Shown here piece after piece: positions 1-64,000 of a stretch of DNA of 64,000 bases. This DNA is from Falsiroseomonas frigidaquae (lineage in GTDB: Bacteria; Pseudomonadota; Alphaproteobacteria; Acetobacterales; Acetobacteraceae): NCBI RefSeq assembly GCF_012163145.1, contig NZ_JAAVTX010000003.1, forward strand, positions 496,001 to 560,000, written 5' to 3'. Position 1 is the stretch's first letter. Each line of letters begins with the position of its first letter. The notes beneath the pieces were generated by a model. It saw only the letters and a program-made list of their open reading frames with translations, was not told the origin of the DNA and did not search any database. A program made the translations under genes and the position numbers.

Positions 1-278
1 TGGCGGGTGACGATGACGGTGCCGGTGTTCTCATAGGCCGCGATCAGCTTGCGTTGCAGCGCCAGGTTCGGCCGCGCGGCGCGCAGCAGGGCGAAGACCA
101 GGCGCTGGTTTTCCGTGGCACCCAGCAGCGCCGCGATGCGCTGCGCCCTGCCTTCCGCGCCGCCGGCATAGGCGCGCGCGCCGCGCACTGCCAGCCTGCC
201 CGCCGCGCCCAGCGCCGCCCCCGCCATGCCCAGCCGCACGCCCGCCGCATGGGCGGCATTGCCCAAAAGGCCGCTCAT
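1..278 (-). CDS. Probable cytochrome P450, N-terminal part (runs off left edge)
   Basis: This is the first 92 codons of a gene that continues past position 1. Its ATG (276-278) overlaps the TGA of the upstream peroxidase gene in an ATGA junction, which fixes the start and implies translational coupling. The N-terminal 45 residues are rich in Ala, Gly and Arg. Then comes a stretch with the look LLRAARPNLALQRK followed by NTGTVIVTR, which resembles the N-terminal region of bacterial P450s where a strand reads VVTRHxDV. The heme-binding Cys loop would lie outside the window, so the assignment cannot be confirmed here. A pairing with a DyP peroxidase fits heme-based oxidative chemistry, but this is inference. 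Confidence 0.45.
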   Translation of the reverse strand, partial: MSGLLGNAAHAAGVRLGMAGAALGAAGRLAVRGARAYAGGAEGRAQRIAALLGATENQRLVFALLRAARPNLALQRKLIAAYENTGTVIVTR

Positions 279-1906
279 GTCGGGTCGACGATGCCGGCGG
301 CGATCATCCGCAGCGCCGTCATGCTCGGCGTGAAGAAATATTCACCGCCGCGCGTCTCCACGAATTGCGGCAGGCGGTCGCAGATGAAGGGCGGCTTGTC
401 CCCGGCCGGGTCGGCGGCGATGACGAATTTCGCCTCCGGGCCGTGGTTGCCGATGATCGGGCAGGTGTCGTTGCCGGCGTTGAAGTCCAGCCCGTACTGC
501 ATCCATTGCTGCTGCACGAATTCGAACTGCCGGAACAGGCTGGCGCAGGTGGCCAGCAGGACGATGCCGTGTTCCTGCCCATCCGTGGTCGCATCCGGCG
601 CCGCCTGCCCATAGGGCAGGCCACGGCGCAGGATGCGGCGGCGGTTGTTGAGCACGGAGCCGTTGAGCTGCTTCGGATCGTTGGAGGCCAGCAGCGGGTC
701 CATCATGTCCCGCGTATTGGACCGGCGCAGATGCGACCCGAAGGGGCATTTGGCGCCATGCGGGTCGTCGCGGAAGGTGAATTCCACCATCGCCCGCGCC
801 AGCGCCGCCAGGGTCGCCTTGTCCTCGCGCTTCTCCGCCTCCGCCCGCCGCTGCTGGAAGGCGCGCCATTCGGGATAGGTGGGGGCGGCGATCAGCGGCA
901 CGCCGTCGGACCAGCGGCCGGCGATCTTGGCCTTCAGCGTCTCGCAGGCTTCGTCCTGCGGCACCTGCATCACCGCGGCGAATTTCACCGCCATGCGGTC
1001 CATCGCATCCCGCCAGGCGGCGACATTCTGGTGCAGCTTGCGATAGGCGACGAAGGTGCCGTTGCGGCTGAAGGGCAGCGGCATGCCGGCACCCGGAATC
1101 TCCTGCGATTCATCCGGGTGGCCGAGCAGGAATTCCCCGGTGGCGAGCGGCGCCCAGCTCTGGTCCGGCAGCAGCTTGCCCTGGCCGATCACGGCACCTG
1201 CCATGCGGTCGGGCGCATACTGCCCATCGAACACCGCATCACCGATCGCATCGATGAAGCCGAAATGCTCCCTCGGGCTGGGCGCCGGGCTGCCATCCGG
1301 CCCGTGCTCCATCAGGGCCGACAGATCCTGCCAGCGTTCATCCTGGCCGCGATGGCCGGACAGCAGCGTGACCTTGCCTTCGGTGGCGCGCACCAGCGCC
1401 TCGATCTCCGCCGTCACCTCGTCCAGCCGCGCCACCGGCGTGCCGTCCGGGTTCATCTGCGCATTCAGCGTGACCAGCACATGCACGCGCCGCCGCGGGT
1501 CGTCCTGCCACAGCCAGACGGGGTCCCAGGCCTCCCCGATCGGCTTCGGAAAATTGTCGCACAGGATGTCGGCGCGGGCCGGCATGCCGTCGATGAACTC
1601 ATCCGGCATGCCGCGCAGCGTGCGGATCGGCACGCCCAGCGCCAGCAGCCCCCAGAAGGTGAAGGCGACATTCACCGCGACCTGCGGACGCGGCTGGAAC
1701 ACCGTACCCGGCGGCGGCGCCTTGTCCTTGGAGGATGGCCAGCGCAGCGCCGTGGTCACATAGGGCCGCACCATATCCAGCAGGTTGCGCCCGGCGCGGC
1801 CATCCGCGACGTTCAGCAGCAGGCAGCGCCCCTTGGGGAAGCCGAGCTTGCCATAGGCGGTCAGGACATTGCCCTGGATATCCGCAAGATCGAGCTGCGT
1901 GGCCAT
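275..1906 (-). CDS. DyP-type (dye-decolorizing) heme peroxidase
   Basis: This 543-aa protein looks like a long-form DyP peroxidase, a heme enzyme that oxidises bulky substrates with hydrogen peroxide. In the first third, FGFIDAIGDAVFDG corresponds to the family's GFxDG region carrying the distal catalytic Asp. Near residue 400, CPFGSHLRRSNTRD contains the expected proximal heme-ligand His. The start chosen is the ATG at 1904-1906 (MATQLDLADIQGN), because an AGGAG lies about nine bases upstream and the conserved family N-terminus DIQGN follows at once. A longer in-frame reading to 1963 has no support. I see no Tat or Sec signal, so it is probably cytoplasmic or membrane-associated through its partners. 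It sits third in a four-gene operon, 13 bp behind a membrane protein and overlapping the probable P450. Confidence 0.85.
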   Translation of the reverse strand: MATQLDLADIQGNVLTAYGKLGFPKGRCLLLNVADGRAGRNLLDMVRPYVTTALRWPSSKDKAPPPGTVFQPRPQVAVNVAFTFWGLLALGVPIRTLRGMPDEFIDGMPARADILCDNFPKPIGEAWDPVWLWQDDPRRRVHVLVTLNAQMNPDGTPVARLDEVTAEIEALVRATEGKVTLLSGHRGQDERWQDLSALMEHGPDGSPAPSPREHFGFIDAIGDAVFDGQYAPDRMAGAVIGQGKLLPDQSWAPLATGEFLLGHPDESQEIPGAGMPLPFSRNGTFVAYRKLHQNVAAWRDAMDRMAVKFAAVMQVPQDEACETLKAKIAGRWSDGVPLIAAPTYPEWRAFQQRRAEAEKREDKATLAALARAMVEFTFRDDPHGAKCPFGSHLRRSNTRDMMDPLLASNDPKQLNGSVLNNRRRILRRGLPYGQAAPDATTDGQEHGIVLLATCASLFRQFEFVQQQWMQYGLDFNAGNDTCPIIGNHGPEAKFVIAADPAGDKPPFICDRLPQFVETRGGEYFFTPSMTALRMIAAGIVDPT

Positions 1907-1919
1907 GGCTACAGGCTCC

Positions 1920-2870
1920 TCAGCATCGCACCACACCTCGGTGCTGGGTGGGTGCGGCCACATCCTCCGGCCGATGCGTCGCCAGGAATTCGCCGAAGGC
2001 GGCGTGCAGCGCCTCCGGGCTCTCGCCCTGCATGTCGATCGCGAAGCGGGTGAAGTGCTGCTGCAGGTACAGCGCCTTCAGGACGGAGGGCAGGTCCGAC
2101 CGCGGTGCCATGGGAAACGGTTGCGCACCGGCCGCCATCACGCGGGAATAGGCGAACCACAATGCCAGCGGCAGCGCCACCAGCCCGGCGAGCGCCAGCC
2201 ACAGCCATTCATCCTCGAACATGCCCACTACCAGGCCCAGCACCAGCGCGGCGGCGGAAAGGATGGCTGGCAGCAGCAGCTTCTTCAGCGGCAGCGGCGA
2301 CAGCGGCGGGGCGCCCTGCCAGTAGTCGTTGAAGGGCATGGTGGTCTCAAGCTGGCAGGCGCGGATCAACCGCACGAAGCCTGCCGCGTCGGGGATGCGG
2401 TCATGCCCCTCGGTATGTTCCAGGATCTCCCGCAGCTCCGGCTCCATCACGCTCCACAGATGCGTCAGGTAGTCCCGCAAAGCCGCGTCGCTGCCATCCG
2501 GCGCGTCGAAATCGACCACGAAGATCAGGAAGGGACAGGGCAGCCGGTCCACCGGGTCCGTCACGCTGGGCTGCGGTGAAAGCTTCAGCGCCACCTTGAT
2601 CGGGTCGCGCTGGCCGCGGCCGTTGAAGGCCACGTCATCCAATATGGCGAATCGTGCGAAATGCGTGCGGTCGCTGCGCGCGAAGGGGCTGTTGAGGCCG
2701 ATCTGCTCCGTCGCCGGCGTCTGCAGCGCCGTCGGCAGCGCCGCCAGCCGGCCGCGCAGCGCCTGGGCGTGGGAGGTGACGGTCGCATCCGTGCGCGGAT
2801 CGCTGCACAGCCCGGCGCGCACCGGGATCAGCACGGTCAGGAAGTAGTGGCCGCCGTCGAAATTGGGCAT
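1920..2870 (-). CDS. Unknown protein with two C-terminal membrane segments, peroxidase operon
   Basis: I do not recognise this 316-aa protein with certainty. Residues 1-200 look like a soluble domain that starts MPNFDGGHYFLTVLIP and contains GLNSPFARSDRTHFARF. Two adjacent hydrophobic helices follow at about 205-250, and then an amphipathic tail of roughly 65 residues. The layout suggests a membrane-anchored protein whose large domain and tail lie on the same side. It is 15 bp behind the 215-aa unknown protein and 13 bp ahead of the DyP peroxidase, so it probably anchors or serves that enzyme. No catalytic motif is evident. Confidence 0.6.
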   Translation of the reverse strand: MPNFDGGHYFLTVLIPVRAGLCSDPRTDATVTSHAQALRGRLAALPTALQTPATEQIGLNSPFARSDRTHFARFAILDDVAFNGRGQRDPIKVALKLSPQPSVTDPVDRLPCPFLIFVVDFDAPDGSDAALRDYLTHLWSVMEPELREILEHTEGHDRIPDAAGFVRLIRACQLETTMPFNDYWQGAPPLSPLPLKKLLLPAILSAAALVLGLVVGMFEDEWLWLALAGLVALPLALWFAYSRVMAAGAQPFPMAPRSDLPSVLKALYLQQHFTRFAIDMQGESPEALHAAFGEFLATHRPEDVAAPTQHRGVVRC

Positions 2871-2885
2871 GGCTCGGGCTCCTGC

Positions 2886-3533
2886 TCAGGTCGGCGGCCG
2901 GCGGATCAGCGCCTCGCGGTTCAGGTCTGCGTTCTGGGTGTCGTTGCTCGCCACCGGCGCGTAGCCCGGGGAGGGCAGGTCGTTCTGCACGGCGATGAAG
3001 GCGCGGCGATAGGCCACGGCGAATTCCGCCGGCGTCAGCGCGGCATGCTGCCGGCGCAGGTCATCCAGCGCCGCCCAGACCCGCAGCGCCGCCTTGATGT
3101 CCCGCTGCGCCGCACCGGGCGTCGCGTTGTAGTAGAAGGCGCAATCCACCTGGTTGGCGCGGATGTAGTTCTTGAAGGGTGTGATCGGGATCGATCCCGG
3201 GTACTTCGTGCTGGAATACCAGAACAGGTCCAGCCCGTTCGGGATGCCGTCGCTGAAGGCGTCGATGTACTGGTCCCAGGTTCCGTTGAAGTTGCTGACG
3301 AACAGCATGTAGTCGTTCTCGATATCCGGCCGTCCCTGGCCGAGGTCCGGCCATTGGTCACGCCTGATCATCACCCAGCGGGCGAAATGGATGATGGACA
3401 GGCCGAGCAGCCCGCCCAGCTGCTGCGGCTGGGTGCGCGCCACCATGAACAGCAGCCGGTTGATCCAGGTCTTCCAGGGCCGCATCGGGGTGACGACGTT
3501 CATCCCGTAGGCCTTGCCCGCGACATTCGACAT
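2886..3533 (-). CDS. Unknown 215-aa protein, first gene of the peroxidase operon
   Basis: No family with known function is recognisable. The start is taken at the ATG at 3531-3533 (MSNVAGKAYGMN), with an AAGGGGG about six bases upstream. Upstream in-frame codons run into the divergent glycosidase leader and are unlikely to be used. The protein is rich in aromatic residues, with the segment NDYMLFVSNFNGTWDQYID followed by GLDLFWYSSTKYPG and an alpha-helical C-terminus. A weak hydrophobic stretch near residues 25-55 could contact the membrane. Its lead position in an operon with a membrane protein, a DyP peroxidase and a probable P450 suggests a role in one pathway. Confidence 0.55.
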   Translation of the reverse strand: MSNVAGKAYGMNVVTPMRPWKTWINRLLFMVARTQPQQLGGLLGLSIIHFARWVMIRRDQWPDLGQGRPDIENDYMLFVSNFNGTWDQYIDAFSDGIPNGLDLFWYSSTKYPGSIPITPFKNYIRANQVDCAFYYNATPGAAQRDIKAALRVWAALDDLRRQHAALTPAEFAVAYRRAFIAVQNDLPSPGYAPVASNDTQNADLNREALIRRPPT

Positions 3534-3741
3534 CGGCCGCCCCCTTCGCACGACGCAGCCTTCGCCGCGTGTTCCGGGGCACGCTATCGCGCCGTACGGT
3601 CGTTGCAAGACAAAACACTTCCCGCCGAGGTTGCGCGAAACCGTCGGAAACATTGCTTCGCGCCACCTGCCGCCGCCGCGGCGCATGCAACCCCCTGGCC
3701 GGACGCGGCGTTGGCCCGCCGACCCAGAATGTGGACGCATC

Positions 3742-5007
3742 ATGGCCGAGGCAGATCGCGCCGGCTTCCCGCCGCGCGCGCGCAGACAGGCGCATCCCAC
3801 GCGCCGCGGCTTTCTCACCGGGCTCGCCGCCGGGGCGGCGCTGGCGCCCGCCGCGCTGCACGCGGAAGCCGCGCCGCGGGATTTCGCGCCGACGTTGTTC
3901 GACAGCTTCTTCCTCGGCGGCTTCGAATGCTCCACCCACCGCCGTGGCGACGGCCAGCGGCTCGATGTGATCGCCGCCACCGGCCACGACCGCCTGGCGC
4001 TGCAGGACTACCGCCAGCTGCGCGAGCACGGCATCACCGCGGCGCGCGACGGTGTGCGCTGGCACCTGGTGGAGCGGGCGCCGGGGCGGCACGACTGGTC
4101 CTCGCTGCTGCCGATGCTGCGGGCGGCGGAGCAGGCGCGGATGCAGGTCACCTGGGACCTGATGCATTTCGGCTGGCCGGACCACCTGGATGTCTTCTCC
4201 GCCCGCTTCGTCGCGCATTTCGCCCGCTACGCCGGCGCCTTCGCCCGCCTGCACCTGGCGGAGACCGGGCGCGCGCCGATGCTCTGCCCGATCAACGAGA
4301 TCTCCTTCCTCAGCCATGGCGGCGGCGAGATGGGCTGGATCAATCCGCGAACGCGCGGCCGCGGCGCGGAGCTGCGGCGCAACCTGGTGCGCGCCGCCAT
4401 CGCCGCCGCCCAGGCGATCCGCGCCGCGGCCCCCGGCGCCACGCTGCTGGCGATCGAGCCGCTGGTACACATCGCCGCCGGCGCCGGGCACGACCCCGCC
4501 CGCATCGCCGCGCTGAACGAGGAACAGCACGCGGCGCTGGACATGCTGGACGGGCAGCGGGAGCCGGGGCTGGGCGGCGGCGCGGACAGCTTCGATGCGG
4601 TCGGCGTCAACTACTACTGGAACCACCAATGGGTGCATCATGGCGCGCGGATCGGCGCCGACGACCCCCGCTACCGGCCGCTCGCCCGGCTGATGCAGGA
4701 TATCGGCAGCCGCTACGACCGGCCCATCTTCCTGTCCGAGACCGGCATCGAGGGGCCGAAACGCCCGGAATGGCTGCGCTACATCGGCCGCGCCCTGCGC
4801 GATGCGGTGAAGGCCGGGGTGAAGCTGGAAGGCATCTGCCTCTATCCCATCATGGGCCATCCCGGCTGGGATGATGACCGCTACTGCCCGAACGGCCTGT
4901 TGGAGATGGCACCGCATGACGGCATCCGCCGCCCGGTCCACCAGCCGCTGGCGGCGGAGCTGGCGCGGCAGCAGGCGCTGTTCCGGGCGGTCTTCGCGGC
5001 GGCCTGA
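3742..5007 (+). CDS. Tat-exported clan GH-A (beta-glucosidase-like) glycosidase
   Basis: This 421-aa protein has a Tat-type leader with TRRGFLTGLAAGAAL near residue 20, so it is probably exported folded. The rest reads as a (beta/alpha)8 glycosidase-like barrel. The two catalytic-type glutamates of clan GH-A are visible: PINEISF, where NE matches the acid/base position, and FLSETGIEG, where SETG matches the nucleophile position. An aromatic YYWNHQW lies between them. It resembles GH1/GH5 proteins, and its true substrate is unknown. The start is the ATG at 3742. No strong ribosome site is seen, so the exact start is less certain, but the twin arginine falls where it should. It is divergent from the peroxidase operon and convergent with the VOC gene (8 bp apart). 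Confidence 0.7.
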   Translation: MAEADRAGFPPRARRQAHPTRRGFLTGLAAGAALAPAALHAEAAPRDFAPTLFDSFFLGGFECSTHRRGDGQRLDVIAATGHDRLALQDYRQLREHGITAARDGVRWHLVERAPGRHDWSSLLPMLRAAEQARMQVTWDLMHFGWPDHLDVFSARFVAHFARYAGAFARLHLAETGRAPMLCPINEISFLSHGGGEMGWINPRTRGRGAELRRNLVRAAIAAAQAIRAAAPGATLLAIEPLVHIAAGAGHDPARIAALNEEQHAALDMLDGQREPGLGGGADSFDAVGVNYYWNHQWVHHGARIGADDPRYRPLARLMQDIGSRYDRPIFLSETGIEGPKRPEWLRYIGRALRDAVKAGVKLEGICLYPIMGHPGWDDDRYCPNGLLEMAPHDGIRRPVHQPLAAELARQQALFRAVFAAA

Positions 5008-5021
5008 ACCCGCCGTCAGGC
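5002..5021. terminator. Short hairpin between convergent genes
   Basis: GCCTGA (5002-5007) pairs with TCAGGC (5016-5021) around an 8-base loop. The stem contains the stop codons of both converging genes. There is no T-run, so if it terminates it would do so weakly or with Rho. Confidence 0.3.
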
Positions 5022-5402
5022 GAATAGCGCGGCCACCGCCGGGTCCAGGAAGCGCTGCACCTCGATCGCGTAGCCGGCGGGGTCCTCCAGGAAGAAATGC
5101 TCGATCCGCGCATTGCGCTGCACCGGCCCCAGCTTCGGCGCGCCGGCCGCCGCCAGCCGCGCATGCCAGGCCGCCACATCCGCCACCACCAGGGTCAGCA
5201 GTGCGGCGCTGCGCGGCTGGTGGCGCAGATGGCCCCTGTTGCCATCGACGATGCCGAAATGGCTGCCGGGCGCGATGCGGTAGAGCCGCGCCAGGCCCTG
5301 GTCCACCAGCAGCTCGAAGCCCATCGTCTGCTCGTAGAAGGGGATCACCGCGGACAGGTCCGGGTAGTAGAAGAAGGTGATGCTGGTGCTCGGCGTCATC
5401 AT
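5016..5402 (-). CDS. VOC-family (glyoxalase/dioxygenase-like) protein
   Basis: This 128-aa protein has the length and paired beta-alpha-beta-beta-beta layout of a single-chain VOC protein. The first half contains TFFYYPDLSAVIPFYEQTMGFEL and the second ends in EHFFLEDPAGYAIEVQRFLDP, the typical pattern of a C-terminal metal-ligand Glu (IEVQ). The substrate cannot be told from sequence. Two tandem ATGs occur at the start, and the second (5399) has better spacing from the AGGGA upstream. It lies 7 bp behind the alpha/beta hydrolase, probably in the same transcript. Confidence 0.75.
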   Translation of the reverse strand: MMTPSTSITFFYYPDLSAVIPFYEQTMGFELLVDQGLARLYRIAPGSHFGIVDGNRGHLRHQPRSAALLTLVVADVAAWHARLAAAGAPKLGPVQRNARIEHFFLEDPAGYAIEVQRFLDPAVAALFA

Positions 5403-5409
5403 CGGTCCC

Positions 5410-6177
5410 TCACGCGGTCAGGGCGTCGTGCAGCGCGCCCTGGGCGGGCGCATAGGCGGCGGCGAAGTGGTTCACGCCGGGCAGCACGAAGGAAGCGGCG
5501 CCGGTCGCGGCCACCATCGCCTCCGACTGCCGGATGAATTCCGGGCTTTCCGCCGTGCCCCAGGCCAGGCGCAGCGGCGCGCGGATGCGCCCGGCCTGGC
5601 GGATCGGGCTCAGCGCCGCGACCTCCGCCGCATCCAGCGCCACATAGGCGCGGCGGGCGGAAAGCAGCACGGGTTCCAGCTCATAGACGCCGGAGACCAG
5701 CGTGACGCTGGCGAAATCCATCTCCACGGCCAGCACCGCCGCCAGATGCGCGCCGGAGGAATGGCCGGACAGGTGGATCGGCCCGCGCGGCCGCAGGAAG
5801 CGGACGCAGTCGCGCAGTTCCGCCACCACATCCGGCAGGCGGCGCGCCGGCAGCAGGCTGAAATCCGGCACGGCCACGGCGAAGCCCGCCGCCGTCAGCG
5901 CCGGCGCCAGGAAGCCGGAATCGTCGCGCGACTGCGCCCGCCAGGCGCCGCCATGGATGTGCAGGTGGATGCCGCGCGGCGTGCCTCGCGCAGGGTAGAG
6001 GTCCAGCCCATGCGGGCCGTAGGACAGCGTCTCGGGTCGCAGCGCGGCGCGGGCGGCGGCGGTATCCGCGCGGTAGCGCGCCAGCCATGCCGGCATGTCC
6101 GGCGCCCAGACCCGCTGGTCATAGGCCGCATCCAGCGCCGCCTGATCATACTCCAGCCAGACCTTGTCCCCTGCCAT
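5410..6177 (-). CDS. Alpha/beta hydrolase (arylformamidase/esterase-like)
   Basis: This 255-aa protein has the hallmarks of HSL-type or kynurenine-formamidase-like alpha/beta hydrolases. HIHGGAW is the oxyanion-hole HGG motif, SGHSSGAHLA carries the nucleophile Ser, an Asp or Glu should lie in the LAWGTAESPEF region, and VNHFAA carries the catalytic His near the C-terminus. The start is the ATG at 6175-6177, with an AGGGGG about eight bases upstream. No signal peptide is visible, so it is cytoplasmic. It is followed after 7 bp by the VOC gene and is divergent from the dehydrogenase gene. An arylformamidase role is possible, but no other tryptophan-catabolism gene is present. Confidence 0.75.
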   Translation of the reverse strand: MAGDKVWLEYDQAALDAAYDQRVWAPDMPAWLARYRADTAAARAALRPETLSYGPHGLDLYPARGTPRGIHLHIHGGAWRAQSRDDSGFLAPALTAAGFAVAVPDFSLLPARRLPDVVAELRDCVRFLRPRGPIHLSGHSSGAHLAAVLAVEMDFASVTLVSGVYELEPVLLSARRAYVALDAAEVAALSPIRQAGRIRAPLRLAWGTAESPEFIRQSEAMVAATGAASFVLPGVNHFAAAYAPAQGALHDALTA

Positions 6178-6294
6178 CGCCCACCCCCTGCCCCCCTCGC
6201 ACCTGCCACGCGCGCGCGCCGCGCGGAAGCCCGGCTTGTCCCGCGCCGAAAACCGCGCCACGGATGCGGCCAGGGAGAAGAAGGGGATCGCCTC

Positions 6295-7386
6295 ATGCCG
6301 ACTAACGCCGTGCGGGTTGCGGTGATGCCGGGGGATGGCATCGGCGTGGAGGTGACGGAGGCCGCCGCCTTCGTGCTGGAGAAGCTGGTGCGCCGCCATG
6401 GCCTGGGCCTCGCCACCGAGACCCTCTCCGCCGGCGCCTTCGCCTATCGCGACACCGGCACCGCGATGTCGGAGGCGGTGTTCCGCCAGGCGGAGGCCGC
6501 GGACGCCATCCTGCTCGGCGCCATGGGCTGGCCCGGCATCCGCTACCCGGATGGCACGGAGATCGCGCCGCAGATCGAGCTTCGCATGCGCCTCGGCCTC
6601 TATGCCGGCGTCCGCCCGATCCGCGCCCTGCCCGGCGTGCCGCTGGCCCTCGCCGATCCCCGCGCGGCGAAGATGGATTTCGTCATCCTGCGCGAAAGCA
6701 CGGAGGGCCTGTTCTGGGCGCGCGGCCGCGGCGAGGTGATCGAGGACCGGGAGGCGCGGGACACCATGGTGATCACCCGCGCCACGACGGAGCGCCTGTC
6801 CCGCTTCGCCTTCCGCCTGGCGGAGCGTCGCGCCGAGAGGCTGCGCCGGCCGCAGAAGGTCACGCTGGTGGACAAGGCCAATGTCTTCACCAGCATGGCC
6901 TTCATGCGCCGCATCTTCGACGAGGTGGCGCGGGACTTCCCGCAGATCCCCGCCGGACACCATTACGTGGACGCGATGGCGCTGGACCTGGTCCGCCGGC
7001 CCTGGGATTTCGACGTGCTGCCGATGGAGAACATGTACGGCGACATCCTGTCGGACCTGGCCGCCGGGCTGATCGGTGGCATGGGCTATGCGCCCTCGGC
7101 CGATATCGGCGACACCCATGCGGTGTTCCAGCCAAGCCACGGCACCGGGCCGGACATCGCCGGCAAGGGTGTGGCCAACCCCACCGCCATGCTGCTCTCG
7201 GCCGCGCTGATGCTGGACTGGCTCGGCACGCGCGGTGCCGGCCAGGCCTGGTGCGATGCGGCGGCGGAGCTGGAGGCGGCGGTGGATGCCGCCTTCGCCG
7301 CAGGGCTGCGCACCGCCGAATTCGGCGGATCGGGCACGCGGGACGTGGTGCAGGCGGTGGCCGCGCAGCTTCCGGCGGTTGGGTAA
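6295..7386 (+). CDS. Isocitrate/isopropylmalate/tartrate dehydrogenase-family enzyme
   Basis: This 363-aa protein is a complete member of the metal- and NAD-dependent beta-decarboxylating dehydrogenases. It starts with AVMPGDGIG. It has LRESTEGLFWARG in the substrate region, VDKANVF with the catalytic Lys, and HHYVDAMALDLV and DVLPMENMYGDILSDLAAG with the metal-binding aspartates. GTGPDIAGKGVANP is the family's nucleotide-side loop. Sequence alone does not separate 3-isopropylmalate from tartrate or other malate-type substrates, and there are no leuC/leuD genes nearby, so a catabolic 2-hydroxyacid role is as likely as leucine synthesis. The ATG at 6295 has an AAGGGG ten bases upstream. Confidence 0.85.
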   Translation: MPTNAVRVAVMPGDGIGVEVTEAAAFVLEKLVRRHGLGLATETLSAGAFAYRDTGTAMSEAVFRQAEAADAILLGAMGWPGIRYPDGTEIAPQIELRMRLGLYAGVRPIRALPGVPLALADPRAAKMDFVILRESTEGLFWARGRGEVIEDREARDTMVITRATTERLSRFAFRLAERRAERLRRPQKVTLVDKANVFTSMAFMRRIFDEVARDFPQIPAGHHYVDAMALDLVRRPWDFDVLPMENMYGDILSDLAAGLIGGMGYAPSADIGDTHAVFQPSHGTGPDIAGKGVANPTAMLLSAALMLDWLGTRGAGQAWCDAAAELEAAVDAAFAAGLRTAEFGGSGTRDVVQAVAAQLPAVG

Positions 7387-7420
7387 GGGGGACGCCGGGG
7401 CATCCGGTACCGCGCGGCTT

Positions 7421-7447
7421 CCCTCTCCCCCCTGCGGGTGGAGAGGG
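7421..7447. terminator. Bidirectional hairpin between convergent genes
   Basis: CCCTCTCC (7421-7428) pairs perfectly with GGAGAGGG (7440-7447), with three more G-C pairs possible inside. It lies in the 73-bp gap between the dehydrogenase gene and the CHAT gene, which converge, so it can serve both. No T-run follows. Confidence 0.55.
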
Positions 7448-7459
7448 TTCCAGGGCCCG

Positions 7460-10348
7460 CTACAGCGCGCCCAGCACCGCAAACGGCGCCCATTGCGCCG
7501 GGTGGGCGCCGCCCTCCGCCTGCCGCTGCGCCAGCTGCGCCTTGCGCAGCGCCACCGCCGGCGCATCGCCGGCCTGCATCGCCTCCAGCGTCAGCACGCC
7601 GACGCGGGCGGCGGCGATGTCGTCCACATACCAATGCGTCACCATCAGCGACCGCGCGCCGGCGAAGAAGAAGGCGCGGGCGAGGGTCGAAAGGCTCTCC
7701 CCCGCCGCGATCCCGCCGCCGGAATTGCAGGCCGAGAGCAGCACCAGATTCGCATCCAGCTGCAGGTCCAGGATGGTGCCGGAGGTGATCAGCGCCTGCG
7801 CCGCATCCGGCCCGGCGGCGGCGGTGGAGGCGATGATGGCCGGCTCCGTCAGGCAGGTCAGCTCGCTCGGCAGCACGCCATGGGTGGCGAAATGCACCGT
7901 GCGGTAGGACCGAAGATCCGCCTGGCGCACCGCCTGCGCGGTGAAGGCCGCGCCGGTGCGGCTGGCCGTGGGCGGTGAGCCGGTGACCAGCGCCGCCGCC
8001 TGCAGCTCCACCTCCGCCCCACGCAGCGCGGCCAGGGAGGCGAGGCCCTGGCCGCATTCGGGCGCCGCCGGGAAGCTGCGCGCGGCGTAGCTCACCGGCA
8101 CCGGGCGGGGCGCGCCGAAGCCGATCCAGGGCTGTGGCGCCTGCGACGGCGTGACACGGCGCAGCGCCACGAGGCTGGCCGGCGCCGGCAGATGCGAGAT
8201 CGGCAGCCGGTCCAGCAGGAAGGCGGCGCCGGCATGGCCGCGCGGCTGCGGCGGCGGCGCGGTGACGAGAATGCCGTAGGGCAGCGACAGCATCGGCCCC
8301 TCCGCCACCGCCACCAGCGCCGATGCGCGGCCCAGCGGCGCGGCCACGCCGGCGAACAGCGCCTGGTGCAGATCATGCGCGGCGGCGGCATCGAAGGGGG
8401 CGTTGCCGGAGCCATCCTCCACCCCCGCCCGCACCCGCGACACCAGCGCCGCCACCTGCGCGCCATCCACGCCCAGCGGCGCCACGTTGATGGCGCCGTC
8501 CAGCAGGATGAAGCTCCAGCCCCGGCCACGTGGCGGGATGGTGCTGAGCACCAGCGCCTCCCCCGGCCGCAGCGCCGCAAGCACCTCCTCCGCGCTCGCC
8601 ACGGATTGCACGAGCTGCGCGAAGCCGGGGGCGGCGGCCTGCACAGCGGCATCGGCCTGCGCCGCCACATCCGCGCCCTGTGTGATGCGGCGGTCGAAGA
8701 CCGCCAGCTCGGCGGCGGCGGCACCTTCCGCCACGGCGGCATCACGGGCGCGATACAGCTGCACCAGCGCCCGTTCCGCATCATCCTTGGCCCGCAGCGC
8801 CTCGGCCACCGCCGGGTCCCGCGCCCCGGCCGCCAGCCGCGCGGCGGCGCTGGCGATCTGCGTGGTGGTGACGCTGCCCTGGGAAAGCTGCGCGGCCTCG
8901 AAGGCCTCGCCGGTGGCGCCGCCGGCGATGAAGGCATCGAGGCAGGGTGCGATGCGCGCGGGGGTCGTGCCTTCCCGCAGCACGCGCAGCACCGCCACCG
9001 CCTCCCGGCACAGCGCCGCCGTGGCGGGGGCGCCGTCCTGCTGTTGCGCCGCGCGCAGCAGCAGCGTCTCGGCATAGGGGCGGGAGCGCGGTACGCCGCG
9101 GGCGAAGCGAACGGCGGCGCGGGCAAAGCTGGCATCGGCGCTGGCAAGGCGGCCGATGCCCGCCGCCGCCGCGCCATCCGTGCGCGCCAGCCGCGCCGCG
9201 ATCAGGTCCGAGCCCTCCGCCCCCGGCGCCGCGCGTGCCAGCGCCTGTGCCGCCTCGGCTTCCTCGGCCGCCTCGGCATGCCGGCCCTGGCGGCTGAGCA
9301 CCGCCGCGCGGTTGCGCCGCGCCTCCACCAGCCCGAGCAGGGCACGGGCGGCGATCGGGTCCACCGCCAGGCCGCCGAGATCCAGCCCTGCCACGCTGCC
9401 GCGCGGCGCCACGCGGCCGCTGCGTGCTTGCGGCGGCACCAGCGCGCCATACAGCGTCGCACTGCGGCCGAGCGCCGCCAGCGCCGCCGCATCCTCGCCC
9501 TGGTTGGCGGCGTGCAGCCCGCGGTAATGCGCCAGCATGGCAGGCGCCAGCGGGTCCGCCGCACGCGGCGCCAGCGTGGCGGCACGGGTCAGCAGCGCCT
9601 CCGCCTCGGGGAAGCGGCCCTGGTTGGAGAGCTGCAGCGCCAGCAGCACCAGCGGCGTGAAGCGGCCGGAGGGATCGGCCCCCGGCACCCGTTCCTGCAG
9701 CGCGAGCGCGGCGCGATAGGCGGTCTCGGCGGCGACGAAGCGCTCCGCCTGGTTGGCATCCCGCCCCACGGCCATGAGCTGCTCGTAGCGGCCGAGGTCG
9801 CCGGTGGCGAAGGCCTCCCGTGCCAGGCGCGCCGCCACGCCGTCGATCGCATCCGAGGGCAGCGGCGCGGCTTCCGCGCTCAGCCGGCCGGAGAGCACGC
9901 CGATGGCACGTTCCGCCGCCGGCAGCGCCGGCAGCACGCCATCCGCCTGCCAGACCCGGCCGCCGCTTTCCGCCGCCAGCGCGAAGGCCGGCCAGCCGCC
10001 GGCGCGCCGGCGGCATTCCATCAGCGCCGCCGGCTGCCCGCCCAGCACGCGCGTGGCGCGCGGCGCGGCGCAGTCCAGCCGGGATGCGAGCGTGGTGGAG
10101 AGCAGCGCGGCGCCGGCCATGGCGTCGGGCGCGGCCACGGCGCGGATGCGCGCGCTCGGCGCCGTCCAGTCACCGCAGAACACGTCGCCGCCGGTGCCGC
10201 TGCGCGCCAGCCGGCAGGCATCGCCGGCGGCGGTGCGGCCGAGGTCGAGCATCGCGGCGCCATCGGCCGGCGTGGCGACCTGTGCGGAGGGCGGCGGCAG
10301 GGTGCAGCCGGCCAGCGCGAGCAGCAGGGCAAGCGATGAACGGCGCAT
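7460..10348 (-). CDS. CHAT-domain caspase-like lipoprotein with TPR region, TPS operon
   Basis: This 962-aa protein starts with a lipoprotein signal (LLLALAGC, lipobox Cys at about 15). A tetratricopeptide-like helical region covers roughly residues 190-440, a coiled or linker region follows, and the C-terminal 280 residues form a CHAT domain. The caspase-type dyad is intact: His about 823 in VHFATHGVL and Cys about 874 in LLSACNSGGG, followed by AFFFAGARSLMVTHW. The TpsA stop overlaps its ATG (TGATG), so it should be made with the exoprotein and its transporter. Known CHAT domains are proteases or scaffolds. Here it would face the periplasm on a lipid anchor, perhaps processing or checking TpsA. 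That function is inference. Confidence 0.85.
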   Translation of the reverse strand: MRRSSLALLLALAGCTLPPPSAQVATPADGAAMLDLGRTAAGDACRLARSGTGGDVFCGDWTAPSARIRAVAAPDAMAGAALLSTTLASRLDCAAPRATRVLGGQPAALMECRRRAGGWPAFALAAESGGRVWQADGVLPALPAAERAIGVLSGRLSAEAAPLPSDAIDGVAARLAREAFATGDLGRYEQLMAVGRDANQAERFVAAETAYRAALALQERVPGADPSGRFTPLVLLALQLSNQGRFPEAEALLTRAATLAPRAADPLAPAMLAHYRGLHAANQGEDAAALAALGRSATLYGALVPPQARSGRVAPRGSVAGLDLGGLAVDPIAARALLGLVEARRNRAAVLSRQGRHAEAAEEAEAAQALARAAPGAEGSDLIAARLARTDGAAAAGIGRLASADASFARAAVRFARGVPRSRPYAETLLLRAAQQQDGAPATAALCREAVAVLRVLREGTTPARIAPCLDAFIAGGATGEAFEAAQLSQGSVTTTQIASAAARLAAGARDPAVAEALRAKDDAERALVQLYRARDAAVAEGAAAAELAVFDRRITQGADVAAQADAAVQAAAPGFAQLVQSVASAEEVLAALRPGEALVLSTIPPRGRGWSFILLDGAINVAPLGVDGAQVAALVSRVRAGVEDGSGNAPFDAAAAHDLHQALFAGVAAPLGRASALVAVAEGPMLSLPYGILVTAPPPQPRGHAGAAFLLDRLPISHLPAPASLVALRRVTPSQAPQPWIGFGAPRPVPVSYAARSFPAAPECGQGLASLAALRGAEVELQAAALVTGSPPTASRTGAAFTAQAVRQADLRSYRTVHFATHGVLPSELTCLTEPAIIASTAAAGPDAAQALITSGTILDLQLDANLVLLSACNSGGGIAAGESLSTLARAFFFAGARSLMVTHWYVDDIAAARVGVLTLEAMQAGDAPAVALRKAQLAQRQAEGGAHPAQWAPFAVLGAL

Positions 10349-13300
10349 CAGAAATCGCCTCCGCGGATGTTGGGCGGCGCCAGGTCTTCCGCTTCGGAGC
10401 GGTCACGCGCGAAGCTGCCGCTGACATAGGGGACGGAGGGACGGGTCTGCGCCACGGATGCGGCCAGCGCCGCCGGGTCCAGCACCTGAATTACCGGCGC
10501 CGGGTTGTCGGTCACGGTGAAGGCGCCTTCCGGCAGCGTCACCAGGCCCGGTGCCGGCTCCCCAGGCACCACCGGGATTTCGGGCGGCGCCTCGCCCGGC
10601 CCCTCCGGCGTGCCCGGGATCTCGGGCTCACCCGGTATCTCCGGCTCGCCGGGGCCTTCCTCCGGCGGCACGGGCGGCACCGCGCCACACAGCGGAACGC
10701 CGATCGGGCAGCCATTGAACAGGAAGGCGGTCGGCTCCGGCGGGTCCGGCAACGGCGTGCCGGTGGCGCTGCTGCGCCGTCCCTCCGCCGCGGCCGGGCC
10801 ACCGCCGATGCTGGCGATGCTGCCGGTCAGCGCGGCGCCGCTGCCGCCCCGGACCTCCAGCGCCAGCGCATCCAGCGCCCCGGTGGCGCGGCCGCCGACG
10901 CCCAGTTGCAGCCGCACCGGCGTGTTGCTGGCATCAAGCGCATCGAAGCTGATGCTGGGTGCGGCGATGCGCAGCAGGCTGCCGGTGGCGATACCGCCGA
11001 GGCTGGCGCTGCTCACCGCCTCCACCCCGATCACACCGAGCGCCGAGAGCAGCCCGTCCACCGCCACGTTGTCGCCGCGCAGCAGCAGGTCGCCACTGCG
11101 TGCGATGGCGGAGAAGCCGTTGACCGCCAGCGCGCCGGTGGCGTCGAGCGTGGTGGTGGCGCCGGTCGCGGTGCCGTCGATCAGCAGGTCGCCGGCCTGG
11201 GTGATGGCCAGCGTGCCGCCGGCCCGCAGCGTGCGCCCGGCCGGCAGCGCCAGCAGCGGCGCGGCGTTGTTCAGCAGGAAGTCGCCGGTCCCGGCATCGA
11301 AGCCCTCGATCGCGGCGATCTGGTTGGCGCCCTCCAGGAAGGCGCCGCCGGTGGCGCTGCCGGACAGGGCGGCGGCGATCACCGCGCCACCAGGTGCCTG
11401 GGTCAGCGTGCCGGTCACGTCCAGCGCCACGGCCTGTCCGGTGGCGTCGAGGCTGCCGGCCACCAGCAGGTTGCCGCTGTTGCGCAAGGTGAGGCCGCCG
11501 CCAAGGCTGGAGGTGCCCAGCGCACCGATCAGGTTCGTTCCCTCCAGCGTCACTGCGCCAGTGGCGTCCAGCACCAGCAGTGGCGCCTCGATGCGGCCGG
11601 CGCCGGTGGACAGGATGGTGTTGCCGACGAGCGTCACGGCATTGCCCGCCTGCAGCAGCCCTGCGAGCCCGATGTCGCCACCGACCGCCTGCAGCGCGAT
11701 GCCATCCGCTGAGATGGTGCCGTCCACGGCGATGCCGCCGCTGTTGGTCAGCGCCACCTCGCCGGTGGCGAGCAGGCTGGCGCCGGTCGGCACAATCAGC
11801 AGGGGCGTCGCGTTGTTCAGGAGGAAGCCGCCCGTGCCGGCGTCGAAGCCGCCGATCGCCGCCACCTGGTTCGACCCGGCCAGCGTGGCGCCGCCAGTGG
11901 CGCGGCCGCTGAGGGTGTCGGCGATCAGCGCGCCACCAGGCGCCTGGGTCAGCGTGCCGGTGACGTCCAGCGCCACGGCCTGGCCGCTGGCGTCGAGGTT
12001 GCCGGTCAGCAGCAGGTTTCCGGCGTTGCGGAAGCTGAGACCGCCGCCCAGGCTGGCCGGCCCGAGCGCCGCCACCAGATTCGCACCATCCAGCGTCACC
12101 GCGCCGGTCGCGTCCAGGGCGAGCGAGCCCGCCTCGATCCGCCCCGCGCCGCTGGACTGGATGACATTGCCGATCAGCGTGACGCCGTTGCCCGCCTGCA
12201 GCAGCCCCGCCAGGCCGATGTCGCCGCCGGTCGCCTGCAGCGCGATGCCATCCGCCGCGATAGTGCCATCCACGGCGATGCCACCGCTGTTGGTCAGCAC
12301 CACATCACCGCCGGCGAGGAGGCTGGCGCCTGCTGGCAGGCTGAGTGACAGCCCGCTGTTGTTCAGCAGGAAGTCGCCGGTGCCGGCGTCGAAGCCATCG
12401 ATGCGCGACAGGCTGTTCAGGCCCAGCAGCGAGGCGCCGCCGGTCGCGCGGCCACTGAGGGAGGTCGCCTGCAGCCCGCCCGCCGACTGGGTCAGTACGC
12501 CCGTGACATCCAGCGCCACGCCGAAACCGGACGCCTGCACCAGGCCGCCCAGCAGCAGGTCGCCGACATTGGTGAAGGCGATGTTGCCCTCGGCGGAGGA
12601 CGCGCCCAGCGTGGCAACCGTATTCGCACCCGACAGCGTCACGGCACCGGCGGAGGAGAAACTCAGCTGCGAAGCTGCGATCCGCCCGGCACCCACCTCC
12701 GTGATGCCGTCCGCGGCGGAAAGCGTCGCCGTTCCATCTGTCTGCAGCAGCCCATCCAGCGGCAGCGCACCGCTGCTGCGCAACGCGAAACCCGAGGTCG
12801 CCGTGAAGTCGCCGAGCGTGCCGGGCTGGTTGCCCTCGTTGTCCAGCGTGACTGCGCCGCCCACCACACCGGTCAGCCGCGCCACATCCAGATCGGCCCC
12901 CGCCACCTGCGTCACCGCGCCCAGGCTGCGCAGGTCCAGCGTACCCTCCAGCGCCAGCGGCCCGCCGAAGCGCAGGGTGGTCGCCGTGGTTTCCGTCACG
13001 TCGCGGAAGGTCGTGGCGCCAAGCCGCAGCGTCGTCGGCTGGATGGCGGCGAAGGCTGCCGGCGTCAGGTTCAGGCTGCCCGGCTCGGGCACCGGGAACA
13101 CCACGGCGAGGTCGCCCGGCACCGCCGGCGCCACCTCCACCAGCCCGCCGCGGATGAAGGCGCCGGTCAGCACGGACAGGTCGCCGACGCGCAGCGAGAC
13201 GCGGCCCGCCCCGGCATCCAGGCTGGCCGTCGTGCCCAGGCTCAGCGCGGCATCGGTCCGCAGCCCGATATTCGCCGCGGCGATGCTGCTGCCCTCCAGC

Positions 13301-16300
13301 AGGATCGGCGTGCTGCCATTGTCCAGCACGAAGTCGCCGGGGATGGCGATGCTGGCCAGGTTGCCGGTGATGGCATTGCGCAGACCGGTCTGGTCGCCGC
13401 CACGGTCCAGAATGGCGTTGCCTCCCGAGAGCAGGTTCAGATTCTGCCCGACCAGCCGCCCGGCAGTCTGCTGGATGCCGCCCGTGCCGGCGCCGAGGAA
13501 GATCTGGTTCAAGCCGCCCGCATCGCCCAGCGTGCCGGCGAGGAAAAGCCCGCCGGCCAGGTCGGAGGATTCCGAGGAGGGGTTGAAGCCGGCCGCCACA
13601 TCCACGGCCGCCGCGCCATCCGCCCGCACCGTGCTGCCGGCCGCCAGGGTGACGTTGCCGCTGGCGCGCAGCGCGGCACCCTGGCCGCCGCTGACGATGC
13701 CGCTGACCAGCAGGTCGCCGCCCTGCACATCGATGCTGGCGAAGGCGTTCTCCGCGACGAAGGGGCCTGCCACCTCCAGCGAGGTGACGTTGCGAAGCTG
13801 CACGACATCGTTGAAGCCGCCGCCGACCAGTTGCTGCACCACCGCGATCTCGTTGTCGCCGCCGAGGCTGATGCCGCTCGGCGTCGTCGCATCCAGCGCG
13901 CCCAGCAGCAGGCGCGAACCCTCCGCCTGGCTGAGCCGCCCCCCGCGAAGTCGCAGCGTGAAGGTCTCGCCGACGCGGATGTCACCGGACAGCGCCGTCG
14001 CACCCTCGCCGAGCGACGCGGTCAGGCTGTAGTTGCCGCCCACATCACTGGGCCCGATCCCGCCGAGGATGTTGCCCGCCAGCGGATCGACCGGCGTCAC
14101 GGCCAGCGCGGCATCGCCCGGCGTGGCGACGCGAAGCTGGCCGCTCGTGAAGATCCGCCCGCCACTCTGGTCGATGCCGCCAGCCCCGGCGGTCATGGTC
14201 AGGTTCTGCGCCGCGATGATGCCGCCATCCTGCAGGATGCCGCCGGCCCCGGCCGTCAGTTCCACATCATTCGGACTGCCATCGCTGAAGGCGCCTTGGA
14301 TGACGCCGGTCAGGCGCAGCGCCGCAGCCGCGGCGGCATCCGGCGCGCCGGTCGCGAAGTCGAATCCCGCGATCAGGCGCAGCCCGTCGCCTTCCACCCG
14401 CCCGGTTTCCGGCACCACGATGTCGCCGGTCGCGCGCAGCGTGACGGCGAAGGGGCCGGCGCCGGCGCGCACCTCGCCATTCACCGTCAGCGTGCCGCCC
14501 TCAACGTCGATCTGCACCTGGTCCGCACGCACCGTCTGGCCGGCCAGGATGGTCAGCGGCGCGGTGTTGCGGAACTGCAGCGTGAAGGCATCCAGGCGGC
14601 CCAGGCTGGCGATGGCGTTGTCGCCCTGCAGGTTGATCTGGTCGAAGCTGCCGGGGATGGAATCGGCGCCACTGTCGAGCACGCCGCCGAGGAAGCGCCC
14701 GTCGCCCGACTGCACGATGTTGTTGCCGAGGAAATCCGGCGTCTGCAGGTTGATGCGCCCGGTCGCCGGCACCTGCACCAGCGCGTTGATGGCGATCTGC
14801 GCGCCGGACAGCACCAACACCAGCGCCGGGTCCGCGTCCTGCAGCACCAGCGGGGCGTTGATCGTGAGGTTGTTGCCGGCCACCAGCGCCAGCCCGCCCA
14901 GCGCCTTGGTCAGCGCCACCTCCACCGTCAGGTCCTGCGTCGCCTCCAGACGCAGGTTGCCGGCGAAGCCGCCGACCACGCCGGTGGCGATGAAGGAATC
15001 ATTGCCCTCGCCGCCGCTCAGCACGCCGTCATCCAGCAGCGCCGGGTCGATGTTCACGCGCGGGTCGTCATCGGCCACGATGGTCAGCAGCACCGGGTCC
15101 AGCAGGATGCTGCCCGCCTCGCCCTGCGGCGCCGCCACGTCGATCCCGCCCGTGATGGCAAGCCGGTTCTGGCCGGAGACCTCGACGAAGCCGCCATCGC
15201 CGCCCTGCGGCCCGCCGCGCGCGGAAATCGCGCCGGCATGCACGGTGGCCTCGATCGAATTGACCAGCACCTCCCCGCCCGCGCCGCGCTCCGTCGCATC
15301 GGCGCGGATGGTGGCGCCGCTGGCGATGGTGGTGCGGCGCGCCATGCGGGGCGCGACCGGGCCGCGCCGGTCCGTGCCCAGCGCCACGCGGCCGCCACCG
15401 GCCCGGCCGGATGCCTCGATGCGCGCGGTACCCGCGACCGCCACGCGATCCGCCTGCGCCGCGATGCTGCCGCCCGTCCCACCGGCCTCCGGCGCACTGG
15501 CGGTGACCTCGCCCTCGATCCGCACGGAGCCGCCGGTGCCCTGCACCAGCACGCGCCCCGCCCGGGCGCCGCCGGTGCCATCGGCGGCGATGCGGCCGCC
15601 GGCGCGCACCAGGTCCTGCACGATGCCGTCGGCGGCCTGCGCCGTCAGCAGCACGGTGCCGCCGGGGGCGTCGATCAGGCCGCTGTTGCTGACCAGCGCC
15701 TCCCCATTCGCGGGCGCGCGGCGCACCGGGCCGGTGACCTCCAGCGACAGCAGCCCGTCGCCATGCAGGTCGATCGCATGCGTCTCCGCGCCGCCCAGCA
15801 CCACGCGGCCCATGCGGGCGGCGATGGTGCCGCGATTGGCCACCTGGGGCGCCACCAGCGCGGCCAGCCCGGCCTCCCGCACCGTGATGCTGCCCTGGTT
15901 CTCGATCCGCGCACCGGGCTGGCCGGGACGGTCGAAATGCAGCCGCGCGCCGCCGGCCATGAAGGCCTGGTTGCTGATATCGGCGGTGGAGATGATGACG
16001 GATTGCGCCTGCACCTGCGCGCCCGGCGTCACCAGCACGCCGGATTGGTTGACCAGCGCGATCTGCCCATTCGCCGTCATCCGCCCGGCAATCACGGAGG
16101 GGTCCGGCCCGGTCACCCGGTTCAGCGTGATGGACCCGGCGGAGGGCTGCTGGAACTGCACCGTGTGGTCACGGCCGATGTTGAAGCTGCGCCAGTCCAG
16201 CACCGCGCGGTCGGAGGATTGATGCACGCTGGTCAGCGCCGGGTTCTGCGCGATGCTGGCGCTGCCGGCCACCACCTGGCCGCCCTGCGGCCGCGCATCG

Positions 16301-16398
16301 GGCGCGATCTGCGCGAGCGCCGCGCCGGCCATGATGGGCACCAGCGCGGTGCCGCAGAGCAGGCTGTGGCGCCAGTTCCGGGTGCGGGTCGCGGCCAT
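10348..16398 (-). CDS. TpsA-type filamentous hemagglutinin-like exoprotein
   Basis: This 2016-aa two-partner secretion exoprotein begins with a Sec signal (MAATRTRNW to AGAALA). A TPS domain follows over about residues 30-280, including SSDRAVLDWRSFNIG, LNRVTG, and LVNQSGVLVTPGAQV, which is a variant of the usual NPNGI segment. The remainder is a repetitive Ala/Gly/Leu/Thr-rich beta-helix, with two full 182-residue repeats near the C-terminal third. A Pro/Glu-rich hinge (about 1890-1930) precedes a short C-terminal segment. Cysteines are nearly absent, as is typical of secreted beta-helices. The start is the ATG at 16396-16398 with GAAGGGA upstream, 13 bp after the transporter gene. It is probably an adhesin or matrix protein. 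Confidence 0.88.
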   Translation of the reverse strand: MAATRTRNWRHSLLCGTALVPIMAGAALAQIAPDARPQGGQVVAGSASIAQNPALTSVHQSSDRAVLDWRSFNIGRDHTVQFQQPSAGSITLNRVTGPDPSVIAGRMTANGQIALVNQSGVLVTPGAQVQAQSVIISTADISNQAFMAGGARLHFDRPGQPGARIENQGSITVREAGLAALVAPQVANRGTIAARMGRVVLGGAETHAIDLHGDGLLSLEVTGPVRRAPANGEALVSNSGLIDAPGGTVLLTAQAADGIVQDLVRAGGRIAADGTGGARAGRVLVQGTGGSVRIEGEVTASAPEAGGTGGSIAAQADRVAVAGTARIEASGRAGGGRVALGTDRRGPVAPRMARRTTIASGATIRADATERGAGGEVLVNSIEATVHAGAISARGGPQGGDGGFVEVSGQNRLAITGGIDVAAPQGEAGSILLDPVLLTIVADDDPRVNIDPALLDDGVLSGGEGNDSFIATGVVGGFAGNLRLEATQDLTVEVALTKALGGLALVAGNNLTINAPLVLQDADPALVLVLSGAQIAINALVQVPATGRINLQTPDFLGNNIVQSGDGRFLGGVLDSGADSIPGSFDQINLQGDNAIASLGRLDAFTLQFRNTAPLTILAGQTVRADQVQIDVEGGTLTVNGEVRAGAGPFAVTLRATGDIVVPETGRVEGDGLRLIAGFDFATGAPDAAAAAALRLTGVIQGAFSDGSPNDVELTAGAGGILQDGGIIAAQNLTMTAGAGGIDQSGGRIFTSGQLRVATPGDAALAVTPVDPLAGNILGGIGPSDVGGNYSLTASLGEGATALSGDIRVGETFTLRLRGGRLSQAEGSRLLLGALDATTPSGISLGGDNEIAVVQQLVGGGFNDVVQLRNVTSLEVAGPFVAENAFASIDVQGGDLLVSGIVSGGQGAALRASGNVTLAAGSTVRADGAAAVDVAAGFNPSSESSDLAGGLFLAGTLGDAGGLNQIFLGAGTGGIQQTAGRLVGQNLNLLSGGNAILDRGGDQTGLRNAITGNLASIAIPGDFVLDNGSTPILLEGSSIAAANIGLRTDAALSLGTTASLDAGAGRVSLRVGDLSVLTGAFIRGGLVEVAPAVPGDLAVVFPVPEPGSLNLTPAAFAAIQPTTLRLGATTFRDVTETTATTLRFGGPLALEGTLDLRSLGAVTQVAGADLDVARLTGVVGGAVTLDNEGNQPGTLGDFTATSGFALRSSGALPLDGLLQTDGTATLSAADGITEVGAGRIAASQLSFSSAGAVTLSGANTVATLGASSAEGNIAFTNVGDLLLGGLVQASGFGVALDVTGVLTQSAGGLQATSLSGRATGGASLLGLNSLSRIDGFDAGTGDFLLNNSGLSLSLPAGASLLAGGDVVLTNSGGIAVDGTIAADGIALQATGGDIGLAGLLQAGNGVTLIGNVIQSSGAGRIEAGSLALDATGAVTLDGANLVAALGPASLGGGLSFRNAGNLLLTGNLDASGQAVALDVTGTLTQAPGGALIADTLSGRATGGATLAGSNQVAAIGGFDAGTGGFLLNNATPLLIVPTGASLLATGEVALTNSGGIAVDGTISADGIALQAVGGDIGLAGLLQAGNAVTLVGNTILSTGAGRIEAPLLVLDATGAVTLEGTNLIGALGTSSLGGGLTLRNSGNLLVAGSLDATGQAVALDVTGTLTQAPGGAVIAAALSGSATGGAFLEGANQIAAIEGFDAGTGDFLLNNAAPLLALPAGRTLRAGGTLAITQAGDLLIDGTATGATTTLDATGALAVNGFSAIARSGDLLLRGDNVAVDGLLSALGVIGVEAVSSASLGGIATGSLLRIAAPSISFDALDASNTPVRLQLGVGGRATGALDALALEVRGGSGAALTGSIASIGGGPAAAEGRRSSATGTPLPDPPEPTAFLFNGCPIGVPLCGAVPPVPPEEGPGEPEIPGEPEIPGTPEGPGEAPPEIPVVPGEPAPGLVTLPEGAFTVTDNPAPVIQVLDPAALAASVAQTRPSVPYVSGSFARDRSEAEDLAPPNIRGGDF
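11225..12600 (-). repeat. 546-bp tandem repeats inside tpsA
   Basis: Two complete 546-bp (182-residue) units are seen at 11225-11770 and 11771-12316, followed by a partial third unit to about 12600. Shared protein landmarks are LTNSGGIAVDGTI, GGDIGLAGLLQAGN, VALDVTGTLTQAPGG and GFDAGTGxFLLNN. The copies have diverged in places but keep register exactly. They lengthen the beta-helix and are a likely place for recombination and length variation. Confidence 0.85.
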
Positions 16399-16411
16399 GG
16401 CGGAAATCCCT

Positions 16412-18151
16412 TCAGAAACGCGCCAGGACGCGCCAGAACAGCGCATCCGCCTTGACCTCGGCGGCGCCGGGGTTGGGCCGCCGCGTCAGCCGGCGCACCC
16501 CCTCCAATTGCAGTTCCACCACATCATTCACCGGCATCCGCACACCCACCCCGGTGGAGCGCAGCCGGCGGTCCGGATCCTGGTCCTGGTTCTCCCAGGT
16601 CCTTCCGTGGTCGTAGAAGGCGTAGAAGGTGGGCAGCAGGCGCAGCGGCGTGCCCCAGGCCTCCGTCTCGATGCTGGTGGTGAGCTGCAATTCGGCCGAG
16701 GCCGCCAGCGCGCGGTCGCCCGTCACCTCCCCCGCATAGAAGCCGCGGCCGAGCCGGGCGCCGCCGAGGTAGAATTTCTCCGACAGCGGCAGGATATCGT
16801 CCGACCATTGCCCGGCCAGCGTGCCGACCAGCGCCACATCGGCGCCTGCCCATGGCTGGAACAGCGCCTGGCGGCGGCTGACCTCGAAGGCCAGGCGGGT
16901 GAAGTCCACCTGCGCGCCGAGCCGCGCCGCGTCCACATTCCCCGTGCGTTCCGCGCCCAGCCCCTCCAGCCCACGCGACAGGCGCAGGGTGGCGCTGTTG
17001 GCGGCGGGGAAGGCCTCGCCCAGCAGCAGGTCGAAGCGTGCCCATTCGGCACCGAGCCGCAGCACCCGCAGCGAATCGCGGCTGAGCCGCGTGGCGGCGC
17101 CATTGGCACCGTCGATCTCGATCTCGCTCTCGATCAGGTCGAACTGGCCGGTCAGCAGCAGCGATTCAGACCGGCGGCGGATCAGCGGGTAGGACAAGGC
17201 GAGGCCCGCCGTCGTCGTCGTTCCCTCATAGCCGATGCCGCGCAGCGCATCCGAGGGCGTGGCGCGGCCCTGGCCGACGTAGACCCGTGCCCGCAGGCCG
17301 GAGCCGCCGAGGAACAACTCGGTCGAGGCCTGGCCGAAAAGCTGCGTTGCGCCGGCGGCGCCGAACAGCAGCAGCTCCGTCCGCTCGCCGAATTCGGTGA
17401 AGCTGTTGAACTGCACCGCCGCCAGCCCCTGTTCCGGGCCGGTCAGCCGATAGGCGCGGTTGTCCGCGGTGACATAGCCGGTGACGGGCCGGCGGCTTAC
17501 CTGCGCCACCAGGGTCAGCGCGCCGGGCGCGGTGCCGGCCGGGCGCAGCACGCTGCGGATGCCGACGCCCGGGATATCCTGCGCCAGCAGCAGCGCGCGC
17601 TCCAGGCTGGCGACATCCAGCGCCGGGCGCAGGATCAGCCGGTTCAGGAAGCGCAGCACCTGGGTGCCGGCGGGGCCGATATCGCCCTCCAGCAGCACTT
17701 CCGTCACATGGCCCTCGGCCACCACCAGGCGAAGGTTGCCCTGGGCGTCGAGCACCGCATCGACGGCGGTGAAGACGTAGCCCTCCTGCCGGTAGGCTGA
17801 GACGATGGCGGCGCGGGCCGCCTCCACCGCCGCCAGCGGCACGGCGGGCCCGGTCAGCCCCTCGGTCAGCGGCGTCAGCCGCGCCGGCGGCAGCACGGTG
17901 GCGCCCTGGATGGATACGGCGCGGATCGCCAGCGTGCCGGCGGGCGCCGCGGCGGGGGCGACGGGCTGCGTGCCGAGGCCAGGCCCGACCGGCGGAGCGG
18001 CCGGGGGCGCGATGCGGGGAATCGGCGAGCCCTGCGGTGGCGGAACGGGCTGCGCCAGCGCCGTGGCTATGCCGGCCGCCAGGCAGACTCCGGATAGCGC
18101 CACCCGGACGGAGAAGCTGGCGAAGCGGGCGAGTCGTTCTTTACCGGTCAT
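16412..18151 (-). CDS. TpsB-type outer-membrane transporter (ShlB/FhaC family)
   Basis: This 579-aa protein is the export pore for TpsA. It has a Sec signal (to about residue 33), a Pro-rich linker (about 35-70) and a POTRA domain (about 75-150, starting IRAVSIQGATVL). A second POTRA-like region covers about 150-220, and the C-terminal beta-barrel ends in the aromatic residue RVLARF. The FhaC/Omp85 signature region is present as KFYLGGARLGRGF. It is the first gene of a three-gene operon (TpsB, TpsA, CHAT lipoprotein) and is divergent from the DUF1622 gene across a 182-bp region. Confidence 0.9.
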   Translation of the reverse strand: MTGKERLARFASFSVRVALSGVCLAAGIATALAQPVPPPQGSPIPRIAPPAAPPVGPGLGTQPVAPAAAPAGTLAIRAVSIQGATVLPPARLTPLTEGLTGPAVPLAAVEAARAAIVSAYRQEGYVFTAVDAVLDAQGNLRLVVAEGHVTEVLLEGDIGPAGTQVLRFLNRLILRPALDVASLERALLLAQDIPGVGIRSVLRPAGTAPGALTLVAQVSRRPVTGYVTADNRAYRLTGPEQGLAAVQFNSFTEFGERTELLLFGAAGATQLFGQASTELFLGGSGLRARVYVGQGRATPSDALRGIGYEGTTTTAGLALSYPLIRRRSESLLLTGQFDLIESEIEIDGANGAATRLSRDSLRVLRLGAEWARFDLLLGEAFPAANSATLRLSRGLEGLGAERTGNVDAARLGAQVDFTRLAFEVSRRQALFQPWAGADVALVGTLAGQWSDDILPLSEKFYLGGARLGRGFYAGEVTGDRALAASAELQLTTSIETEAWGTPLRLLPTFYAFYDHGRTWENQDQDPDRRLRSTGVGVRMPVNDVVELQLEGVRRLTRRPNPGAAEVKADALFWRVLARF

Positions 18152-18333
18152 GCCGCCCCGTCTGTGCCGCTTGCTGGCGCCTTGCCCTCCAACTGCTAGG
18201 CCCCCGGAACGTGATTGCGAAGTGCCAAACTCGTGATTCGGTTTCGCGTTGTTTCACGCCGCCTTGACCGGAGGTGCTGCCGCAACCGCACCGGTTCCGG
18301 CAACCATGACGGCCCTGGCCGCTTTACCCGGCC

Positions 18334-18786
18334 ATGATTGAAAACGAGCCCGGCGCCTGGGTGGGCATGATCGCGGACTGGACGGCGGCGGGGCTGGAGA
18401 TGGCCGGCGTGCTGGCGCTTCTGGCGGGCGTGGTCATCACCACCTTCCTGTTCCTCCGCACCGGGCTGCAGCGGGGCGCCCCGGGCTGGGCGGCGGCCTT
18501 CATCCCCTACCGCGCCAATCTCGGCCGGGCGATCCTGCTGGGCCTCGAATTGCTGGTGGCGGCGGATATCGTGCACACCGTCGCCGCGCCGCTGACCTTC
18601 GAGACGGTGGCGACCCTCGGCCTGATCGTGCTGATCCGGACCGTGCTCAGCCTGTCGCTGGAGGTGGAGATCGAGGGCCGCTGGCCCTGGCGCCGGCATG
18701 GGCCTGAGACGCCGGAGAATTCGGTGGCGCAGCCCCGTTCCGTGACACCGCGTTCGAAATCGACCGAGCACCCGATCCGCGACTGA
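18334..18786 (+). CDS. DUF1622 membrane protein
   Basis: This 150-aa protein has three hydrophobic segments (about 17-37, 62-80, 88-108) and the DUF1622 landmark YRANLGRAILLGLELLVAAD. The function of the family is unknown; it is a small inner-membrane protein. The C-terminal 40 residues are hydrophilic and lie over the 3' end of the oppositely oriented actF gene: 140 bp (18647-18786) encode both proteins on opposite strands. Confidence 0.8.
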   Translation: MIENEPGAWVGMIADWTAAGLEMAGVLALLAGVVITTFLFLRTGLQRGAPGWAAAFIPYRANLGRAILLGLELLVAADIVHTVAAPLTFETVATLGLIVLIRTVLSLSLEVEIEGRWPWRRHGPETPENSVAQPRSVTPRSKSTEHPIRD

Positions 18787-19771
18787 GCAAGGCGGCGCGT
18801 TCCGCCCGCCACCACAGGCCGAAGGCCAGGCTCAACCCCGCCAGCACCAGCGCATCCAGCCACGCCGCCGGCTGGGCCATCGGTGCATCCGGCCGGACCA
18901 CCCACCACAGATGCGCGGCGAACTGCACCAGCAGCAGCCAGCACACCGCCACCATGCGCCAGCGTCCATGGTCCGGCGGCGCGGCCAGGGCGATGGCCAG
19001 CAGCAGCGCCGGCAAGGCGATACCCGGCTGCAGCCAGCTCCACCCCTCCAGCCGCCGCAGGTACCAGGCCGATTCCTCGGGCAGGTCCGCCATCCAGACC
19101 ACGATGAACTGGGTGAACCACAGCCACAGCACGGCCAGGCCCAGCGTCAGCAGCGCCCGTTCCAGCCCGGGCAGCCCTTCCGAATCCGGATGCGTGCGCG
19201 CCGCCAGGATGGCCACCGCCAGCGCCGCGGCCAGACCGGCCACCCACATGGAGAAGCCCTGCAGGCTGGCGTACCAGGTGGTGTCGCGGGACAGCACCCA
19301 GTCGAAGCCGGCCAGCGTCGCCGTCGGCAGCAGCAGCACCAGCGCCAGCACCGACAGCCGCGGATGCGGCCCCGGCCGCGCCAGTCCCCAGCCCAGCAGC
19401 GCCCAGACCAGCAGGCAGGCGGCACCGCGCAGCCGGAAGAACCAGGGCTGCATCAGCGCCGCGATCGGGCTGTCAGCCGCCAGGGTGGAGCCTGCCGCCC
19501 AGAGGTAGAGGTGTTCCGGCACCAGCAGGACCGGCAGCGCCATCAGCGCCAGCAGTGGCAGGCTGCGCGCTGCGGCCTCCAGCGGCAGCCGCACCGGGGT
19601 CAGCCAATCCTCCCGCAGCAGATGGCCGAGTGCCAGCACGCCAACTGCGCCGACGCCGATATGCGCCCAGGCGAGGAAGCCGGTGAGCCAGGCCTCCGCC
19701 AGCGCCGGCCCGCCGAAGGCCGTCACCGCCAGCACGGCAAGGGCGAGCCCGAGGAAGGCTGCGATCCTCAT
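18647..19771 (-). CDS. actF: Alternative complex III subunit ActF (membrane)
   Basis: This 374-aa polytopic protein has about ten predicted helices and is the last gene of the actBCDEF set. Its ATG overlaps the actE stop (ATGA), so the order B-C-D-E-F is unbroken. ActF is a quinol-side membrane subunit of alternative complex III, a structural replacement for cytochrome bc1 that passes electrons from quinol to cytochrome c or directly to an oxidase. The last 45 residues are low-complexity (Ser, Pro, Ala, Arg) and overlap the DUF1622 gene on the other strand. That tail could be a late extension after loss of the original stop. Confidence 0.75.
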   Translation of the reverse strand: MRIAAFLGLALAVLAVTAFGGPALAEAWLTGFLAWAHIGVGAVGVLALGHLLREDWLTPVRLPLEAAARSLPLLALMALPVLLVPEHLYLWAAGSTLAADSPIAALMQPWFFRLRGAACLLVWALLGWGLARPGPHPRLSVLALVLLLPTATLAGFDWVLSRDTTWYASLQGFSMWVAGLAAALAVAILAARTHPDSEGLPGLERALLTLGLAVLWLWFTQFIVVWMADLPEESAWYLRRLEGWSWLQPGIALPALLLAIALAAPPDHGRWRMVAVCWLLLVQFAAHLWWVVRPDAPMAQPAAWLDALVLAGLSLAFGLWWRAERAALLSRGSGARSISNAVSRNGAAPPNSPASQAHAGARASGPRSPPPATG

Positions 19772-20196
19772 GGCGACAGGCGCTCCACGAAGCGGGCGAT
19801 GGCCCAGCGATCCGCGGGCGACAGGCGATCCGCGAAGGGGTGCGCGCGGGCGTGGTTCTCCGCGATCACCGTCATCGTCCGCATGGCATCGGCCGGCAGC
19901 CTCGGCGGCGCCGGGAAGCCCTGCGCCACCGCGCCGCCATCCCCGGCGCCGGTCGCGCCATGGCAGGGCGCGCAGAAGATGGCGTAGCGATCGGCGCCGC
20001 GCGCCAGCAGCGCCTCCGTCACCGGCGGGCCGGGCGGGGCGAGCGCCCGGCGCCAGGCGGCATCGCCCTGCGCCACGGCACCGGGCGGCGGCGGCGCGGG
20101 CGGCGGCAGCGGTTCGCTGGCGGGCCAGCCATCGCAGCCGGCCAGCAGCAGCAGGGTGGGCAGTAGCAGAGCGGGCAGCAGCAGGCGGGCCTTCAT
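19768..20196 (-). CDS. actE: Alternative complex III subunit ActE (monoheme cytochrome c lipoprotein)
   Basis: This 142-aa protein has a lipoprotein signal (LLLLAGC) and a Pro-rich linker. A small cytochrome c domain follows with the heme-binding CAPCH in YAIFCAPCHGATGAG; a candidate Met ligand lies in AMRTMTVI. It fits the monoheme subunit ActE. The ATG at 20194-20196 overlaps the actD stop by four bases, and its own stop overlaps the actF start. Confidence 0.85.
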   Translation of the reverse strand: MKARLLLPALLLPTLLLLAGCDGWPASEPLPPPAPPPPGAVAQGDAAWRRALAPPGPPVTEALLARGADRYAIFCAPCHGATGAGDGGAVAQGFPAPPRLPADAMRTMTVIAENHARAHPFADRLSPADRWAIARFVERLSP

Positions 20197-20717
20197 CCGG
20201 GAAGCTCCGCCAGGCTGAGCGGCTTCTGGCGACGCAGCAGATGCAGGGCCTCCCGCGCATCCAGCCCGGGGTCGCCGGCGAACAGGCAAAGGAAGAAGCG
20301 GTCCTCGCTGGCACGGCCGAAGCCGGGCACGGCGAAGACCGGGTGGCTCAACCGCGGCAGCCGGTTCAGCGCCAGCATGCCGATCAAGGCGCCCGCCGCC
20401 GCCCAGAGCACGGCGACGATGGTGGTGGCGGGCAGGAAGGCGGGCAGCGCATGCAGCGGCCGGCCGCCGACATTCAAGGGATAGGCGTGCACGCTGAGCC
20501 ACCACTGCGTCGCATAGGCCAGCGCCGCGCCGAACAGCCCCGCGCCGATGGCGATCCAGGCGACGCGCGCGCCGGTGGCGCCGAGCAGCTTCGCGGCCTC
20601 CGGCACCGGATAGGGGGCATAGGCATCCATGCGCCGCCAGCCGGCATCCCGCGCCGCGCGCAGCGCCGCCACCAGCGCATCCGGATTGTCGAAGGCCGCG
20701 ATCACGCCGGGGCTCAT
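20193..20717 (-). CDS. actD: Alternative complex III subunit ActD (DUF3341)
   Basis: This 174-aa protein has the DUF3341 layout: a soluble N-terminal part (IAAFDNPDALVAALRAARDAGW, then MDAYAPYPV), two membrane helices (about 50-72 and 92-115) and a conserved C-terminal FGRASEDRFFL. ActD is a membrane-anchored cytoplasmic or periplasmic subunit without cofactors. The ATG at 20715-20717 overlaps the actC stop. Confidence 0.85.
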   Translation of the reverse strand: MSPGVIAAFDNPDALVAALRAARDAGWRRMDAYAPYPVPEAAKLLGATGARVAWIAIGAGLFGAALAYATQWWLSVHAYPLNVGGRPLHALPAFLPATTIVAVLWAAAGALIGMLALNRLPRLSHPVFAVPGFGRASEDRFFLCLFAGDPGLDAREALHLLRRQKPLSLAELPG

Positions 20718-22033
20718 GGCACGTCCGCCTCGCTTTCCTCGTGCCGCGTCTCGAACATCGACACCACCGGCACGAAGCGGGCGAAGGCCAGCATCAGCAG
20801 CGCGAACAGCCCGATGGTGCCGAGCAGCAGCGTCCATTCCGGCACCGTCGGCGCATACAGCGGCGCGGTGCTCGGCAGGTGGTCGCGCAGCAGGCCGCCG
20901 GCCACCAGCGAGAAGCGGTCGAGCCACACCCCCGCCGCCGCCCCGAGCCCGATCGGCACCGCCCATCGGGCCTGCACCCGCGCCCGCTTCAGCCACAGCA
21001 ACTGCGGCACCGCCACCACCAGCGCGGCGCCGCCCCAGTACAGCCCGGCATAGGCACCGAAGGCCCGTGCCGCGATCGCCTGGCGCGTCGTCGCATCCTC
21101 CAGCAGCCCCACCAGCAGCGCCTCGGCATAGACATAGCCGCAGACCAGCGCCGCCGCGGCGGTCAGCTTCGCCAGCAGGTGCATGTCCTCGTCATCGATG
21201 TAGCGGGTCAGGCCCAGCCCGCCGCGCAGCAGCGCCGCCAGCGCCAGCACCACGCCAAGGCCGGAGGGAATGCCGGTGGCCACCACATGCAGCGGTAGCC
21301 GCGCCTGGTGCCATTCGGGCACCAGCGTGGTGGCGAATTCCAGCGCCACGATGGTCTGCGCGGAGACCAGCATCGGCAGCACCATCGCCGCCACCAGCCG
21401 GTAGGCCGCCTGGTGCCGCGCCCAGTGCCGCACCGATCCGCGCCAGCCCAGCGCCAGCACGCCATAGATGCGCGCCTGCACCAGGCGGGACCGCGCCACG
21501 GCACGGTCCCGCATGGTGGCGAGGTCCGGGATCAGGCCGGTGTACCAGAACAGGCCGGTGACCACGACGTGGGACATGATGCCCCAGAAATCCCACACCA
21601 GCGTGCTGCGGAAATTCGGCCAGACCTGGTAGGTCGCGGGATAGGGGAAGGTCCAGTAGAACAGCCAGGGCCGGCCGAGATGCAGGATCGGGTAGATCGC
21701 CGCCGCCGCCACCGCGGCCAGCGCCGCCGCCTCGGCAAACCGGTTCACCGCGGTGCGCAGCCCGTGCCGGCGCAGCACCAGCACCACGGCGAACAGGCTG
21801 GCGGCGTTGGCGATGCCGATCCACCAGACGTAGTTGATCAGGTCGAAGCCCCAGACGAAGGGGATGTTGGTGCCCCACAGCGCCGTGCCGCGCAGCAGCA
21901 GCGCCACCACCGCATAGGCCAGCAGCAGCGTCAGCACGGCGGAAGCCGCGACGCCACCGGCGAAGCGCCAACCGAAATCCTCCCGCAGCGGCGGGTCGGA
22001 GACCGGCCGGGTGGAGAAATCCGCGCTGCTCAT
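20714..22033 (-). CDS. actC: Alternative complex III subunit ActC (NrfD-like)
   Basis: This 439-aa NrfD/PsrC-family membrane protein has about ten helices and typical patterns such as NYVWWIGIANAASLF, HLGRPWLFYW and GIPSGLGVV. In alternative complex III it forms the quinol-binding membrane core that docks to the iron-sulfur subunit ActB. The ATG at 22031-22033 overlaps the actB stop (ATGA). Length matches the family. Confidence 0.88.
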   Translation of the reverse strand: MSSADFSTRPVSDPPLREDFGWRFAGGVAASAVLTLLLAYAVVALLLRGTALWGTNIPFVWGFDLINYVWWIGIANAASLFAVVLVLRRHGLRTAVNRFAEAAALAAVAAAAIYPILHLGRPWLFYWTFPYPATYQVWPNFRSTLVWDFWGIMSHVVVTGLFWYTGLIPDLATMRDRAVARSRLVQARIYGVLALGWRGSVRHWARHQAAYRLVAAMVLPMLVSAQTIVALEFATTLVPEWHQARLPLHVVATGIPSGLGVVLALAALLRGGLGLTRYIDDEDMHLLAKLTAAAALVCGYVYAEALLVGLLEDATTRQAIAARAFGAYAGLYWGGAALVVAVPQLLWLKRARVQARWAVPIGLGAAAGVWLDRFSLVAGGLLRDHLPSTAPLYAPTVPEWTLLLGTIGLFALLMLAFARFVPVVSMFETRHEESEADVP

Positions 22034-24792
22034 GCCGGCGCACCAGGCTCGGGACGCACCAGGCGGGCGAGATAGGTGGTGCGCGGCCGTGTATCCAGGT
22101 TGCCGAGCAGCGCGTAGTTCCTGCCCTCCGCCTTGGCGCGCGAGACATCGCTGTCCGGGTCGTTGATGTCGCCGAAATGGATGGCGCGTGTCGGGCAGGC
22201 ATTCTGGCACGCCGTGGTGACGTCACCGTCGCGCAGCGCGCGGCCTTCCTGCCGCGCGGTGTCCTGCGCGCCCTTGATGCGGTGCTGGCAGTAGGTGCAT
22301 TTCTCGATCACGCCGCGCGGCCGTACCGGCACATCCGGATTGCGCACCGGCACGGCACCGGCCTGCCGCGCATAGCCAGCCCAGTTGAAGCGGCGCACCT
22401 TGTAGGGGCAGTTGTTGGAGCAGGTGCGCGTGCCGATGCAGCGCGGATAGACCATCAGGTTCAGCCCCTCATGGTCATGCACCGTGGCGTTCACCGGGCA
22501 GACCACCTCGCAGGGCGCCTTCTCGCAATGCATGCAGGGAACAGGCTGAAAATCGACCGCCGGAGCCTCGGCCGGGCCGCTCACCACGCGATCGACGCGC
22601 AGCCAGTGCATGGCGCGGCCGCGCGCCGCTTCCTCCGGCCCCACCACCGGCGTGTTGTTCTCCGCCTGGCAGGCGACGACGCAGGCATTGCAGCCGATGC
22701 AGGTATCCAGGTCGATCGCCATGCCCCAGGCGTGGCCCGGATACTTCCAGTCCGGGTACAGCGACCGCGGCGGCGGCAGCGGCGGCACCGCCTGCCCCGG
22801 CGCCAGGCGGTGCACCCGCGGCGTCTCGTCGGGCAGCGCGAAATCGGCGCCGCGCGCCGCCCAGCCCTCGCCCCCGGTGGCGCGCAGCACAAGGCCGCCG
22901 GCCAGCCAGGGCGCGGTGGAGGACCGCAGGCGATAGGCGTCGATCCCGATGCCGCCCGGCACGCCGCCCGCCAGCCGCCGCCCGCCGCCCAGCGGCAGCG
23001 TCACCACCCCCGGCGCCTGGCCAGGCGTGACCAGCACCGGCGCGTGCAGCACCCGGCCATCGAGCCGCAATTCCACCTCCGCCCCCTCCGCCAGCCCTGC
23101 GGCCCGCGCATCGGCCGGGGCCATCAGCACGGCATTGCCCCAGGCGAGGTTGCCGAGCGGCCGCGGCAGTTCCTGCAGCCAGGCCTCGCTGGCGTAGCGG
23201 CCATCCCGGAGATGCGGGTCCGCCGCGAAGATCGCGACGGGCGTGGCGGGGATGGGGGAGGCTTCGGGCAGCGCGAAATCCGGCCGCAGCGCCGGCACGC
23301 GTGCGGGCGCTGCGCTGTCGGCCACCACGCCCGCCTCCAGCACGTCACGCCAGCGCGTCTCGAACTCCGCCTCGCCCCATGCGCCGCGCCAGGTCTCCCG
23401 CACCAGCGCCTGGCCATCGGCGCGGCTGCCGGCGAGCGCGGCCAGGATCTCCTCCGGCGACACCGCCGTATCGACCAGCGGGCGCGTCACCGGCTGGCGC
23501 AGCGCGGCGGTGCCGTCGAAGGCCAGACTGTCGCCCCAGCTTTCCAGCGGGTGGTGCAGCGGCAGGTGCCAGGTGCACAGCAGCGCCGTCTCATCCACAT
23601 GCACGCCGGCATGCAGGCTGTGCGGCACGCGTCGCAGGAACCCGGCGACATCGAGATCCGTCGGCGCGTCGAAGACCGGGTTCGCATCCAGCACCAGCAG
23701 ATGCGTCACCGCCTCCGCCTCCGCCACCAGCTCTGCCAGCGTGCCGGCCTCGGCCGCGGTGGGATCGGCGATGCAGGGCACCGCGGCGCCGAGCGTCGCG
23801 TTGATGGCATGCGCCAGCGCCTGCACCGCCACGCCCTGGCCGCGCCCGGCCAGCACGCAGGCCGCCTCGCCCGCCTCGCGCAGCGTGGCGGCCAGCGCGG
23901 CGGCCTCGGGATGCGTTGCGCCGGCGGCGGCGGGGATCCCGAGTTCGGCGGCGACCGCCCGGGCCAGCGCCTCGATTTCCCAGGGCGGCAGCACCAGCAG
24001 GCGGTCGGCCTTGCTGCCGGTCAGGCTCGGCGTCGATTCCGCGACGATCAGCGCCGGCAGCCTGCCGGCCTGGCGGCCCTGCGCCCGTGCCTCGGCCCAG
24101 CCGCGCGCCTGGGCGAGCTGCGCCGGGCCGGGGCCGAGCGGATCGGCGCCCAGCGCCAGCACGCAGCGCGCCCGGGCCAGGTCCGGCCGTGGTACCAGCG
24201 GCTCCCCGAATGCCAGGATCGAAGCTTCCGCCGCCGCCGCATCGGCCAGCGGCGCATGCACATGCCAGCGCGCCCCCGGCCAGGCCGCCAGCACCCCCGC
24301 GATCAGCCGCTTTTGCGTGGGGGAGGAGACGGGGCCGGTGAGGATGCGCAGCCCCTGCCCGCCCCGCGCCGCCAGCGCCGCCTGCCGTTCCGCCAGCCAG
24401 GCCGAGAGCCGCGCCGGGTCGCGCACCACCCGCCCCTGCTGCCGCAGCCGCCGCGATCGCGCCGGGTCATGCAGGCCGAGCACCGCCGATTCCAGGAACA
24501 CGTCGGTGGCGCCGAGGCTGCCGGGGTGGCGCGGATTGCCCTCGACCTTGATGGCGTGGCCGTTCTGCACGCGGACCAGCACGCCGCGGCCGATGCCATC
24601 CAGTTCCAGCACCGTGGCATAGCTGCCGCGCGGCCCGCCCAGCCCGCGCGCCGGGGCATAGAGCGGGCTGCCGAATTCCTCCGGCGCGCCATCGCACCCC
24701 GCCGCCGCGGCAAGCGCCAGGGAAGCACCCGCGGCGCGCAGCACGCTGCGCCGGTCCGGGTCGGGAGGTGGCAGGGCGTCGGGGGTTGTCAT
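22030..24792 (-). CDS. actB: Alternative complex III subunit ActB (Mo-oxidoreductase-like fused to 4Fe-4S domain)
   Basis: This 920-aa protein has a Tat leader with DRRSVLRAAGASLALAAAAGC, which also ends like a lipobox. A molybdopterin-oxidoreductase-like region follows (about 50-640) that in this family lacks the cofactor. The C-terminal ferredoxin module starts near Cys 698 with CIGCNACVVAC, CMHCEKAPCEVVC, CIGTRTCSNNC and CTYCQHRI/CQNAC. This is the usual pattern for three 4Fe-4S clusters and one 3Fe-4S cluster, since the third motif has one Cys fewer. It is the first gene of actBCDEF and is divergent from a lone cytochrome c gene across 116 bp, which should hold its promoter. Confidence 0.9.
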   Translation of the reverse strand: MTTPDALPPPDPDRRSVLRAAGASLALAAAAGCDGAPEEFGSPLYAPARGLGGPRGSYATVLELDGIGRGVLVRVQNGHAIKVEGNPRHPGSLGATDVFLESAVLGLHDPARSRRLRQQGRVVRDPARLSAWLAERQAALAARGGQGLRILTGPVSSPTQKRLIAGVLAAWPGARWHVHAPLADAAAAEASILAFGEPLVPRPDLARARCVLALGADPLGPGPAQLAQARGWAEARAQGRQAGRLPALIVAESTPSLTGSKADRLLVLPPWEIEALARAVAAELGIPAAAGATHPEAAALAATLREAGEAACVLAGRGQGVAVQALAHAINATLGAAVPCIADPTAAEAGTLAELVAEAEAVTHLLVLDANPVFDAPTDLDVAGFLRRVPHSLHAGVHVDETALLCTWHLPLHHPLESWGDSLAFDGTAALRQPVTRPLVDTAVSPEEILAALAGSRADGQALVRETWRGAWGEAEFETRWRDVLEAGVVADSAAPARVPALRPDFALPEASPIPATPVAIFAADPHLRDGRYASEAWLQELPRPLGNLAWGNAVLMAPADARAAGLAEGAEVELRLDGRVLHAPVLVTPGQAPGVVTLPLGGGRRLAGGVPGGIGIDAYRLRSSTAPWLAGGLVLRATGGEGWAARGADFALPDETPRVHRLAPGQAVPPLPPPRSLYPDWKYPGHAWGMAIDLDTCIGCNACVVACQAENNTPVVGPEEAARGRAMHWLRVDRVVSGPAEAPAVDFQPVPCMHCEKAPCEVVCPVNATVHDHEGLNLMVYPRCIGTRTCSNNCPYKVRRFNWAGYARQAGAVPVRNPDVPVRPRGVIEKCTYCQHRIKGAQDTARQEGRALRDGDVTTACQNACPTRAIHFGDINDPDSDVSRAKAEGRNYALLGNLDTRPRTTYLARLVRPEPGAPA

Positions 24793-24908
24793 GCAGGCGG
24801 CGGCTCCGCTGGGGCAGGGCCGTGCAGCCCCCAGCCCCGGCTACGCCACAGAACGGCATTGGTTCCCGCCCGCTGCAACCGGAACGGGCCTTTCCACGTT
24901 GGCCCGGC

Positions 24909-25388
24909 ATGTCCCAAGCCCGATGCCACGCCATGCTGCCGTTGCTTGCCAGCCTCGTGCTCGGCGCGTGCGGGGAGGCTGCGCCCCCGGCCGAGCTGCA
25001 GGTCGCCGGCGGCGATGCGGGGCGCGGCCGGCTGGCCATCGCGGAACATGGCTGCGGCGCCTGCCATGTGATCCCGGGCATTCCCGGCGCGGTGTCCTGG
25101 GTCGGCCCGCCGCTGATGGAATGGGCGCGGCGCAGCTATGTCGGCGGGCGGCTGCCGAACGCGCCGCAGAACCTGGTGGCCTTCCTGCTGGACCCGCAAG
25201 CCATCTCGCCAGGCTCCGCCATGCCCGACCTGGCGTTGCGGGAGGCGGAGGCGCTGGACATCGCGGCCTATCTCTACACGCTCGGCCGGGCACCGGCCGT
25301 ACCGCCGGGCCAGCCGCTGGCGCCCGGGGAAGCCGGCACCCAGCCGGAGCCGCGCCTGCGCCCCCGCTTCGACCGCCCCGCTCAGTAG
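24909..25388 (+). CDS. Lone c-type cytochrome lipoprotein
   Basis: This 159-aa monoheme cytochrome c has a lipobox (LVLGAC), the heme motif CGACH in EHGCGACHVIPGIPG, a likely Met ligand in GSAMPDL, and a Pro-rich tail. It resembles the membrane-attached cytochrome c domains found with caa3 oxidases. It is the only plus-strand gene among the respiratory genes. It is divergent from actB, and its TAG overlaps the 3' end of the next minus-strand gene by seven bases. An in-frame ATG at 24933 is an alternative start, but it would remove the basic residues ahead of the hydrophobic core. Confidence 0.8.
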   Translation: MSQARCHAMLPLLASLVLGACGEAAPPAELQVAGGDAGRGRLAIAEHGCGACHVIPGIPGAVSWVGPPLMEWARRSYVGGRLPNAPQNLVAFLLDPQAISPGSAMPDLALREAEALDIAAYLYTLGRAPAVPPGQPLAPGEAGTQPEPRLRPRFDRPAQ

Positions 25389-25771
25389 CCCACCCCGCAG
25401 GCCGGCAGCACCAGGGATGGTACGGCCTGGAACAGCACGGCCAGCAGCGCATAGCCGGCGGCCGCGGCGGCGAACCAGGTGGTGAAGCGCGGCTCGGCCT
25501 GGCCACCCTCCGTCACCGGTAGGCCGAGGCGCCGGGTGGTGCCACGCAGGACCAGCAGCAACGGCAGCAGGACCAGCAGCGTCGCCAGGCCCACCATCGC
25601 CGGCACCCAGGGCAGGCCGAGCAATGCCTCCCGCTCGTAGCCACGCTCGCAGGCGAAGGCGTTGATGGCGTAGATCATGGTGAAATGCAGCGCCCACAGC
25701 ACGAAGCCGGCGAGGATGGCCAGCACGGCGTAGGCGGGGCGCGGACTGCGCCGCAGCCGGTCGGCGCTCAT
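25382..25771 (-). CDS. Small membrane protein of the caa3 oxidase operon
   Basis: This 129-aa protein has four hydrophobic segments (about 13-35, 52-75, 95-113, 113-127). It has FVLWALHFTMIYAINAFAC in the first helix, with conserved-looking Trp and His, and a C-terminal ACGVGY. I do not recognise a named family. Its position, with its ATG overlapping the fused CoxI-III stop, suggests an accessory or assembly subunit of the oxidase in the manner of a small CoxIV. Confidence 0.65.
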   Translation of the reverse strand: MSADRLRRSPRPAYAVLAILAGFVLWALHFTMIYAINAFACERGYEREALLGLPWVPAMVGLATLLVLLPLLLVLRGTTRRLGLPVTEGGQAEPRFTTWFAAAAAGYALLAVLFQAVPSLVLPACGVGY

Positions 25772-28311
25772 GGCAGCAGCCTCGGGAAGCCGTGCAGCAG
25801 CACCAGGCCGACCGCACCCTGGCCCGCCGTATACAGCCAGAACAGCCGGGTGTTGTCGATGCTCAGCCGGCGCTGCCCGCCGAGCTTGCCGGCGAGCGAG
25901 CGTGCCAGGGTGTAGCCACCCATCAGTAGGGCGATGGCGACATGCGTGGCCTGCCAGACAAACAACCCCCAGGCGCTGGCGCCATAGGCGTGCAGTGTCG
26001 GCCTGATCGGCCCCTGCCACAGCGCCCAGCCATCCGCCGCGAAGCCCGCCGCCAGCAGCGCCAGCCCGGCGAGCAGCGCGATGCGGTGCGTCCATCCCCT
26101 TCCATCGCCCAGCGTGGCCGAGGCGACGACCAGGGACAGTGCCGCGGCGCCATACAGCGCGAAGGCCGCCAAGCCCCATTCCACCACCGGCAGGCCCTGC
26201 CCCGGCGGCGGCCACATGCCGTCGCCATTCACCAGCCACAGGAACAGGTAGGTGCCGATCAGACAGGCATAGGCGGTGCCGCTGACCAGCATGGTGCAGA
26301 CCATCGCCCACCAGGAGGTGGTGATCGGCCCGGTCGCATGCGTCGGCAGCACGATGCCACCGCCGATATCGACGCGCTCCGGCGTGCCGGGCTCGACATC
26401 CGTGCCGTTCCAGACCCAGGTGATGAACGCGACCAGCGCCACCACGCCGGCCGCCGCCGCCGGAATCACGAAGGACCCGGCCAGCGCAAGGAAGAAGGCG
26501 GCGGTGCCGGCCGCGGCCACCACATGGGACCAGCCGGGGCCGGCGACGAAGGCGACGTATTGCGGCGTCGCCTCCGCCGGGCTGCAGATCAGCGATTCCC
26601 GCCGGCCGGTCGCGGCGAAGGGCAGATAGTGGCCACCGGCCTCGACCTGACGCTTCAGGTCGGGGTCATGCCACAACGGGTAGCGGTCCTGCACCAGGGG
26701 CAGGCTGCGCATGCCGTAGTTGGGGCCGGCGATCCATTCCATCGTGCCGGCATTCCAGGTGTTCTCCTGCTTGTCCTGCCGGCCGAAGCGGAAATGCAGC
26801 ACCGCATCCACCAGCACCACCGCCACGCCGGCCGCGAACATCGCGGCGCCGATCGAGGACAGCAGGTTCCACAGCTCCAGCCCGAAGCCGCCGGGATAGG
26901 TGTAGATGCGCCGCGGCATGCCCATGAAGCCGCTGATATGCATTGGGAAGAAGGTCAGGTTCGTGCCGAGAAACATCAGCCAGAAGGCGATCTTCCCGAG
27001 CCGCTCCGACAGCTGCTGCCCGACGGCGGGCGCCCAGTAGTAGATCGCCGAGAACAGCGGGAAGACCATGCCGCCGACCAGCACGTAGTGCAGGTGCGCC
27101 ACGATGAAGTAGGTGTCGTGCGCCTGCCAGTCGAAGGGGGTGACGGAGACCATCACGCCGGTCAGCCCGCCCAGGGTGAAGATGAACAGGAACCCCAGGA
27201 TGAACAGCGCCGGCGTGGTGAACTGGATGCGCTGCCGGGCGCTGGCGAAGGTGGCGATCCAGGCGAAGACCTGCAGGCCGGAGGGGATGGACACGGCGAA
27301 CCCCGCCGCGGCGAAGAAGGACAGCGAAAGCGGCGGAATGCCCGTGGTGTACATGTGGTGCACCCACAGCCCGAAGCTGATGAATCCGGTGCCGACCAGG
27401 GCGACCACCACCATCGAATGGCCGACCAGCCGCGCCCCCGCCATCGCCGGCACGATCATCGACACCATGCCCGCCGCCGGCAGAAATATGACGTAGACTT
27501 CCGGGTGGCCGAAGAACCAGAACAGATGCTGCCACAGCATCGGGTCGCCGCCGCGCTCCGGCAGGAAGAACGGCCAGTCGAAGGCGCGTTCCAGCTCCAG
27601 CAGCGTGCTGGCGATGATCACGGCGGGGAAGGCGAAGATCACCATGCCGGCGAAGACCAGGATCGCCCAGGCATAGATCGGCATGCGCCCCAGCGTCATG
27701 CCGGGGCCCCGGCAGCGCAGGATGCCGACGATCAGCTCGATGGCGCCGGCGATGGCGCTGATCTCGATGAAGCCGATGCCCAGCAGGTACATGTCGGTGT
27801 TGACGCCGGGCGAATAGGCCTTGCCGGTCAGCGGCGGATACATGAACCAGCCGCCATCGGGCGCGATGCCGAAGAAGATGCTGCAGTAGAAGCACAGCCC
27901 GCCGATCAGGTAGATCAGGAAGGCATAGGCGCCGAGCCGCGGAAACGGCAATTCCCGCGACCCCAGCAGCGCCGGCAGCAGGGTGATCGCCACCGCCTCC
28001 ACCGCCGGCACGGCGAACAGGAACATCATCACCGTGCCGTGCATGGTGAAAAGCTGGTTGTAGGTGCCGGCATCCACCAGCGTCAGGCCCGGAAAGGCGA
28101 GCTGCGCGCGGATGATCAGCGCCAGCACCCCGGCCAGCATGAAGAACAGCAGGGCCGTGGCGACGAAAAGCGGCCCGACCAGGCCGTTGTTCACCTCCGA
28201 GATCGCACGCCAGCCCTTCGGCTGGCGCCAGACCTGCTGCAGCAATTCAAGTTCGCCCGCCGGCCGCGGCAGCGGGTTGGGCAGATCGGGCCTCGGCGCC
28301 TGGGTGTCCAT
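25768..28311 (-). CDS. Cytochrome c oxidase subunit I-III fusion (caa3 type)
   Basis: This 847-aa protein carries a complete subunit I (about 1-560) and a C-terminal subunit III-like part (about 590-847). Heme and copper ligands are visible: HGTVMMFLF (low-spin heme His), WFFGHPEVY (CuB His and cross-linked Tyr; the Glu marks an A1-type K/D-channel enzyme), WVHHMYTTG (two CuB His) and HDTYFIVAHLHYVL (heme a3 and heme a His). It is the proton-pumping core that reduces oxygen to water in the inner membrane. The subunit II stop overlaps its ATG (TGATG). Confidence 0.93.
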   Translation of the reverse strand: MDTQAPRPDLPNPLPRPAGELELLQQVWRQPKGWRAISEVNNGLVGPLFVATALLFFMLAGVLALIIRAQLAFPGLTLVDAGTYNQLFTMHGTVMMFLFAVPAVEAVAITLLPALLGSRELPFPRLGAYAFLIYLIGGLCFYCSIFFGIAPDGGWFMYPPLTGKAYSPGVNTDMYLLGIGFIEISAIAGAIELIVGILRCRGPGMTLGRMPIYAWAILVFAGMVIFAFPAVIIASTLLELERAFDWPFFLPERGGDPMLWQHLFWFFGHPEVYVIFLPAAGMVSMIVPAMAGARLVGHSMVVVALVGTGFISFGLWVHHMYTTGIPPLSLSFFAAAGFAVSIPSGLQVFAWIATFASARQRIQFTTPALFILGFLFIFTLGGLTGVMVSVTPFDWQAHDTYFIVAHLHYVLVGGMVFPLFSAIYYWAPAVGQQLSERLGKIAFWLMFLGTNLTFFPMHISGFMGMPRRIYTYPGGFGLELWNLLSSIGAAMFAAGVAVVLVDAVLHFRFGRQDKQENTWNAGTMEWIAGPNYGMRSLPLVQDRYPLWHDPDLKRQVEAGGHYLPFAATGRRESLICSPAEATPQYVAFVAGPGWSHVVAAAGTAAFFLALAGSFVIPAAAAGVVALVAFITWVWNGTDVEPGTPERVDIGGGIVLPTHATGPITTSWWAMVCTMLVSGTAYACLIGTYLFLWLVNGDGMWPPPGQGLPVVEWGLAAFALYGAAALSLVVASATLGDGRGWTHRIALLAGLALLAAGFAADGWALWQGPIRPTLHAYGASAWGLFVWQATHVAIALLMGGYTLARSLAGKLGGQRRLSIDNTRLFWLYTAGQGAVGLVLLHGFPRLLP

Positions 28312-29324
28312 CAGCGCAGCGACTCCATCCAGGCGGCCAGCGCCAGCAGATCATCGCCCGGCAGCGCGCGGCCGAAGGCGGGCATGGCGTTACCCGGCTT
28401 GATGTCCTGCGCCCCGGCGACCCAGCCGGCCAGCGTGCCACGATGATTGTCCAGCGCGCCGGCCGCGAGCGAGAGGCGCGACCCGACGCGGGACAGGTCC
28501 GGCCCCAGCCTGGCCTGCCAGTCCGTGCCGCGCACCGTGTGGCAGGCGCCGCAGCCGGCCTCGCCGAACACCTGCATGCCGCGCGCCTGCTGCGGCGTGG
28601 AGGGCGGCGGCACGGGTTCGCGCTGGCGGGCCAGCCAGGCCTCGAATTCCGCCGGTTCCTCCGCCACCGCCCAGAACGCCATCAGCGTGTGCTGCAGGCC
28701 GCAGAATTCGGTGCATTGCCCGCGCATCACGCCAGGCCGGTCGGCGCGCATGCGCTGGCGGTTCACCCGGCCGGGGATCATGTCCATCTTGCCGTGCAGG
28801 TTGGGAATCCACAGGCTGTGGATGACATCGCCGGAGGACAGCAACAGCTCCACTTCCCGCCCGACCGGCAGGTGCAGCTCATTGGCGGTGACGGCGCCTT
28901 CCCCCGCATCCGGGTAGCGCACTTCCCACCAGTATTGCCGGCCGATCACCTCGATCCGCAGCGGATCGTCGCTGCCCGGCAGCACCACGGCGCGGGAGAC
29001 GCCGAGGCTGTAGACCAGCAGCGCGACCAGCGTGACGACGGGGAAGATGATGCCGCCGCCAACCACGAAGCGGCGATTGCCGAGCGCCTGGCGCACCCGC
29101 GCCGGCGCGATCAGCGCGAAGACCAGCAGCCCCATCACCAGCACGAAGATCACGCTGCCGCCAATGAACAGGACCCAGGTCAGCACGGCGATGCGGGCGG
29201 CGTGGTCGCCCATCGGGTCGAGCGGCGTCTGCACGCCGCTGCAGCCGGCCAGCAGGGCGAGCCCCAGCAGTACGGCGAGCATCCCACCCAGCGGCGCGCG
29301 GCGGCGTCCCGGCGTCTCCGTCAT
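28311..29324 (-). CDS. Cytochrome c oxidase subunit II fused to cytochrome c (caa3 type)
   Basis: This 337-aa protein has a lipoprotein signal (ALLAGC), two membrane helices (about 40-65, 85-108) and a cupredoxin CuA domain with IEVIGRQYWWEVRYP, DVIHSLWIPNL and the ligand set GQCTEFCGLQHTLM. A C-terminal cytochrome c domain carries CGACH and a Met in GNAMPAFG. This is the electron-entry subunit of a caa3-type oxidase, which can take electrons directly from alternative complex III. The start is the ATG at 29322-29324, 58 bp after the actA stop. Confidence 0.92.
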   Translation of the reverse strand: MTETPGRRRAPLGGMLAVLLGLALLAGCSGVQTPLDPMGDHAARIAVLTWVLFIGGSVIFVLVMGLLVFALIAPARVRQALGNRRFVVGGGIIFPVVTLVALLVYSLGVSRAVVLPGSDDPLRIEVIGRQYWWEVRYPDAGEGAVTANELHLPVGREVELLLSSGDVIHSLWIPNLHGKMDMIPGRVNRQRMRADRPGVMRGQCTEFCGLQHTLMAFWAVAEEPAEFEAWLARQREPVPPPSTPQQARGMQVFGEAGCGACHTVRGTDWQARLGPDLSRVGSRLSLAAGALDNHRGTLAGWVAGAQDIKPGNAMPAFGRALPGDDLLALAAWMESLR

Positions 29325-29382
29325 GCAGCATCCCCCGTCCTCCGCCGGCCAACGCGTCGTGCCCGCGGCGGTTCCGTGAAGA

Positions 29383-29988
29383 TCAACGGTGGCAGGTCGA
29401 GCAATTCGCCAGCGGCGGCACTTCGACGCCGAACTGGGCGTGCCGGGCGGCCACCAGCGCGGCGGATTGCGGCGCTGCGTCACGATGGCAATCCAGGCAC
29501 CAGCCCATGGATTGCGTCTCGACCTTCACCGTCCGGGCCATGGTCTCGACGGGCCCATGGCACTGCGCGCAGGTCAGGCCGGCGCCGATATGCGCGGCGT
29601 GCTGGAACCGCACATGCTCCGGCAGCCGGTGCACGCTGGCCCAGGTGACAGGCGTGCCCAGCGCCAGCGCCGTCTCCAGCGGCGCGAACTGGGCGGAGAC
29701 GTTCCACACCTGGCTGTGGCAGCCGAGGCAGGTCTCCGCCGTCGGCATGCCGGCATCCGCGGCGTGTTCCACCGTGGCGTGGCAGAAGCGGCAATCCAGG
29801 CCGACCCGGCCGGCATGGATGGCGTGGCTGAAGGGTATCGGCTGCGCCGCCGGCGTGCCGACGCCCCAGGCGCCGTCGGACCGGCTGAGCGCGAAGGCGA
29901 CCATCGCAGCCAGCACCAGCGCGGCGGCGCCGATGATGCCGAGGGCGCGCAGGCGGCGATCGGCACGCGGGGAGAAAAGCTGGCTCAT
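29383..29988 (-). CDS. actA: Alternative complex III subunit ActA (pentaheme cytochrome c)
   Basis: This 201-aa protein has one N-terminal membrane anchor (about 14-34) and five CxxCH motifs: CRFCH, CLGCH, CAQCH, CLDCH and CSTCH. That matches the pentaheme subunit ActA, which relays electrons on the periplasmic side. In many genomes actA leads actBCDEF. Here it heads the oxidase genes about 4.6 kb upstream of actB. Its ATG overlaps the ligD stop (GCATGAGCC), and no clear Shine-Dalgarno precedes it, so its translation is probably coupled to ligD unless a promoter lies inside ligD. Confidence 0.88.
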   Translation of the reverse strand: MSQLFSPRADRRLRALGIIGAAALVLAAMVAFALSRSDGAWGVGTPAAQPIPFSHAIHAGRVGLDCRFCHATVEHAADAGMPTAETCLGCHSQVWNVSAQFAPLETALALGTPVTWASVHRLPEHVRFQHAAHIGAGLTCAQCHGPVETMARTVKVETQSMGWCLDCHRDAAPQSAALVAARHAQFGVEVPPLANCSTCHR

Positions 29989-32525
29989 GCGGCGCGGGAG
30001 ACCTTCTGCATGGCATCCCGCAGACTGCCGGCGGCGGCGGCGAAATCCGCCCAGGGGTCTGCCGGCATCTTCCCCTGCAGCAAGGCCGCGATCTTCCACC
30101 CGGCCGGGTCCAGCCCCGGCTTCACCGCGGACCAGGCGATCGGTCGCGCCACCGGCGCGCCCGGCCGGGCGCGTGGCGACCAGCTGGCGATCGCGGTGGA
30201 AAGCCGGTCATTCCGCAGGTAATCCAGGAAGATGCGCCCCTTGCGCGCCTTCTTCGCCAGCGTGGTGGTGTAGCGGTCCGGCGCATCGCGCTCCATCAAT
30301 GCGCAGACCAGCCGGGCGAAGCCCTTGGCCTCCGGCCAGCCGGGGCCGCCGTCGCGCTTCGGCGGCGCCAGCGGCACCACCACATGCAGCCCCTTGCCGC
30401 CGGTGACGCGGGCGAAGGGGGCCAGGCCGAGCGCCTTCAGGCGATCCCGCAGTTCCAATGCGCCGTCCAGCACGCGGACGAAGGGAATGCCCTCATCCGG
30501 GTCCAGGTCAAAGACCAGCCGGTCCGGCACGGCCGGCGCATCTGCTTTGGCACCCCAGGGGTGCAGCTCCACCGCGGAGACCTGCGCCAGCGCGGCCAGT
30601 CCGGCGGCATCGTCGATCCGCATATAGGGCTTCGCCTGCCCCTCCACCTGCACGGCGCGGACCAGGGGAGACTGGCCCGGCATGGCATGGCGCTGGAAGA
30701 ACAACCCGCCGGTGATGCCATCCGGCGCCCGCAGCAGCGACAGCGGCCGGCCGGCAACGTGTTCCAGGATGCGGTCGGCGAAGCGCGCATAGTAGGCGGC
30801 GAGATCCGCCTTCGTCAGCACCGGGCTCTCGGCGGTCGCCGGCCACAGGACACGGTCCGGGTTGCTCATGCCAAGCGGCGGTTTGACGCGCGACTTCGGC
30901 GCGGGGGTTGGCTCAGGCTCCGGCGGCGGCATCACCGCCTTGGCGGGCTTGTCCTCGCGCAGCCCCTGGAAGCTGGCGTGGCGCAGCAGGCCTTCCTCAG
31001 TCCAGCCGCCATAGGCGACCTCCGCCACCAGTTCCGGCTCCACCCACACCACGTCGCTGGTCTTGGCCGGGGTGCCGAGGAAGGGCTTGGTGCGCCGTTC
31101 CAGCTTCGCCAGGCGCGGCACCAACTGCGCCGAGGTGGCGGCGGAGAAGCCGGTGCCGACGCGGCCGAGATAGGCCAGCTTGCCGTCCCGCCAGGCACCC
31201 ACCAGCAGCGCGCCCAGCCCGCGTGCGCCGCGGCTGAAGCCGCCGATGACGAATTCGTCGCGCCCGCGGCACTTCGCCTTGGTCCAGGATTCGCCACGAC
31301 CGGAGGCATAGGCGGCGTCGCGCCGCTTTGAGACGATGCCCTCCATCTCCAGCCGGCAGGCGGAGGCGAGCACGGCATCGCCCGGGGCCGGAAAATGCTC
31401 GAGGTAGCGCAGCACCGCGCCCTTCGGCGGCAGCAGCTTGCGCAGCGCCGACTTGCGCGCCTCCAGCGTCTCCCCGCGCAGGTCCCGCTTCCCGTCATGC
31501 AGCAGGTCGAAGGCGAAGAACACCAGCTTCGCCTTGCTGGCGCCGGAGAGCACGGCCTGCAGCGTCGGGAAATCCGGCTGGCCCTCCGCATCCAGCGCCG
31601 CGGCCTCGCCGTCGATGATCGCATCAGGCAGCGCGGCAGCGGCCTCGGCAATGGCGGGGAAGCGTTCGGTCCAGTCGAGGCCGGTGCGGGTGCGCAGCGT
31701 CGCCTTGCCGGCCTCGACACGAAGTTGCAGGCGGTAGCCGTCGATCTTCAGCTCGTGCAGCCAGTCCGCGCCATTGGGCGGGGAGGCGACCAGGCGGCAG
31801 AGCTGCGGTTCGACGAAGCGGGGCATGGCCGCCGCCTCCGCCGCGGACGCCTTGGGTGCCTTGGTCTTCGGCGCCGCTTTACTGGCTGCCTTGGGCTTGG
31901 GTGTATCGGCCTTGGCCGTGTTCGCTGCCTCGCCCTTGGCGATCTGCGCCAGGGTCCGGCCGCTGGCGATGGAGGTCTCGGCCCGCAGGACGTCATCGCC
32001 CTGCCCGGGCGTCGCCATGCTGTCCTTCTCCTTGATCAGCAGCCAGTTGTTGCGCGATTCCGTCTTGCCGCCGCGCGGCTTCATCCGCACCAGCACGAAG
32101 CCGCCCTTCAGCCTTTCCCCGGCGAGGACGAATTTCAGCTCGCCCTTGGCCAGGTCGCGATCGACGTTGTCCGGGTCGAGCGGCGCCCAGACGCCACGGT
32201 CGAACAACTGCACCGTGCCGCCGCCGTAATCCGGCTTCGGGATGGTGCCCTCGAAGCTGGCATAATCCAGCGGATGATCCTCGACCTCCACCGCCAGCCG
32301 CTTGTCGGCCGGATCGAGCGAGGGGCCGCGGGTCACCGCCCAGCTTTTCAACACGCCGCCCCATTCCAGCCGCAGGTCGTAATGCAGCCGCCGCGCATCA
32401 TGCCGCTGCACCACGAAGGCCAGCCGTTCCCCGGCGGCGCCTGGCGCGCCCTGTGGCTCGCTGGTGCGCGCGAAATTGCGCTTGGCGCGGTAGGGCTGCA
32501 GATTGTCGCGGGCGAGGGACGGCAT
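29985..32525 (-). CDS. ligD: NHEJ DNA ligase D (phosphoesterase-ligase-polymerase)
   Basis: This 846-aa protein has all three LigD modules. The N-terminal 3'-phosphoesterase (about 1-170) contains VQRHDARRLHYDLRLEW. A Lys/Ala-rich linker (about 195-235) follows. The ATP-dependent ligase has the adenylation Lys260 in ELKIDGYR. The C-terminal primase-polymerase (about 550-846) starts NPDRVLWP and has LVFDLDPDEG with the metal aspartates. The order matches Pseudomonas and Agrobacterium rather than Mycobacterium. It repairs double-strand breaks with Ku. Its ATG overlaps the ku stop (TGATG), and its stop overlaps actA. Confidence 0.93.
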   Translation of the reverse strand: MPSLARDNLQPYRAKRNFARTSEPQGAPGAAGERLAFVVQRHDARRLHYDLRLEWGGVLKSWAVTRGPSLDPADKRLAVEVEDHPLDYASFEGTIPKPDYGGGTVQLFDRGVWAPLDPDNVDRDLAKGELKFVLAGERLKGGFVLVRMKPRGGKTESRNNWLLIKEKDSMATPGQGDDVLRAETSIASGRTLAQIAKGEAANTAKADTPKPKAASKAAPKTKAPKASAAEAAAMPRFVEPQLCRLVASPPNGADWLHELKIDGYRLQLRVEAGKATLRTRTGLDWTERFPAIAEAAAALPDAIIDGEAAALDAEGQPDFPTLQAVLSGASKAKLVFFAFDLLHDGKRDLRGETLEARKSALRKLLPPKGAVLRYLEHFPAPGDAVLASACRLEMEGIVSKRRDAAYASGRGESWTKAKCRGRDEFVIGGFSRGARGLGALLVGAWRDGKLAYLGRVGTGFSAATSAQLVPRLAKLERRTKPFLGTPAKTSDVVWVEPELVAEVAYGGWTEEGLLRHASFQGLREDKPAKAVMPPPEPEPTPAPKSRVKPPLGMSNPDRVLWPATAESPVLTKADLAAYYARFADRILEHVAGRPLSLLRAPDGITGGLFFQRHAMPGQSPLVRAVQVEGQAKPYMRIDDAAGLAALAQVSAVELHPWGAKADAPAVPDRLVFDLDPDEGIPFVRVLDGALELRDRLKALGLAPFARVTGGKGLHVVVPLAPPKRDGGPGWPEAKGFARLVCALMERDAPDRYTTTLAKKARKGRIFLDYLRNDRLSTAIASWSPRARPGAPVARPIAWSAVKPGLDPAGWKIAALLQGKMPADPWADFAAAAGSLRDAMQKVSRAA

Positions 32526-33472
32526 CAGCCCGACGCGGCGCGCTTGCGCGGCGGCGCCTTCTTGGCGGTGCCGGCCTTCTTCGCTGGCGCCTTCTCAGCG
32601 GGTTTCTTCGCCGGCGGCTTCTTCGCGGCCGGCTTCGCCTTGGCGGCGGCGACCTTCTCCGGCGCCTTCGCGGCCACCTTCTCCGGCGCCTTGGCGCCGG
32701 GCCCCTCCAGGCTGCGGCGCAGCGCCTCCATCAGGTCGATGACATTATCCTCGCGCGGCGGCGCGGCCTTGGTGCCGCCACCATCGCCATCGCGCTTGCT
32801 CTCGATCAGCGCGCGCAGCGCATCCTCGTAGCGGTCCGTGAATTCGGAGGGATCGAAGGGCCCCGCCTTCTGGGCGATGATGCGCTCGGCGATCTCGATC
32901 ATGCCAGCATCGGCCTTGCGGTTGGGGATGTCGTCGAAATACTCCTCCGACTCCCGCACCTCGTCATGCGTCCGCAGCGTGGTCAGCAGCATGCCGGCGC
33001 CGCGCGGCTCGATCGCCACGATGCGCTCCCGCGTTCCCATCACCACGCGGGCCAGCGCCACCTTGCCCGCCTGTTCCATGGCGGCGCGGATCACCACGAA
33101 GGCATCCACGCCCGCCTTGCCGTCCGGCACCAGGTAGTAGGGGTCGTTCCAGAAGATCCGGTCGATCTCCGTCGCATCGACGAAGCGTTCGATGTCGATG
33201 GTGCGCGTTGATTCGAGGCGGACGGATTTGATCTCCTCATCCGTCAGCAGGATGTATTCATCCTTCTCGATCTCGAAGCCGCGCACCAGCTCCTTGCGCT
33301 CCACCTCCTCCCCATCCGCATCGAACACCTTGGTGCGGATGCGGTTGCCGGTGGCGGGGTTGATCAGGTGGAAGCGCACGTCATGCGCGCTGGTCGTCGC
33401 CGGAAACAGGGAGACGGGGCAGGACACCAGCGACAGCCGCAGATGCCCACCCCAACTCGACCGCGCCGCCAT
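32525..33472 (-). CDS. ku: NHEJ end-binding protein Ku
   Basis: This 315-aa bacterial Ku starts MAARSSWGGHLRLSLVSCPV, typical of the family. The core (about 1-240) includes VERKELVRGFEIEKDEYILL. The C-terminal 70 residues are a Lys/Ala/Pro-rich basic tail with repeated AKKAP-type units, a form seen in many alphaproteobacterial Ku proteins and used for DNA binding and threading. It is co-transcribed with ligD (1-base overlap) and lies 22 bp behind the DUF892 gene. Confidence 0.93.
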   Translation of the reverse strand: MAARSSWGGHLRLSLVSCPVSLFPATTSAHDVRFHLINPATGNRIRTKVFDADGEEVERKELVRGFEIEKDEYILLTDEEIKSVRLESTRTIDIERFVDATEIDRIFWNDPYYLVPDGKAGVDAFVVIRAAMEQAGKVALARVVMGTRERIVAIEPRGAGMLLTTLRTHDEVRESEEYFDDIPNRKADAGMIEIAERIIAQKAGPFDPSEFTDRYEDALRALIESKRDGDGGGTKAAPPREDNVIDLMEALRRSLEGPGAKAPEKVAAKAPEKVAAAKAKPAAKKPPAKKPAEKAPAKKAGTAKKAPPRKRAASG

Positions 33473-33494
33473 GCTACGCCTCCCCCAGCCGGAA

Positions 33495-33995
33495 TCAGGC
33501 CGCCTTCAGGGCTTCCTTGTGGATCGTCTTCACCGCCATCTGCGTCAGCAGCTTGTCGGCGGCCTTCTCCTCGTCCAGCGTCGCCTTCAGCAGCTCTGCG
33601 ATATCCGTCTGCTTCTGCGCCTCGGCCCAGGCGAGCAGCGTGCCGTAGCGTGCCATCTCGTAATGCTCGACCGCCTGGCCGGAGGCGATGAGGCCGGCGT
33701 CGCGCACCGCGCTCGGCTCCGGCGCTTCCTCGAGCAGTTCCTCGGCTTCCTGGATCAGGCCCTGGATCGCCTCGCAGGTCTGGCCCTGCGCCCGCTTGCC
33801 GAGGATCTGGAACACCTGCTGCAGGCGCTCCACCTGGCCTTCGGTCTGGTCCTTGTGGTCCTTGAAAGCCTGCTTCAGCTCATCATTCTGTGCCGCGCGC
33901 GCCATCTTCGGCAGTGCCTTCAGCAGCTGGCGCTCGGCGTAGTAGATGTCCTTGAGCGTCAGCAGGAACAGATCGTCCATCGTCTTCATGGCCAT
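33495..33995 (-). CDS. DUF892/YciE-type ferritin-like protein
   Basis: This 166-aa all-helical protein matches the DUF892 (YciE-like) ferritin-like family. TMDDLFLLTLKDIYYAERQLLKALPKMA and AVEHYEMARYGTLLAWA provide the di-iron-type Glu and His residues. These proteins are usually induced by osmotic or oxidative stress. It is the first gene in the series DUF892-ku-ligD-actA-oxidase and is divergent from a stress-type SDR. Two ATGs (33995 and 33989) are possible. Confidence 0.85.
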   Translation of the reverse strand: MAMKTMDDLFLLTLKDIYYAERQLLKALPKMARAAQNDELKQAFKDHKDQTEGQVERLQQVFQILGKRAQGQTCEAIQGLIQEAEELLEEAPEPSAVRDAGLIASGQAVEHYEMARYGTLLAWAEAQKQTDIAELLKATLDEEKAADKLLTQMAVKTIHKEALKAA

Positions 33996-34118
33996 GGGGG
34001 CGTCTCCGCATACTGGCCGCGCTCTTCCGCGCCGGCCGCAGCAGTGAAACGCGGCGCCGGGCCGGAGTTTCTGACGGGGGCCGAAGATTCCCGGGCCGGC
34101 TTGACTCGGCCCGCGCAA

Positions 34119-34143
34119 GGAACTGCCGCTGCCCGGGCCGGTT
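34119..34143 (+). promoter_or_regulatory. Candidate EcfG-type (general stress sigma) promoter
   Basis: GGAAC (34119-34123) and GGTT (34140-34143) are separated by 16 bases, 35 bp before the SDR start codon. The alphaproteobacterial EcfG consensus is GGAAC, 16-17 bases, CGTT; this differs at one base of the -10 box. The gene content around it (SDR, small hydrophilic protein) fits a stress regulon. It is a visual match only. Confidence 0.35.
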
Positions 34144-34177
34144 GCAGTCGGCACCACGGCAGCCGAGGCCATCCGCC

Positions 34178-35050
34178 ATGCCCGAAGACCCGAAGAACCT
34201 GCAACCGCCGCAGCACCAGGACCGCCAGCCGGGCCTGGAATCCGAGATGACGCCGCGCCCCCGCTCCGCCATGGAGGGCTGGCGCGCCGCCGGCAAGCTG
34301 GAAGGCCGCACCGCGCTGATCAGCGGCGGCGATTCCGGCATCGGCCGCGCGGTCGCCATCGGCTTCGCCAAGGAGGGCGCCGATGTGGTGATCCTGCACA
34401 AGGAGGAACCACAGGACGCCGAGGACACCCGCGCCCATGTCGAGGCCGCCGGCCGCCGCTGCGAGGTGATCGCCGGCGACATCGGCGATGCCGCCTTCTG
34501 CCGCGACGCGGTGGCGCGCGCGGTGAAGTTCCTCGGCGGGCGCATCGACATCCTGGTGAACAACGCGGCCGAGCAGCATGAGTGCAAGGATTTCGCCGAA
34601 ATCCCGGAGGCGCAGATAGAGCGCACCTTCCGCACCAATATCCTCGGCATGATGTGGCTGACCAAGGCGGCGCTGCCGCATATCCCGAAGGGCGGGTCGA
34701 TCATCAACACCACCTCAATCACCGCCTACCAGGGCAGCCCGGAGCTGATCGACTACGCCTCCACCAAAGGTGCCATCGTCGGCTTCACCCGCAGCCTGGC
34801 GAAGGCGATCTGGAAGGACCGGCAGATCCGCGTGAACGCCGTGGCGCCTGGCCCGATCTGGACGCCGCTGATCCCGGCCTCATTCGGCGAGGAACGCACG
34901 GCGCAGCACGGCGCCAGCACCACCATCGGTCGCGCCGGGCAGCCGGACGAGGTGGCGCCGGCCTATCTGTTCCTCGCCTCGGAACAGGACAGTTCCTATT
35001 TCACCGGCCAGGTCCTGCATCCGAATGGCGGCACGGTGGTGAATGCCTGA
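34178..35050 (+). CDS. SDR-family oxidoreductase (general-stress YhxC/YdaD-like)
   Basis: This 290-aa short-chain dehydrogenase has a 40-residue hydrophilic N-terminal extension (Gln/Pro-rich), then the NAD(P) motif SGGDSGIGRA, the NNAA motif, the active-site Ser in TTSITAYQG and YASTKGA with the catalytic Tyr and Lys, and a C-terminal HPNGGTVVNA. This long-N-terminus form resembles stress-induced SDRs of bacteria such as Bacillus YhxC and YdaD. The substrate is unknown. It is followed by a small hydrophilic gene 13 bp downstream. Confidence 0.85.
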   Translation: MPEDPKNLQPPQHQDRQPGLESEMTPRPRSAMEGWRAAGKLEGRTALISGGDSGIGRAVAIGFAKEGADVVILHKEEPQDAEDTRAHVEAAGRRCEVIAGDIGDAAFCRDAVARAVKFLGGRIDILVNNAAEQHECKDFAEIPEAQIERTFRTNILGMMWLTKAALPHIPKGGSIINTTSITAYQGSPELIDYASTKGAIVGFTRSLAKAIWKDRQIRVNAVAPGPIWTPLIPASFGEERTAQHGASTTIGRAGQPDEVAPAYLFLASEQDSSYFTGQVLHPNGGTVVNA

Positions 35051-35063
35051 GGAGGAGAACCCC

Positions 35064-35309
35064 ATGACCAAGCCCGACAAGCCCACCCCCGGCGCGCTGC
35101 CCGAACGCCAGCCCATGCCGGAAGGCAGCAGCGGCACCGGCATTCCCGCCGGCACCGCGCGCAAGGGCACCGACAACCGGCCGGATATCGGCGACGAGGT
35201 TTCGGGCAAGCGCCTGATCGACCAGGTCGAGGGCAAGAAGACCGAGGATCTGGCGCCCGAGGCCAAGGGCGGCGCCGGTGCCGGCCGCCGCTGGGCCGGC
35301 GATTCCTGA
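35064..35309 (+). CDS. Small hydrophilic (probably disordered) protein
   Basis: This 81-aa protein is rich in Pro, Gly, Lys and Glu and lacks hydrophobic segments, so it is probably disordered. The start is the ATG at 35064 with a strong GGAGGAG eight bases upstream; an upstream ATG at 35043 lies inside the SDR end and lacks such a site. The coupling to a stress-type SDR suggests a stress-protective role of the hydrophilin kind, which is inference. Confidence 0.6.
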   Translation: MTKPDKPTPGALPERQPMPEGSSGTGIPAGTARKGTDNRPDIGDEVSGKRLIDQVEGKKTEDLAPEAKGGAGAGRRWAGDS

Positions 35310-35325
35310 TAGCCTGCCTTCGCTG

Positions 35326-35374
35326 AGAGGGTGATTCACCGCTGCGGCGAGTCCGCCTTCGCGGATCACACTCT
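35326..35374. terminator. Two-part hairpin between convergent genes
   Basis: AGAGGGTGAT (35326-35335) pairs with ATCACACTCT (35365-35374) with one mismatch. Nested inside is TCCGC-CTTC-GCGGA (35352-35365), a tight four-base-loop hairpin. It fills the gap between the small hydrophilic gene and the extensin-like gene, which converge. Confidence 0.5.
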
Positions 35375-36062
35375 ACCGGCAGGCGCGCCAGGGCCCCATG
35401 TCGAAGTGGAAATGGTCCCGGTGCGCCGCATTGTAGTCCGGGCCGAGCACGGCGCGGAACCAGTCGCAGGCGCCATCGCGCAGCGCCCGCAGGAAGGCGC
35501 CCTCCGCGCCCGTTGAATCCCAGTGCCGCAGCAGCGTGATTTGCCGCCCGTCGCGCAGGGTGAAGCCGGCGACGTCGATGGCGTTCGCCGTGGCATGCTG
35601 GCTGCGGCGGCCGCTGCGCGCATGATTCACGTTGCGGCAGTTCTGCGTGCCGAGGTGCCGCAGGCTGGCAACCTCCGTCCCCAGATGCCGTTGGGCGGCC
35701 GGCTGCATCACCTGCGTCTCGAACAGCGCCCAGGCGGCGGCGACGCGGCAGGTGGCAATGGGGGTCGAGGGCGCCAGCGGCGTCGCGGCGGGCAGGCGCA
35801 CCGCATTACGGATCTCGCAGCCGATGTCGGAGGCGCGGTCCGCCACGCGCTGCACAGGCCGCCCCGTGGTCTCCAGCGCGGCGAAGCAGGCCTGCGGCTG
35901 CATCGCCAGGCGGCGCAGCTTAAATCCCGTCACCCAGTTCGGGGCCGCGGCCAGGTCCAGCGGCTCGCGCGGGTCCCATTCCGGTGGCAGGTAGCGCAGG
36001 CCATACCAGCCCGCGCCGCCCAGCATACCCAGCAGCAGCACCCACAGCAGAAATCGTCGCAT
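35373..36062 (-). CDS. Extensin-family (extensin-like C-terminal domain) protein
   Basis: This 229-aa protein has an N-terminal membrane anchor or uncleaved signal (about 3-22). An extensin-like domain follows with CEIRNAVRL, MQPAAQRHLG, HATANAIDVAGF and a C-terminal DHFHFDMGPW. The paired His and Asp residues resemble a peptidase-like metal site of the LAS/VanY type, but the true function of bacterial extensin-like proteins is not established. The start is the ATG at 36060-36062. It is 22 bp behind the GntR regulator gene. Confidence 0.8.
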   Translation of the reverse strand: MRRFLLWVLLLGMLGGAGWYGLRYLPPEWDPREPLDLAAAPNWVTGFKLRRLAMQPQACFAALETTGRPVQRVADRASDIGCEIRNAVRLPAATPLAPSTPIATCRVAAAWALFETQVMQPAAQRHLGTEVASLRHLGTQNCRNVNHARSGRRSQHATANAIDVAGFTLRDGRQITLLRHWDSTGAEGAFLRALRDGACDWFRAVLGPDYNAAHRDHFHFDMGPWRACR

Positions 36063-36084
36063 GGGGCGCCATGTGGGGGCGCCT

Positions 36085-36807
36085 TCAGAGCGGCGCCAGC
36101 GCCGCCCTGCCGGCAATCTCGAAGCGGTTCGCCGGCTGCACCAGGCGGGAGAAGGTCATCGCCACGCCATCGGTGAAGGTGGTGCGGCGGATCACCAGGC
36201 AGGGCTGGCTGCGCGGCACATCCAGCAGCCGCGCCAGCGCCGCATCGGGCAGGATCGCGCTGACCGCCTGCTCCATCTCATTCGCCCGGCCGGTGCGGAC
36301 CAGATGCGCGAAGGTGGTGAAGCGGCGATAATCCTGGTCGAGATAGCCGGCGGAATAGCCGGACCGCAGCCAGCGCGCCTCGTGCTGGATCGGCGCCGTG
36401 TCGCCGCGATGCAGGATGGCGCTATGCGGCACCGGGGCGCCGGGCGGCAGGCCCAGCGCCTGGGCGGCTTCCGCCGGCAGCGGCGCGGCGGCCAGCGCCA
36501 AGACCTGGCAGGACCAGGCCATGCCGCGCCCGGCGATCTCCTCCGCGATATCCTCGATGGTCATCAGCCCGAAGCGCGGCTTGTCCCGCGCCACGAAAGT
36601 GCCGACGCCCGCCACCTTCTGCAGCACCCCGTCCCGCGCCAGCTCCGCGAAGGCGCGGTTGATGGTGATGCGCGACACGCCAAGCGCCGGCCCCAGCGCA
36701 TTCTCGGACGGAATTCGCGTGCCGGGCGGCCAGCTGCCGTCGCGGATGCGCGCCGTGACATGCGCCTTCACCACGGCATAGAGCGGCTTCGGCGTCTCCT
36801 CCCGCAT
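36085..36807 (-). CDS. GntR-family (HutC/UTRA subfamily) transcriptional regulator
   Basis: This 240-aa protein has an N-terminal winged helix (about 8-75; PSENALGPALGVSRITINRA is the recognition part, then GVGTFVA) and a C-terminal UTRA ligand-binding domain (about 90-235). HutC-type repressors usually sense a small metabolite and control adjacent catabolic or uptake genes. It overlaps the oxygenase stop (TGATG), and the divergent ABC importer starts 156 bp beyond the oxygenase. A palindrome in that gap is a likely operator. Confidence 0.85.
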   Translation of the reverse strand: MREETPKPLYAVVKAHVTARIRDGSWPPGTRIPSENALGPALGVSRITINRAFAELARDGVLQKVAGVGTFVARDKPRFGLMTIEDIAEEIAGRGMAWSCQVLALAAAPLPAEAAQALGLPPGAPVPHSAILHRGDTAPIQHEARWLRSGYSAGYLDQDYRRFTTFAHLVRTGRANEMEQAVSAILPDAALARLLDVPRSQPCLVIRRTTFTDGVAMTFSRLVQPANRFEIAGRAALAPL

Positions 36808-37763
36808 CAGGCCGATTTGCGGTAGGCGAAGGCCTGGGCGAAGCGGCCGAGGATATGCGCGCCGCAGGTGGTGGGCTCATACACCGGCTGCGCCGCGCCC
36901 AGCGCGCGCGGGTCGATCGCCGCGTCGAAATTCGGGTCGTAGAAGGTGGCGATGGACATGCGTTCATGGCCGGATCGGTTGACCACGCGGTGCGGCGTGC
37001 TGGCGAAGCGGTCATTCGACCAGCGGCCGAGCAGGTCGCCCACATTCACCACCAGCGTGCCGGGGATCGACGGTGCCGGGATCCAGGCGCCGGATTGCCT
37101 TTCCCGCACCTCCAGCCCGCCACTGTCATCCTGCCAGAGCAGGGTGATGCAGCCGAAATCGGTGTGCGGGGCGACGCCGAAGCCATCCGTGTCATCGGCC
37201 GGCTGCGGCGGGTAGAAGATTGCCTGGGTGCGTTGCAGCGGCAGGGTGTAGCTGGGCTCGAAGAAGGCCGCGGGCAGGTCCAGGCTGACGGCCACCGCAC
37301 GCAGCAGGCGGGCGCCGCAGGCACCGACGGCGCTGAAATACGCCTCCATAGCCGGCTTCAATTCGGGCACCGCTTCGGGCCATTGGTTCGGGCCGCGCAG
37401 CTTCTCCCCGGCCAGCACCACCGGATGGTCCTCCGGCAGGTCGAGGCCGATGGAGAAGAACTCCTTCAGGTCGGGCTTCTTCGCCCCCTCCATCACCGCG
37501 CCGCCGGCCCGGTGCCAGCCGCGATGCACCAGATTGGCGCGGGTTTCCGCCTTCACCGCCTCCGGCAGGTGGAAGAAGCGGCGGCTGGCGGCGACGGCCT
37601 GTTCGATCACCGCATCGGGCACACCGTGGTTGCGGATGTAGAAGAAGCCAGGACCTGTGCAGGCGGCCCGGATGGCTGCCGCAACGCTGTGCAGATCGCC
37701 GCCGGCGGCGCAATCCGCGGCGTCGATGACCGGAAGTCCCTGTTGGACGGCGTCATCGGGCAT
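36807..37763 (-). CDS. Isopenicillin-N-synthase-like Fe(II)/2-oxoglutarate oxygenase
   Basis: This 318-aa protein has the DIOX_N and 2OG-Fe(II) domains of the IPNS-like family. FFYIRNHGVPD lies near residue 40. The iron ligands are HTD in APHTDFG and a distal His in TPHRVVNRSG, whose Arg would bind the 2-oxoglutarate carboxylate. Such enzymes hydroxylate or desaturate small molecules; the substrate is unknown. It shares an operon with a HutC-type regulator and faces an amino-acid-type importer, so it may act on an imported amino acid or related compound. The start is the ATG at 37761-37763. Confidence 0.85.
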   Translation of the reverse strand: MPDDAVQQGLPVIDAADCAAGGDLHSVAAAIRAACTGPGFFYIRNHGVPDAVIEQAVAASRRFFHLPEAVKAETRANLVHRGWHRAGGAVMEGAKKPDLKEFFSIGLDLPEDHPVVLAGEKLRGPNQWPEAVPELKPAMEAYFSAVGACGARLLRAVAVSLDLPAAFFEPSYTLPLQRTQAIFYPPQPADDTDGFGVAPHTDFGCITLLWQDDSGGLEVRERQSGAWIPAPSIPGTLVVNVGDLLGRWSNDRFASTPHRVVNRSGHERMSIATFYDPNFDAAIDPRALGAAQPVYEPTTCGAHILGRFAQAFAYRKSA

Positions 37764-37809
37764 GATGAAATGCTCCGAACGATCCGGGCTTGATTGCGCG
37801 GTGAAGTGA

Positions 37810-37837
37810 AGCCTACGGTCATGACCTGTCATGTCAA
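37810..37837 (-). promoter_or_regulatory. Candidate promoter with palindromic operator for oxygenase/GntR operon
   Basis: On the minus strand TTGACA (37837-37832) and TAGGCT (37815-37810) are 16 bases apart, about 45 bp before the oxygenase ATG. Between them lie the inverted repeats ATGAC-CT-GTCAT (37821-37832) and GGTCATGACC (37817-37826). A palindrome inside the promoter spacer is where a GntR-type repressor would block transcription, and it is also in front of the divergent importer. Confidence 0.5.
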
Positions 37838-37919
37838 CCTGCTTTGCAGGGCATGGCGAGACGGGGGTGCGCCGGCGCGGCCGGACGACAACACGCAGGC
37901 CGCCAAGGCCGAGGAGAGC

Positions 37920-38759
37920 ATGATGACGAAGCTGCCGATTTCGCGGCGCGCGGTGCTGGCCGCCGCGGCGCTTGCCGCCCCCGCTTTGCTGGCCACCCGC
38001 AGCGCCAGCGCCAACAACCTGGAGAAGGCGCGCGCGGCCGGCGAGCTCCTGGTGGCGACGGAGCTGCACTTCGCCCCCTTCGACTTCACCGAGGGTGGCC
38101 GCCAGACCGGCATGAACAGCGAGATCTTCGCCGAGATCGGCAAGGCGCTGAACCTGCGCATCCGCTTCCAGGACCTGCCCTGGCCCGGCGTGCTGCCCGG
38201 TCTGGAAGCCGGCCGCTTCGACCTGGTCGCCGGCCCCGCCACCATCACCAAGGCGCGGATGGAGCGCTACCGCTTCTGCGCGCCGATCGCCGATGCCACC
38301 GTGGCCCTGCTGAAGCGCGCCAGCGACGCGTCCATCACCAAGCCGGAGGACATCAACGGCAAGACGGTGGGCTGCGCGCAGGCGACGGCGCAGCTCACCC
38401 AGCTGCAGAACTTCATCCGCGACAAGGGCCTGAACGTGCAGGTCCGCGAATACCAGTCCTTCAGCGAGACCTATGCCGACCTCGCCGCCGGGCGCATCGT
38501 CGCGGTGGCCAATTCGCTGCCCAACATCGCCTATGTCGCGCAGCAGCGCCGGGTCTTCGCGGTGGTCAGCCCGCCCTTCGGCGCCAAGGTCTATTTCGGC
38601 TATCTCGGCCGCAAGGATGCCGAGACGGCGCCGCTGCTGGATGCGATCGACGGCGTGATCGACGCGATGCGCACCGATGGCCGCCTGGCCGCGCTGCAGA
38701 CCAAGTGGTTCGGCCAGTCCTTCGAAGTGCCGGCCCGCGTCGTCGAAGCCAACGCCTGA
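37920..38759 (+). CDS. ABC importer periplasmic amino-acid-type binding protein
   Basis: This 279-aa family-3 solute-binding protein has a Tat/Sec-like leader (SRRAVLAAAALAAPALL) with a likely cleavage after SASA. Typical segments follow: ELLVATELHFAPFDF, NSEIFAEIGKALNLRIRF, PGVLPGLEAGRFDLVAG and YVAQQRRVFAVV. It captures a small polar ligand in the periplasm. The start is the ATG at 37920 with GAGGAGAG just before it. It leads a four-gene importer operon. Confidence 0.88.
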   Translation: MMTKLPISRRAVLAAAALAAPALLATRSASANNLEKARAAGELLVATELHFAPFDFTEGGRQTGMNSEIFAEIGKALNLRIRFQDLPWPGVLPGLEAGRFDLVAGPATITKARMERYRFCAPIADATVALLKRASDASITKPEDINGKTVGCAQATAQLTQLQNFIRDKGLNVQVREYQSFSETYADLAAGRIVAVANSLPNIAYVAQQRRVFAVVSPPFGAKVYFGYLGRKDAETAPLLDAIDGVIDAMRTDGRLAALQTKWFGQSFEVPARVVEANA

Positions 38760-38766
38760 CAGGAAT

Positions 38767-38789
38767 GGGCGGGCCCGCGCGGCCCGCCC
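38767..38789 (+). promoter_or_regulatory. Intergenic mRNA hairpin between binding-protein and permease genes
   Basis: GGGCGGGCC (38767-38775) pairs perfectly with GGCCCGCCC (38781-38789) around CGCGC, directly after the binding-protein stop. With no T-run it probably protects or partly terminates the message, so that binding protein is made in excess over the permeases, as in other importer operons. Confidence 0.5.
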
Positions 38790-38814
38790 GCATCGATCCG
38801 AAGAACCCAAGCCC

Positions 38815-39441
38815 TTGGACTTCATCATCGAGGCGCTGCCGTCCATGCTCTGGGCGACGGTCGCCACCATCTGGATCTCGGCCGCCGCCGTGCTCATCGG
38901 CTTCGTCATCGGCGTGCCGCTGGCGGTGGCCTGCGATGGCGGGCGGGGCTGGGCGCTGGTCTATGTCAGCTTCTTCCGCGGCGTGCCGCTGCTGATCCAG
39001 CTTCTGCTGGCCTATTACGCGCTGCCCTTCATCGGCATCGACCTGCCACCGCTGGTCGCCGCCATCGGCACGCTCGGCCTGTGCTGCGCCGCCTATATGG
39101 CGGAAATCATCCGCGGCGGCTTCGCGCTGGTGCCGAAGGGTGGGCTGGAGGCGGCGCGGCTATTGGGGCTGACGCCGCTGCAGACCCTGCTCCGCATCCG
39201 CCTGCCGATCTCCGCCCAGGCGATGCGCCCGGCGCTGATCAGCGAGGCGATCCTGATCGTGAAGGCCTCCTCCCTGATCTCCGTCGTCGGCATCCTGGAA
39301 CTGACGCGCAGCGCACAGGCGCTGGCGTCGAGTACCTTCGAGCCGCTGCCCGCCTATGCGCTGTGCGGCGCCATCTACCTGCTGATCAACCTGGCGCTGA
39401 TGCTGGTCGCGCGCGGCCGCGATCCGGGGCGGGCGGCATGA
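38815..39441 (+). CDS. ABC importer permease 1 (HisM/GlnP family)
   Basis: This 208-aa polar-amino-acid permease has about five helices and the EAA loop EAARLLGLTPLQTLLRIRLP, which contacts the ATPase. No ATG precedes the conserved N-terminus in frame, so the likely start is the TTG at 38815 (reading LDFIIEALPSM). The ATG at 38845 would remove the start of helix 1. Its stop overlaps the next permease ATG (ATGA). Confidence 0.85.
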   Translation: MDFIIEALPSMLWATVATIWISAAAVLIGFVIGVPLAVACDGGRGWALVYVSFFRGVPLLIQLLLAYYALPFIGIDLPPLVAAIGTLGLCCAAYMAEIIRGGFALVPKGGLEAARLLGLTPLQTLLRIRLPISAQAMRPALISEAILIVKASSLISVVGILELTRSAQALASSTFEPLPAYALCGAIYLLINLALMLVARGRDPGRAA

Positions 39442-40091
39442 TCGCGGCGCTACTGGAGAGTTTCGCCGCCGCCGCGCGCGGCCTGCCGCTGACGCTGGCG
39501 ATCTGGGGCGCCGGCGTCGCCACCGGCCTGGCGCTCGGCTTTGTCATCGGCGCGGTGCGCTTCTTCGCCCCCGCCGCCCTGTCCTGGCCGCTGGCCGCGG
39601 TGGTGGAGGCGGTGCGCGGCGTACCCTTCCTGGTGCAGTGTTTTCTTCTGTATTTCGGCGGCCCCTTCATCGGCATCGACCTGACGCCGATCGTGGCCGG
39701 ATGGGTCGCGCTGTCGGTCTATGGCGCGGCCTATTTCTCCGAGGTGTTCCGCGCCGGCTTCATGGCGGTGCCGCCGGGGCATCTCGAAGCCGCGCGCATG
39801 CTCGGCATTCCGCGCAACCAGGCGGTGCTGCGGATCATGCTGCCGATGATGGCGCTGGCCGTGCTGCCCTCGCTCGCCAATCTCGCCGTCATCCTGATCA
39901 AGGAGACCGCCATCCTGTCCATCATCACCGTGCCGGAGCTGACCTTCCGGGTGCAGGGCGTCGGCTCCGCCACCTTTGCCTTTGCCGAAACCACGCTGGT
40001 CCTCGCATTGGTCTACTGGGCTCTGGTGGAGGCAACGGCCGTCGCCTCCCGCCACGCCGAACGCCGCATCGCCCGGGCGCTGGCGGCATGA
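39438..40091 (+). CDS. ABC importer permease 2 (HisM/GlnP family)
   Basis: This 217-aa second polar-amino-acid permease is homologous to the first. It has about five helices and the EAA loop HLEAARMLGIPRNQAVLRIM. The two permeases would form a heterodimer in the inner membrane. The ATG at 39438 overlaps the upstream stop, and its own stop overlaps the ATPase ATG. Confidence 0.87.
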   Translation: MIAALLESFAAAARGLPLTLAIWGAGVATGLALGFVIGAVRFFAPAALSWPLAAVVEAVRGVPFLVQCFLLYFGGPFIGIDLTPIVAGWVALSVYGAAYFSEVFRAGFMAVPPGHLEAARMLGIPRNQAVLRIMLPMMALAVLPSLANLAVILIKETAILSIITVPELTFRVQGVGSATFAFAETTLVLALVYWALVEATAVASRHAERRIARALAA

Positions 40092-40828
40092 GCGCGCCGA
40101 TCCTGTCCGTCCGCGCGCTGGAACGCCGCGTCGGCGATGTGGAGATCCTGCGCCGCATCGACCTGGACGTGATGCCGGGCGAGGCGATCGGCGTGATCGG
40201 GCCAAGCGGATCCGGCAAATCCTCCCTGCTGCGCTGCATCGCCGGGCTGGACGAAGTTTCGGGCGGCGCGGTGATGGTGGAGGGCCGGCAGACCAGGCCG
40301 GGCGATGGCGCCGTCGGCATGGTGTTCCAGCAGTTCAACCTGTGGCCGCATCTGACGGCGCGGGAAAATGTGGCGCTGGCGCTGAAGCTGGTGCGCAGGA
40401 TGCCGGCGGCGGATGCCGCGGCGAAGGCGGATGCGGCGCTGGCGCGCGTCGGTCTCGGTGCGCTGGGCGGGCGCAAGCCGGCGGCGCTGTCCGGCGGCCA
40501 GCAGCAGCGCGTCGCCATCGCCCGCACGCTGGCGATGGAACCCCGCGTGCTGCTGTTCGACGAGCCCACCGCGGCGCTGGACCCGGAGCTGACGACGGAG
40601 GTGCTGGACGTGATCCGCGACCTGGCCGCCGCCGGCACCACCATGCTGGTGGTGAGCCACGAGATGGGCTTCATCGCCCGGCTGTCGACGCGGGTGGTCT
40701 TCCTCGACCATGGCGTGGTGGTGCAGGCCGCACCGCCGGCCGCGCTGTTCGGCGCCCAGGCGGAACCCCGCGTGCGCAGCTTCCTGCAGACCTATCTCGA
40801 CCGCGTCGCCTGGGCCCGGGACGCCTGA
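40088..40828 (+). CDS. ABC importer ATPase
   Basis: This 246-aa ATPase powers the importer. It has Walker A GPSGSGKS, the Q-loop VFQQFNLWPH, signature LSGGQQQR, Walker B VLLFDEPTAALDP and the switch His in VVSHEMGF. This pattern is typical of polar amino-acid importers (GlnQ/HisP family). It is the last gene of the operon and is followed by two strong hairpins. Confidence 0.92.
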   Translation: MSAPILSVRALERRVGDVEILRRIDLDVMPGEAIGVIGPSGSGKSSLLRCIAGLDEVSGGAVMVEGRQTRPGDGAVGMVFQQFNLWPHLTARENVALALKLVRRMPAADAAAKADAALARVGLGALGGRKPAALSGGQQQRVAIARTLAMEPRVLLFDEPTAALDPELTTEVLDVIRDLAAAGTTMLVVSHEMGFIARLSTRVVFLDHGVVVQAAPPAALFGAQAEPRVRSFLQTYLDRVAWARDA

Positions 40829-40836
40829 AACGCTAA

Positions 40837-40868
40837 ACGCGCGCCCGGCCCGAGGGCCGGACGCGCGT
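40837..40868 (+). terminator. Strong hairpin after the ABC importer operon
   Basis: ACGCGCG (40837-40843) pairs with CGCGCGT (40862-40868), and CCGGCC (40845-40850) with GGCCGG (40855-40860), with one mismatch between them and a CGAG loop. It lies 8 bp after the ATPase stop. No T-run follows. Confidence 0.6.
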
Positions 40869-40883
40869 CCAGGAAGCACCATG

Positions 40884-40907
40884 GACCGGCCCCGCGAAGG
40901 GCCGGTC
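40884..40907. terminator. Second hairpin, shared with the PEP-CTERM gene
   Basis: GACCGGCCC (40884-40892) pairs perfectly with GGGCCGGTC (40899-40907) around CGCGAA. It sits between convergent genes, 8 bp from the PEP-CTERM stop, and can act in both directions. Confidence 0.6.
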
Positions 40908-40915
40908 GTAGGGGT

Positions 40916-41611
40916 TCAGGCCTTGTTGCGGCGCACGCGGCGCACCAGGCCCATGCCCAGCAGCGCGGTGCCGAACAGCGCGAGGGAGGCCGGCTCCGGC
41001 ACCTTCACGATCTGCGAGGTGGCCTGCAGGCCAGCCTGGCCGCCCGTGAAGGTCGCGGTGATCACCACGGTCTCCGAGAACAGCTCGTTCGGCAGCTCGA
41101 CATTGGCAACGATGGCCGGGCTGGAGTTGGTCGGGCCGTCGTCCCAGCTCTGCGTCGCGATCTGCTCGCCACGGCCGAAGGCGGTGTTGTCGATGCTGAC
41201 ATAGTTGGTCAACGTGATGTCATCGACGAACTGGCCGTTGGTCAGGAAGTTGGAGGTGAAGGTGCTCGCCAGGCTGGCGAACAGGCCACCGGCCAGCTCC
41301 GAGGTCAGGTCGGTCTGCGTGAACTCGATACGGATCGTGTGCGTGCCCGTGAAGGGGTTGCCGGAGATGCTGGTGGTCTGCGCCAGCAGCGACGGCTCGG
41401 CCACCAGCGGCGCACCCTGCGCCGAGGCGCTGACGCTGAAGTTCGGCGTGCTGCCGGAGGTGAAGATGGAGCCGCCGGTCGAGGTCTGGCTCAGCGAGCC
41501 GACCAGGGCATCATCCTCGAACACCTGCACCGAAAGGGTCGGGGCGGCCTGCGCCGCGCTGAATGCCGCGAGGCTGAAAAGGCCGACGCCGGCCGCGAGA
41601 ATCTTGTTCAT
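40916..41611 (-). CDS. PEP-CTERM sorting-domain exported protein (exosortase substrate)
   Basis: This 231-aa protein has a Sec signal (MNKILAAGVGLFSLAAFSAAQA), then a Thr/Ser/Asn-rich beta-type body without cysteines. A C-terminal sorting tag VPEPASLALFGTALLGMG precedes the basic RRVRRNK. The Pro-Glu-Pro motif, hydrophobic helix and Arg-rich end are exactly the signal recognised by exosortases, which cleave or attach the protein at the cell surface or in the matrix. It lies downstream of xrtA but has its own sigma-54 promoter. The start is the ATG at 41609-41611 with AGGGAAG upstream. Confidence 0.9.
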   Translation of the reverse strand: MNKILAAGVGLFSLAAFSAAQAAPTLSVQVFEDDALVGSLSQTSTGGSIFTSGSTPNFSVSASAQGAPLVAEPSLLAQTTSISGNPFTGTHTIRIEFTQTDLTSELAGGLFASLASTFTSNFLTNGQFVDDITLTNYVSIDNTAFGRGEQIATQSWDDGPTNSSPAIVANVELPNELFSETVVITATFTGGQAGLQATSQIVKVPEPASLALFGTALLGMGLVRRVRRNKA

Positions 41612-41667
41612 GATGACTTCCCTACGCTTCTGCGGATGCCGGAACGCCCGCACCCTGAGCCATGATT

Positions 41668-41683
41668 AGCAAGCACCGTGCCA
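41668..41683 (-). promoter_or_regulatory. Sigma-54 (RpoN) promoter of the PEP-CTERM gene
   Basis: On the minus strand the sequence is TGGCACGGTGCTTGCT, a perfect fit to the consensus TGGCAC-N5-TTGC(A/T), with GG and GC in correct spacing. Transcription should start near 41657, giving a leader of about 46 bases. An A/T-rich tract (41688-41710) lies just upstream. The sigma-54 activator PrsR is encoded in the same locus. Confidence 0.85.
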
Positions 41684-41736
41684 GAGTGTTTTTCTGTTAT
41701 TTTTCATATGTTTATGCCGACTTGCGGCAGACCTGC

Positions 41737-41758
41737 CGGCGGGCCGTAAGGCCTGCCG
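41737..41758 (-). terminator. Hairpin after the exosortase operon
   Basis: A nine-pair stem (including one G-T pair) with a four-base GTAA loop follows the xrtA stop by 7 bp. It would separate the long xrtA operon from the independently promoted PEP-CTERM gene. No clear T-run follows. Confidence 0.45.
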
Positions 41759-41765
41759 ACAGTCC

Positions 41766-43253
41766 TCAGGGTTGCAGGGAACGAACCGCTGCAACCGCGG
41801 CCAGCCCTTGCTGCTGCGCCGCCAGCACCTGGCGCATCACCCGCCGGGCCTGCGCCGCATCCGCCAGGGCCGAACCCTCCGGCGTCACCTGCACAACCGC
41901 CAGCACCGGCTGCGCCGTACCGCCACGCAGCGCCGATTGCGCCTGCGCAGCCCGCGAGCGCAGGCCATCCCCGGCCGGGGCGCCGTCGCGCCAGGCGGCA
42001 ACCGCCACCAGCGCCGCCTGGCCGGAATCCTGCCGCACCTGCCAGGCCATGCCCGGCGCATGCACGCCGAAGGTCAGCGCCTCGTCATCCAGGGCGCCCG
42101 CGGCGGTGCGGCGGGCGGCGGCGATGGCGGACCAATTGCTGTCCGGGGCGAAGACCAGCAGCCGCGCGGTGACGAGGGTGCCGGCGCAACGCAGCGCCAG
42201 CCCGTCGGCGACACAATCCGCCACCGGCGCCAGGGCCACGTCCTGGGCCTGCGGTGGCGCCACGCCGGCATCCAGCCGCGCCGCCGCCAGCGGCCCCGTC
42301 GCCGCCAGCCCGACCACCAGGGCCGCCACCGCCACGCCACGCGCGGTCCCCACGGGATGCGGGCGCAGCGGCGCCAGCGGGTCCCGCGCCACCGGCGGCA
42401 CCGCGCCATCCTCGCGGAAGGGCAGGCCCGCCAGCACCAGCAGCAGCAGCACGGCGGAGAAGAACACCCAGCCATAGATCAGGTGGTCGGCCGCCGCGGC
42501 CTCCGCGCTGCCCAGATGGTGGCCGAGCAGGACGATGCCCAGCGCGCGGATGCCGTTCGCCAGCACCGGCACGCCCACCGCCAGCAGCATCACCATCAGC
42601 CGCCGCCCCGGGCTGCGGAACATCACCAGCGCATACAGCGCGCCGAAGGCGATCGCCGCGATCAGGAAGCGCAGCCCGGCGCAGGCCTCCGCCACCAGGA
42701 AGGTGCCGGCTGGAATCTCGATGACCAGGCCATCGGCGTAATGCGGAATTTCGAGGAAGCGCAGCCCCACGAGGATCATCCGCAGGGTCACGTCCTGCAG
42801 GAACGGCGTGGCGAATTCACCGAAAGGCACCAGGAAGATCAGGTAGGCCAGCGGGGCTGCCATCGCCAAGGCGATGCGCCAGCCCAGCGTCGCCAGCACC
42901 AGAACCCAGACCAGCCCGATGACGACGAACTGCCGGCCCTCCATGATGCCCAGTCGTTCCGCCACCAGCCAGGCCAGGGCGCCGCCCAGCGCCGGCAGCG
43001 CCAGCAGCAGGGACGGCTCCGGCCGCAGCACGCGCAGCCGGTCCCGCCGCGCCCAGCCGAGCCAGATCGCGATCGGCAGCACCAGCCAGCAATGGGTATA
43101 GGCGGCGGAGCGGTCCCAGGTGGCGACGGCCGCCACCACCTCGGCCCGGAACAGCAGGCCGAGTGCCAGCAGGCCAAGGCCAAGCGCCAGCAGCGGCAGG
43201 CCCCAGGCGCCGCGCAGGCCGAGCGCAGGCCGGGTGGGCAGGATCACATTCAT
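41766..43253 (-). CDS. xrtA: Exosortase A (XrtA) with C-terminal EpsI-like domain
   Basis: This 495-aa protein has about eight membrane helices in residues 15-290. The exosortase active-site triad is visible: Cys191 in EACAGLRF, Arg236 in NGIRALGI and His257 in DHLIYGWVFF. The C-terminal 180 residues form a periplasmic EpsI-like domain fused to the enzyme, a common XrtA arrangement. It processes PEP-CTERM proteins such as the one encoded just downstream. Its ATG overlaps the glycosyltransferase stop, and it ends a nine-gene operon. Confidence 0.92.
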   Translation of the reverse strand: MNVILPTRPALGLRGAWGLPLLALGLGLLALGLLFRAEVVAAVATWDRSAAYTHCWLVLPIAIWLGWARRDRLRVLRPEPSLLLALPALGGALAWLVAERLGIMEGRQFVVIGLVWVLVLATLGWRIALAMAAPLAYLIFLVPFGEFATPFLQDVTLRMILVGLRFLEIPHYADGLVIEIPAGTFLVAEACAGLRFLIAAIAFGALYALVMFRSPGRRLMVMLLAVGVPVLANGIRALGIVLLGHHLGSAEAAAADHLIYGWVFFSAVLLLLVLAGLPFREDGAVPPVARDPLAPLRPHPVGTARGVAVAALVVGLAATGPLAAARLDAGVAPPQAQDVALAPVADCVADGLALRCAGTLVTARLLVFAPDSNWSAIAAARRTAAGALDDEALTFGVHAPGMAWQVRQDSGQAALVAVAAWRDGAPAGDGLRSRAAQAQSALRGGTAQPVLAVVQVTPEGSALADAAQARRVMRQVLAAQQQGLAAVAAVRSLQP

Positions 43254-44467
43254 GCCGGCACCCTCTCCCGCAGCGGCAGCACTGCATCCAGGCGCCGCAG
43301 CGTGGCGCCCCAGTCATGCGCCTCCGTCACCGCCGCCCGCGCCCGCTCACCGAGGCCAGGATGCCGGCCGGCGAGCACGCCGCGCACCGCCTCCGCCATC
43401 GCCTCCGCCCCTTCGGCCACCAGGATGTCGCGGCCGGGCAGGGCCCGGACGCCTTCGAAGGCCTCCGGGCTGGCCACCACGGGGCGCGCCAGGGCCATCG
43501 CCTCCAGCACCTTGTTCTGGATGCCGCGGGCGATCCGCAGCGGCGCGACGGCGCAGGCCGCATGCGCGATCCAGGGCTGGATGCGCGGCACGGCCCCCGC
43601 GACATGCACGCCCGGCCGCGCCGCCAGCGCGCGCACGGCGGGTGCGGGATTGGCGCCGACGATGTGGAACTGCACGCCCTGCTGGTCCGCCAGGCGCGGC
43701 ATCACATGCTCCGCGAACCAGCACACCGCCTCGACATTCGGCCGGTAATCCATGGTGCCGGTGAAAACGATGGCCCGCGTGCCGGGGGCGTAGGGGCTCG
43801 TGGTGGGCTGCGCCGGGTCGAAGGCCGTCAGGTCCACGCCATTGTCCACGTGGTCAACCCGCGCGGCGGATTCCGGCGCCATGGCGCGGAACTGCGCGGC
43901 CTCGGCGGCGGAGACGAACAGGGTGCGGTCGAAGGCCGCGGCGGCGCGGCGCTCGAAGGCCAGCAGCGTCCGTGCCTCCCGCGCCCAGACCTGGCGCATC
44001 GGCGGCCGCGCATCTTCGGCATAGGCGCGCCACTTCTCGGAATCGACATCGACCATGTCGAGCACGCGCCGCATGTCCGGGTGACGCTTCCCCATGACAT
44101 AGGGCGCCATGGCGGAAGAATAGACGAAGCAGGCCTGGTGCGTGCCGGCGGCGAGATGCGCCTGCGTCCAGTCCCACAGCCCCTTCTCATGAAACCAGCC
44201 GAGGCTCAGCGGCAGGCCGGGGCGGCAGCGCAGCAGCGCCCGCAGCGCGGCCTGCCGGCGCGATCCGGTCTGCCGCGCCACGACGCTGGCGCAACGCGAT
44301 TGCAGCACAGGCAGGTGGCGCAGATCGGCCGGGTCATCCACCAGGCAGCCGAGATCCACGTCCCACTTCTCCGCCAGCCGGTCCAGCATGTGCCAGGCGC
44401 GGATCTTGTCGCCCTTGTCCGGCGGGTAGGGGATGCGGTGGCACAGGAACAGCAGGCGCGGCTTCAT
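43250..44467 (-). CDS. XrtA-locus glycosyltransferase (TIGR03087-type, GT4 fold)
   Basis: This 405-aa protein has the glycosyltransferase features of the XrtA-associated TIGR03087 family. It starts LLFLCHRIPYPPDKGDKIRAWHML. It has DMVDVDSEKW in the middle, FTGTMDYRPNVEAV at the start of the nucleotide-sugar domain, and GIQNKVLEAMALARPVV near the C-terminus. It is probably a cytoplasmic enzyme adding a sugar to the lipid-linked exopolysaccharide unit. It overlaps both neighbours (TGATG and ATGA). Confidence 0.88.
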   Translation of the reverse strand: MKPRLLFLCHRIPYPPDKGDKIRAWHMLDRLAEKWDVDLGCLVDDPADLRHLPVLQSRCASVVARQTGSRRQAALRALLRCRPGLPLSLGWFHEKGLWDWTQAHLAAGTHQACFVYSSAMAPYVMGKRHPDMRRVLDMVDVDSEKWRAYAEDARPPMRQVWAREARTLLAFERRAAAAFDRTLFVSAAEAAQFRAMAPESAARVDHVDNGVDLTAFDPAQPTTSPYAPGTRAIVFTGTMDYRPNVEAVCWFAEHVMPRLADQQGVQFHIVGANPAPAVRALAARPGVHVAGAVPRIQPWIAHAACAVAPLRIARGIQNKVLEAMALARPVVASPEAFEGVRALPGRDILVAEGAEAMAEAVRGVLAGRHPGLGERARAAVTEAHDWGATLRRLDAVLPLRERVPA

Positions 44468-45498
44468 CAGCCGAGACCCCGCACGATCTGCGGCCCGATC
44501 AGGTTCGCAACCTGCAGCGGCAGCCTGCGCCAGGCGGCAATCATCAGCTTGAACTTCGGATTGGCCGGATTGTTCTCCGCCAGCGTCGCGCCCTGGCGAA
44601 GCTGGTAGCAGTAGTGCAGCGGCTGCGCTTCGAACCCCCAGTTGCGTTTGAAGTCGAAGGCGCCTGTACCAGCCTTGCTGCGGCCGAAATCGAACATCCG
44701 CGCACCGCGTTCGGCGCCCGCGCGGCGCATCACTTCCCAGTACAGGAAGTCATTGGCCGCCAGCCCGCGCGCCTGCGGCGTGCCGCCGCCGTAATAGGGC
44801 AGCACCTCGTCGCGAAAGTGGAAGTTCAGAACGGCGGCCACCGGACGGTCCTCATGCAGCACCGTGGTCACGTCATGCTGGTCCGGGAATGCCTCGCCCA
44901 GGATGCGAAAATACTTCTCGGAGAAGACCGGCGTGCCGAGCGCATGGACCATGCGGGCATAGACATGATGCAGCCGCCGCGTATCGCGGTCGGACACGCT
45001 GGTCAGGCCGTTGGAGATGCCCTTGCGGACCATCGCGCGCTGCTTGCGCGGAATCGCCTTCATGTCCGCCTCAGCATCGCCGGTGATGGCGCGGCGGAAG
45101 GTGTGGTGCAACGCGGGGCGCTCGGCCCAGCCTTCATCCGCGGCATCGCGCCGCCGGAATTCCAGGCTCGGCACGCCGGTGCGGCGCATCAGGTCCATGG
45201 CGTGGGATTCCAGCGCAGCGGCGGCCTGCGGCGTGGCGGCCACTGGCCCGCCATAGACGCAGAACGGCGTCGAGATCAGCGCATCGCCGAACAGCAGCGT
45301 CTTCATCCGCGCCAGCGGCAGCACGCCGACGATGGCGCCATCCTGTTCCGCATAGGCGTAGTGGGTGCGGTGGCCGAAGGCACGCTCGATCACCTGCCGC
45401 CAGGGCGACAGGTGGAAGAAGGTGGCGTCCGGCGTACGGTGGACGAAATCATCCCAGGCGGCGCTGGCGCCGTCGTCCAATTCGCGGATTCGCACCAT
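44467..45498 (-). CDS. XrtA-locus FemAB-like protein
   Basis: This 343-aa protein has a FemAB/GNAT-like fold seen in the XrtA-associated FemAB family. SAWDDFVHRTPDATFFHLSPW lies near the N-terminus, AIPRKQRAMVRKGI in the middle, and FDFGRSKAGTGAFDFKRNWGF near the C-terminus. Such proteins transfer aminoacyl or acyl groups, here perhaps to the polysaccharide or its carrier. The start is the ATG at 45496-45498, two bases after the deacetylase stop. Confidence 0.88.
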   Translation of the reverse strand: MVRIRELDDGASAAWDDFVHRTPDATFFHLSPWRQVIERAFGHRTHYAYAEQDGAIVGVLPLARMKTLLFGDALISTPFCVYGGPVAATPQAAAALESHAMDLMRRTGVPSLEFRRRDAADEGWAERPALHHTFRRAITGDAEADMKAIPRKQRAMVRKGISNGLTSVSDRDTRRLHHVYARMVHALGTPVFSEKYFRILGEAFPDQHDVTTVLHEDRPVAAVLNFHFRDEVLPYYGGGTPQARGLAANDFLYWEVMRRAGAERGARMFDFGRSKAGTGAFDFKRNWGFEAQPLHYCYQLRQGATLAENNPANPKFKLMIAAWRRLPLQVANLIGPQIVRGLG

Positions 45499-45500
45499 GC

Positions 45501-46415
45501 TCACCCCGCCATCGCGCGCAGCTTGGCGGGCATGGCCGGCTCCGCCAGTTCGAGTGCGAAGACATCGGACATGCTGCCCCAGGCGAAGTCGCGCAGCAGC
45601 CGGTCCAGCCGCGCGCCCATCGTCGGCAGGCCGGTGTAGTGGCGGAAGCGGGATAGCGGCCTCGCCTGGAAGACGCGCGGCTGCTCCGGGTCCAGCTCCC
45701 ACGGGTGGAAGTAGAAGATGCCGGGGCGGGCCTCCATCTGGTTCACCCGCTGCAAGCCGGCTCGGAACAACTGGTACGGCGCCAGCCGGAACCAGCCGCC
45801 ACCGGAGCACGGCAGGGAGCGGCCAAAGGCGCGCACCGTCGTCATCGGCAGTTCCAGCACGCCATCCGGATGCGGCCGGTGCGGCCCGCGCGGCGCATCG
45901 GGCGCGCCGTACAGATCGTGCTTCACCGGGAAGATGGAGGAGGAGTAGCGGTAGCCTTCCTCCGCCAGGACCTGATGCGCCCAGGGCGTATGCGGCCCGA
46001 TCGAGAAGGTCGGCGCGCGGTAGCCACGCACGGCGACGCCGCCGGCATCCTCCAGCAGCATCCGGGCCTTGCGGATATCGGCGCGGAACGCCTCGGCGCC
46101 GATCGCATCGACGCGCTCATGCCCGTTGCCATGGCTGGCGAGTTCATGCCCCGCATCGACGATGCGCCGCACCAGCGCCGGGTAGCGCTGCGCCACCCAG
46201 CCCAGGGTGAAGAAGGTGGCCCGCACGCCGGCTTCGGCGAAGCGTTCCAGCACCTGCTCGGTATTCGCCTCGACGCGGCAGGACAGGTAGTCCCATTCGT
46301 CGCGCGGGATCGCATCGGCGAAGGCCTGGACCTGGAACCAGTCCTCGACATCCACACTCATCGCGTTGCGGATGCGGTTGCCCTCGGGCTGGGCGTTGCT
46401 GTTGTGCCAATTCAC
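45501..46415 (-). CDS. XrtA-locus polysaccharide deacetylase
   Basis: This 304-aa NodB-type deacetylase of the XrtA family has DVEDWFQVQAFAD with the catalytic and metal Asp, ASHGNGHERV with the metal-binding His pair, RGYRAPTFSIG and a C-terminal FYFHPWELDP. It would remove N-acetyl groups from the exopolysaccharide. The start is a GTG at 46415, because it overlaps the ATPase stop in a GTGA junction and has GGAGG about nine bases upstream. The alternative ATG at 46361 would drop the conserved lead-in to the catalytic Asp. Confidence 0.9.
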   Translation of the reverse strand: MNWHNSNAQPEGNRIRNAMSVDVEDWFQVQAFADAIPRDEWDYLSCRVEANTEQVLERFAEAGVRATFFTLGWVAQRYPALVRRIVDAGHELASHGNGHERVDAIGAEAFRADIRKARMLLEDAGGVAVRGYRAPTFSIGPHTPWAHQVLAEEGYRYSSSIFPVKHDLYGAPDAPRGPHRPHPDGVLELPMTTVRAFGRSLPCSGGGWFRLAPYQLFRAGLQRVNQMEARPGIFYFHPWELDPEQPRVFQARPLSRFRHYTGLPTMGARLDRLLRDFAWGSMSDVFALELAEPAMPAKLRAMAG

Positions 46416-47380
46416 CGGTGCGTCCTCCGCCCACCACCGAACAGGTCGGCCATCTGCTGGAATACCCGTTCGCGGCGCGCGGTCAGGTTCTCCAGCGCCT
46501 CGATCCGGTTCTCGATATCGCGCAGCACCACGCCGGCATCGGGCGCGGGCATGCCGAAAAGCTGGCTGTGGGCGCCGCCGCCGAGGTCTTCCTCCAGCTC
46601 GATCGCCGTCGCCTCCACCAGCGGCGCGGTCAGCACGTCGGCGCGTTCCAGCGCGGCGCCGAGCAGCACGCGGGAACACAGGCGGTTGATGCGGCGGGGG
46701 ATGCCCTCGCTGTGGCGATGCACCAGGTCCAGCGCGCCGGTGTCCCAGCGCGGATGATCCAGCCAGCCCACCGCGCGCATGCGGTGCTCGACATAGGCGT
46801 GGGTTTCCTCACGCGACAGCGCGCCGAGGTGGTAGCAGGCCAGCACGCGCTGGCGCAGCTGGTCCAGGTCCGGGCTGGCCAGCGTGCGGCGCAGCTGCGG
46901 CTGGCCGAGCAGGATGGTCTGCATCGGCGCCTGCCCGCCTTCCGTCACGTTGGACAGCATGCGCAGTTCCTCCAGCGCCGGCGGCGCCAGGCCCTGCGCC
47001 TCGTCCACGATCAGCAGGTAGCGCCGGTCGCCGTTGCGCAGCGCGGCGGAGATGCCGCGCAGCACGGCGGCCTTGTTGCCCTCCGGCTCCGCGCCGAAGG
47101 CATCCGCCACCAGCCGCAGCAGGTCGTCGCCCGCCACCTGCGTGGTGGAGACGCGCGCCACCGCGAAGCCGGTCGGGTCGAGCTGGCTGCACAGCCGCTC
47201 CACCAGCGTGGTCTTGCCGGCGCCGACCTCCCCGGTCACCACGACGAAGCCCTCGCGCTGCGCAATGCCGTACAGCAGGTGCGCATAGGCACGCGCATGC
47301 ACGGAGCTCTCGTAGAACAGCCTGGCATCCGGTGTCATCTGGAACGGATGCGCTCGGAAACCGTAGATCTCGCCTAGCAT
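46412..47380 (-). CDS. XrtA-locus ExeA-like ATPase
   Basis: This 322-aa AAA-type ATPase of the XrtA-associated family starts MLGEIYGFRAHPFQMTPD, typical of ExeA relatives. It has Walker A TGEVGAGKTT (about 48-57), Walker B LLIVDEAQGL and a sensor region GQPQLRRTL. A C-terminal extension of about 60 residues includes a predicted coiled segment (DIENRIEALENLTARR). It is probably a cytoplasmic energy-coupling or regulatory subunit of export. Confidence 0.9.
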   Translation of the reverse strand: MLGEIYGFRAHPFQMTPDARLFYESSVHARAYAHLLYGIAQREGFVVVTGEVGAGKTTLVERLCSQLDPTGFAVARVSTTQVAGDDLLRLVADAFGAEPEGNKAAVLRGISAALRNGDRRYLLIVDEAQGLAPPALEELRMLSNVTEGGQAPMQTILLGQPQLRRTLASPDLDQLRQRVLACYHLGALSREETHAYVEHRMRAVGWLDHPRWDTGALDLVHRHSEGIPRRINRLCSRVLLGAALERADVLTAPLVEATAIELEEDLGGGAHSQLFGMPAPDAGVVLRDIENRIEALENLTARRERVFQQMADLFGGGRRTHR

Positions 47381-47389
47381 CGCGGGCTC

Positions 47390-49084
47390 CTAGAAGGTTT
47401 GGCGCAAGCCGATGAGAATGAAGTTCTGCGTCGAGGTGCCGCTGCCGCTCACCTGTTCCCGCCGGCTGCTGGCCAATTGCAGCGTGACGGAGGTGTTCTC
47501 CCGCAGCTCATGCACGAAGGTCAGGCTCGCGCTCATCACGGTGCCGTCGTTGTTCAGGTCGCTGCTGGTGCGGCCGTATTGGAGGAAGCCGATGGCATTG
47601 GTGCGCGGCGTCAGCGCATGCGACCAGGTGAAGCCGGCGGAGGTGCCACGCTGGCCGAAGCTCCTGCCGCCCGCGGCGACGGAAACCGGCGTGCGCTCCT
47701 CCCGCGTCACGGTCAGGGCGAAGGTGTCCCGCGGCCAGGTCTGCACGATGGCGGCGGAGGCACTTTTCACCCGCACCAGGCTGGTCTGGCTGCCCAGGAA
47801 GGACCCGCTGAACGGCCGTATCACCGGCAGGCCGGTGGACAGGTCGATCGGGTTGCCGAACTGGTCGAGCGACGTGGCCGAAAGCAGGTCCGCCGCCTCC
47901 AGCGCACCGGTGCTCAGCGTCTCCGCATAGCGGCCCGAGATCCGCGTGCGGCCACCGACATCAAAGCCCCCATCGAAGGAGAAGGAATTGAAGCCGTTGC
48001 GCCGCCCATAGCGGACGGTCATCTGGCTGGTGTCGGAGAAGTCGAAGCGCGCACCGACCGACCAGATCGGCTCGTCGATATCGATGCCCGGCGTGCCGGC
48101 GAAGCGCTGCTGCTCGTAGCCGCCCTGCAGCAGCACCGAGAAGCCGCGCAGGATGGCATAGCGCGCCTCGACCGAGCCGAGGCGGCGATAGGCGCCGTCC
48201 AGCACGCCGTCGCCGATGTAGGAAGTGGCCTCCAGCCGCCCCTCCATCGCCAGCCGGCCGAAATCCGGCCCGGTCCGCACCACCGCATAACCCTCATGCG
48301 CGGTGAAGGACTGCGCCGCGGTGCCACCCTGCACGCCGGGCGTCGAAAGGCCCGGCTGCAACGCCAGCACCGGGTCGTCGCCGCTCTGGTCGACATACTG
48401 GAAGGCGTAGCCGATCTGCGCCGTTGCGGTATCGCCGAAGCGGTGCACGATGTAGGGCGAGACCTGGAAGCTGGTGGTCTGCAGCCGGTCGCGGTCGTTG
48501 GTGACGATATTGCCCTCGGGCGCGAAGCCGCCGGCAATGCTCTGCACCGAGGATGCGCCACGCACATCGAGAAACACCGTCCCCGGCACCACGCTGAGCA
48601 GCGCCTGGCCGTTGAAGTTCTGGTCGATGCGATCCTGGTCGCCATTCTCCGCATGGAAGCGGGCACTCGGCGTGTAGCTCAGCACGCCCTGCAGCCGCGC
48701 AGTGTCTGCGGACACCAGCACGCCGGGCGTGATGGTGGTGAAGACGTCGCCGCTTTTCCGGTTGGGGCTGTTGAACAGATTGTCCGTCGCCACCGCCTGC
48801 ACCGACAGGCTCGGCACGATGGTCCACGGACGACCGGAGGGGGCCGTCTCCGTCGGCGGCGCGCCGGTGACGGGAAAGCCGAACTGGCCGATGCGGATCG
48901 GCGGCGCGGTCGAGGGCACAACCTCCGTCCCCCGCGCAGCCGCGCTCTCGGCCTGCGCCGCGGCGCGGACGGAGGGAAGGGAGCCGGGGCCGGTGGAGCC
49001 GGGCAGCGGCGGGCTGGCGGCAATCGCCGGCCCCGCGGCCACCGCCAGCGCCATGGCGGCGCCGCGCAGGATCATGTCAGCCAT
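47390..49084 (-). CDS. XrtA-locus outer-membrane beta-barrel protein (TIGR03016-type)
   Basis: This 564-aa protein has a signal peptide (MILRGAAMALAVAAGPAIAA), a low-complexity linker, and then about 450 residues of alternating strands that end in the aromatic residue F of GLRQTF, as outer-membrane barrels do. It matches the XrtA-system barrel family that replaces a classical export porin or anchors the polymer. Two starts are possible, at 49084 (MADMILRG, chosen) and 49075. Either overlaps or abuts the upstream stop at 49077. Confidence 0.82.
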   Translation of the reverse strand: MADMILRGAAMALAVAAGPAIAASPPLPGSTGPGSLPSVRAAAQAESAAARGTEVVPSTAPPIRIGQFGFPVTGAPPTETAPSGRPWTIVPSLSVQAVATDNLFNSPNRKSGDVFTTITPGVLVSADTARLQGVLSYTPSARFHAENGDQDRIDQNFNGQALLSVVPGTVFLDVRGASSVQSIAGGFAPEGNIVTNDRDRLQTTSFQVSPYIVHRFGDTATAQIGYAFQYVDQSGDDPVLALQPGLSTPGVQGGTAAQSFTAHEGYAVVRTGPDFGRLAMEGRLEATSYIGDGVLDGAYRRLGSVEARYAILRGFSVLLQGGYEQQRFAGTPGIDIDEPIWSVGARFDFSDTSQMTVRYGRRNGFNSFSFDGGFDVGGRTRISGRYAETLSTGALEAADLLSATSLDQFGNPIDLSTGLPVIRPFSGSFLGSQTSLVRVKSASAAIVQTWPRDTFALTVTREERTPVSVAAGGRSFGQRGTSAGFTWSHALTPRTNAIGFLQYGRTSSDLNNDGTVMSASLTFVHELRENTSVTLQLASSRREQVSGSGTSTQNFILIGLRQTF

Positions 49085-49991
49085 CGGCGGTCGCCGCGGG
49101 ATCGCCAAAGCTGTCATCACTGCTCATCCGGCTCTGGTTCAGCATGAGCTGAAGCACCGGGCAGGCCTCCAGTACATCCAGCGCGGCTTCCACCGCATCG
49201 CGCGGCGTCTGCTCGGCGCGCACCACCAGCAGCACCTGCCCGACCATCGCGGCCAGTGTCGGTGCGTCGCTGGAGGACAGCGCCGCAGGCGTGTCCAGCA
49301 GCACCACGTGCCGCGGCAGCGCCACCGCCACCGCCCGCAGCGCGGCGGCCAGGGCCGCGCTGCTCGGCGCCGCCTGGCCGGGCTGGCGCGCGCCGTAGGG
49401 CAGCACGGAAAGGCCGGTGATGGCGGTGGTCCGCAGCAGCAGCGAAACCGGCTGCGCGGGGTCCTGCGCCAGCGCCCGCAGGCCCGGCGCATCCGCCAGG
49501 CCGAGCCGCTGCGAAACCCCGCCATCGACATCGACCAGCAGCACCGGCTGCCCGGTGCCTGCGGCCAGGCTGGCGGCGAGGTTCAGCGCCATGAAGCTCT
49601 TGCCCTCCTCCGCCTTGGCGCTGGTCAGCATCACCAGCTGGCGGCAGGTGGTGGCGTTGCGCGCCGCATCGACGGGCGGCATGGCGCGCAGCACCTGGTT
49701 CTGGATCAGCGCCAGCTCCTCCGCCAACCGCGTGCGGGCTTCCGCCTGCGGCTCGAAGGCCAGCCCCGCATCGCGCAGCGCCTGCATGTCCACCGCCGGC
49801 GGCGGCGCCACCGGCGCCTGCGCGAAGCTCTCCGCATTGCGCGACACCTCCCGCAACGGCGCCTGGCTGGTGGAGGCCAGCCCCGGCGGGGCCAGCGTGT
49901 CCGGCGCCAGGGTCTCCACCCCGCGCAACGGACCCATCGCAGCCACCGCGCGCTCAGCGAGGTGGGTGCGCGGTGCGCTCATTCCGGTCAT
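49077..49991 (-). CDS. XrtA-locus autokinase-like P-loop ATPase
   Basis: This 304-aa protein has the BY-kinase (CpsD/Wzc C-terminal) ATPase fold of the XrtA family. Walker A is SAKAEEGKS, Walker A' VLLVDVDGG and Walker B VVLLDTPAALSSSDA. The usual Tyr-rich C-terminal tail is missing: the protein ends DDSFGDPAATADG and has almost no tyrosine. It probably regulates chain length through ATP-dependent contact with the membrane partner rather than through a Tyr cluster. It overlaps the chain-length gene (ATGA). Confidence 0.85.
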   Translation of the reverse strand: MTGMSAPRTHLAERAVAAMGPLRGVETLAPDTLAPPGLASTSQAPLREVSRNAESFAQAPVAPPPAVDMQALRDAGLAFEPQAEARTRLAEELALIQNQVLRAMPPVDAARNATTCRQLVMLTSAKAEEGKSFMALNLAASLAAGTGQPVLLVDVDGGVSQRLGLADAPGLRALAQDPAQPVSLLLRTTAITGLSVLPYGARQPGQAAPSSAALAAALRAVAVALPRHVVLLDTPAALSSSDAPTLAAMVGQVLLVVRAEQTPRDAVEAALDVLEACPVLQLMLNQSRMSSDDSFGDPAATADG

Positions 49992-51487
49992 GCCAGCAGC
50001 ATCCTTGCAATGAGGCGGGGCGCATCCGCGAGCACGGCGCCGAAGGCGACGAACAACAAGGCCAGGCCACCGGCAAAGCCGATGCCGGACAACACCGCAC
50101 CGCGACGCGGCGGGGCGGAGACGGCACCCAGCACAGGAAGACCGATGCGGCGCAGGTCGGCCAGCGTGTAGAAGCTGCGGTCGAACTGCATCAGCAACAG
50201 CACCAGCCCGACCCCGGCGCCGAGGCCCACCACCAGCACGCCGGCCGAGAGCAGCAGGCGGTTCGGCGCCACCGGCTGCGCCGGCACCGTCGGCGGGTCC
50301 ACCACCTCCAGCTGCACACGATCGGAACTATCGCGCGCCGCGCCGGCGAGTTGCAGCGATTCCCGCCGCGCCAGCAGTTCATCATAATTGCGGCGCAACA
50401 CCGTGTAGTCGCGGTCCAGGTTCTGGAACTGCGCCTGCACCTGCGGAGCACTGCGGGCGATCTCGTCCAGGCGCTCGACCTCCGCCAGGCCCTCGCGTTC
50501 CTGGCGTTCCAGCGAGGCGATCTGCGATTCGGCATCGACCAGCCGCACCCGCAGCAACTCCAGCGCCTGGTTCAGCGGCTGTGCCGCCGCAGTGCGCGTG
50601 CCGCCACCGCCACCGCCGGCGGCGCGGGCCGCATTCACCTCGCCCATCGCGGCGCGGACATCGGGGTGCGCGTCGGTGTAGCGCAGCCGCAGCGCCGCCA
50701 GGGCGCGTTGCGCCTCCGCCAGGCGCGGATTGCCGCCGCCGGTGACGACCGGCGCGGGCGCATCCGCCATCTCATCGAGCTGCTGCTGTGTCAGGTCGCG
50801 GCGGCGCCGCGCATCGATCAGCTCGCCCTGCACCTGGGTCAGGCGTGCCCGCGCGGATTCGAGGCGGGAGGAACCGCCGAGCGCATCGGATGGCAGGATA
50901 TCCAGGTAGCGCGCGCGGAAATCGGCGCGCCGGCTTTCCGCCTGGCGAAGCTGCACCTCATAGGATGCGATCTGCTGCGAGACGAAGCTGCGCGCATTGT
51001 CCATCTGCTGGCGGTCGGTGACGGTCGCCGCTTCCATGAACAGGTTCAGCGCCGTCGCCACCACATCATGTGCCAGCCGCGGGTCGCGGTCCTGGAACTC
51101 GATGGTGAACAGGTTGCGCGTCTGCGTGCGGATGCGGATGTCGCGCGCCAGGCGGTTGAGCATCTGCTCGCGGCTGACCGCATCCTGCACCTGCGCCTCG
51201 AGCCGCGTGCGGGCGATGATCTTCTCCAGGTTGGGGCGCGACAGCAGCGTGCGCTGCAGCGTCTCCACCTGGCTGGCCGGGGAGCTGTCGATGGCGATGC
51301 CGCGCAGCAGCAGGCCGAGGATGGCATCCGCATCGGCATAGATGCGCGTGGTGGCGGCGTACTGGTTCGGGATCAGCGTGACCCCGGCCCAGCCGCCGAG
51401 GCACACCACCCAGGCCAGCGCCAGCGCACGCCACCGATGCCGTGCGCCGGCGGCCAGGACGCGGCGGAGCAGCCCGTGCAGGTCCAT
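49988..51487 (-). CDS. XrtA-locus polysaccharide chain-length determinant (Wzz/GumC-type)
   Basis: This 499-aa polysaccharide copolymerase has a first membrane helix (about 20-40), a large periplasmic part with long coiled-coil helices (about 150-400) and a second membrane helix (about 415-440), followed by two more hydrophobic segments near the end. PNQYAATTRIYADAD after helix 1 and PTVPAQPVAPNR before helix 2 are typical. It sets polymer length together with the ATPase encoded next. Confidence 0.9.
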   Translation of the reverse strand: MDLHGLLRRVLAAGARHRWRALALAWVVCLGGWAGVTLIPNQYAATTRIYADADAILGLLLRGIAIDSSPASQVETLQRTLLSRPNLEKIIARTRLEAQVQDAVSREQMLNRLARDIRIRTQTRNLFTIEFQDRDPRLAHDVVATALNLFMEAATVTDRQQMDNARSFVSQQIASYEVQLRQAESRRADFRARYLDILPSDALGGSSRLESARARLTQVQGELIDARRRRDLTQQQLDEMADAPAPVVTGGGNPRLAEAQRALAALRLRYTDAHPDVRAAMGEVNAARAAGGGGGGTRTAAAQPLNQALELLRVRLVDAESQIASLERQEREGLAEVERLDEIARSAPQVQAQFQNLDRDYTVLRRNYDELLARRESLQLAGAARDSSDRVQLEVVDPPTVPAQPVAPNRLLLSAGVLVVGLGAGVGLVLLLMQFDRSFYTLADLRRIGLPVLGAVSAPPRRGAVLSGIGFAGGLALLFVAFGAVLADAPRLIARMLLA

Positions 51488-51489
51488 GG

Positions 51490-52131
51490 TCAGAACCAGC
51501 CTTGCGGGATGACCAGCGTGTCGCCCGGCTGCATCGCGACATCCTGCGAGATGTCGCCGCCGCGCAGCAGGTCATCCAGCCGCACCGGGATCACCTGCGG
51601 CGTCTCGCCACCAGGCGGGCGGCGGATGATCTCGGCGCGGTTGCCGGCGGCGTAGCGCGTCAGCCCGCGGGCATTAATCATTACGTCCAGCACGCTGAGA
51701 CCTTCGCGGTACGGGATCGCCAGCGGCTGCGTCGCCTCGCCGATCACGCGGATCTGCCGGCTGGGCTGCCCGACGAAGGACTGCACCATGACGGTGACAT
51801 TCGGCTCCCGCACATACTCCTTCAATTCCTGCTCGAGCGCGCGGGCGAGTTCGCTGGGGGAACGACCCGCGGCCTCGATGTCCGGCACCAGCGGCAGGGA
51901 GATGCGGCCGTCCGGCCGCACCGGCAGCGCCGTGGCACTGAGTTCGGGTGCGCGATAGACGAACACGTTCAGCGTATCGCCCGGGCCGATCAGGTAGCTG
52001 CTGGCCGCGGCCGTTTCCGCATTGGCGGCGGGCAGCGCCGGGGGTGCGCCTGCACAGCCGGCAAGCCCGGCGGTGAGCCCAAGGGCGAGGGCGGACCAGG
52101 CCGGGATGCCTGCAAAGCGGAAGCTCTTCAT
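51490..52131 (-). CDS. XrtA-locus polysaccharide export lipoprotein (Wza-like)
   Basis: This 213-aa outer-membrane export protein has a lipobox (LTAGLAGC), then the poly_export region YLIGPGDTLNVFVYRAPELS and a SLBB domain with IRVIGEATQPLAIPY and VLDVMINARGLTRYAAGN. It forms the export channel or its periplasmic part. It is the first gene of the nine-gene minus operon and has the AT-rich intergenic region upstream. The chain-length gene follows after two bases. Confidence 0.92.
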   Translation of the reverse strand: MKSFRFAGIPAWSALALGLTAGLAGCAGAPPALPAANAETAAASSYLIGPGDTLNVFVYRAPELSATALPVRPDGRISLPLVPDIEAAGRSPSELARALEQELKEYVREPNVTVMVQSFVGQPSRQIRVIGEATQPLAIPYREGLSVLDVMINARGLTRYAAGNRAEIIRRPPGGETPQVIPVRLDDLLRGGDISQDVAMQPGDTLVIPQGWF

Positions 52132-52458
52132 GCCGATGGCCTCTGGCTGGAGGAAAGCGGGCCGTGGGGGCCGGGAGGATACCCGGACCGGCGTCGCCTC
52201 TGAGGGCAGGAGCGATACAAAACTGCGTCCGCCAGCGCTATCTAAAATTTAAGTCGTCGCTTTCACGCGGAATGCAAACAGCGCACATCTCATGTACTTC
52301 AATGCAAAGTTTTACCAAAATTGGCGGTTATGTTTATGCAGAATGCAGCTTCCTGCCATTTTTGCCTAAATCATCTCATTTACAATATTTTGTGATTATT
52401 ATTCGGATCGCGTTTGTTCAGCGATGTCGCATTATGCTGGCTGAAGAGGGCGACACTC
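52132..52458. promoter_or_regulatory. AT-rich divergent control region of the exopolysaccharide locus
   Basis: These 327 bp separate the two arms of the locus and hold no convincing gene. From 52261 to 52440 I count 71 G or C in 180 bases (39 percent), far below the surrounding DNA. AATGCA occurs three times (52271, 52301, 52342), and a palindrome-like ACAATATTTTGT lies at 52383-52394. A -10-like TATTAT is at 52397-52402, and two sigma-54-like boxes on the minus strand have wrong spacing. It should contain both promoters and regulator sites. Confidence 0.6.
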
Positions 52459-53790
52459 ATGACAAATTTGTTTGGCCACAGCGTACGATCCGAAGTCTTG
52501 GCGCTGTGTCTCGGCGAGGCTGCGGCAGTCTTCGTTTGTGTCCTCGGGCTGCTGGTCGTGGGCGGCCCTTTCGGCGCTGCCGAGGGCGCCCCGTCTGCCG
52601 TGGCGCTGGCGGCGATCACCGCGGCAACCGTGCTGCTGGTGGCCGGCGCCGTCGGGCTCTACGAGCCTTCCACCCTGGCGGGGCTGCGGGCCACGCTGGT
52701 CTCCGGCCTTGTCGGCACCACCATCCTTCTGCTGCTGTCCGTTCTGGCACTGCAGTTCACGGCGGGCGATGGCATCAGCCCGGTGCAGCGGCATGCGCTG
52801 GTCTCCGTGCTGCTCGGCACCGCCGTCGCAATCCTGTTCACGCGGCTCGGCTTCCTGCTGCTGCGCCCGCCGCTGCGCCGGCTGGCGCTGGTCGGCGCGG
52901 AGAAGCCTGGCGCGGACAAGCCGGATCGCGGCTACGCGCCCTTCGAGGTGACGCTGGCGCTGCCGATGGCGGAGGCCCTGTCGCAGGCCATCACGCGCGG
53001 TCGCCTGCGGGCCTGGCGCGTCTGGGCGGTGGTCGCGCCGTCCCGCACGCCGCTGCCGGCGGATACGCGGCAACATTGTGCGGCCGCTGGCGTACATGTC
53101 TTCACCGCCGCTGAATTCAGCGAGCATGGTCTCAATCGCCTGGATCTCGAAACCCTCCCCGCAGGCTGGCTCGCCACCGCCAAGGCGGCACATACCAGCC
53201 GCGCCGAGGCGGCGCTGCGGCGCGGGTTCGACATATTCGTGGCAAGCTCCCTGCTGCTGCTGACGCTGCCGTTACTGCTGGTCACCATGCTGGCGATCCG
53301 CCTCGATAGCCGCGGGCCGATCTTCTACCGGCAGGAACGTGTCGGCCAGAACAACCGGCCCTTCATGCTGTTCAAGTTCCGCAGCATGGTGACGGATGCC
53401 GAGGCCGGCGGCGTGGCGCGCTGGGCGATCCGCGGCGATCCGCGCGTCACGCGCATCGGCCGCATCATGCGGCTGACCCGCATCGACGAGATCCCGCAGG
53501 CCATCAACGTGCTGCGCGGCGACATGTCCGTCGTCGGCCCGCGCCCGGAACGGCCCACCTTCGTGGCGCAGCTCGGCGAGATCATCCCGCACTACCACGA
53601 CCGCGCCATCGTGAAGCCAGGCATCACCGGCTGGGCCCAGGTGAACTATCCCTACGGCGCTTCCGTCGAGGATGCGCGCATGAAGCTGGCCTACGACCTG
53701 TACTATGTGCGGCGCCGCAGCCTGCTGCTGGACCTGCTGATCCTGCTGTCCACGGTGCGCGTGGTGCTGTTCCAGGAAGGCGCCCGCTGA
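52459..53790 (+). CDS. XrtA-locus initiating sugar transferase (TIGR03013/WcaJ-like)
   Basis: This 443-aa polyisoprenyl-phosphate hexose-1-phosphate transferase has N-terminal membrane helices (four in about 15-140) and a soluble middle part. The C-terminal bacterial sugar-transferase domain (about 250-443) contains GPIFYRQERVGQNNRPF, KFRSM, RIDEIPQAINVLRGDMS and VGPRPERP. It loads the first sugar onto the lipid carrier and so starts polymer synthesis. The start is the ATG at 52459 with GAAGAGGG about eight bases upstream. It leads the plus-strand arm. Confidence 0.92.
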   Translation: MTNLFGHSVRSEVLALCLGEAAAVFVCVLGLLVVGGPFGAAEGAPSAVALAAITAATVLLVAGAVGLYEPSTLAGLRATLVSGLVGTTILLLLSVLALQFTAGDGISPVQRHALVSVLLGTAVAILFTRLGFLLLRPPLRRLALVGAEKPGADKPDRGYAPFEVTLALPMAEALSQAITRGRLRAWRVWAVVAPSRTPLPADTRQHCAAAGVHVFTAAEFSEHGLNRLDLETLPAGWLATAKAAHTSRAEAALRRGFDIFVASSLLLLTLPLLLVTMLAIRLDSRGPIFYRQERVGQNNRPFMLFKFRSMVTDAEAGGVARWAIRGDPRVTRIGRIMRLTRIDEIPQAINVLRGDMSVVGPRPERPTFVAQLGEIIPHYHDRAIVKPGITGWAQVNYPYGASVEDARMKLAYDLYYVRRRSLLLDLLILLSTVRVVLFQEGAR

Positions 53791-53957
53791 TGCCCGGCGC
53801 GGCGCGTCCAATGATCTCCGGCGCGGCGCGCCTGCTGGTCTCTGGCGCGGCGCGCCTGGTGGTGTCCGGCGCGGCGCGCCTGCTGGTGTCCGGCGCGGCG
53901 CGCTCGCTGGCACAGCGCGGCGCGAGCCGGGCGGGGCTGCCGTCATGGTCACGGTGA
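53790..53957 (+). CDS. Short frame encoding SGAARLLV repeats (possible peptide)
   Basis: A 55-codon frame begins at an ATG overlapping the sugar-transferase stop (TGATG) and ends 13 bases inside prsK. It encodes about four copies of an octapeptide close to SGAARLLV, followed by an Arg/Ser-rich tail. The DNA repeat is 24 bp, so it keeps the frame. The start overlap is like that of real genes here, but I know no homologue, and the ribosome site would lie inside the upstream gene. It may be a coupling peptide or only a by-product of the DNA repeat. Confidence 0.35.
   Translation: MPGAARPMISGAARLLVSGAARLVVSGAARLLVSGAARSLAQRGASRAGLPSWSR
53794..53931 (+). repeat. 24-bp tandem repeat between sugar transferase and prsK
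   Basis: Units start at 53794, 53818, 53842, 53866 and 53890, with a degenerate sixth at 53914. Each begins CCGGCGCGGCGCG (with single changes), and the second to fourth continue CTGCTGGT or close to it. The unit length is a multiple of three. The GC-rich cores could also form alternative hairpins in the mRNA between the two genes. Confidence 0.85.
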
Positions 53958-55972
53958 ATGCCGTGGCCACGCTATGGCTGCACGCCGCCGCGGCGGTGCT
54001 GTGCCTCGGCTGGGCCGCGCTGATCCTCGCTTGCGGGCGGCTGCGCGCCACCCTGCCGCTGGCGCTGGCCTGCCTGGCGGCGGCGGCCTGGGCGGCGGCG
54101 GTGGCCTGGCGGCCCGCGGCACCGCTGGCCGGAATTTCCGGCGCGCTGGAGATCCTGCGCAGCGCCGCCTGGTTCGTTCTGCTGCTGCTGCTGTCGCATC
54201 GCTACGGCGGCAGCACCGCCACACCGCAGGCCTGGCGCTTCGCCGCCGTCGGAGGCGTGGTAACGCTGCTGGCACTGGGCGCGCTGCTGCCCGATGGACC
54301 GCAGCTGCCCACCCTCGGCTCGCCGGGGCTGATGGCGCGGCTCGGCCTGGCGCTGCTGGTGCTGCTGGTGGCGGAGAACCTGTACCGGAACGCAGATCGT
54401 GCGGCGCGCTGGCATGTGATCCTGCCCTGCCTGACGCTCGGCGGCCTGTCCGCCTTCGACGTGGTGCTGCACGCGGATGCCGCGCTGCACCGCTTCTATG
54501 CCCCGGCGCTGCTGGATGCGCGGGCGGTGCTGACGGCGCTGGCCATGCCGCTGCTGGTGCTCGCCGCGCTGCGCGACCGGCGCTGGCGCCGCAACCCGCC
54601 GGTCTCCCGCCAGGTGGTGTTCCATGGCGCAACGCTGGTGATCGCCGGCACCTTCCTGACCGGCGTCGGCGCGGTGGGGGAAGGGTTGCGGCAATTCGGC
54701 ACGGACTGGGGCGGCGCGGCGCAGGTCAGCCTGCTGGCCGGCGCGGTGCTGGCGATCGCGGTCGCCGCATCCTCCGCCTCCATGCGGTCCCACATCCGGC
54801 GGCGCGTGGTGGACCATTTCTTCGCCGCGCGGTTCGACTACCGCGCCGAGTGGCTGCGCTGCGTCGCCACGCTGTCCGCCCAGCATGCGGAAGCGGAACA
54901 ACGCGCCATAATCGCCATCGCGGACCCGGTGGACAGCCCCGCGGGCCTGCTGCTGCTGCGCGATGCGCCGGATGCCGCCCTGCGCTGGGCCGGGTCCTGG
55001 AACCTGCCGGTGCAGGACATCGTGCTGCCGCCGGACCATGCGCTGGTCGGCGCGCTGCGCGATGGCACGCATATCGTCACCGATGTGCCGCGCGACCTGG
55101 CGACGGACCTGGCGCCGCTCTGGCTCGCGGTGCCGCTGCGGCATCACCGGGACGGGCTGCTCGGCCTCGTGCTGCTGGCGCCGCCGCGCGCCCGGTTCAA
55201 CCTGGATGCGGAGGTCTTCGACCTGCTGCGCGCCGTGGGGCGCGAGGTTGCGATGTTCCTGTCCGAGCGCCGCGCCGCCGAACGCCTGCACGACCAGCGC
55301 GCGCTGGCCGACCACGCCCGCCGCTTCGCCTTCGTGGCGCATGACGTGAAGAACGTCGCCAGCCAGCTCACCCTCGTGCTCGCCAATGCCGAGCACAACA
55401 TTTCCGATCCGGAGTTCCAGCAGGACATGCTGCTGACCGTCGGCGCCTCCGCCCAGCGCATCAACGCGCTGATCGCGCGGCTGCGGGAGCCGGAGGCGGA
55501 ACAGCCGCCGGCCCGTATCGCGCCGCTGGAGATGGTGCAGACGGTGCTGCGGGAGGTGGCGCATCCGGTGGAGATCGAGGCCGCGGAGCCCGAGGCCTGC
55601 TGCATCGCCATCGCACCGGACCGTTTCGCCGCCGCGCTGCGCCACCTGCTGGACAACGCGATCGAGGCCTCGCCCGCCGGCGATCCGGTGCGCATCGCGC
55701 TGCGGCGGGAGGCTGACCGCGTGCTGCTCGACATCATCGACCGCGGCCCCGGCATGACGCCTGAATTCGTCCGCGACCGGCTGTTCCGCCCCCTCGTCTC
55801 CGGCCGCGCCGACGGCAACGGCATCGGCGCCTGGCAGGCGCGCGACCTGTTGCGCGGTGCCGGCGGCGACCTGCTGGCGCTCAGCACCCCGGGCGCCGGC
55901 ACCACCATGCGCCTGACCCTGCCCTGCCAGCCGGCAGCCAGGCCCACGCAACTGCAGGAGATCGCGGCATGA
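53945..55972 (+). CDS. prsK: PEP-CTERM-system sensor histidine kinase PrsK
   Basis: This 675-aa kinase has about eight N-terminal membrane helices (residues 1-290), a GAF-like region (about 320-440), the phosphoacceptor His466 in FVAHDVKNVASQL and an ATPase domain with HLLDNAIEAS, DRGPGMT and GNGIGAWQARDL. The H-box form with DVKN is characteristic of PrsK in exosortase loci. It would phosphorylate PrsR in response to an envelope or cell-surface signal. Its stop overlaps prsR (ATGA). No strong ribosome site precedes the ATG at 53945, so coupling to upstream translation is likely. Confidence 0.9.
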   Translation: MVTVNAVATLWLHAAAAVLCLGWAALILACGRLRATLPLALACLAAAAWAAAVAWRPAAPLAGISGALEILRSAAWFVLLLLLSHRYGGSTATPQAWRFAAVGGVVTLLALGALLPDGPQLPTLGSPGLMARLGLALLVLLVAENLYRNADRAARWHVILPCLTLGGLSAFDVVLHADAALHRFYAPALLDARAVLTALAMPLLVLAALRDRRWRRNPPVSRQVVFHGATLVIAGTFLTGVGAVGEGLRQFGTDWGGAAQVSLLAGAVLAIAVAASSASMRSHIRRRVVDHFFAARFDYRAEWLRCVATLSAQHAEAEQRAIIAIADPVDSPAGLLLLRDAPDAALRWAGSWNLPVQDIVLPPDHALVGALRDGTHIVTDVPRDLATDLAPLWLAVPLRHHRDGLLGLVLLAPPRARFNLDAEVFDLLRAVGREVAMFLSERRAAERLHDQRALADHARRFAFVAHDVKNVASQLTLVLANAEHNISDPEFQQDMLLTVGASAQRINALIARLREPEAEQPPARIAPLEMVQTVLREVAHPVEIEAAEPEACCIAIAPDRFAAALRHLLDNAIEASPAGDPVRIALRREADRVLLDIIDRGPGMTPEFVRDRLFRPLVSGRADGNGIGAWQARDLLRGAGGDLLALSTPGAGTTMRLTLPCQPAARPTQLQEIAA

Positions 55973-57354
55973 GCAAGCCGAAGCTGCTGGTCGTGGAGGA
56001 TGATCCCGGCCTCTGCGCGCAATATCGCTGGGCCTTCCCCGCCTGGCGCGTCGTCATCGCCAATGACCGCCGGCAGGCGGAGGCGATGGCGAAGCGCGAA
56101 CAGCCTTCCGCCGTGCTGCTCGACCTCGGCCTGCCGCCGGATGCGGAGGGCGTGGCCGAGGGCTTCGCCACCCTCGCCGCGCTGCGCGGGCTGTCGCCCG
56201 GCCTGCCCATCATCGTCGCCAGCGGCCAGGGGCAGCGGGAGACGATGCTGCGCGCGGTCGGCCTCGGCGCCTATGATTTCTGCGAGAAGCCGGTCGATCT
56301 CGACGTGCTGCGCACCATCCTCGACCGCGCCCTGCATGTGCGCACGCTGGAGGAGGAGAACCAGCGCCTCGCCGCCGCGCCGCGCCCGAGCCCGATCGCG
56401 GACATCATCACCGCCGATGAATCGATGCTGAAGCTGTGCCGCAGCATCGAGCGCCTGGCCACCGTTTCCGTCCCCGTGTTGCTGCTGGGCGAAAGCGGCA
56501 CCGGCAAGGAAGCCCTGGCCCGCGCCCTGCACCAGCTCGGTCCGCGGGCCGCAAAGCCCTTCATCGCGCTGAACTGCGCCGCGATCCCGGAGACGCTGCT
56601 GGAAAGCGAGCTGTTCGGCCATGAGCGCGGCGCCTTCACCGGCGCGGTGCGGCAGGTCACCGGGCAGATCGAGGCGGCGAATGGCGGCACGCTGTTCCTG
56701 GACGAGATCGGCGACCTGCCGATGTCGCTGCAGGCCAAGCTGCTGCGCTTCCTGCAGGACCAGGTGATCGAACGCATCGGCGGCCGCACCAGGATCCGCG
56801 TCGATGTGCGCGTCGTCTCCGCCACCAACCAGCCGCTGGAGGCGCAGGCGGAGACCGGCGGCTTCCGGCAGGACCTGCTGTACCGGCTGAATGCGCTGAC
56901 GCTGCGCGTGCCGCCGCTGCGCGAGCGTGGCGGCGATTCGCTGCTGCTGGCGCGCTGGTTCCTGGCGCGCCACGGGCAGGAGGCGCAGCGCCGCCTGCGC
57001 GGCTTCGACGACACCGCGCTCGCAGCCATCGCGGCGCATCCCTGGCCCGGCAATGTGCGGGAGCTGGGCAACCGCATCCAGCGCGCCGCGCTGATGTCGG
57101 AGGGCCCGCTGGTCAGCGCCGCCGATCTGGAGCTGGCGCAGGCCGCACCCGACGTGGCGCCGGAGAGCGAGGACCTCGACCTGCGCGCTGCGCGGGCGCG
57201 GGCGGAACGGGAGATCATCGGCAGGGCCCTGGCGCGCTGCAATGGCAGCCTGTCCGCCGCCGCTCGCCTGCTCGGCATCAGCCGCCCGACGCTTTACGAC
57301 CTGCTCGAGACGCATGGGCTTTCGCCGCAACGTGCCGACGCGCACCCGTCCTGA
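55969..57354 (+). CDS. prsR: PEP-CTERM-box sigma-54-dependent response regulator PrsR
   Basis: This 461-aa NtrC-type activator has a receiver domain with phospho-acceptor Asp52 in VLLDLGLPPD and Lys in CEKPVD. The sigma-54 AAA domain follows, with Walker A GESGTGKE (174-181), the sigma-54-contacting GAFTGA loop (221-226), Walker B GGTLFLDEIGDLP and the Arg fingers region FRQDLLYRLN. A C-terminal Fis-type helix-turn-helix (LSAAARLLGISRPTLYDLL) completes it. It should activate PEP-CTERM and exopolysaccharide genes through RpoN. A perfect RpoN promoter is seen at 41668-41683. Confidence 0.93.
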   Translation: MSKPKLLVVEDDPGLCAQYRWAFPAWRVVIANDRRQAEAMAKREQPSAVLLDLGLPPDAEGVAEGFATLAALRGLSPGLPIIVASGQGQRETMLRAVGLGAYDFCEKPVDLDVLRTILDRALHVRTLEEENQRLAAAPRPSPIADIITADESMLKLCRSIERLATVSVPVLLLGESGTGKEALARALHQLGPRAAKPFIALNCAAIPETLLESELFGHERGAFTGAVRQVTGQIEAANGGTLFLDEIGDLPMSLQAKLLRFLQDQVIERIGGRTRIRVDVRVVSATNQPLEAQAETGGFRQDLLYRLNALTLRVPPLRERGGDSLLLARWFLARHGQEAQRRLRGFDDTALAAIAAHPWPGNVRELGNRIQRAALMSEGPLVSAADLELAQAAPDVAPESEDLDLRAARARAEREIIGRALARCNGSLSAAARLLGISRPTLYDLLETHGLSPQRADAHPS

Positions 57355-57366
57355 CGGAGACCGACC

Positions 57367-60138
57367 ATGGCCCGCAACAAGTACCGCCTGCCCGCCTGGA
57401 CCCTCGCCGCCCTGATGGCAGCGACGGCGCCCGCCTTCGCCGATGCCGCGGACCGCGCCCGCGCCGCCGCCGCGCGCGGCGAATTGCGCGCCGCGCAGAT
57501 CGAATGGCGCAATGCCGTGCGCGAAAGCCCGGAGGATGGCGCCATCCGCATCGGCCTGGCGGAAGCCAGCCTGCGGATCGGTGACGTGGACACGGCGGCG
57601 CGGGAAGCCCGCGCGGCGCTGGAACGCGGCCATGATCCGCAGGGCAGCACCACCGCGCTGCTGCTGCGGACCTACCTGGTGCAGGGCCGCGCGCGCGAAC
57701 TGCTCGCCGATTTCCCGCAGGCCGAAACGCCGCCCGCCGCCGCCGGGCAGATCGCCGCGGCGCGCGCCCTGGCGCATCTGCTGCTGCGCGACGTGCCCGC
57801 GGCGCGGGAAGCAGTGGCGACGGCGGAACGCCTGGCGCCCGGCGTCGCGCAGCCCGGCCTCGCCGCAGTGGCGCTGGCGCTGACCGAGGGCAACCGCCAG
57901 GCCGCGGAGGCGCGGTTGGACAAGGTGCTGGAAGCCCACCCCGAGGTGGACGAGGCGTGGCTCCGCAAGGGGTCGTTGCAGCTCGACCGCGGCGATCGCG
58001 CAGGCGCCATCGAAAGCTTCGGCCGCGTCGTCGCCCGCTCGCCCAATGACGTGCAGGCGCGGCTGCGCCGGGCGGAGGCGTTGCTGCGCGACAACAAGGC
58101 GGAGGCGGCGGCACAGGACATCGACGCCGCGCTGACCATCACGCCGAACAACCCGACCGCGATCTATCTGCGCGCAATGCAGTTCGGCAGCCAGAGCGAT
58201 TGGCAGCAGGCCGATTCCACGCTGCAACGCATCGGCGGCCAGCTCGGCAACTTCCCCGACGGCTTCCTGTTGCTGGCGCTGGCGAAAAGCGGCCTCGGCC
58301 AGAAGGCCCAGGCCGAAGATGCGGCGCGGCGGCATGTCGCGCGGTTTCCGGATGACCCGCGCGGCGCCAGGCTGCTCGCCGGCATGGCGATGGCCGCCGG
58401 GCGCCCCGCCGAGGCCGCCGCGGTGCTGACCCGCGCGACGCAGAACCGCCCACGCGACGCGGCGCTGTACGATGCGCTGGGTCGCGCGCAGACCGCCGCC
58501 GGCCGCCCCGACCTGGCGGTGCAGGCGCTGGCGGAAGCGGCGCGGATCACGCCCGAGGATTCGGCGCTGCTGGCGCGGCTGGGCATCGCCCGCATGGCCA
58601 CCGGCGATGCCGCCGGCGCGGAGGGCGCGGTGGAGCGTTCGCTCGACCTCGGCCCGGCGCAGCCCGGGGCACGGGAAATGTTGGCCGCCGCCGCCCTGGC
58701 GCGCGGCGACCTCGACGCCGCGGCGGCGGAGCTGGAACAGCTCGACGCCACCGCGCGGCAGGGGGAAATGGCCGGCGTGCTGGAAGGCACCCTGCGGCTG
58801 CTGCGCCTCGATCTCGCCGGCGCCCGCAGCGCGTTTGAAAGCGTGGTCGCGCGCAAGCCGGCCACCGTGGCCGGGCGGCTCGGCCTGGCCCGCGTGATGG
58901 TGCTGCAGAATGACGCCGCGGCGGCCGTGCCGCTGCTCGGCGCGGTGCTGCGCGAACAGCCCAACAACAACGAGGCGGCGACGCGCCTGGCCGCGCTGGC
59001 GCAATCGCAGACCGAGGTGGCGCCGGCCGCCGAGGCAGCGCTGATCGCGGCGCAGCAGGCCAACCCCGCCGCCGCCCGGCTGGCGCTGAACCGCGCCGGG
59101 CTGCTGCTGCGGCGCGGCGAACCGGCCGCCGCGCTGGCGCTGCTGGATACGCAACCGCTGCGCAACCAGCGCGGCGTCGCGCTGCCCCTGGCGCGCGCCG
59201 AATTGCATGCCGCGCTGGAGCAGTTCGACGCGGCAGAGACCGCGGCGCGGGAGGCGATGGCGGAGGATCCGTCCTCCGTTCCCGCCCGCCGCCGCCTGGC
59301 CGCGCTGCTGATGCGCAAGGACGACAAGCGCGGCGCGGAAACGCTGCTGCGCCAGGGTCTGCGCGAGGCCCCGGACGATGCCGGCCTGCAGCAGGCGCTG
59401 CTTGGCGTGCTGCGCGACGGCGGCGGGGCGGAGGCAGCCAGCGCCGAGGCGGAACGCCTGGCCCGCGCGCCGAACGCCCCGACCAGCGCCCGCGCCCTGC
59501 CCGGCGACCTGCTGATGAGCCAGCGGCGCCATGCGGAAGCGGCGGAAGCCTATGCCGCGGCACAGGCCCGCGCGCCGGCTGCCCTGCTGGTGCTGCGGCA
59601 GGTCGCGGCGCTGCGGGCCGCTGGCCGCGTGCCGGAGGCGACGCGCGTGCTGGAAGCCTGGGTGGCACAGAACCCCGAGGATACGGCGGCACTCGGCACG
59701 CTGGCGCAGTTCGACCTGCTGGCTTCACGCTACCCGCAGGCCGAGGAGCGGCTGCGCCGCGTGGTCGCGGCGGCGCCTGAGAATGCGATGGCACTGAACA
59801 ACCTGGCCTGGGTGCTCAGCGAACAGGGCGAGGCGAAGTTGCCGGAAGCGCGTGGCTTTGCCGAACGCGCCTATTACCTCGCCCCCAGCCCGAACACGGC
59901 GGATACGCTGGGCTGGATCCTGGCACGCAGCGGGGAGCCGCAGATGGCGGTGACGCTGCTGCGCCAGGCGGTCGCGACGGGCCAGCAGCCGGCCGCCAGC
60001 TACCACCTGGCCTTCGCGCTGCACCAGGCCGGCGATGCCGATGCGGCGCGCCGCGTGCTGGAGCCGCTGCTGGCCTCGGATGCCAGCTTCCCGGACCGCG
60101 CGGCGGCGGAACGCCTGCGCGCCACGCTGGCGAATTGA
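57367..60138 (+). CDS. prsT: PEP-CTERM-system TPR-repeat protein PrsT
   Basis: This 923-aa protein is made almost entirely of tetratricopeptide repeats after a signal peptide (MARNKYRLPAWTLAALMAATAPAFA). Repeats such as EDGAIRIGLAEASLRIGDVDTAA and NALMNLAWVLS-type helices run to the C-terminus. It matches the PrsT family, but unlike most of that family it has no lipobox Cys, so it should be soluble in the periplasm. It probably scaffolds export or processing. The ATG at 57367 has GGAGA nearby; prsR lies 12 bp upstream. Confidence 0.87.
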   Translation: MARNKYRLPAWTLAALMAATAPAFADAADRARAAAARGELRAAQIEWRNAVRESPEDGAIRIGLAEASLRIGDVDTAAREARAALERGHDPQGSTTALLLRTYLVQGRARELLADFPQAETPPAAAGQIAAARALAHLLLRDVPAAREAVATAERLAPGVAQPGLAAVALALTEGNRQAAEARLDKVLEAHPEVDEAWLRKGSLQLDRGDRAGAIESFGRVVARSPNDVQARLRRAEALLRDNKAEAAAQDIDAALTITPNNPTAIYLRAMQFGSQSDWQQADSTLQRIGGQLGNFPDGFLLLALAKSGLGQKAQAEDAARRHVARFPDDPRGARLLAGMAMAAGRPAEAAAVLTRATQNRPRDAALYDALGRAQTAAGRPDLAVQALAEAARITPEDSALLARLGIARMATGDAAGAEGAVERSLDLGPAQPGAREMLAAAALARGDLDAAAAELEQLDATARQGEMAGVLEGTLRLLRLDLAGARSAFESVVARKPATVAGRLGLARVMVLQNDAAAAVPLLGAVLREQPNNNEAATRLAALAQSQTEVAPAAEAALIAAQQANPAAARLALNRAGLLLRRGEPAAALALLDTQPLRNQRGVALPLARAELHAALEQFDAAETAAREAMAEDPSSVPARRRLAALLMRKDDKRGAETLLRQGLREAPDDAGLQQALLGVLRDGGGAEAASAEAERLARAPNAPTSARALPGDLLMSQRRHAEAAEAYAAAQARAPAALLVLRQVAALRAAGRVPEATRVLEAWVAQNPEDTAALGTLAQFDLLASRYPQAEERLRRVVAAAPENAMALNNLAWVLSEQGEAKLPEARGFAERAYYLAPSPNTADTLGWILARSGEPQMAVTLLRQAVATGQQPAASYHLAFALHQAGDADAARRVLEPLLASDASFPDRAAAERLRATLAN

Positions 60139-60223
60139 CGCGGCCGATGCACCGCGGAGGCAGATTAACGCCACCAATGCGGCGCGGCGGCGAAATGACG
60201 GCGCCGATGCGGCGCAGGCCCGA
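60134..60223 (+). repeat. Three 30-bp imperfect repeats after prsT
   Basis: Units at 60134-60163, 60164-60193 and 60194-60223 follow the pattern A(T/A)T(G/A)ACG-CGGCCGATGC-CCGCGG-GGCG(A/G). Each carries a stop codon at the same place: TGA at 60136 (which ends prsT), TAA at 60166 and TGA at 60196. All three are in the same frame. The repeats end directly before the ribosome site of the next gene. Confidence 0.75.
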
Positions 60224-60238
60224 AGGAGGCCAAGGTTG

Positions 60239-61504
60239 ATGCCACCGGACCAGACCCTCGTCCTGCCCGAGACGCGGCCCGTGCCGCGCAGCGCGCCGAC
60301 GCCAGCCAGGAAGCTGCGGCTGCTGACCTTCAGCACGCTGTACCCGAATGCGGCGCAGCCCAACCACGGCGTCTTCGTCGAGAACCGCCTGCGCCACCTG
60401 GTGGCCAGCGGCGCGGCGGGCAGCACCGTGCTGGCGCCCGTGCCGTATTTCCCCTTCGCCGCTGCCGCACGGCTCGGCGGGGCGCGTATGCAGGGCTGGG
60501 CGCGCTATGCCGGCATCCCGGCGCGGGAGGAAAGGCACGGGCTGGCGGTGCATCATCCGCGCTTCGCCGCGCTGCCCGGCATCGGCATGCTGACCGGCCC
60601 GGCCACGCTGTATGCCAGCGCACGCCGCGCGCTAGCCCGGCTGCTGGCGGAGGGCCACCGCTTCGATGCCATCGATGCGCACTACGTCTATCCGGACGGC
60701 GTCGCCGCCGTGTGGCTCGGGCATGAATTCGGGCTGCCGGTGGTGATCACCGCGCGCGGCTCCGACATCTCCCAATTGCCGAACCATGCGGTGCCGCGAC
60801 GCCTGATCCAGCACGCCATCCGGCGCGCCGATGCGCTGATCTCCGTCAGCGTCGGGCTGAAGGACGGGCTGGTGGCGCTGGGTGCGCCGGCTGGCAAGGT
60901 GACGGTGCTGCGCAACGGCGTGGACCTGCAGGCCTTCCGGCCGACCGGGGACCGCCTGGAAACCCGCGCGGCGTTCGGCATCGGCTGCGGGCCGCTGCTG
61001 CTCTCGGTCGGGCACCTGATCCCGCGCAAGGGGCATGATCTGATCCTGCGCGCCCTGCCGCTGCTGCCGGGCCACGCCCTGATGATACTCGGTGAGGGGC
61101 CGGAACGCGCTGCGCTGCAGGCACTGGCCGAGAAGCTGGGCGTGGCGGACCGCGTGCATCTGCTGGGCGCACGGCCGCATGCGGAACTGCCGCGCTTCTA
61201 CAGCGCCGCCGATGCGCTGGTCCTGGCATCCTCCCGCGAAGGCTGGGCGAATGTGCTGCTGGAATCGATGGCCTGCGGCACGCCAGTGGTGGCCAGCCCC
61301 GCCTGGGGCAGCCGCGAGGCGGTCCGCAGCCCGGCCGCCGGCCTGGTGCTGGAGGAAACCACGCCGGAAGCGATCGCCGCCGGCCTGCGCCGCCTGCTGA
61401 CCGCGCGCCCGGACCGGGACGCGACACGCCGCTATGCCGAGGGCTTCGGCTGGGAGGATACGACGCAGGGCCAGCTTTCGGTGTTCCGCGAGGTGCTGGC
61501 ATGA
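60239..61504 (+). CDS. Glycosyltransferase family 4 protein
   Basis: This 421-aa GT4-type enzyme starts with a short Pro-rich lead. KLRLLTFSTLYPNAAQPNHGVFVENRL begins the acceptor domain, and GSDISQLP, VLRNGVDLQAFRPTGDR and EGWANVLLESMACGTPVV follow, the last carrying the EX7E-type motif. It transfers a sugar from a nucleotide donor to the growing polymer. The ATG at 60239 has AAGGAGG nine bases upstream. Its stop overlaps the next gene (ATGA). The exact sugar is unknown. Confidence 0.88.
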   Translation: MPPDQTLVLPETRPVPRSAPTPARKLRLLTFSTLYPNAAQPNHGVFVENRLRHLVASGAAGSTVLAPVPYFPFAAAARLGGARMQGWARYAGIPAREERHGLAVHHPRFAALPGIGMLTGPATLYASARRALARLLAEGHRFDAIDAHYVYPDGVAAVWLGHEFGLPVVITARGSDISQLPNHAVPRRLIQHAIRRADALISVSVGLKDGLVALGAPAGKVTVLRNGVDLQAFRPTGDRLETRAAFGIGCGPLLLSVGHLIPRKGHDLILRALPLLPGHALMILGEGPERAALQALAEKLGVADRVHLLGARPHAELPRFYSAADALVLASSREGWANVLLESMACGTPVVASPAWGSREAVRSPAAGLVLEETTPEAIAAGLRRLLTARPDRDATRRYAEGFGWEDTTQGQLSVFREVLA

Positions 61505-63582
61505 GGCTGACGCGGCGCGGACTGGCCGCCACGATGGGCGGGCTGGCGATATCCGGCTGCGCCAATCCGGCCGGCGCGCAAGGCGGCGTGGTCCAGGCCG
61601 CGCCGATGCCCTGCCTGGAGCGGGCTGGGGATGTGGTGGGCCTGGTGCTGGAGGGCAGCGGTGCCCCCGCCGGGCGCATCGTCACCTTCGGCCAGGTCTT
61701 CCGCCCCGGCGACCTGCCGCGCGATGCCGGGCTGGTGGCCCGGCTGGCAGATGGCCGCGCCCTGCCGCTGCAGGCCGACATCAAGGTGCGCCACGCCGAT
61801 GGCTCCGCCCGGATCGCGCTGCTGTCGCTGGCCGCACCCGCTCTGGCACGCGGCGCGCGGGCGGGGGTGATCCTGTCCCGTGGTGCCGCCGGCCCCGGCG
61901 CGGCTTTCGACACCGCGCCCGCGCTGGCGCGGCACAGCGCCATCCTGCATCTGGGCGACCAGCGGATCGACCTGCTGGGCGCCCTGCGCCAGGCGCGGCA
62001 GCCCGCCGGCCTTTGGCAATCCGGGCCGCTGGCGGTGCAGGCGCGGCTGATGCAGCCGGTCGAGATCGGCCGCGTCACCTCGCTGCGCGTGGTCGCCGAC
62101 GTGGCCCTGCTGGCGGATGGCGAGATGGCGGTGGAGCTGTGGCTGCGCAACGACGGCGCCATGCGTCCGGGCGGCGGCGCCGAGGCCTATACCGCGCGCC
62201 TGCTGCTGGATGGGCGGGAGGCGCTGGTGGCGGAAATTCCGCGCCACCACCACTACACCGGCTGGGGCCGCCTGCTCCACACCGGGCCGCCGCCGCCGCT
62301 GCCGCGGCACGATGCCGCCTACCTGGCGGATGCCGGCGCCGCGCCGCGCTACGACCTGTCCACCGGCGTCGCGGCTTCGCTGCTGGCCAGCATGGGCAAC
62401 CGGGTGCAGGAGCCCGCCTGGCAGCAGGCGCTCGGCCCGCGCCATGTCACGCAGCAGATGGGCCGCGCCGGCGGGCGGGCGGATATCGGGCCGATGACCA
62501 TGCCGCAGGCGGTCTGGCTGCAGACCGGCGATCCGCGCGCGGCCGCCTTCGCCATCGGCCAGGCGGAAGCCGCCGGCAGCATCCCCTGGCATTTCTGGGA
62601 CAGCGCGGCGGATCGCTGGATGGATACGCGGCGCTGGCCGCAGCTATGGACCGATGGCCGCGGCGGCGCGCCGCCGGGCGGGCTGGCGCAGCCGATCGCG
62701 GGCGATACCGGCTGGCAGCTCGCATCATCCCACCAGCCGGACCTGGCGACGCTGCCCTGGCTGCTGACCGGCCGCCGCGCCTTCCTCGACGAGATGCAGG
62801 CGCAGGCCTGCTGGTGCGTGCTCGGCCAATGGCCACGGCAGCGCGGCACGCCTGGCCGGCCCGGCGTGGCGGAGGGCGTGAACGTGGTTCGCGGCAACCA
62901 GGTGCGCGGCGCGGCCTGGTCGCTGCGCCAGCTCGACAACGCTGCCTGGGCGACCCCGGAGGAGGAGCCCAACGCGCCGTGGCTGCAGGAGGCGGCGGCG
63001 GCGAACTGGGCATGGCTGCGCCAGCAGACCCCGCGCTGGACGCGCAGCCAGGGCGAGGCGCATGGCTGGGTGCCCGGCGAATACGGCACCGCCGGCATGC
63101 TGCCGCCCTGGCAGCAGGACTACCTGGCTTCCTCCGTCGCCGCCGCGGCGCGGCGCGGCAATGCGGATGCGCGGGCGGTGCTGGGGTGGATGACGAACTT
63201 CCTCGCCGGGCGGTTCCTGATGGGATCGGCGGGATTCACGCCGCATGACGGCGTCGCCTATCTGCTGGCGATCCGCGCCGATGCCGATGCCGGCAACCCG
63301 ATCCGCGACTGGGGTGAGCTCGGTACGGCGATGCGCGCGCAGTCGATGACGAATGGCGATGGCTGGCGCAAGACCGAAGGCGCCTCCGCCCAGCTTGCCC
63401 TGCAGGCACTGGCGCAGGTGATGGACGTGACCGAGGCCGGGGCGGCGCGCGTCGCCTATGAATGGCTGCGGAAGGCGGATGCGCCCTTCACCAGCGTGGC
63501 GGATTACCGGCGCGACCCGATGCTGAACATCGTGCCGCGCGACATGCCGCTGGTTCCCGGCAGCGTGCCGCGCTGCCGGTAG
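61501..63582 (+). CDS. Exported RIFT-barrel-like protein of unknown function
   Basis: This 693-aa protein has a Tat-type leader with a lipobox-like end (LTRRGLAATMGGLAISGC). The N-terminal region resembles the RIFT-barrel proteins related to rhamnogalacturonan-lyase-like (PcRGLX/YetA) families, with GRIVTFGQVFRPGDLP and ADIKVRHADGSARIALLSL. The C-terminal two thirds are helical, with many Trp residues (SIPWHFWDSAADRWMDTRRW), and look like an alpha/alpha toroid. It could cut or remodel the exopolysaccharide. No catalytic motif is certain. It is coupled to the GT4 gene by an ATGA overlap. Confidence 0.65.
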   Translation: MRLTRRGLAATMGGLAISGCANPAGAQGGVVQAAPMPCLERAGDVVGLVLEGSGAPAGRIVTFGQVFRPGDLPRDAGLVARLADGRALPLQADIKVRHADGSARIALLSLAAPALARGARAGVILSRGAAGPGAAFDTAPALARHSAILHLGDQRIDLLGALRQARQPAGLWQSGPLAVQARLMQPVEIGRVTSLRVVADVALLADGEMAVELWLRNDGAMRPGGGAEAYTARLLLDGREALVAEIPRHHHYTGWGRLLHTGPPPPLPRHDAAYLADAGAAPRYDLSTGVAASLLASMGNRVQEPAWQQALGPRHVTQQMGRAGGRADIGPMTMPQAVWLQTGDPRAAAFAIGQAEAAGSIPWHFWDSAADRWMDTRRWPQLWTDGRGGAPPGGLAQPIAGDTGWQLASSHQPDLATLPWLLTGRRAFLDEMQAQACWCVLGQWPRQRGTPGRPGVAEGVNVVRGNQVRGAAWSLRQLDNAAWATPEEEPNAPWLQEAAAANWAWLRQQTPRWTRSQGEAHGWVPGEYGTAGMLPPWQQDYLASSVAAAARRGNADARAVLGWMTNFLAGRFLMGSAGFTPHDGVAYLLAIRADADAGNPIRDWGELGTAMRAQSMTNGDGWRKTEGASAQLALQALAQVMDVTEAGAARVAYEWLRKADAPFTSVADYRRDPMLNIVPRDMPLVPGSVPRCR

Positions 63583-63610
63583 CGCGGGGCGGGGCGGCTC
63601 AGCCCCGCGC
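63582..63610. terminator. Hairpin between convergent genes
   Basis: GCGCGGGGC (63582-63590) pairs perfectly with GCCCCGCGC (63602-63610) around an 11-base loop. The stem overlaps the last codons of the minus-strand gene. It would end transcription of the plus-strand exopolysaccharide arm. Confidence 0.5.
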
Positions 63611-64000
63611 CACGCCGCGCAGCGAACCCAGGCGCAGCAGCGCGGCACCGGCCACCTGGCCGACCGGCCGCGGCAGCGAGGCGACCGCATGCTTCACGCG
63701 CCGCAAGGCGCCGTGATGCGAGGCGGGCAGCAGCCGGTAGATGGCCCGCACCGCCGCATAATCCCGCCGCGCGAAGGCGGTATCCAGCGCCGCGGCGCGG
63801 CGTGCGGCGATGCTGGCGGTGATCTGCGCGGCAAGCGGGCGCAGCGTGGGCCGCGTGGCCAGCACATGTTCCAGCACCTGGGCATCGCCCAGGTTCATCT
63901 TCTGCACATCGCCTGAATAATTGTCGCCATGCTTGCGGATGCCGACCAGCGGCCGGCGCACCACGCCGAAGGGCGGATATTCGCCGAGCAGCAGGATGGT
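63599..64000 (-). CDS. C-terminal part of a glycosyltransferase family 2-like protein (runs off right edge)
   Basis: The last 133 codons of a gene that enters from the right edge are seen. It contains EYPPFGVVRRPLVGIRKHGDN followed by an all-helical Ala/Arg-rich end (LATRPTLRPLAAQ, AIYRLLPASHHGALRRVKHAVA). The phrase IRKHGDNYSGD followed by a helical tail resembles the end of GT2 glycosyltransferases from exopolysaccharide loci of this group. The catalytic domain would lie outside the window, so the call is tentative. It converges with the RIFT-barrel gene. Confidence 0.5.
   Translation of the reverse strand, partial: TILLLGEYPPFGVVRRPLVGIRKHGDNYSGDVQKMNLGDAQVLEHVLATRPTLRPLAAQITASIAARRAAALDTAFARRDYAAVRAIYRLLPASHHGALRRVKHAVASLPRPVGQVAGAALLRLGSLRGVARG

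Follow-up and report, generated by a model that had tools for sequence, protein, structure and literature searches.

The genes for a TpsB translocator (579 aa), a TpsA exoprotein (2016 aa) and a 962-aa TPR-CHAT lipoprotein, identified from their open reading frames and Pfam matches, follow one another in a single minus-strand operon, and we put at about 50% the probability that they form a three-part type Vb secretion system in which the CHAT lipoprotein would read the C-terminal tail of TpsA and process or release the exoprotein. The sequences show the operon, a dedicated CHAT clade, a conserved His/Cys dyad, an association of a C-terminal TpsA tag with CHAT and, in many relatives, a cysteine hook at a fixed spacing from that tag. 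The parts of the reading merit different degrees of belief: it is likely that the CHAT protein works on the TpsA tail or by way of it, its cutting TpsA is an even bet, and release of TpsA as the main outcome is a tentative proposal. The contact between the TPR and the tag, the protease activity, the cut site and the outcome are points that we infer.

The window, by which we mean the whole 64,000-nucleotide stretch that was analysed, is part of contig C13 in a genome of 6.08 Mb. The TGA of tpsB is followed by a 13-bp gap and the ATG of tpsA, the stop of tpsA and the start of the CHAT gene share a TGATG overlap, and nothing interrupts the order tpsB, tpsA, CHAT; these frames and spacings are as the original prediction had read them. 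The features are as follows:

16412..18151, minus strand: TpsB, the outer-membrane translocator, 579 aa, with POTRA_2 and a ShlB barrel (Pfam and open reading frame)
10348..16398, minus strand: TpsA exoprotein, 2016 aa, with its start codon 13 bp beyond the stop of tpsB
15601..16290, minus strand: TPS secretion domain of TpsA, residues 53-282 in the 2032-aa numbering (PF05860, E 2.6e-28)
10687..10710, minus strand: TpsA Cys pair CPIGVPLC (Cys1913/Cys1920, 2032-aa numbering), a putative CdrA-like hook
10384..10686, minus strand: Pro/Glu-rich linker between the Cys pair and the tag
10351..10383, minus strand: TpsA tag at the C-terminus, LAPPNIRGGDF-COOH, a divergent version of the linked-TpsA tag
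7460..10348, minus strand: TPR-CHAT caspase-like lipoprotein, 962 aa, whose start overlaps the tpsA stop
10304..10315, minus strand: lipobox LAGC, residues 12-15, with predicted lipidated Cys15 and Thr at +2
9935..10258, minus strand: alpha/beta domain at the N-terminus, residues 31-138, containing two Cys pairs (45/58, 93/112)
8819..9934, minus strand: TPR superhelix, residues 139-510, carrying Cys447/Cys469
7469..8383, minus strand: CHAT peptidase domain, residues 656-960 (Pfam and fold matches)
7880..7882, minus strand: codon of the predicted catalytic His823, invariant in 24/24 homologues
7727..7729, minus strand: codon of the predicted catalytic Cys874, invariant in 24/24 homologues

The first two genes have the make-up of a type Vb system, with a TPS domain in TpsA and an adjoining TpsB that has POTRA and a ShlB-type barrel. 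Both Pfam matches of TpsB lie over their cut-offs (ShlB, PF03865, E 2.8e-18; POTRA_2, PF08479, E 4.7e-11), and the TPS domain of TpsA is also matched by TIGR01901 (E 1.2e-19). An in-frame ATG at 16446, inside tpsB, offers an alternative start that gives a TpsA of 2032 aa; by eye, a signal-peptide-like stretch follows the start of the 2016-aa form. The statement that known two-partner secretion (TPS) systems need only TpsA and TpsB was too strong; extra partners are listed in a TPS review (PMC5422565). The idea of CHAT as a genuine third component has held up, by conserved co-occurrence and a conserved dyad, and its signal and cysteine pattern suggest that the protein is extracytoplasmic.

The CHAT domain (PF12770, residues 656-960, E 1.8e-38) scores 133.1 bits against a curated cut-off of 24, and a TPR_12 match (E 5.4e-05) falls under its own. 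In a search with the AlphaFold model of the lipoprotein (mean pLDDT 84.5), the CHAT part matched Craspase TPR-CHAT, separase and gingipain, placing it in the Craspase-type TPR-CHAT fold; the matches of the TPR part include peptide-binding TPRs such as LGN, and the N-terminal alpha/beta domain (residues 31-138) found weak matches only. The gene has a dN/dS of 0.20 against a same-genus relative (G002). The intact His/Cys dyad foreseen in the window recurs among the neighbours, with both residues unchanged across the 24 aligned full-length CHAT homologues on which all dyad and cysteine counts are based. A loose His motif missed ten CHAT rows and a Cys motif five, and the two His-missed rows that were aligned (L078 and L096) do have the His.

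Cysteines outside the dyad are also retained: Cys45/58 and Cys93/112 are kept together in 23 of the 24 homologues, Cys765 and Cys832 are present in all of them, and Cys447/469 occur always both or neither (11/13). These pairs would fit an oxidising compartment. A Cys stands at the lipobox column in 19/24 homologues of the alignment and lipoprotein-like signals are present in many TPS-linked CHAT members; lipid anchoring and a periplasmic location are predictions from signal and pattern. The LGN-like TPR matches and the frequent lipoprotein-like signals would also suit a non-proteolytic tether or chaperone, a lipoprotein whose TPRs keep hold of the TpsA tail at the outer membrane and whose CHAT fold is structural only, but an idle fold is hard to square with a His and a Cys invariant in 24/24, and we consider this role very unlikely.

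The immunity role of some CHAT proteins, among them the fold match Craspase, could point to a role in defence or kin recognition, with neighbours being killed or spared, an idea raised in the original prediction. PADLOC matched none of the three proteins, Pfam found no toxin domain in TpsA such as contact-dependent inhibition (CDI) would have at its C-terminus (only the TPS domain and a sub-threshold repeat, although polymorphic toxins can escape Pfam), and no further gene lies between the three; the idea is left without support and we give it hardly any credence.

CHAT genes stand beside TPS genes more often than chance, one of the points on which the third-component claim had been staked. 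In 60 genomes (the window's own and 59 relatives), 18 of the 33 strong CHAT matches (>100 bits) are preceded on their own strand by a TPS domain, against a chance expectation of roughly 0.4%; several of the remaining strong matches are on short contigs. Across 120 genomes of the family, as delimited by the genome taxonomy used (NCBI assigns Falsiroseomonas to Roseomonadaceae), a TPS domain is found in 41/48 genomes with CHAT vs 18/72 without (Fisher p 5e-11). Beyond this family, the majority of CHAT genes are not beside TPS: among 190 genomes of the class, 11/67 strong matches are linked in the window's order, the window included. Apart from the window's, these loci number ten; they come from nine genomes in seven further alphaproteobacterial families and have TpsA and then CHAT on one strand, and one further class locus has CHAT and TPS in reverse order. 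Two class loci (L254 and L256) repeat L097 and L088, so the tags at these two add nothing to the evidence.

A tree of 142 CHAT domains, built by a quick method with SH-aLRT and no bootstrap, places the window's CHAT in a clade of 78 (aLRT support 99), made up of 63 rows called linked, 15 without a context call and 0/36 clear non-TPS rows, the latter labels having been assigned by hand from locus context and annotations. Because this clade holds none of the 36, TPS-linked CHAT is, in this tree, a dedicated branch and not CHAT at large. All 70 linked rows of the tree divide into 50 called via the TpsA profile and 20 via the hook/tag pattern alone; within the clade, 43 of the 63 were called via the profile and 20 via the pattern, and these 20 are circular with regard to the tag because the pattern called them. 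One linked row (L113), hand-listed as non-TPS and overridden by the pattern, belongs to a contig that starts 284 bp before the CHAT frame and is better left without a context call, which makes the clade 62 linked and 16 without a call.

Complete CHAT-linked TpsA frames range from about 990 to 5430 residues, yet they mostly share a common tail, in which a Cys pair ([YF]x[FI]NxCx6C) is followed by the tag ...DxxLPNVSxxD[YF]-COOH. The window's TpsA has its pair near the C-terminus, at Cys1913/Cys1920 of 2032, as in a CdrA/HMW1-type hook. The hook is present in 43/48 CHAT-linked TpsAs, and the distance from hook to end is 40-43 residues in 28 of these 43 vs none of 14 hook-bearing CHAT-free TpsAs, in which it spans 47-131 residues. 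Several points count against our preferred reading of a tag-reading CHAT protein: the hook is missing in 5/48 linked TpsAs, the window's own tag is diverged, and its hook-to-end distance is 112 residues, not about 41 (82 and 69 in the relatives L203 and L212), as do the tag exceptions L199, L233 and L260 described below. The Pro/Glu stretch near the C-terminus, originally proposed as a hinge and possible cut site, is real; it is not the likely recognition element but an expanded linker, and what is conserved is the Cys pair upstream of it and the tag downstream.

In the first set, the strict tag pattern is found in 20/28 CHAT-linked vs 0/23 CHAT-free complete TpsAs, counted after removal of duplicates that repeat other contigs (L104, L115, L090, L079 and L073). 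Since this pattern was composed after inspection of the same TpsAs, a 12-residue profile, trained on the 20 first-set TpsAs that fit it and with the maximum of 1000 internal 45-mers as its threshold, was scored on new genomes. There, the tag rises above the internal-null maximum in 18/19 linked vs 1/7 unlinked TpsAs (Fisher p 2e-4). The hold-out drew on 82 TPS matches, of which 59 came from genomes outside the first set; 15 of these were left out as truncated or broken and 44 taken. Of the 44, 5 had no local TpsA profile match, 9 ended before the C-terminus and the remaining 30 received a score (19 linked, 7 unlinked and 4 undecidable). One linked locus (L234) was counted despite a stop inside its TPS match. 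Another (L226) was counted as unlinked and is really linked, a correction not entered in the hold-out counts; an in-frame stop (7042-7044), which may be genuine decay or a sequencing error, divides this TpsA in two, and the tag still closes the second piece. At one undecidable locus (L213), the start of a CHAT lipoprotein follows at the contig end, likewise not entered in the counts.

The tag has exceptions and variants. The profile match of L210 lies 21 residues before the end and is not terminal; L199 is CHAT-linked and lacks the tag; L233 has a weak tag and no adjacent CHAT, with a CHAT on another contig of the same genome; and the C-terminus of L260, a linked system of another family, has no recognisable tag. 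More distant linked systems carry VNQGNED[FL], SNTGKD[TG]LW or GNE[AG]LW, such that tags vary by CHAT lineage. Over 46 pairs, the correlation of tag distance is 0.67 with CHAT distance and 0.58 with the TPS-domain distance of the same TpsA. The tag thus diverges more in step with CHAT than with the TPS domain of the protein that carries it: the partial r between tag and CHAT given the TPS domain is 0.43 and the reverse is 0.12 (n=46; permutation p 5e-4).

The correlation of 0.58 between tag and TPS-domain distance, together with a CHAT clade that is largely one lineage, would suit a tag that serves TpsB, or the folding or anchoring of TpsA, and that accompanies CHAT by inheritance and not by recognition; lineage effects are only partly controlled, because 14 of the 23 first-set CHAT-free TpsAs are one orphan family of one genus. 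We nonetheless think this decidedly unlikely, since, within the same genus, TpsAs without CHAT have the hook but no tag, and the partial correlation favours CHAT over the TPS domain. The orphan family itself (L152-L165, of the same genus) has the hook without the tag, and neither TpsB nor CHAT was found in the 9 to 10.5 kb surroundings of its members, so any TpsB that serves them would have to do so in trans.

With recognition of the tag by CHAT as the preferred reading, we envisage the following sequence of events. TpsB would export TpsA N-terminus first, and the C-terminus would stop in the periplasm, held by the Cys-pair hook and displaying the short tag there. The CHAT lipoprotein, facing the periplasm, would bind the tag, probably through its TPR superhelix, as TPRs commonly behave. 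The caspase-like domain would then cut TpsA near the hook, leading to release or trimming when a signal allows.

The closest parallel is CdrA of Pseudomonas aeruginosa, which, in the available part of one paper, is most likely exported N-terminus first (PMC4694147) and whose C-terminal Cys pair is thought, in the excerpts of another, to lock it in the TpsB pore with its tail in the periplasm (PMC11898600). As far as the excerpted sources go, CdrA/CdrB with LapG shares with the system proposed here a putative C-terminal Cys-pair anchor and processing near the C-terminus by a periplasmic protease (PMC11898600, PMC4694147, PMC5422565, PMC7616799). It differs in that LapG belongs to another family (PF06035), whereas the putative protease here is a TPR-CHAT protein that is encoded in the operon, predicted to be lipidated and matched to a tag. 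The LapG family was found in 0/36 family genomes searched, the window's own included, and the CHAT protein has no PF06035 match at E 0.01, which sets it apart from LapG (BTLCP, Peptidase_C93). By analogy, the simplest reading would be that TPR-CHAT does a LapG-like job here, though unrelated to LapG; one is not simply a substitute for the other, because one genome of another family (G044) has LapG-family genes and a TPS-linked CHAT together.

The tail might also be read for another end, with CHAT taking it as a report of secretion and then cutting something else or signalling inward, for instance via a Ser/Thr kinase. A Ser/Thr kinase gene lies directly downstream in 31/57 readable TPS-linked CHAT loci vs 0/34 non-TPS loci, so some versions may signal inward; the kinases have a DUF4384 match in 2/2 scanned and a TM-like segment in 4/4 checked (in L056, a second, weaker one). 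One structural neighbour, DdvA, is, going by the names of entry and molecule, a transmembrane anti-sigma factor with a CHAT domain. The kinase is, however, absent beside the window's operon and in 25 further loci of the 57, so an adjacent kinase is not essential, and we hold such a sensor to be unlikely as the account of the window. An example of the arrangement is at L074, with the kinase downstream of CHAT at 4102-6108. Taking these loci together with processing of TpsA, we suggest as a possibility short of even odds that Alphaproteobacteria have a novel class of type Vb system with three components. Its exoprotein would carry a C-terminal tag in the periplasm, typically at a set distance from a Cys hook, and a dedicated tag-reading TPR-CHAT protein would cut and release the exoprotein and would often be coupled to inward signalling by a transmembrane Ser/Thr kinase. 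If this class is true, it would represent a substrate-tag-gated, caspase-like control of the cell surface.

Other systems share single traits with this one. According to the excerpts of the TPS review (PMC5422565), HMW1/HxuA-type TpsA proteins have a C-terminal Cys pair, are presumably disulphide-locked and leave a tail in the periplasm, but the third gene of their operons is no protease gene and encodes a glycosyltransferase or a TonB-dependent transporter; BcpO, in the CDI loci of some Burkholderia species, is a predicted lipoprotein encoded inside a TPS locus. In the same excerpts, the genes for proteases that mature TpsA are described as apparently lying outside TPS operons, and some putative maturation proteases remain unidentified (PMC5422565). 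Csx29 of Craspase, separase and DdvA act elsewhere, in a CRISPR complex, in chromosome segregation and, by its entry title, as an anti-sigma factor; the window's CHAT protein differs from them by its lipoprotein signal, its secretion operon and an extra N-terminal domain with Cys pairs. Among the papers listed by full-text literature searches, none joins CHAT with TPS. What would be new against known TPS and tail processing, judged from sequence, is another protease family, its placement in the operon and a substrate tag. If true, TPS systems would gain a dedicated in-operon TpsA maturation protease of caspase/separase fold with a tag that names its substrate, bacterial CHAT outside CRISPR would gain a concrete substrate to test, and there would be a suggestion as to how LapG-free bacteria control cysteine-hooked surface proteins.

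CHAT genes also occur beside other export-like genes. The window's own genome has a second one (L052; G000 contig C2, 8000-27000), where a SlipAM (Slam) protein, a 1110-residue exoprotein-like frame and CHAT are adjacent on one strand, and relatives of that frame lie upstream of or overlap a CHAT frame at two loci of G067 (L247 and L248). CHAT may pair with more than one outer-membrane export route. At L105 (10977-13709) and L111 (2619-5984), cadherin/Big_9 repeat proteins are encoded after CHAT and one of them has an autotransporter barrel, possibly another pairing of CHAT with a surface protein. The genes adjoining the operon in the window (18647-24792, minus strand) look by eye like an alternative complex III, with what we take to be an iron-sulphur/molybdopterin-type subunit, an NrfD-like subunit and cytochromes.
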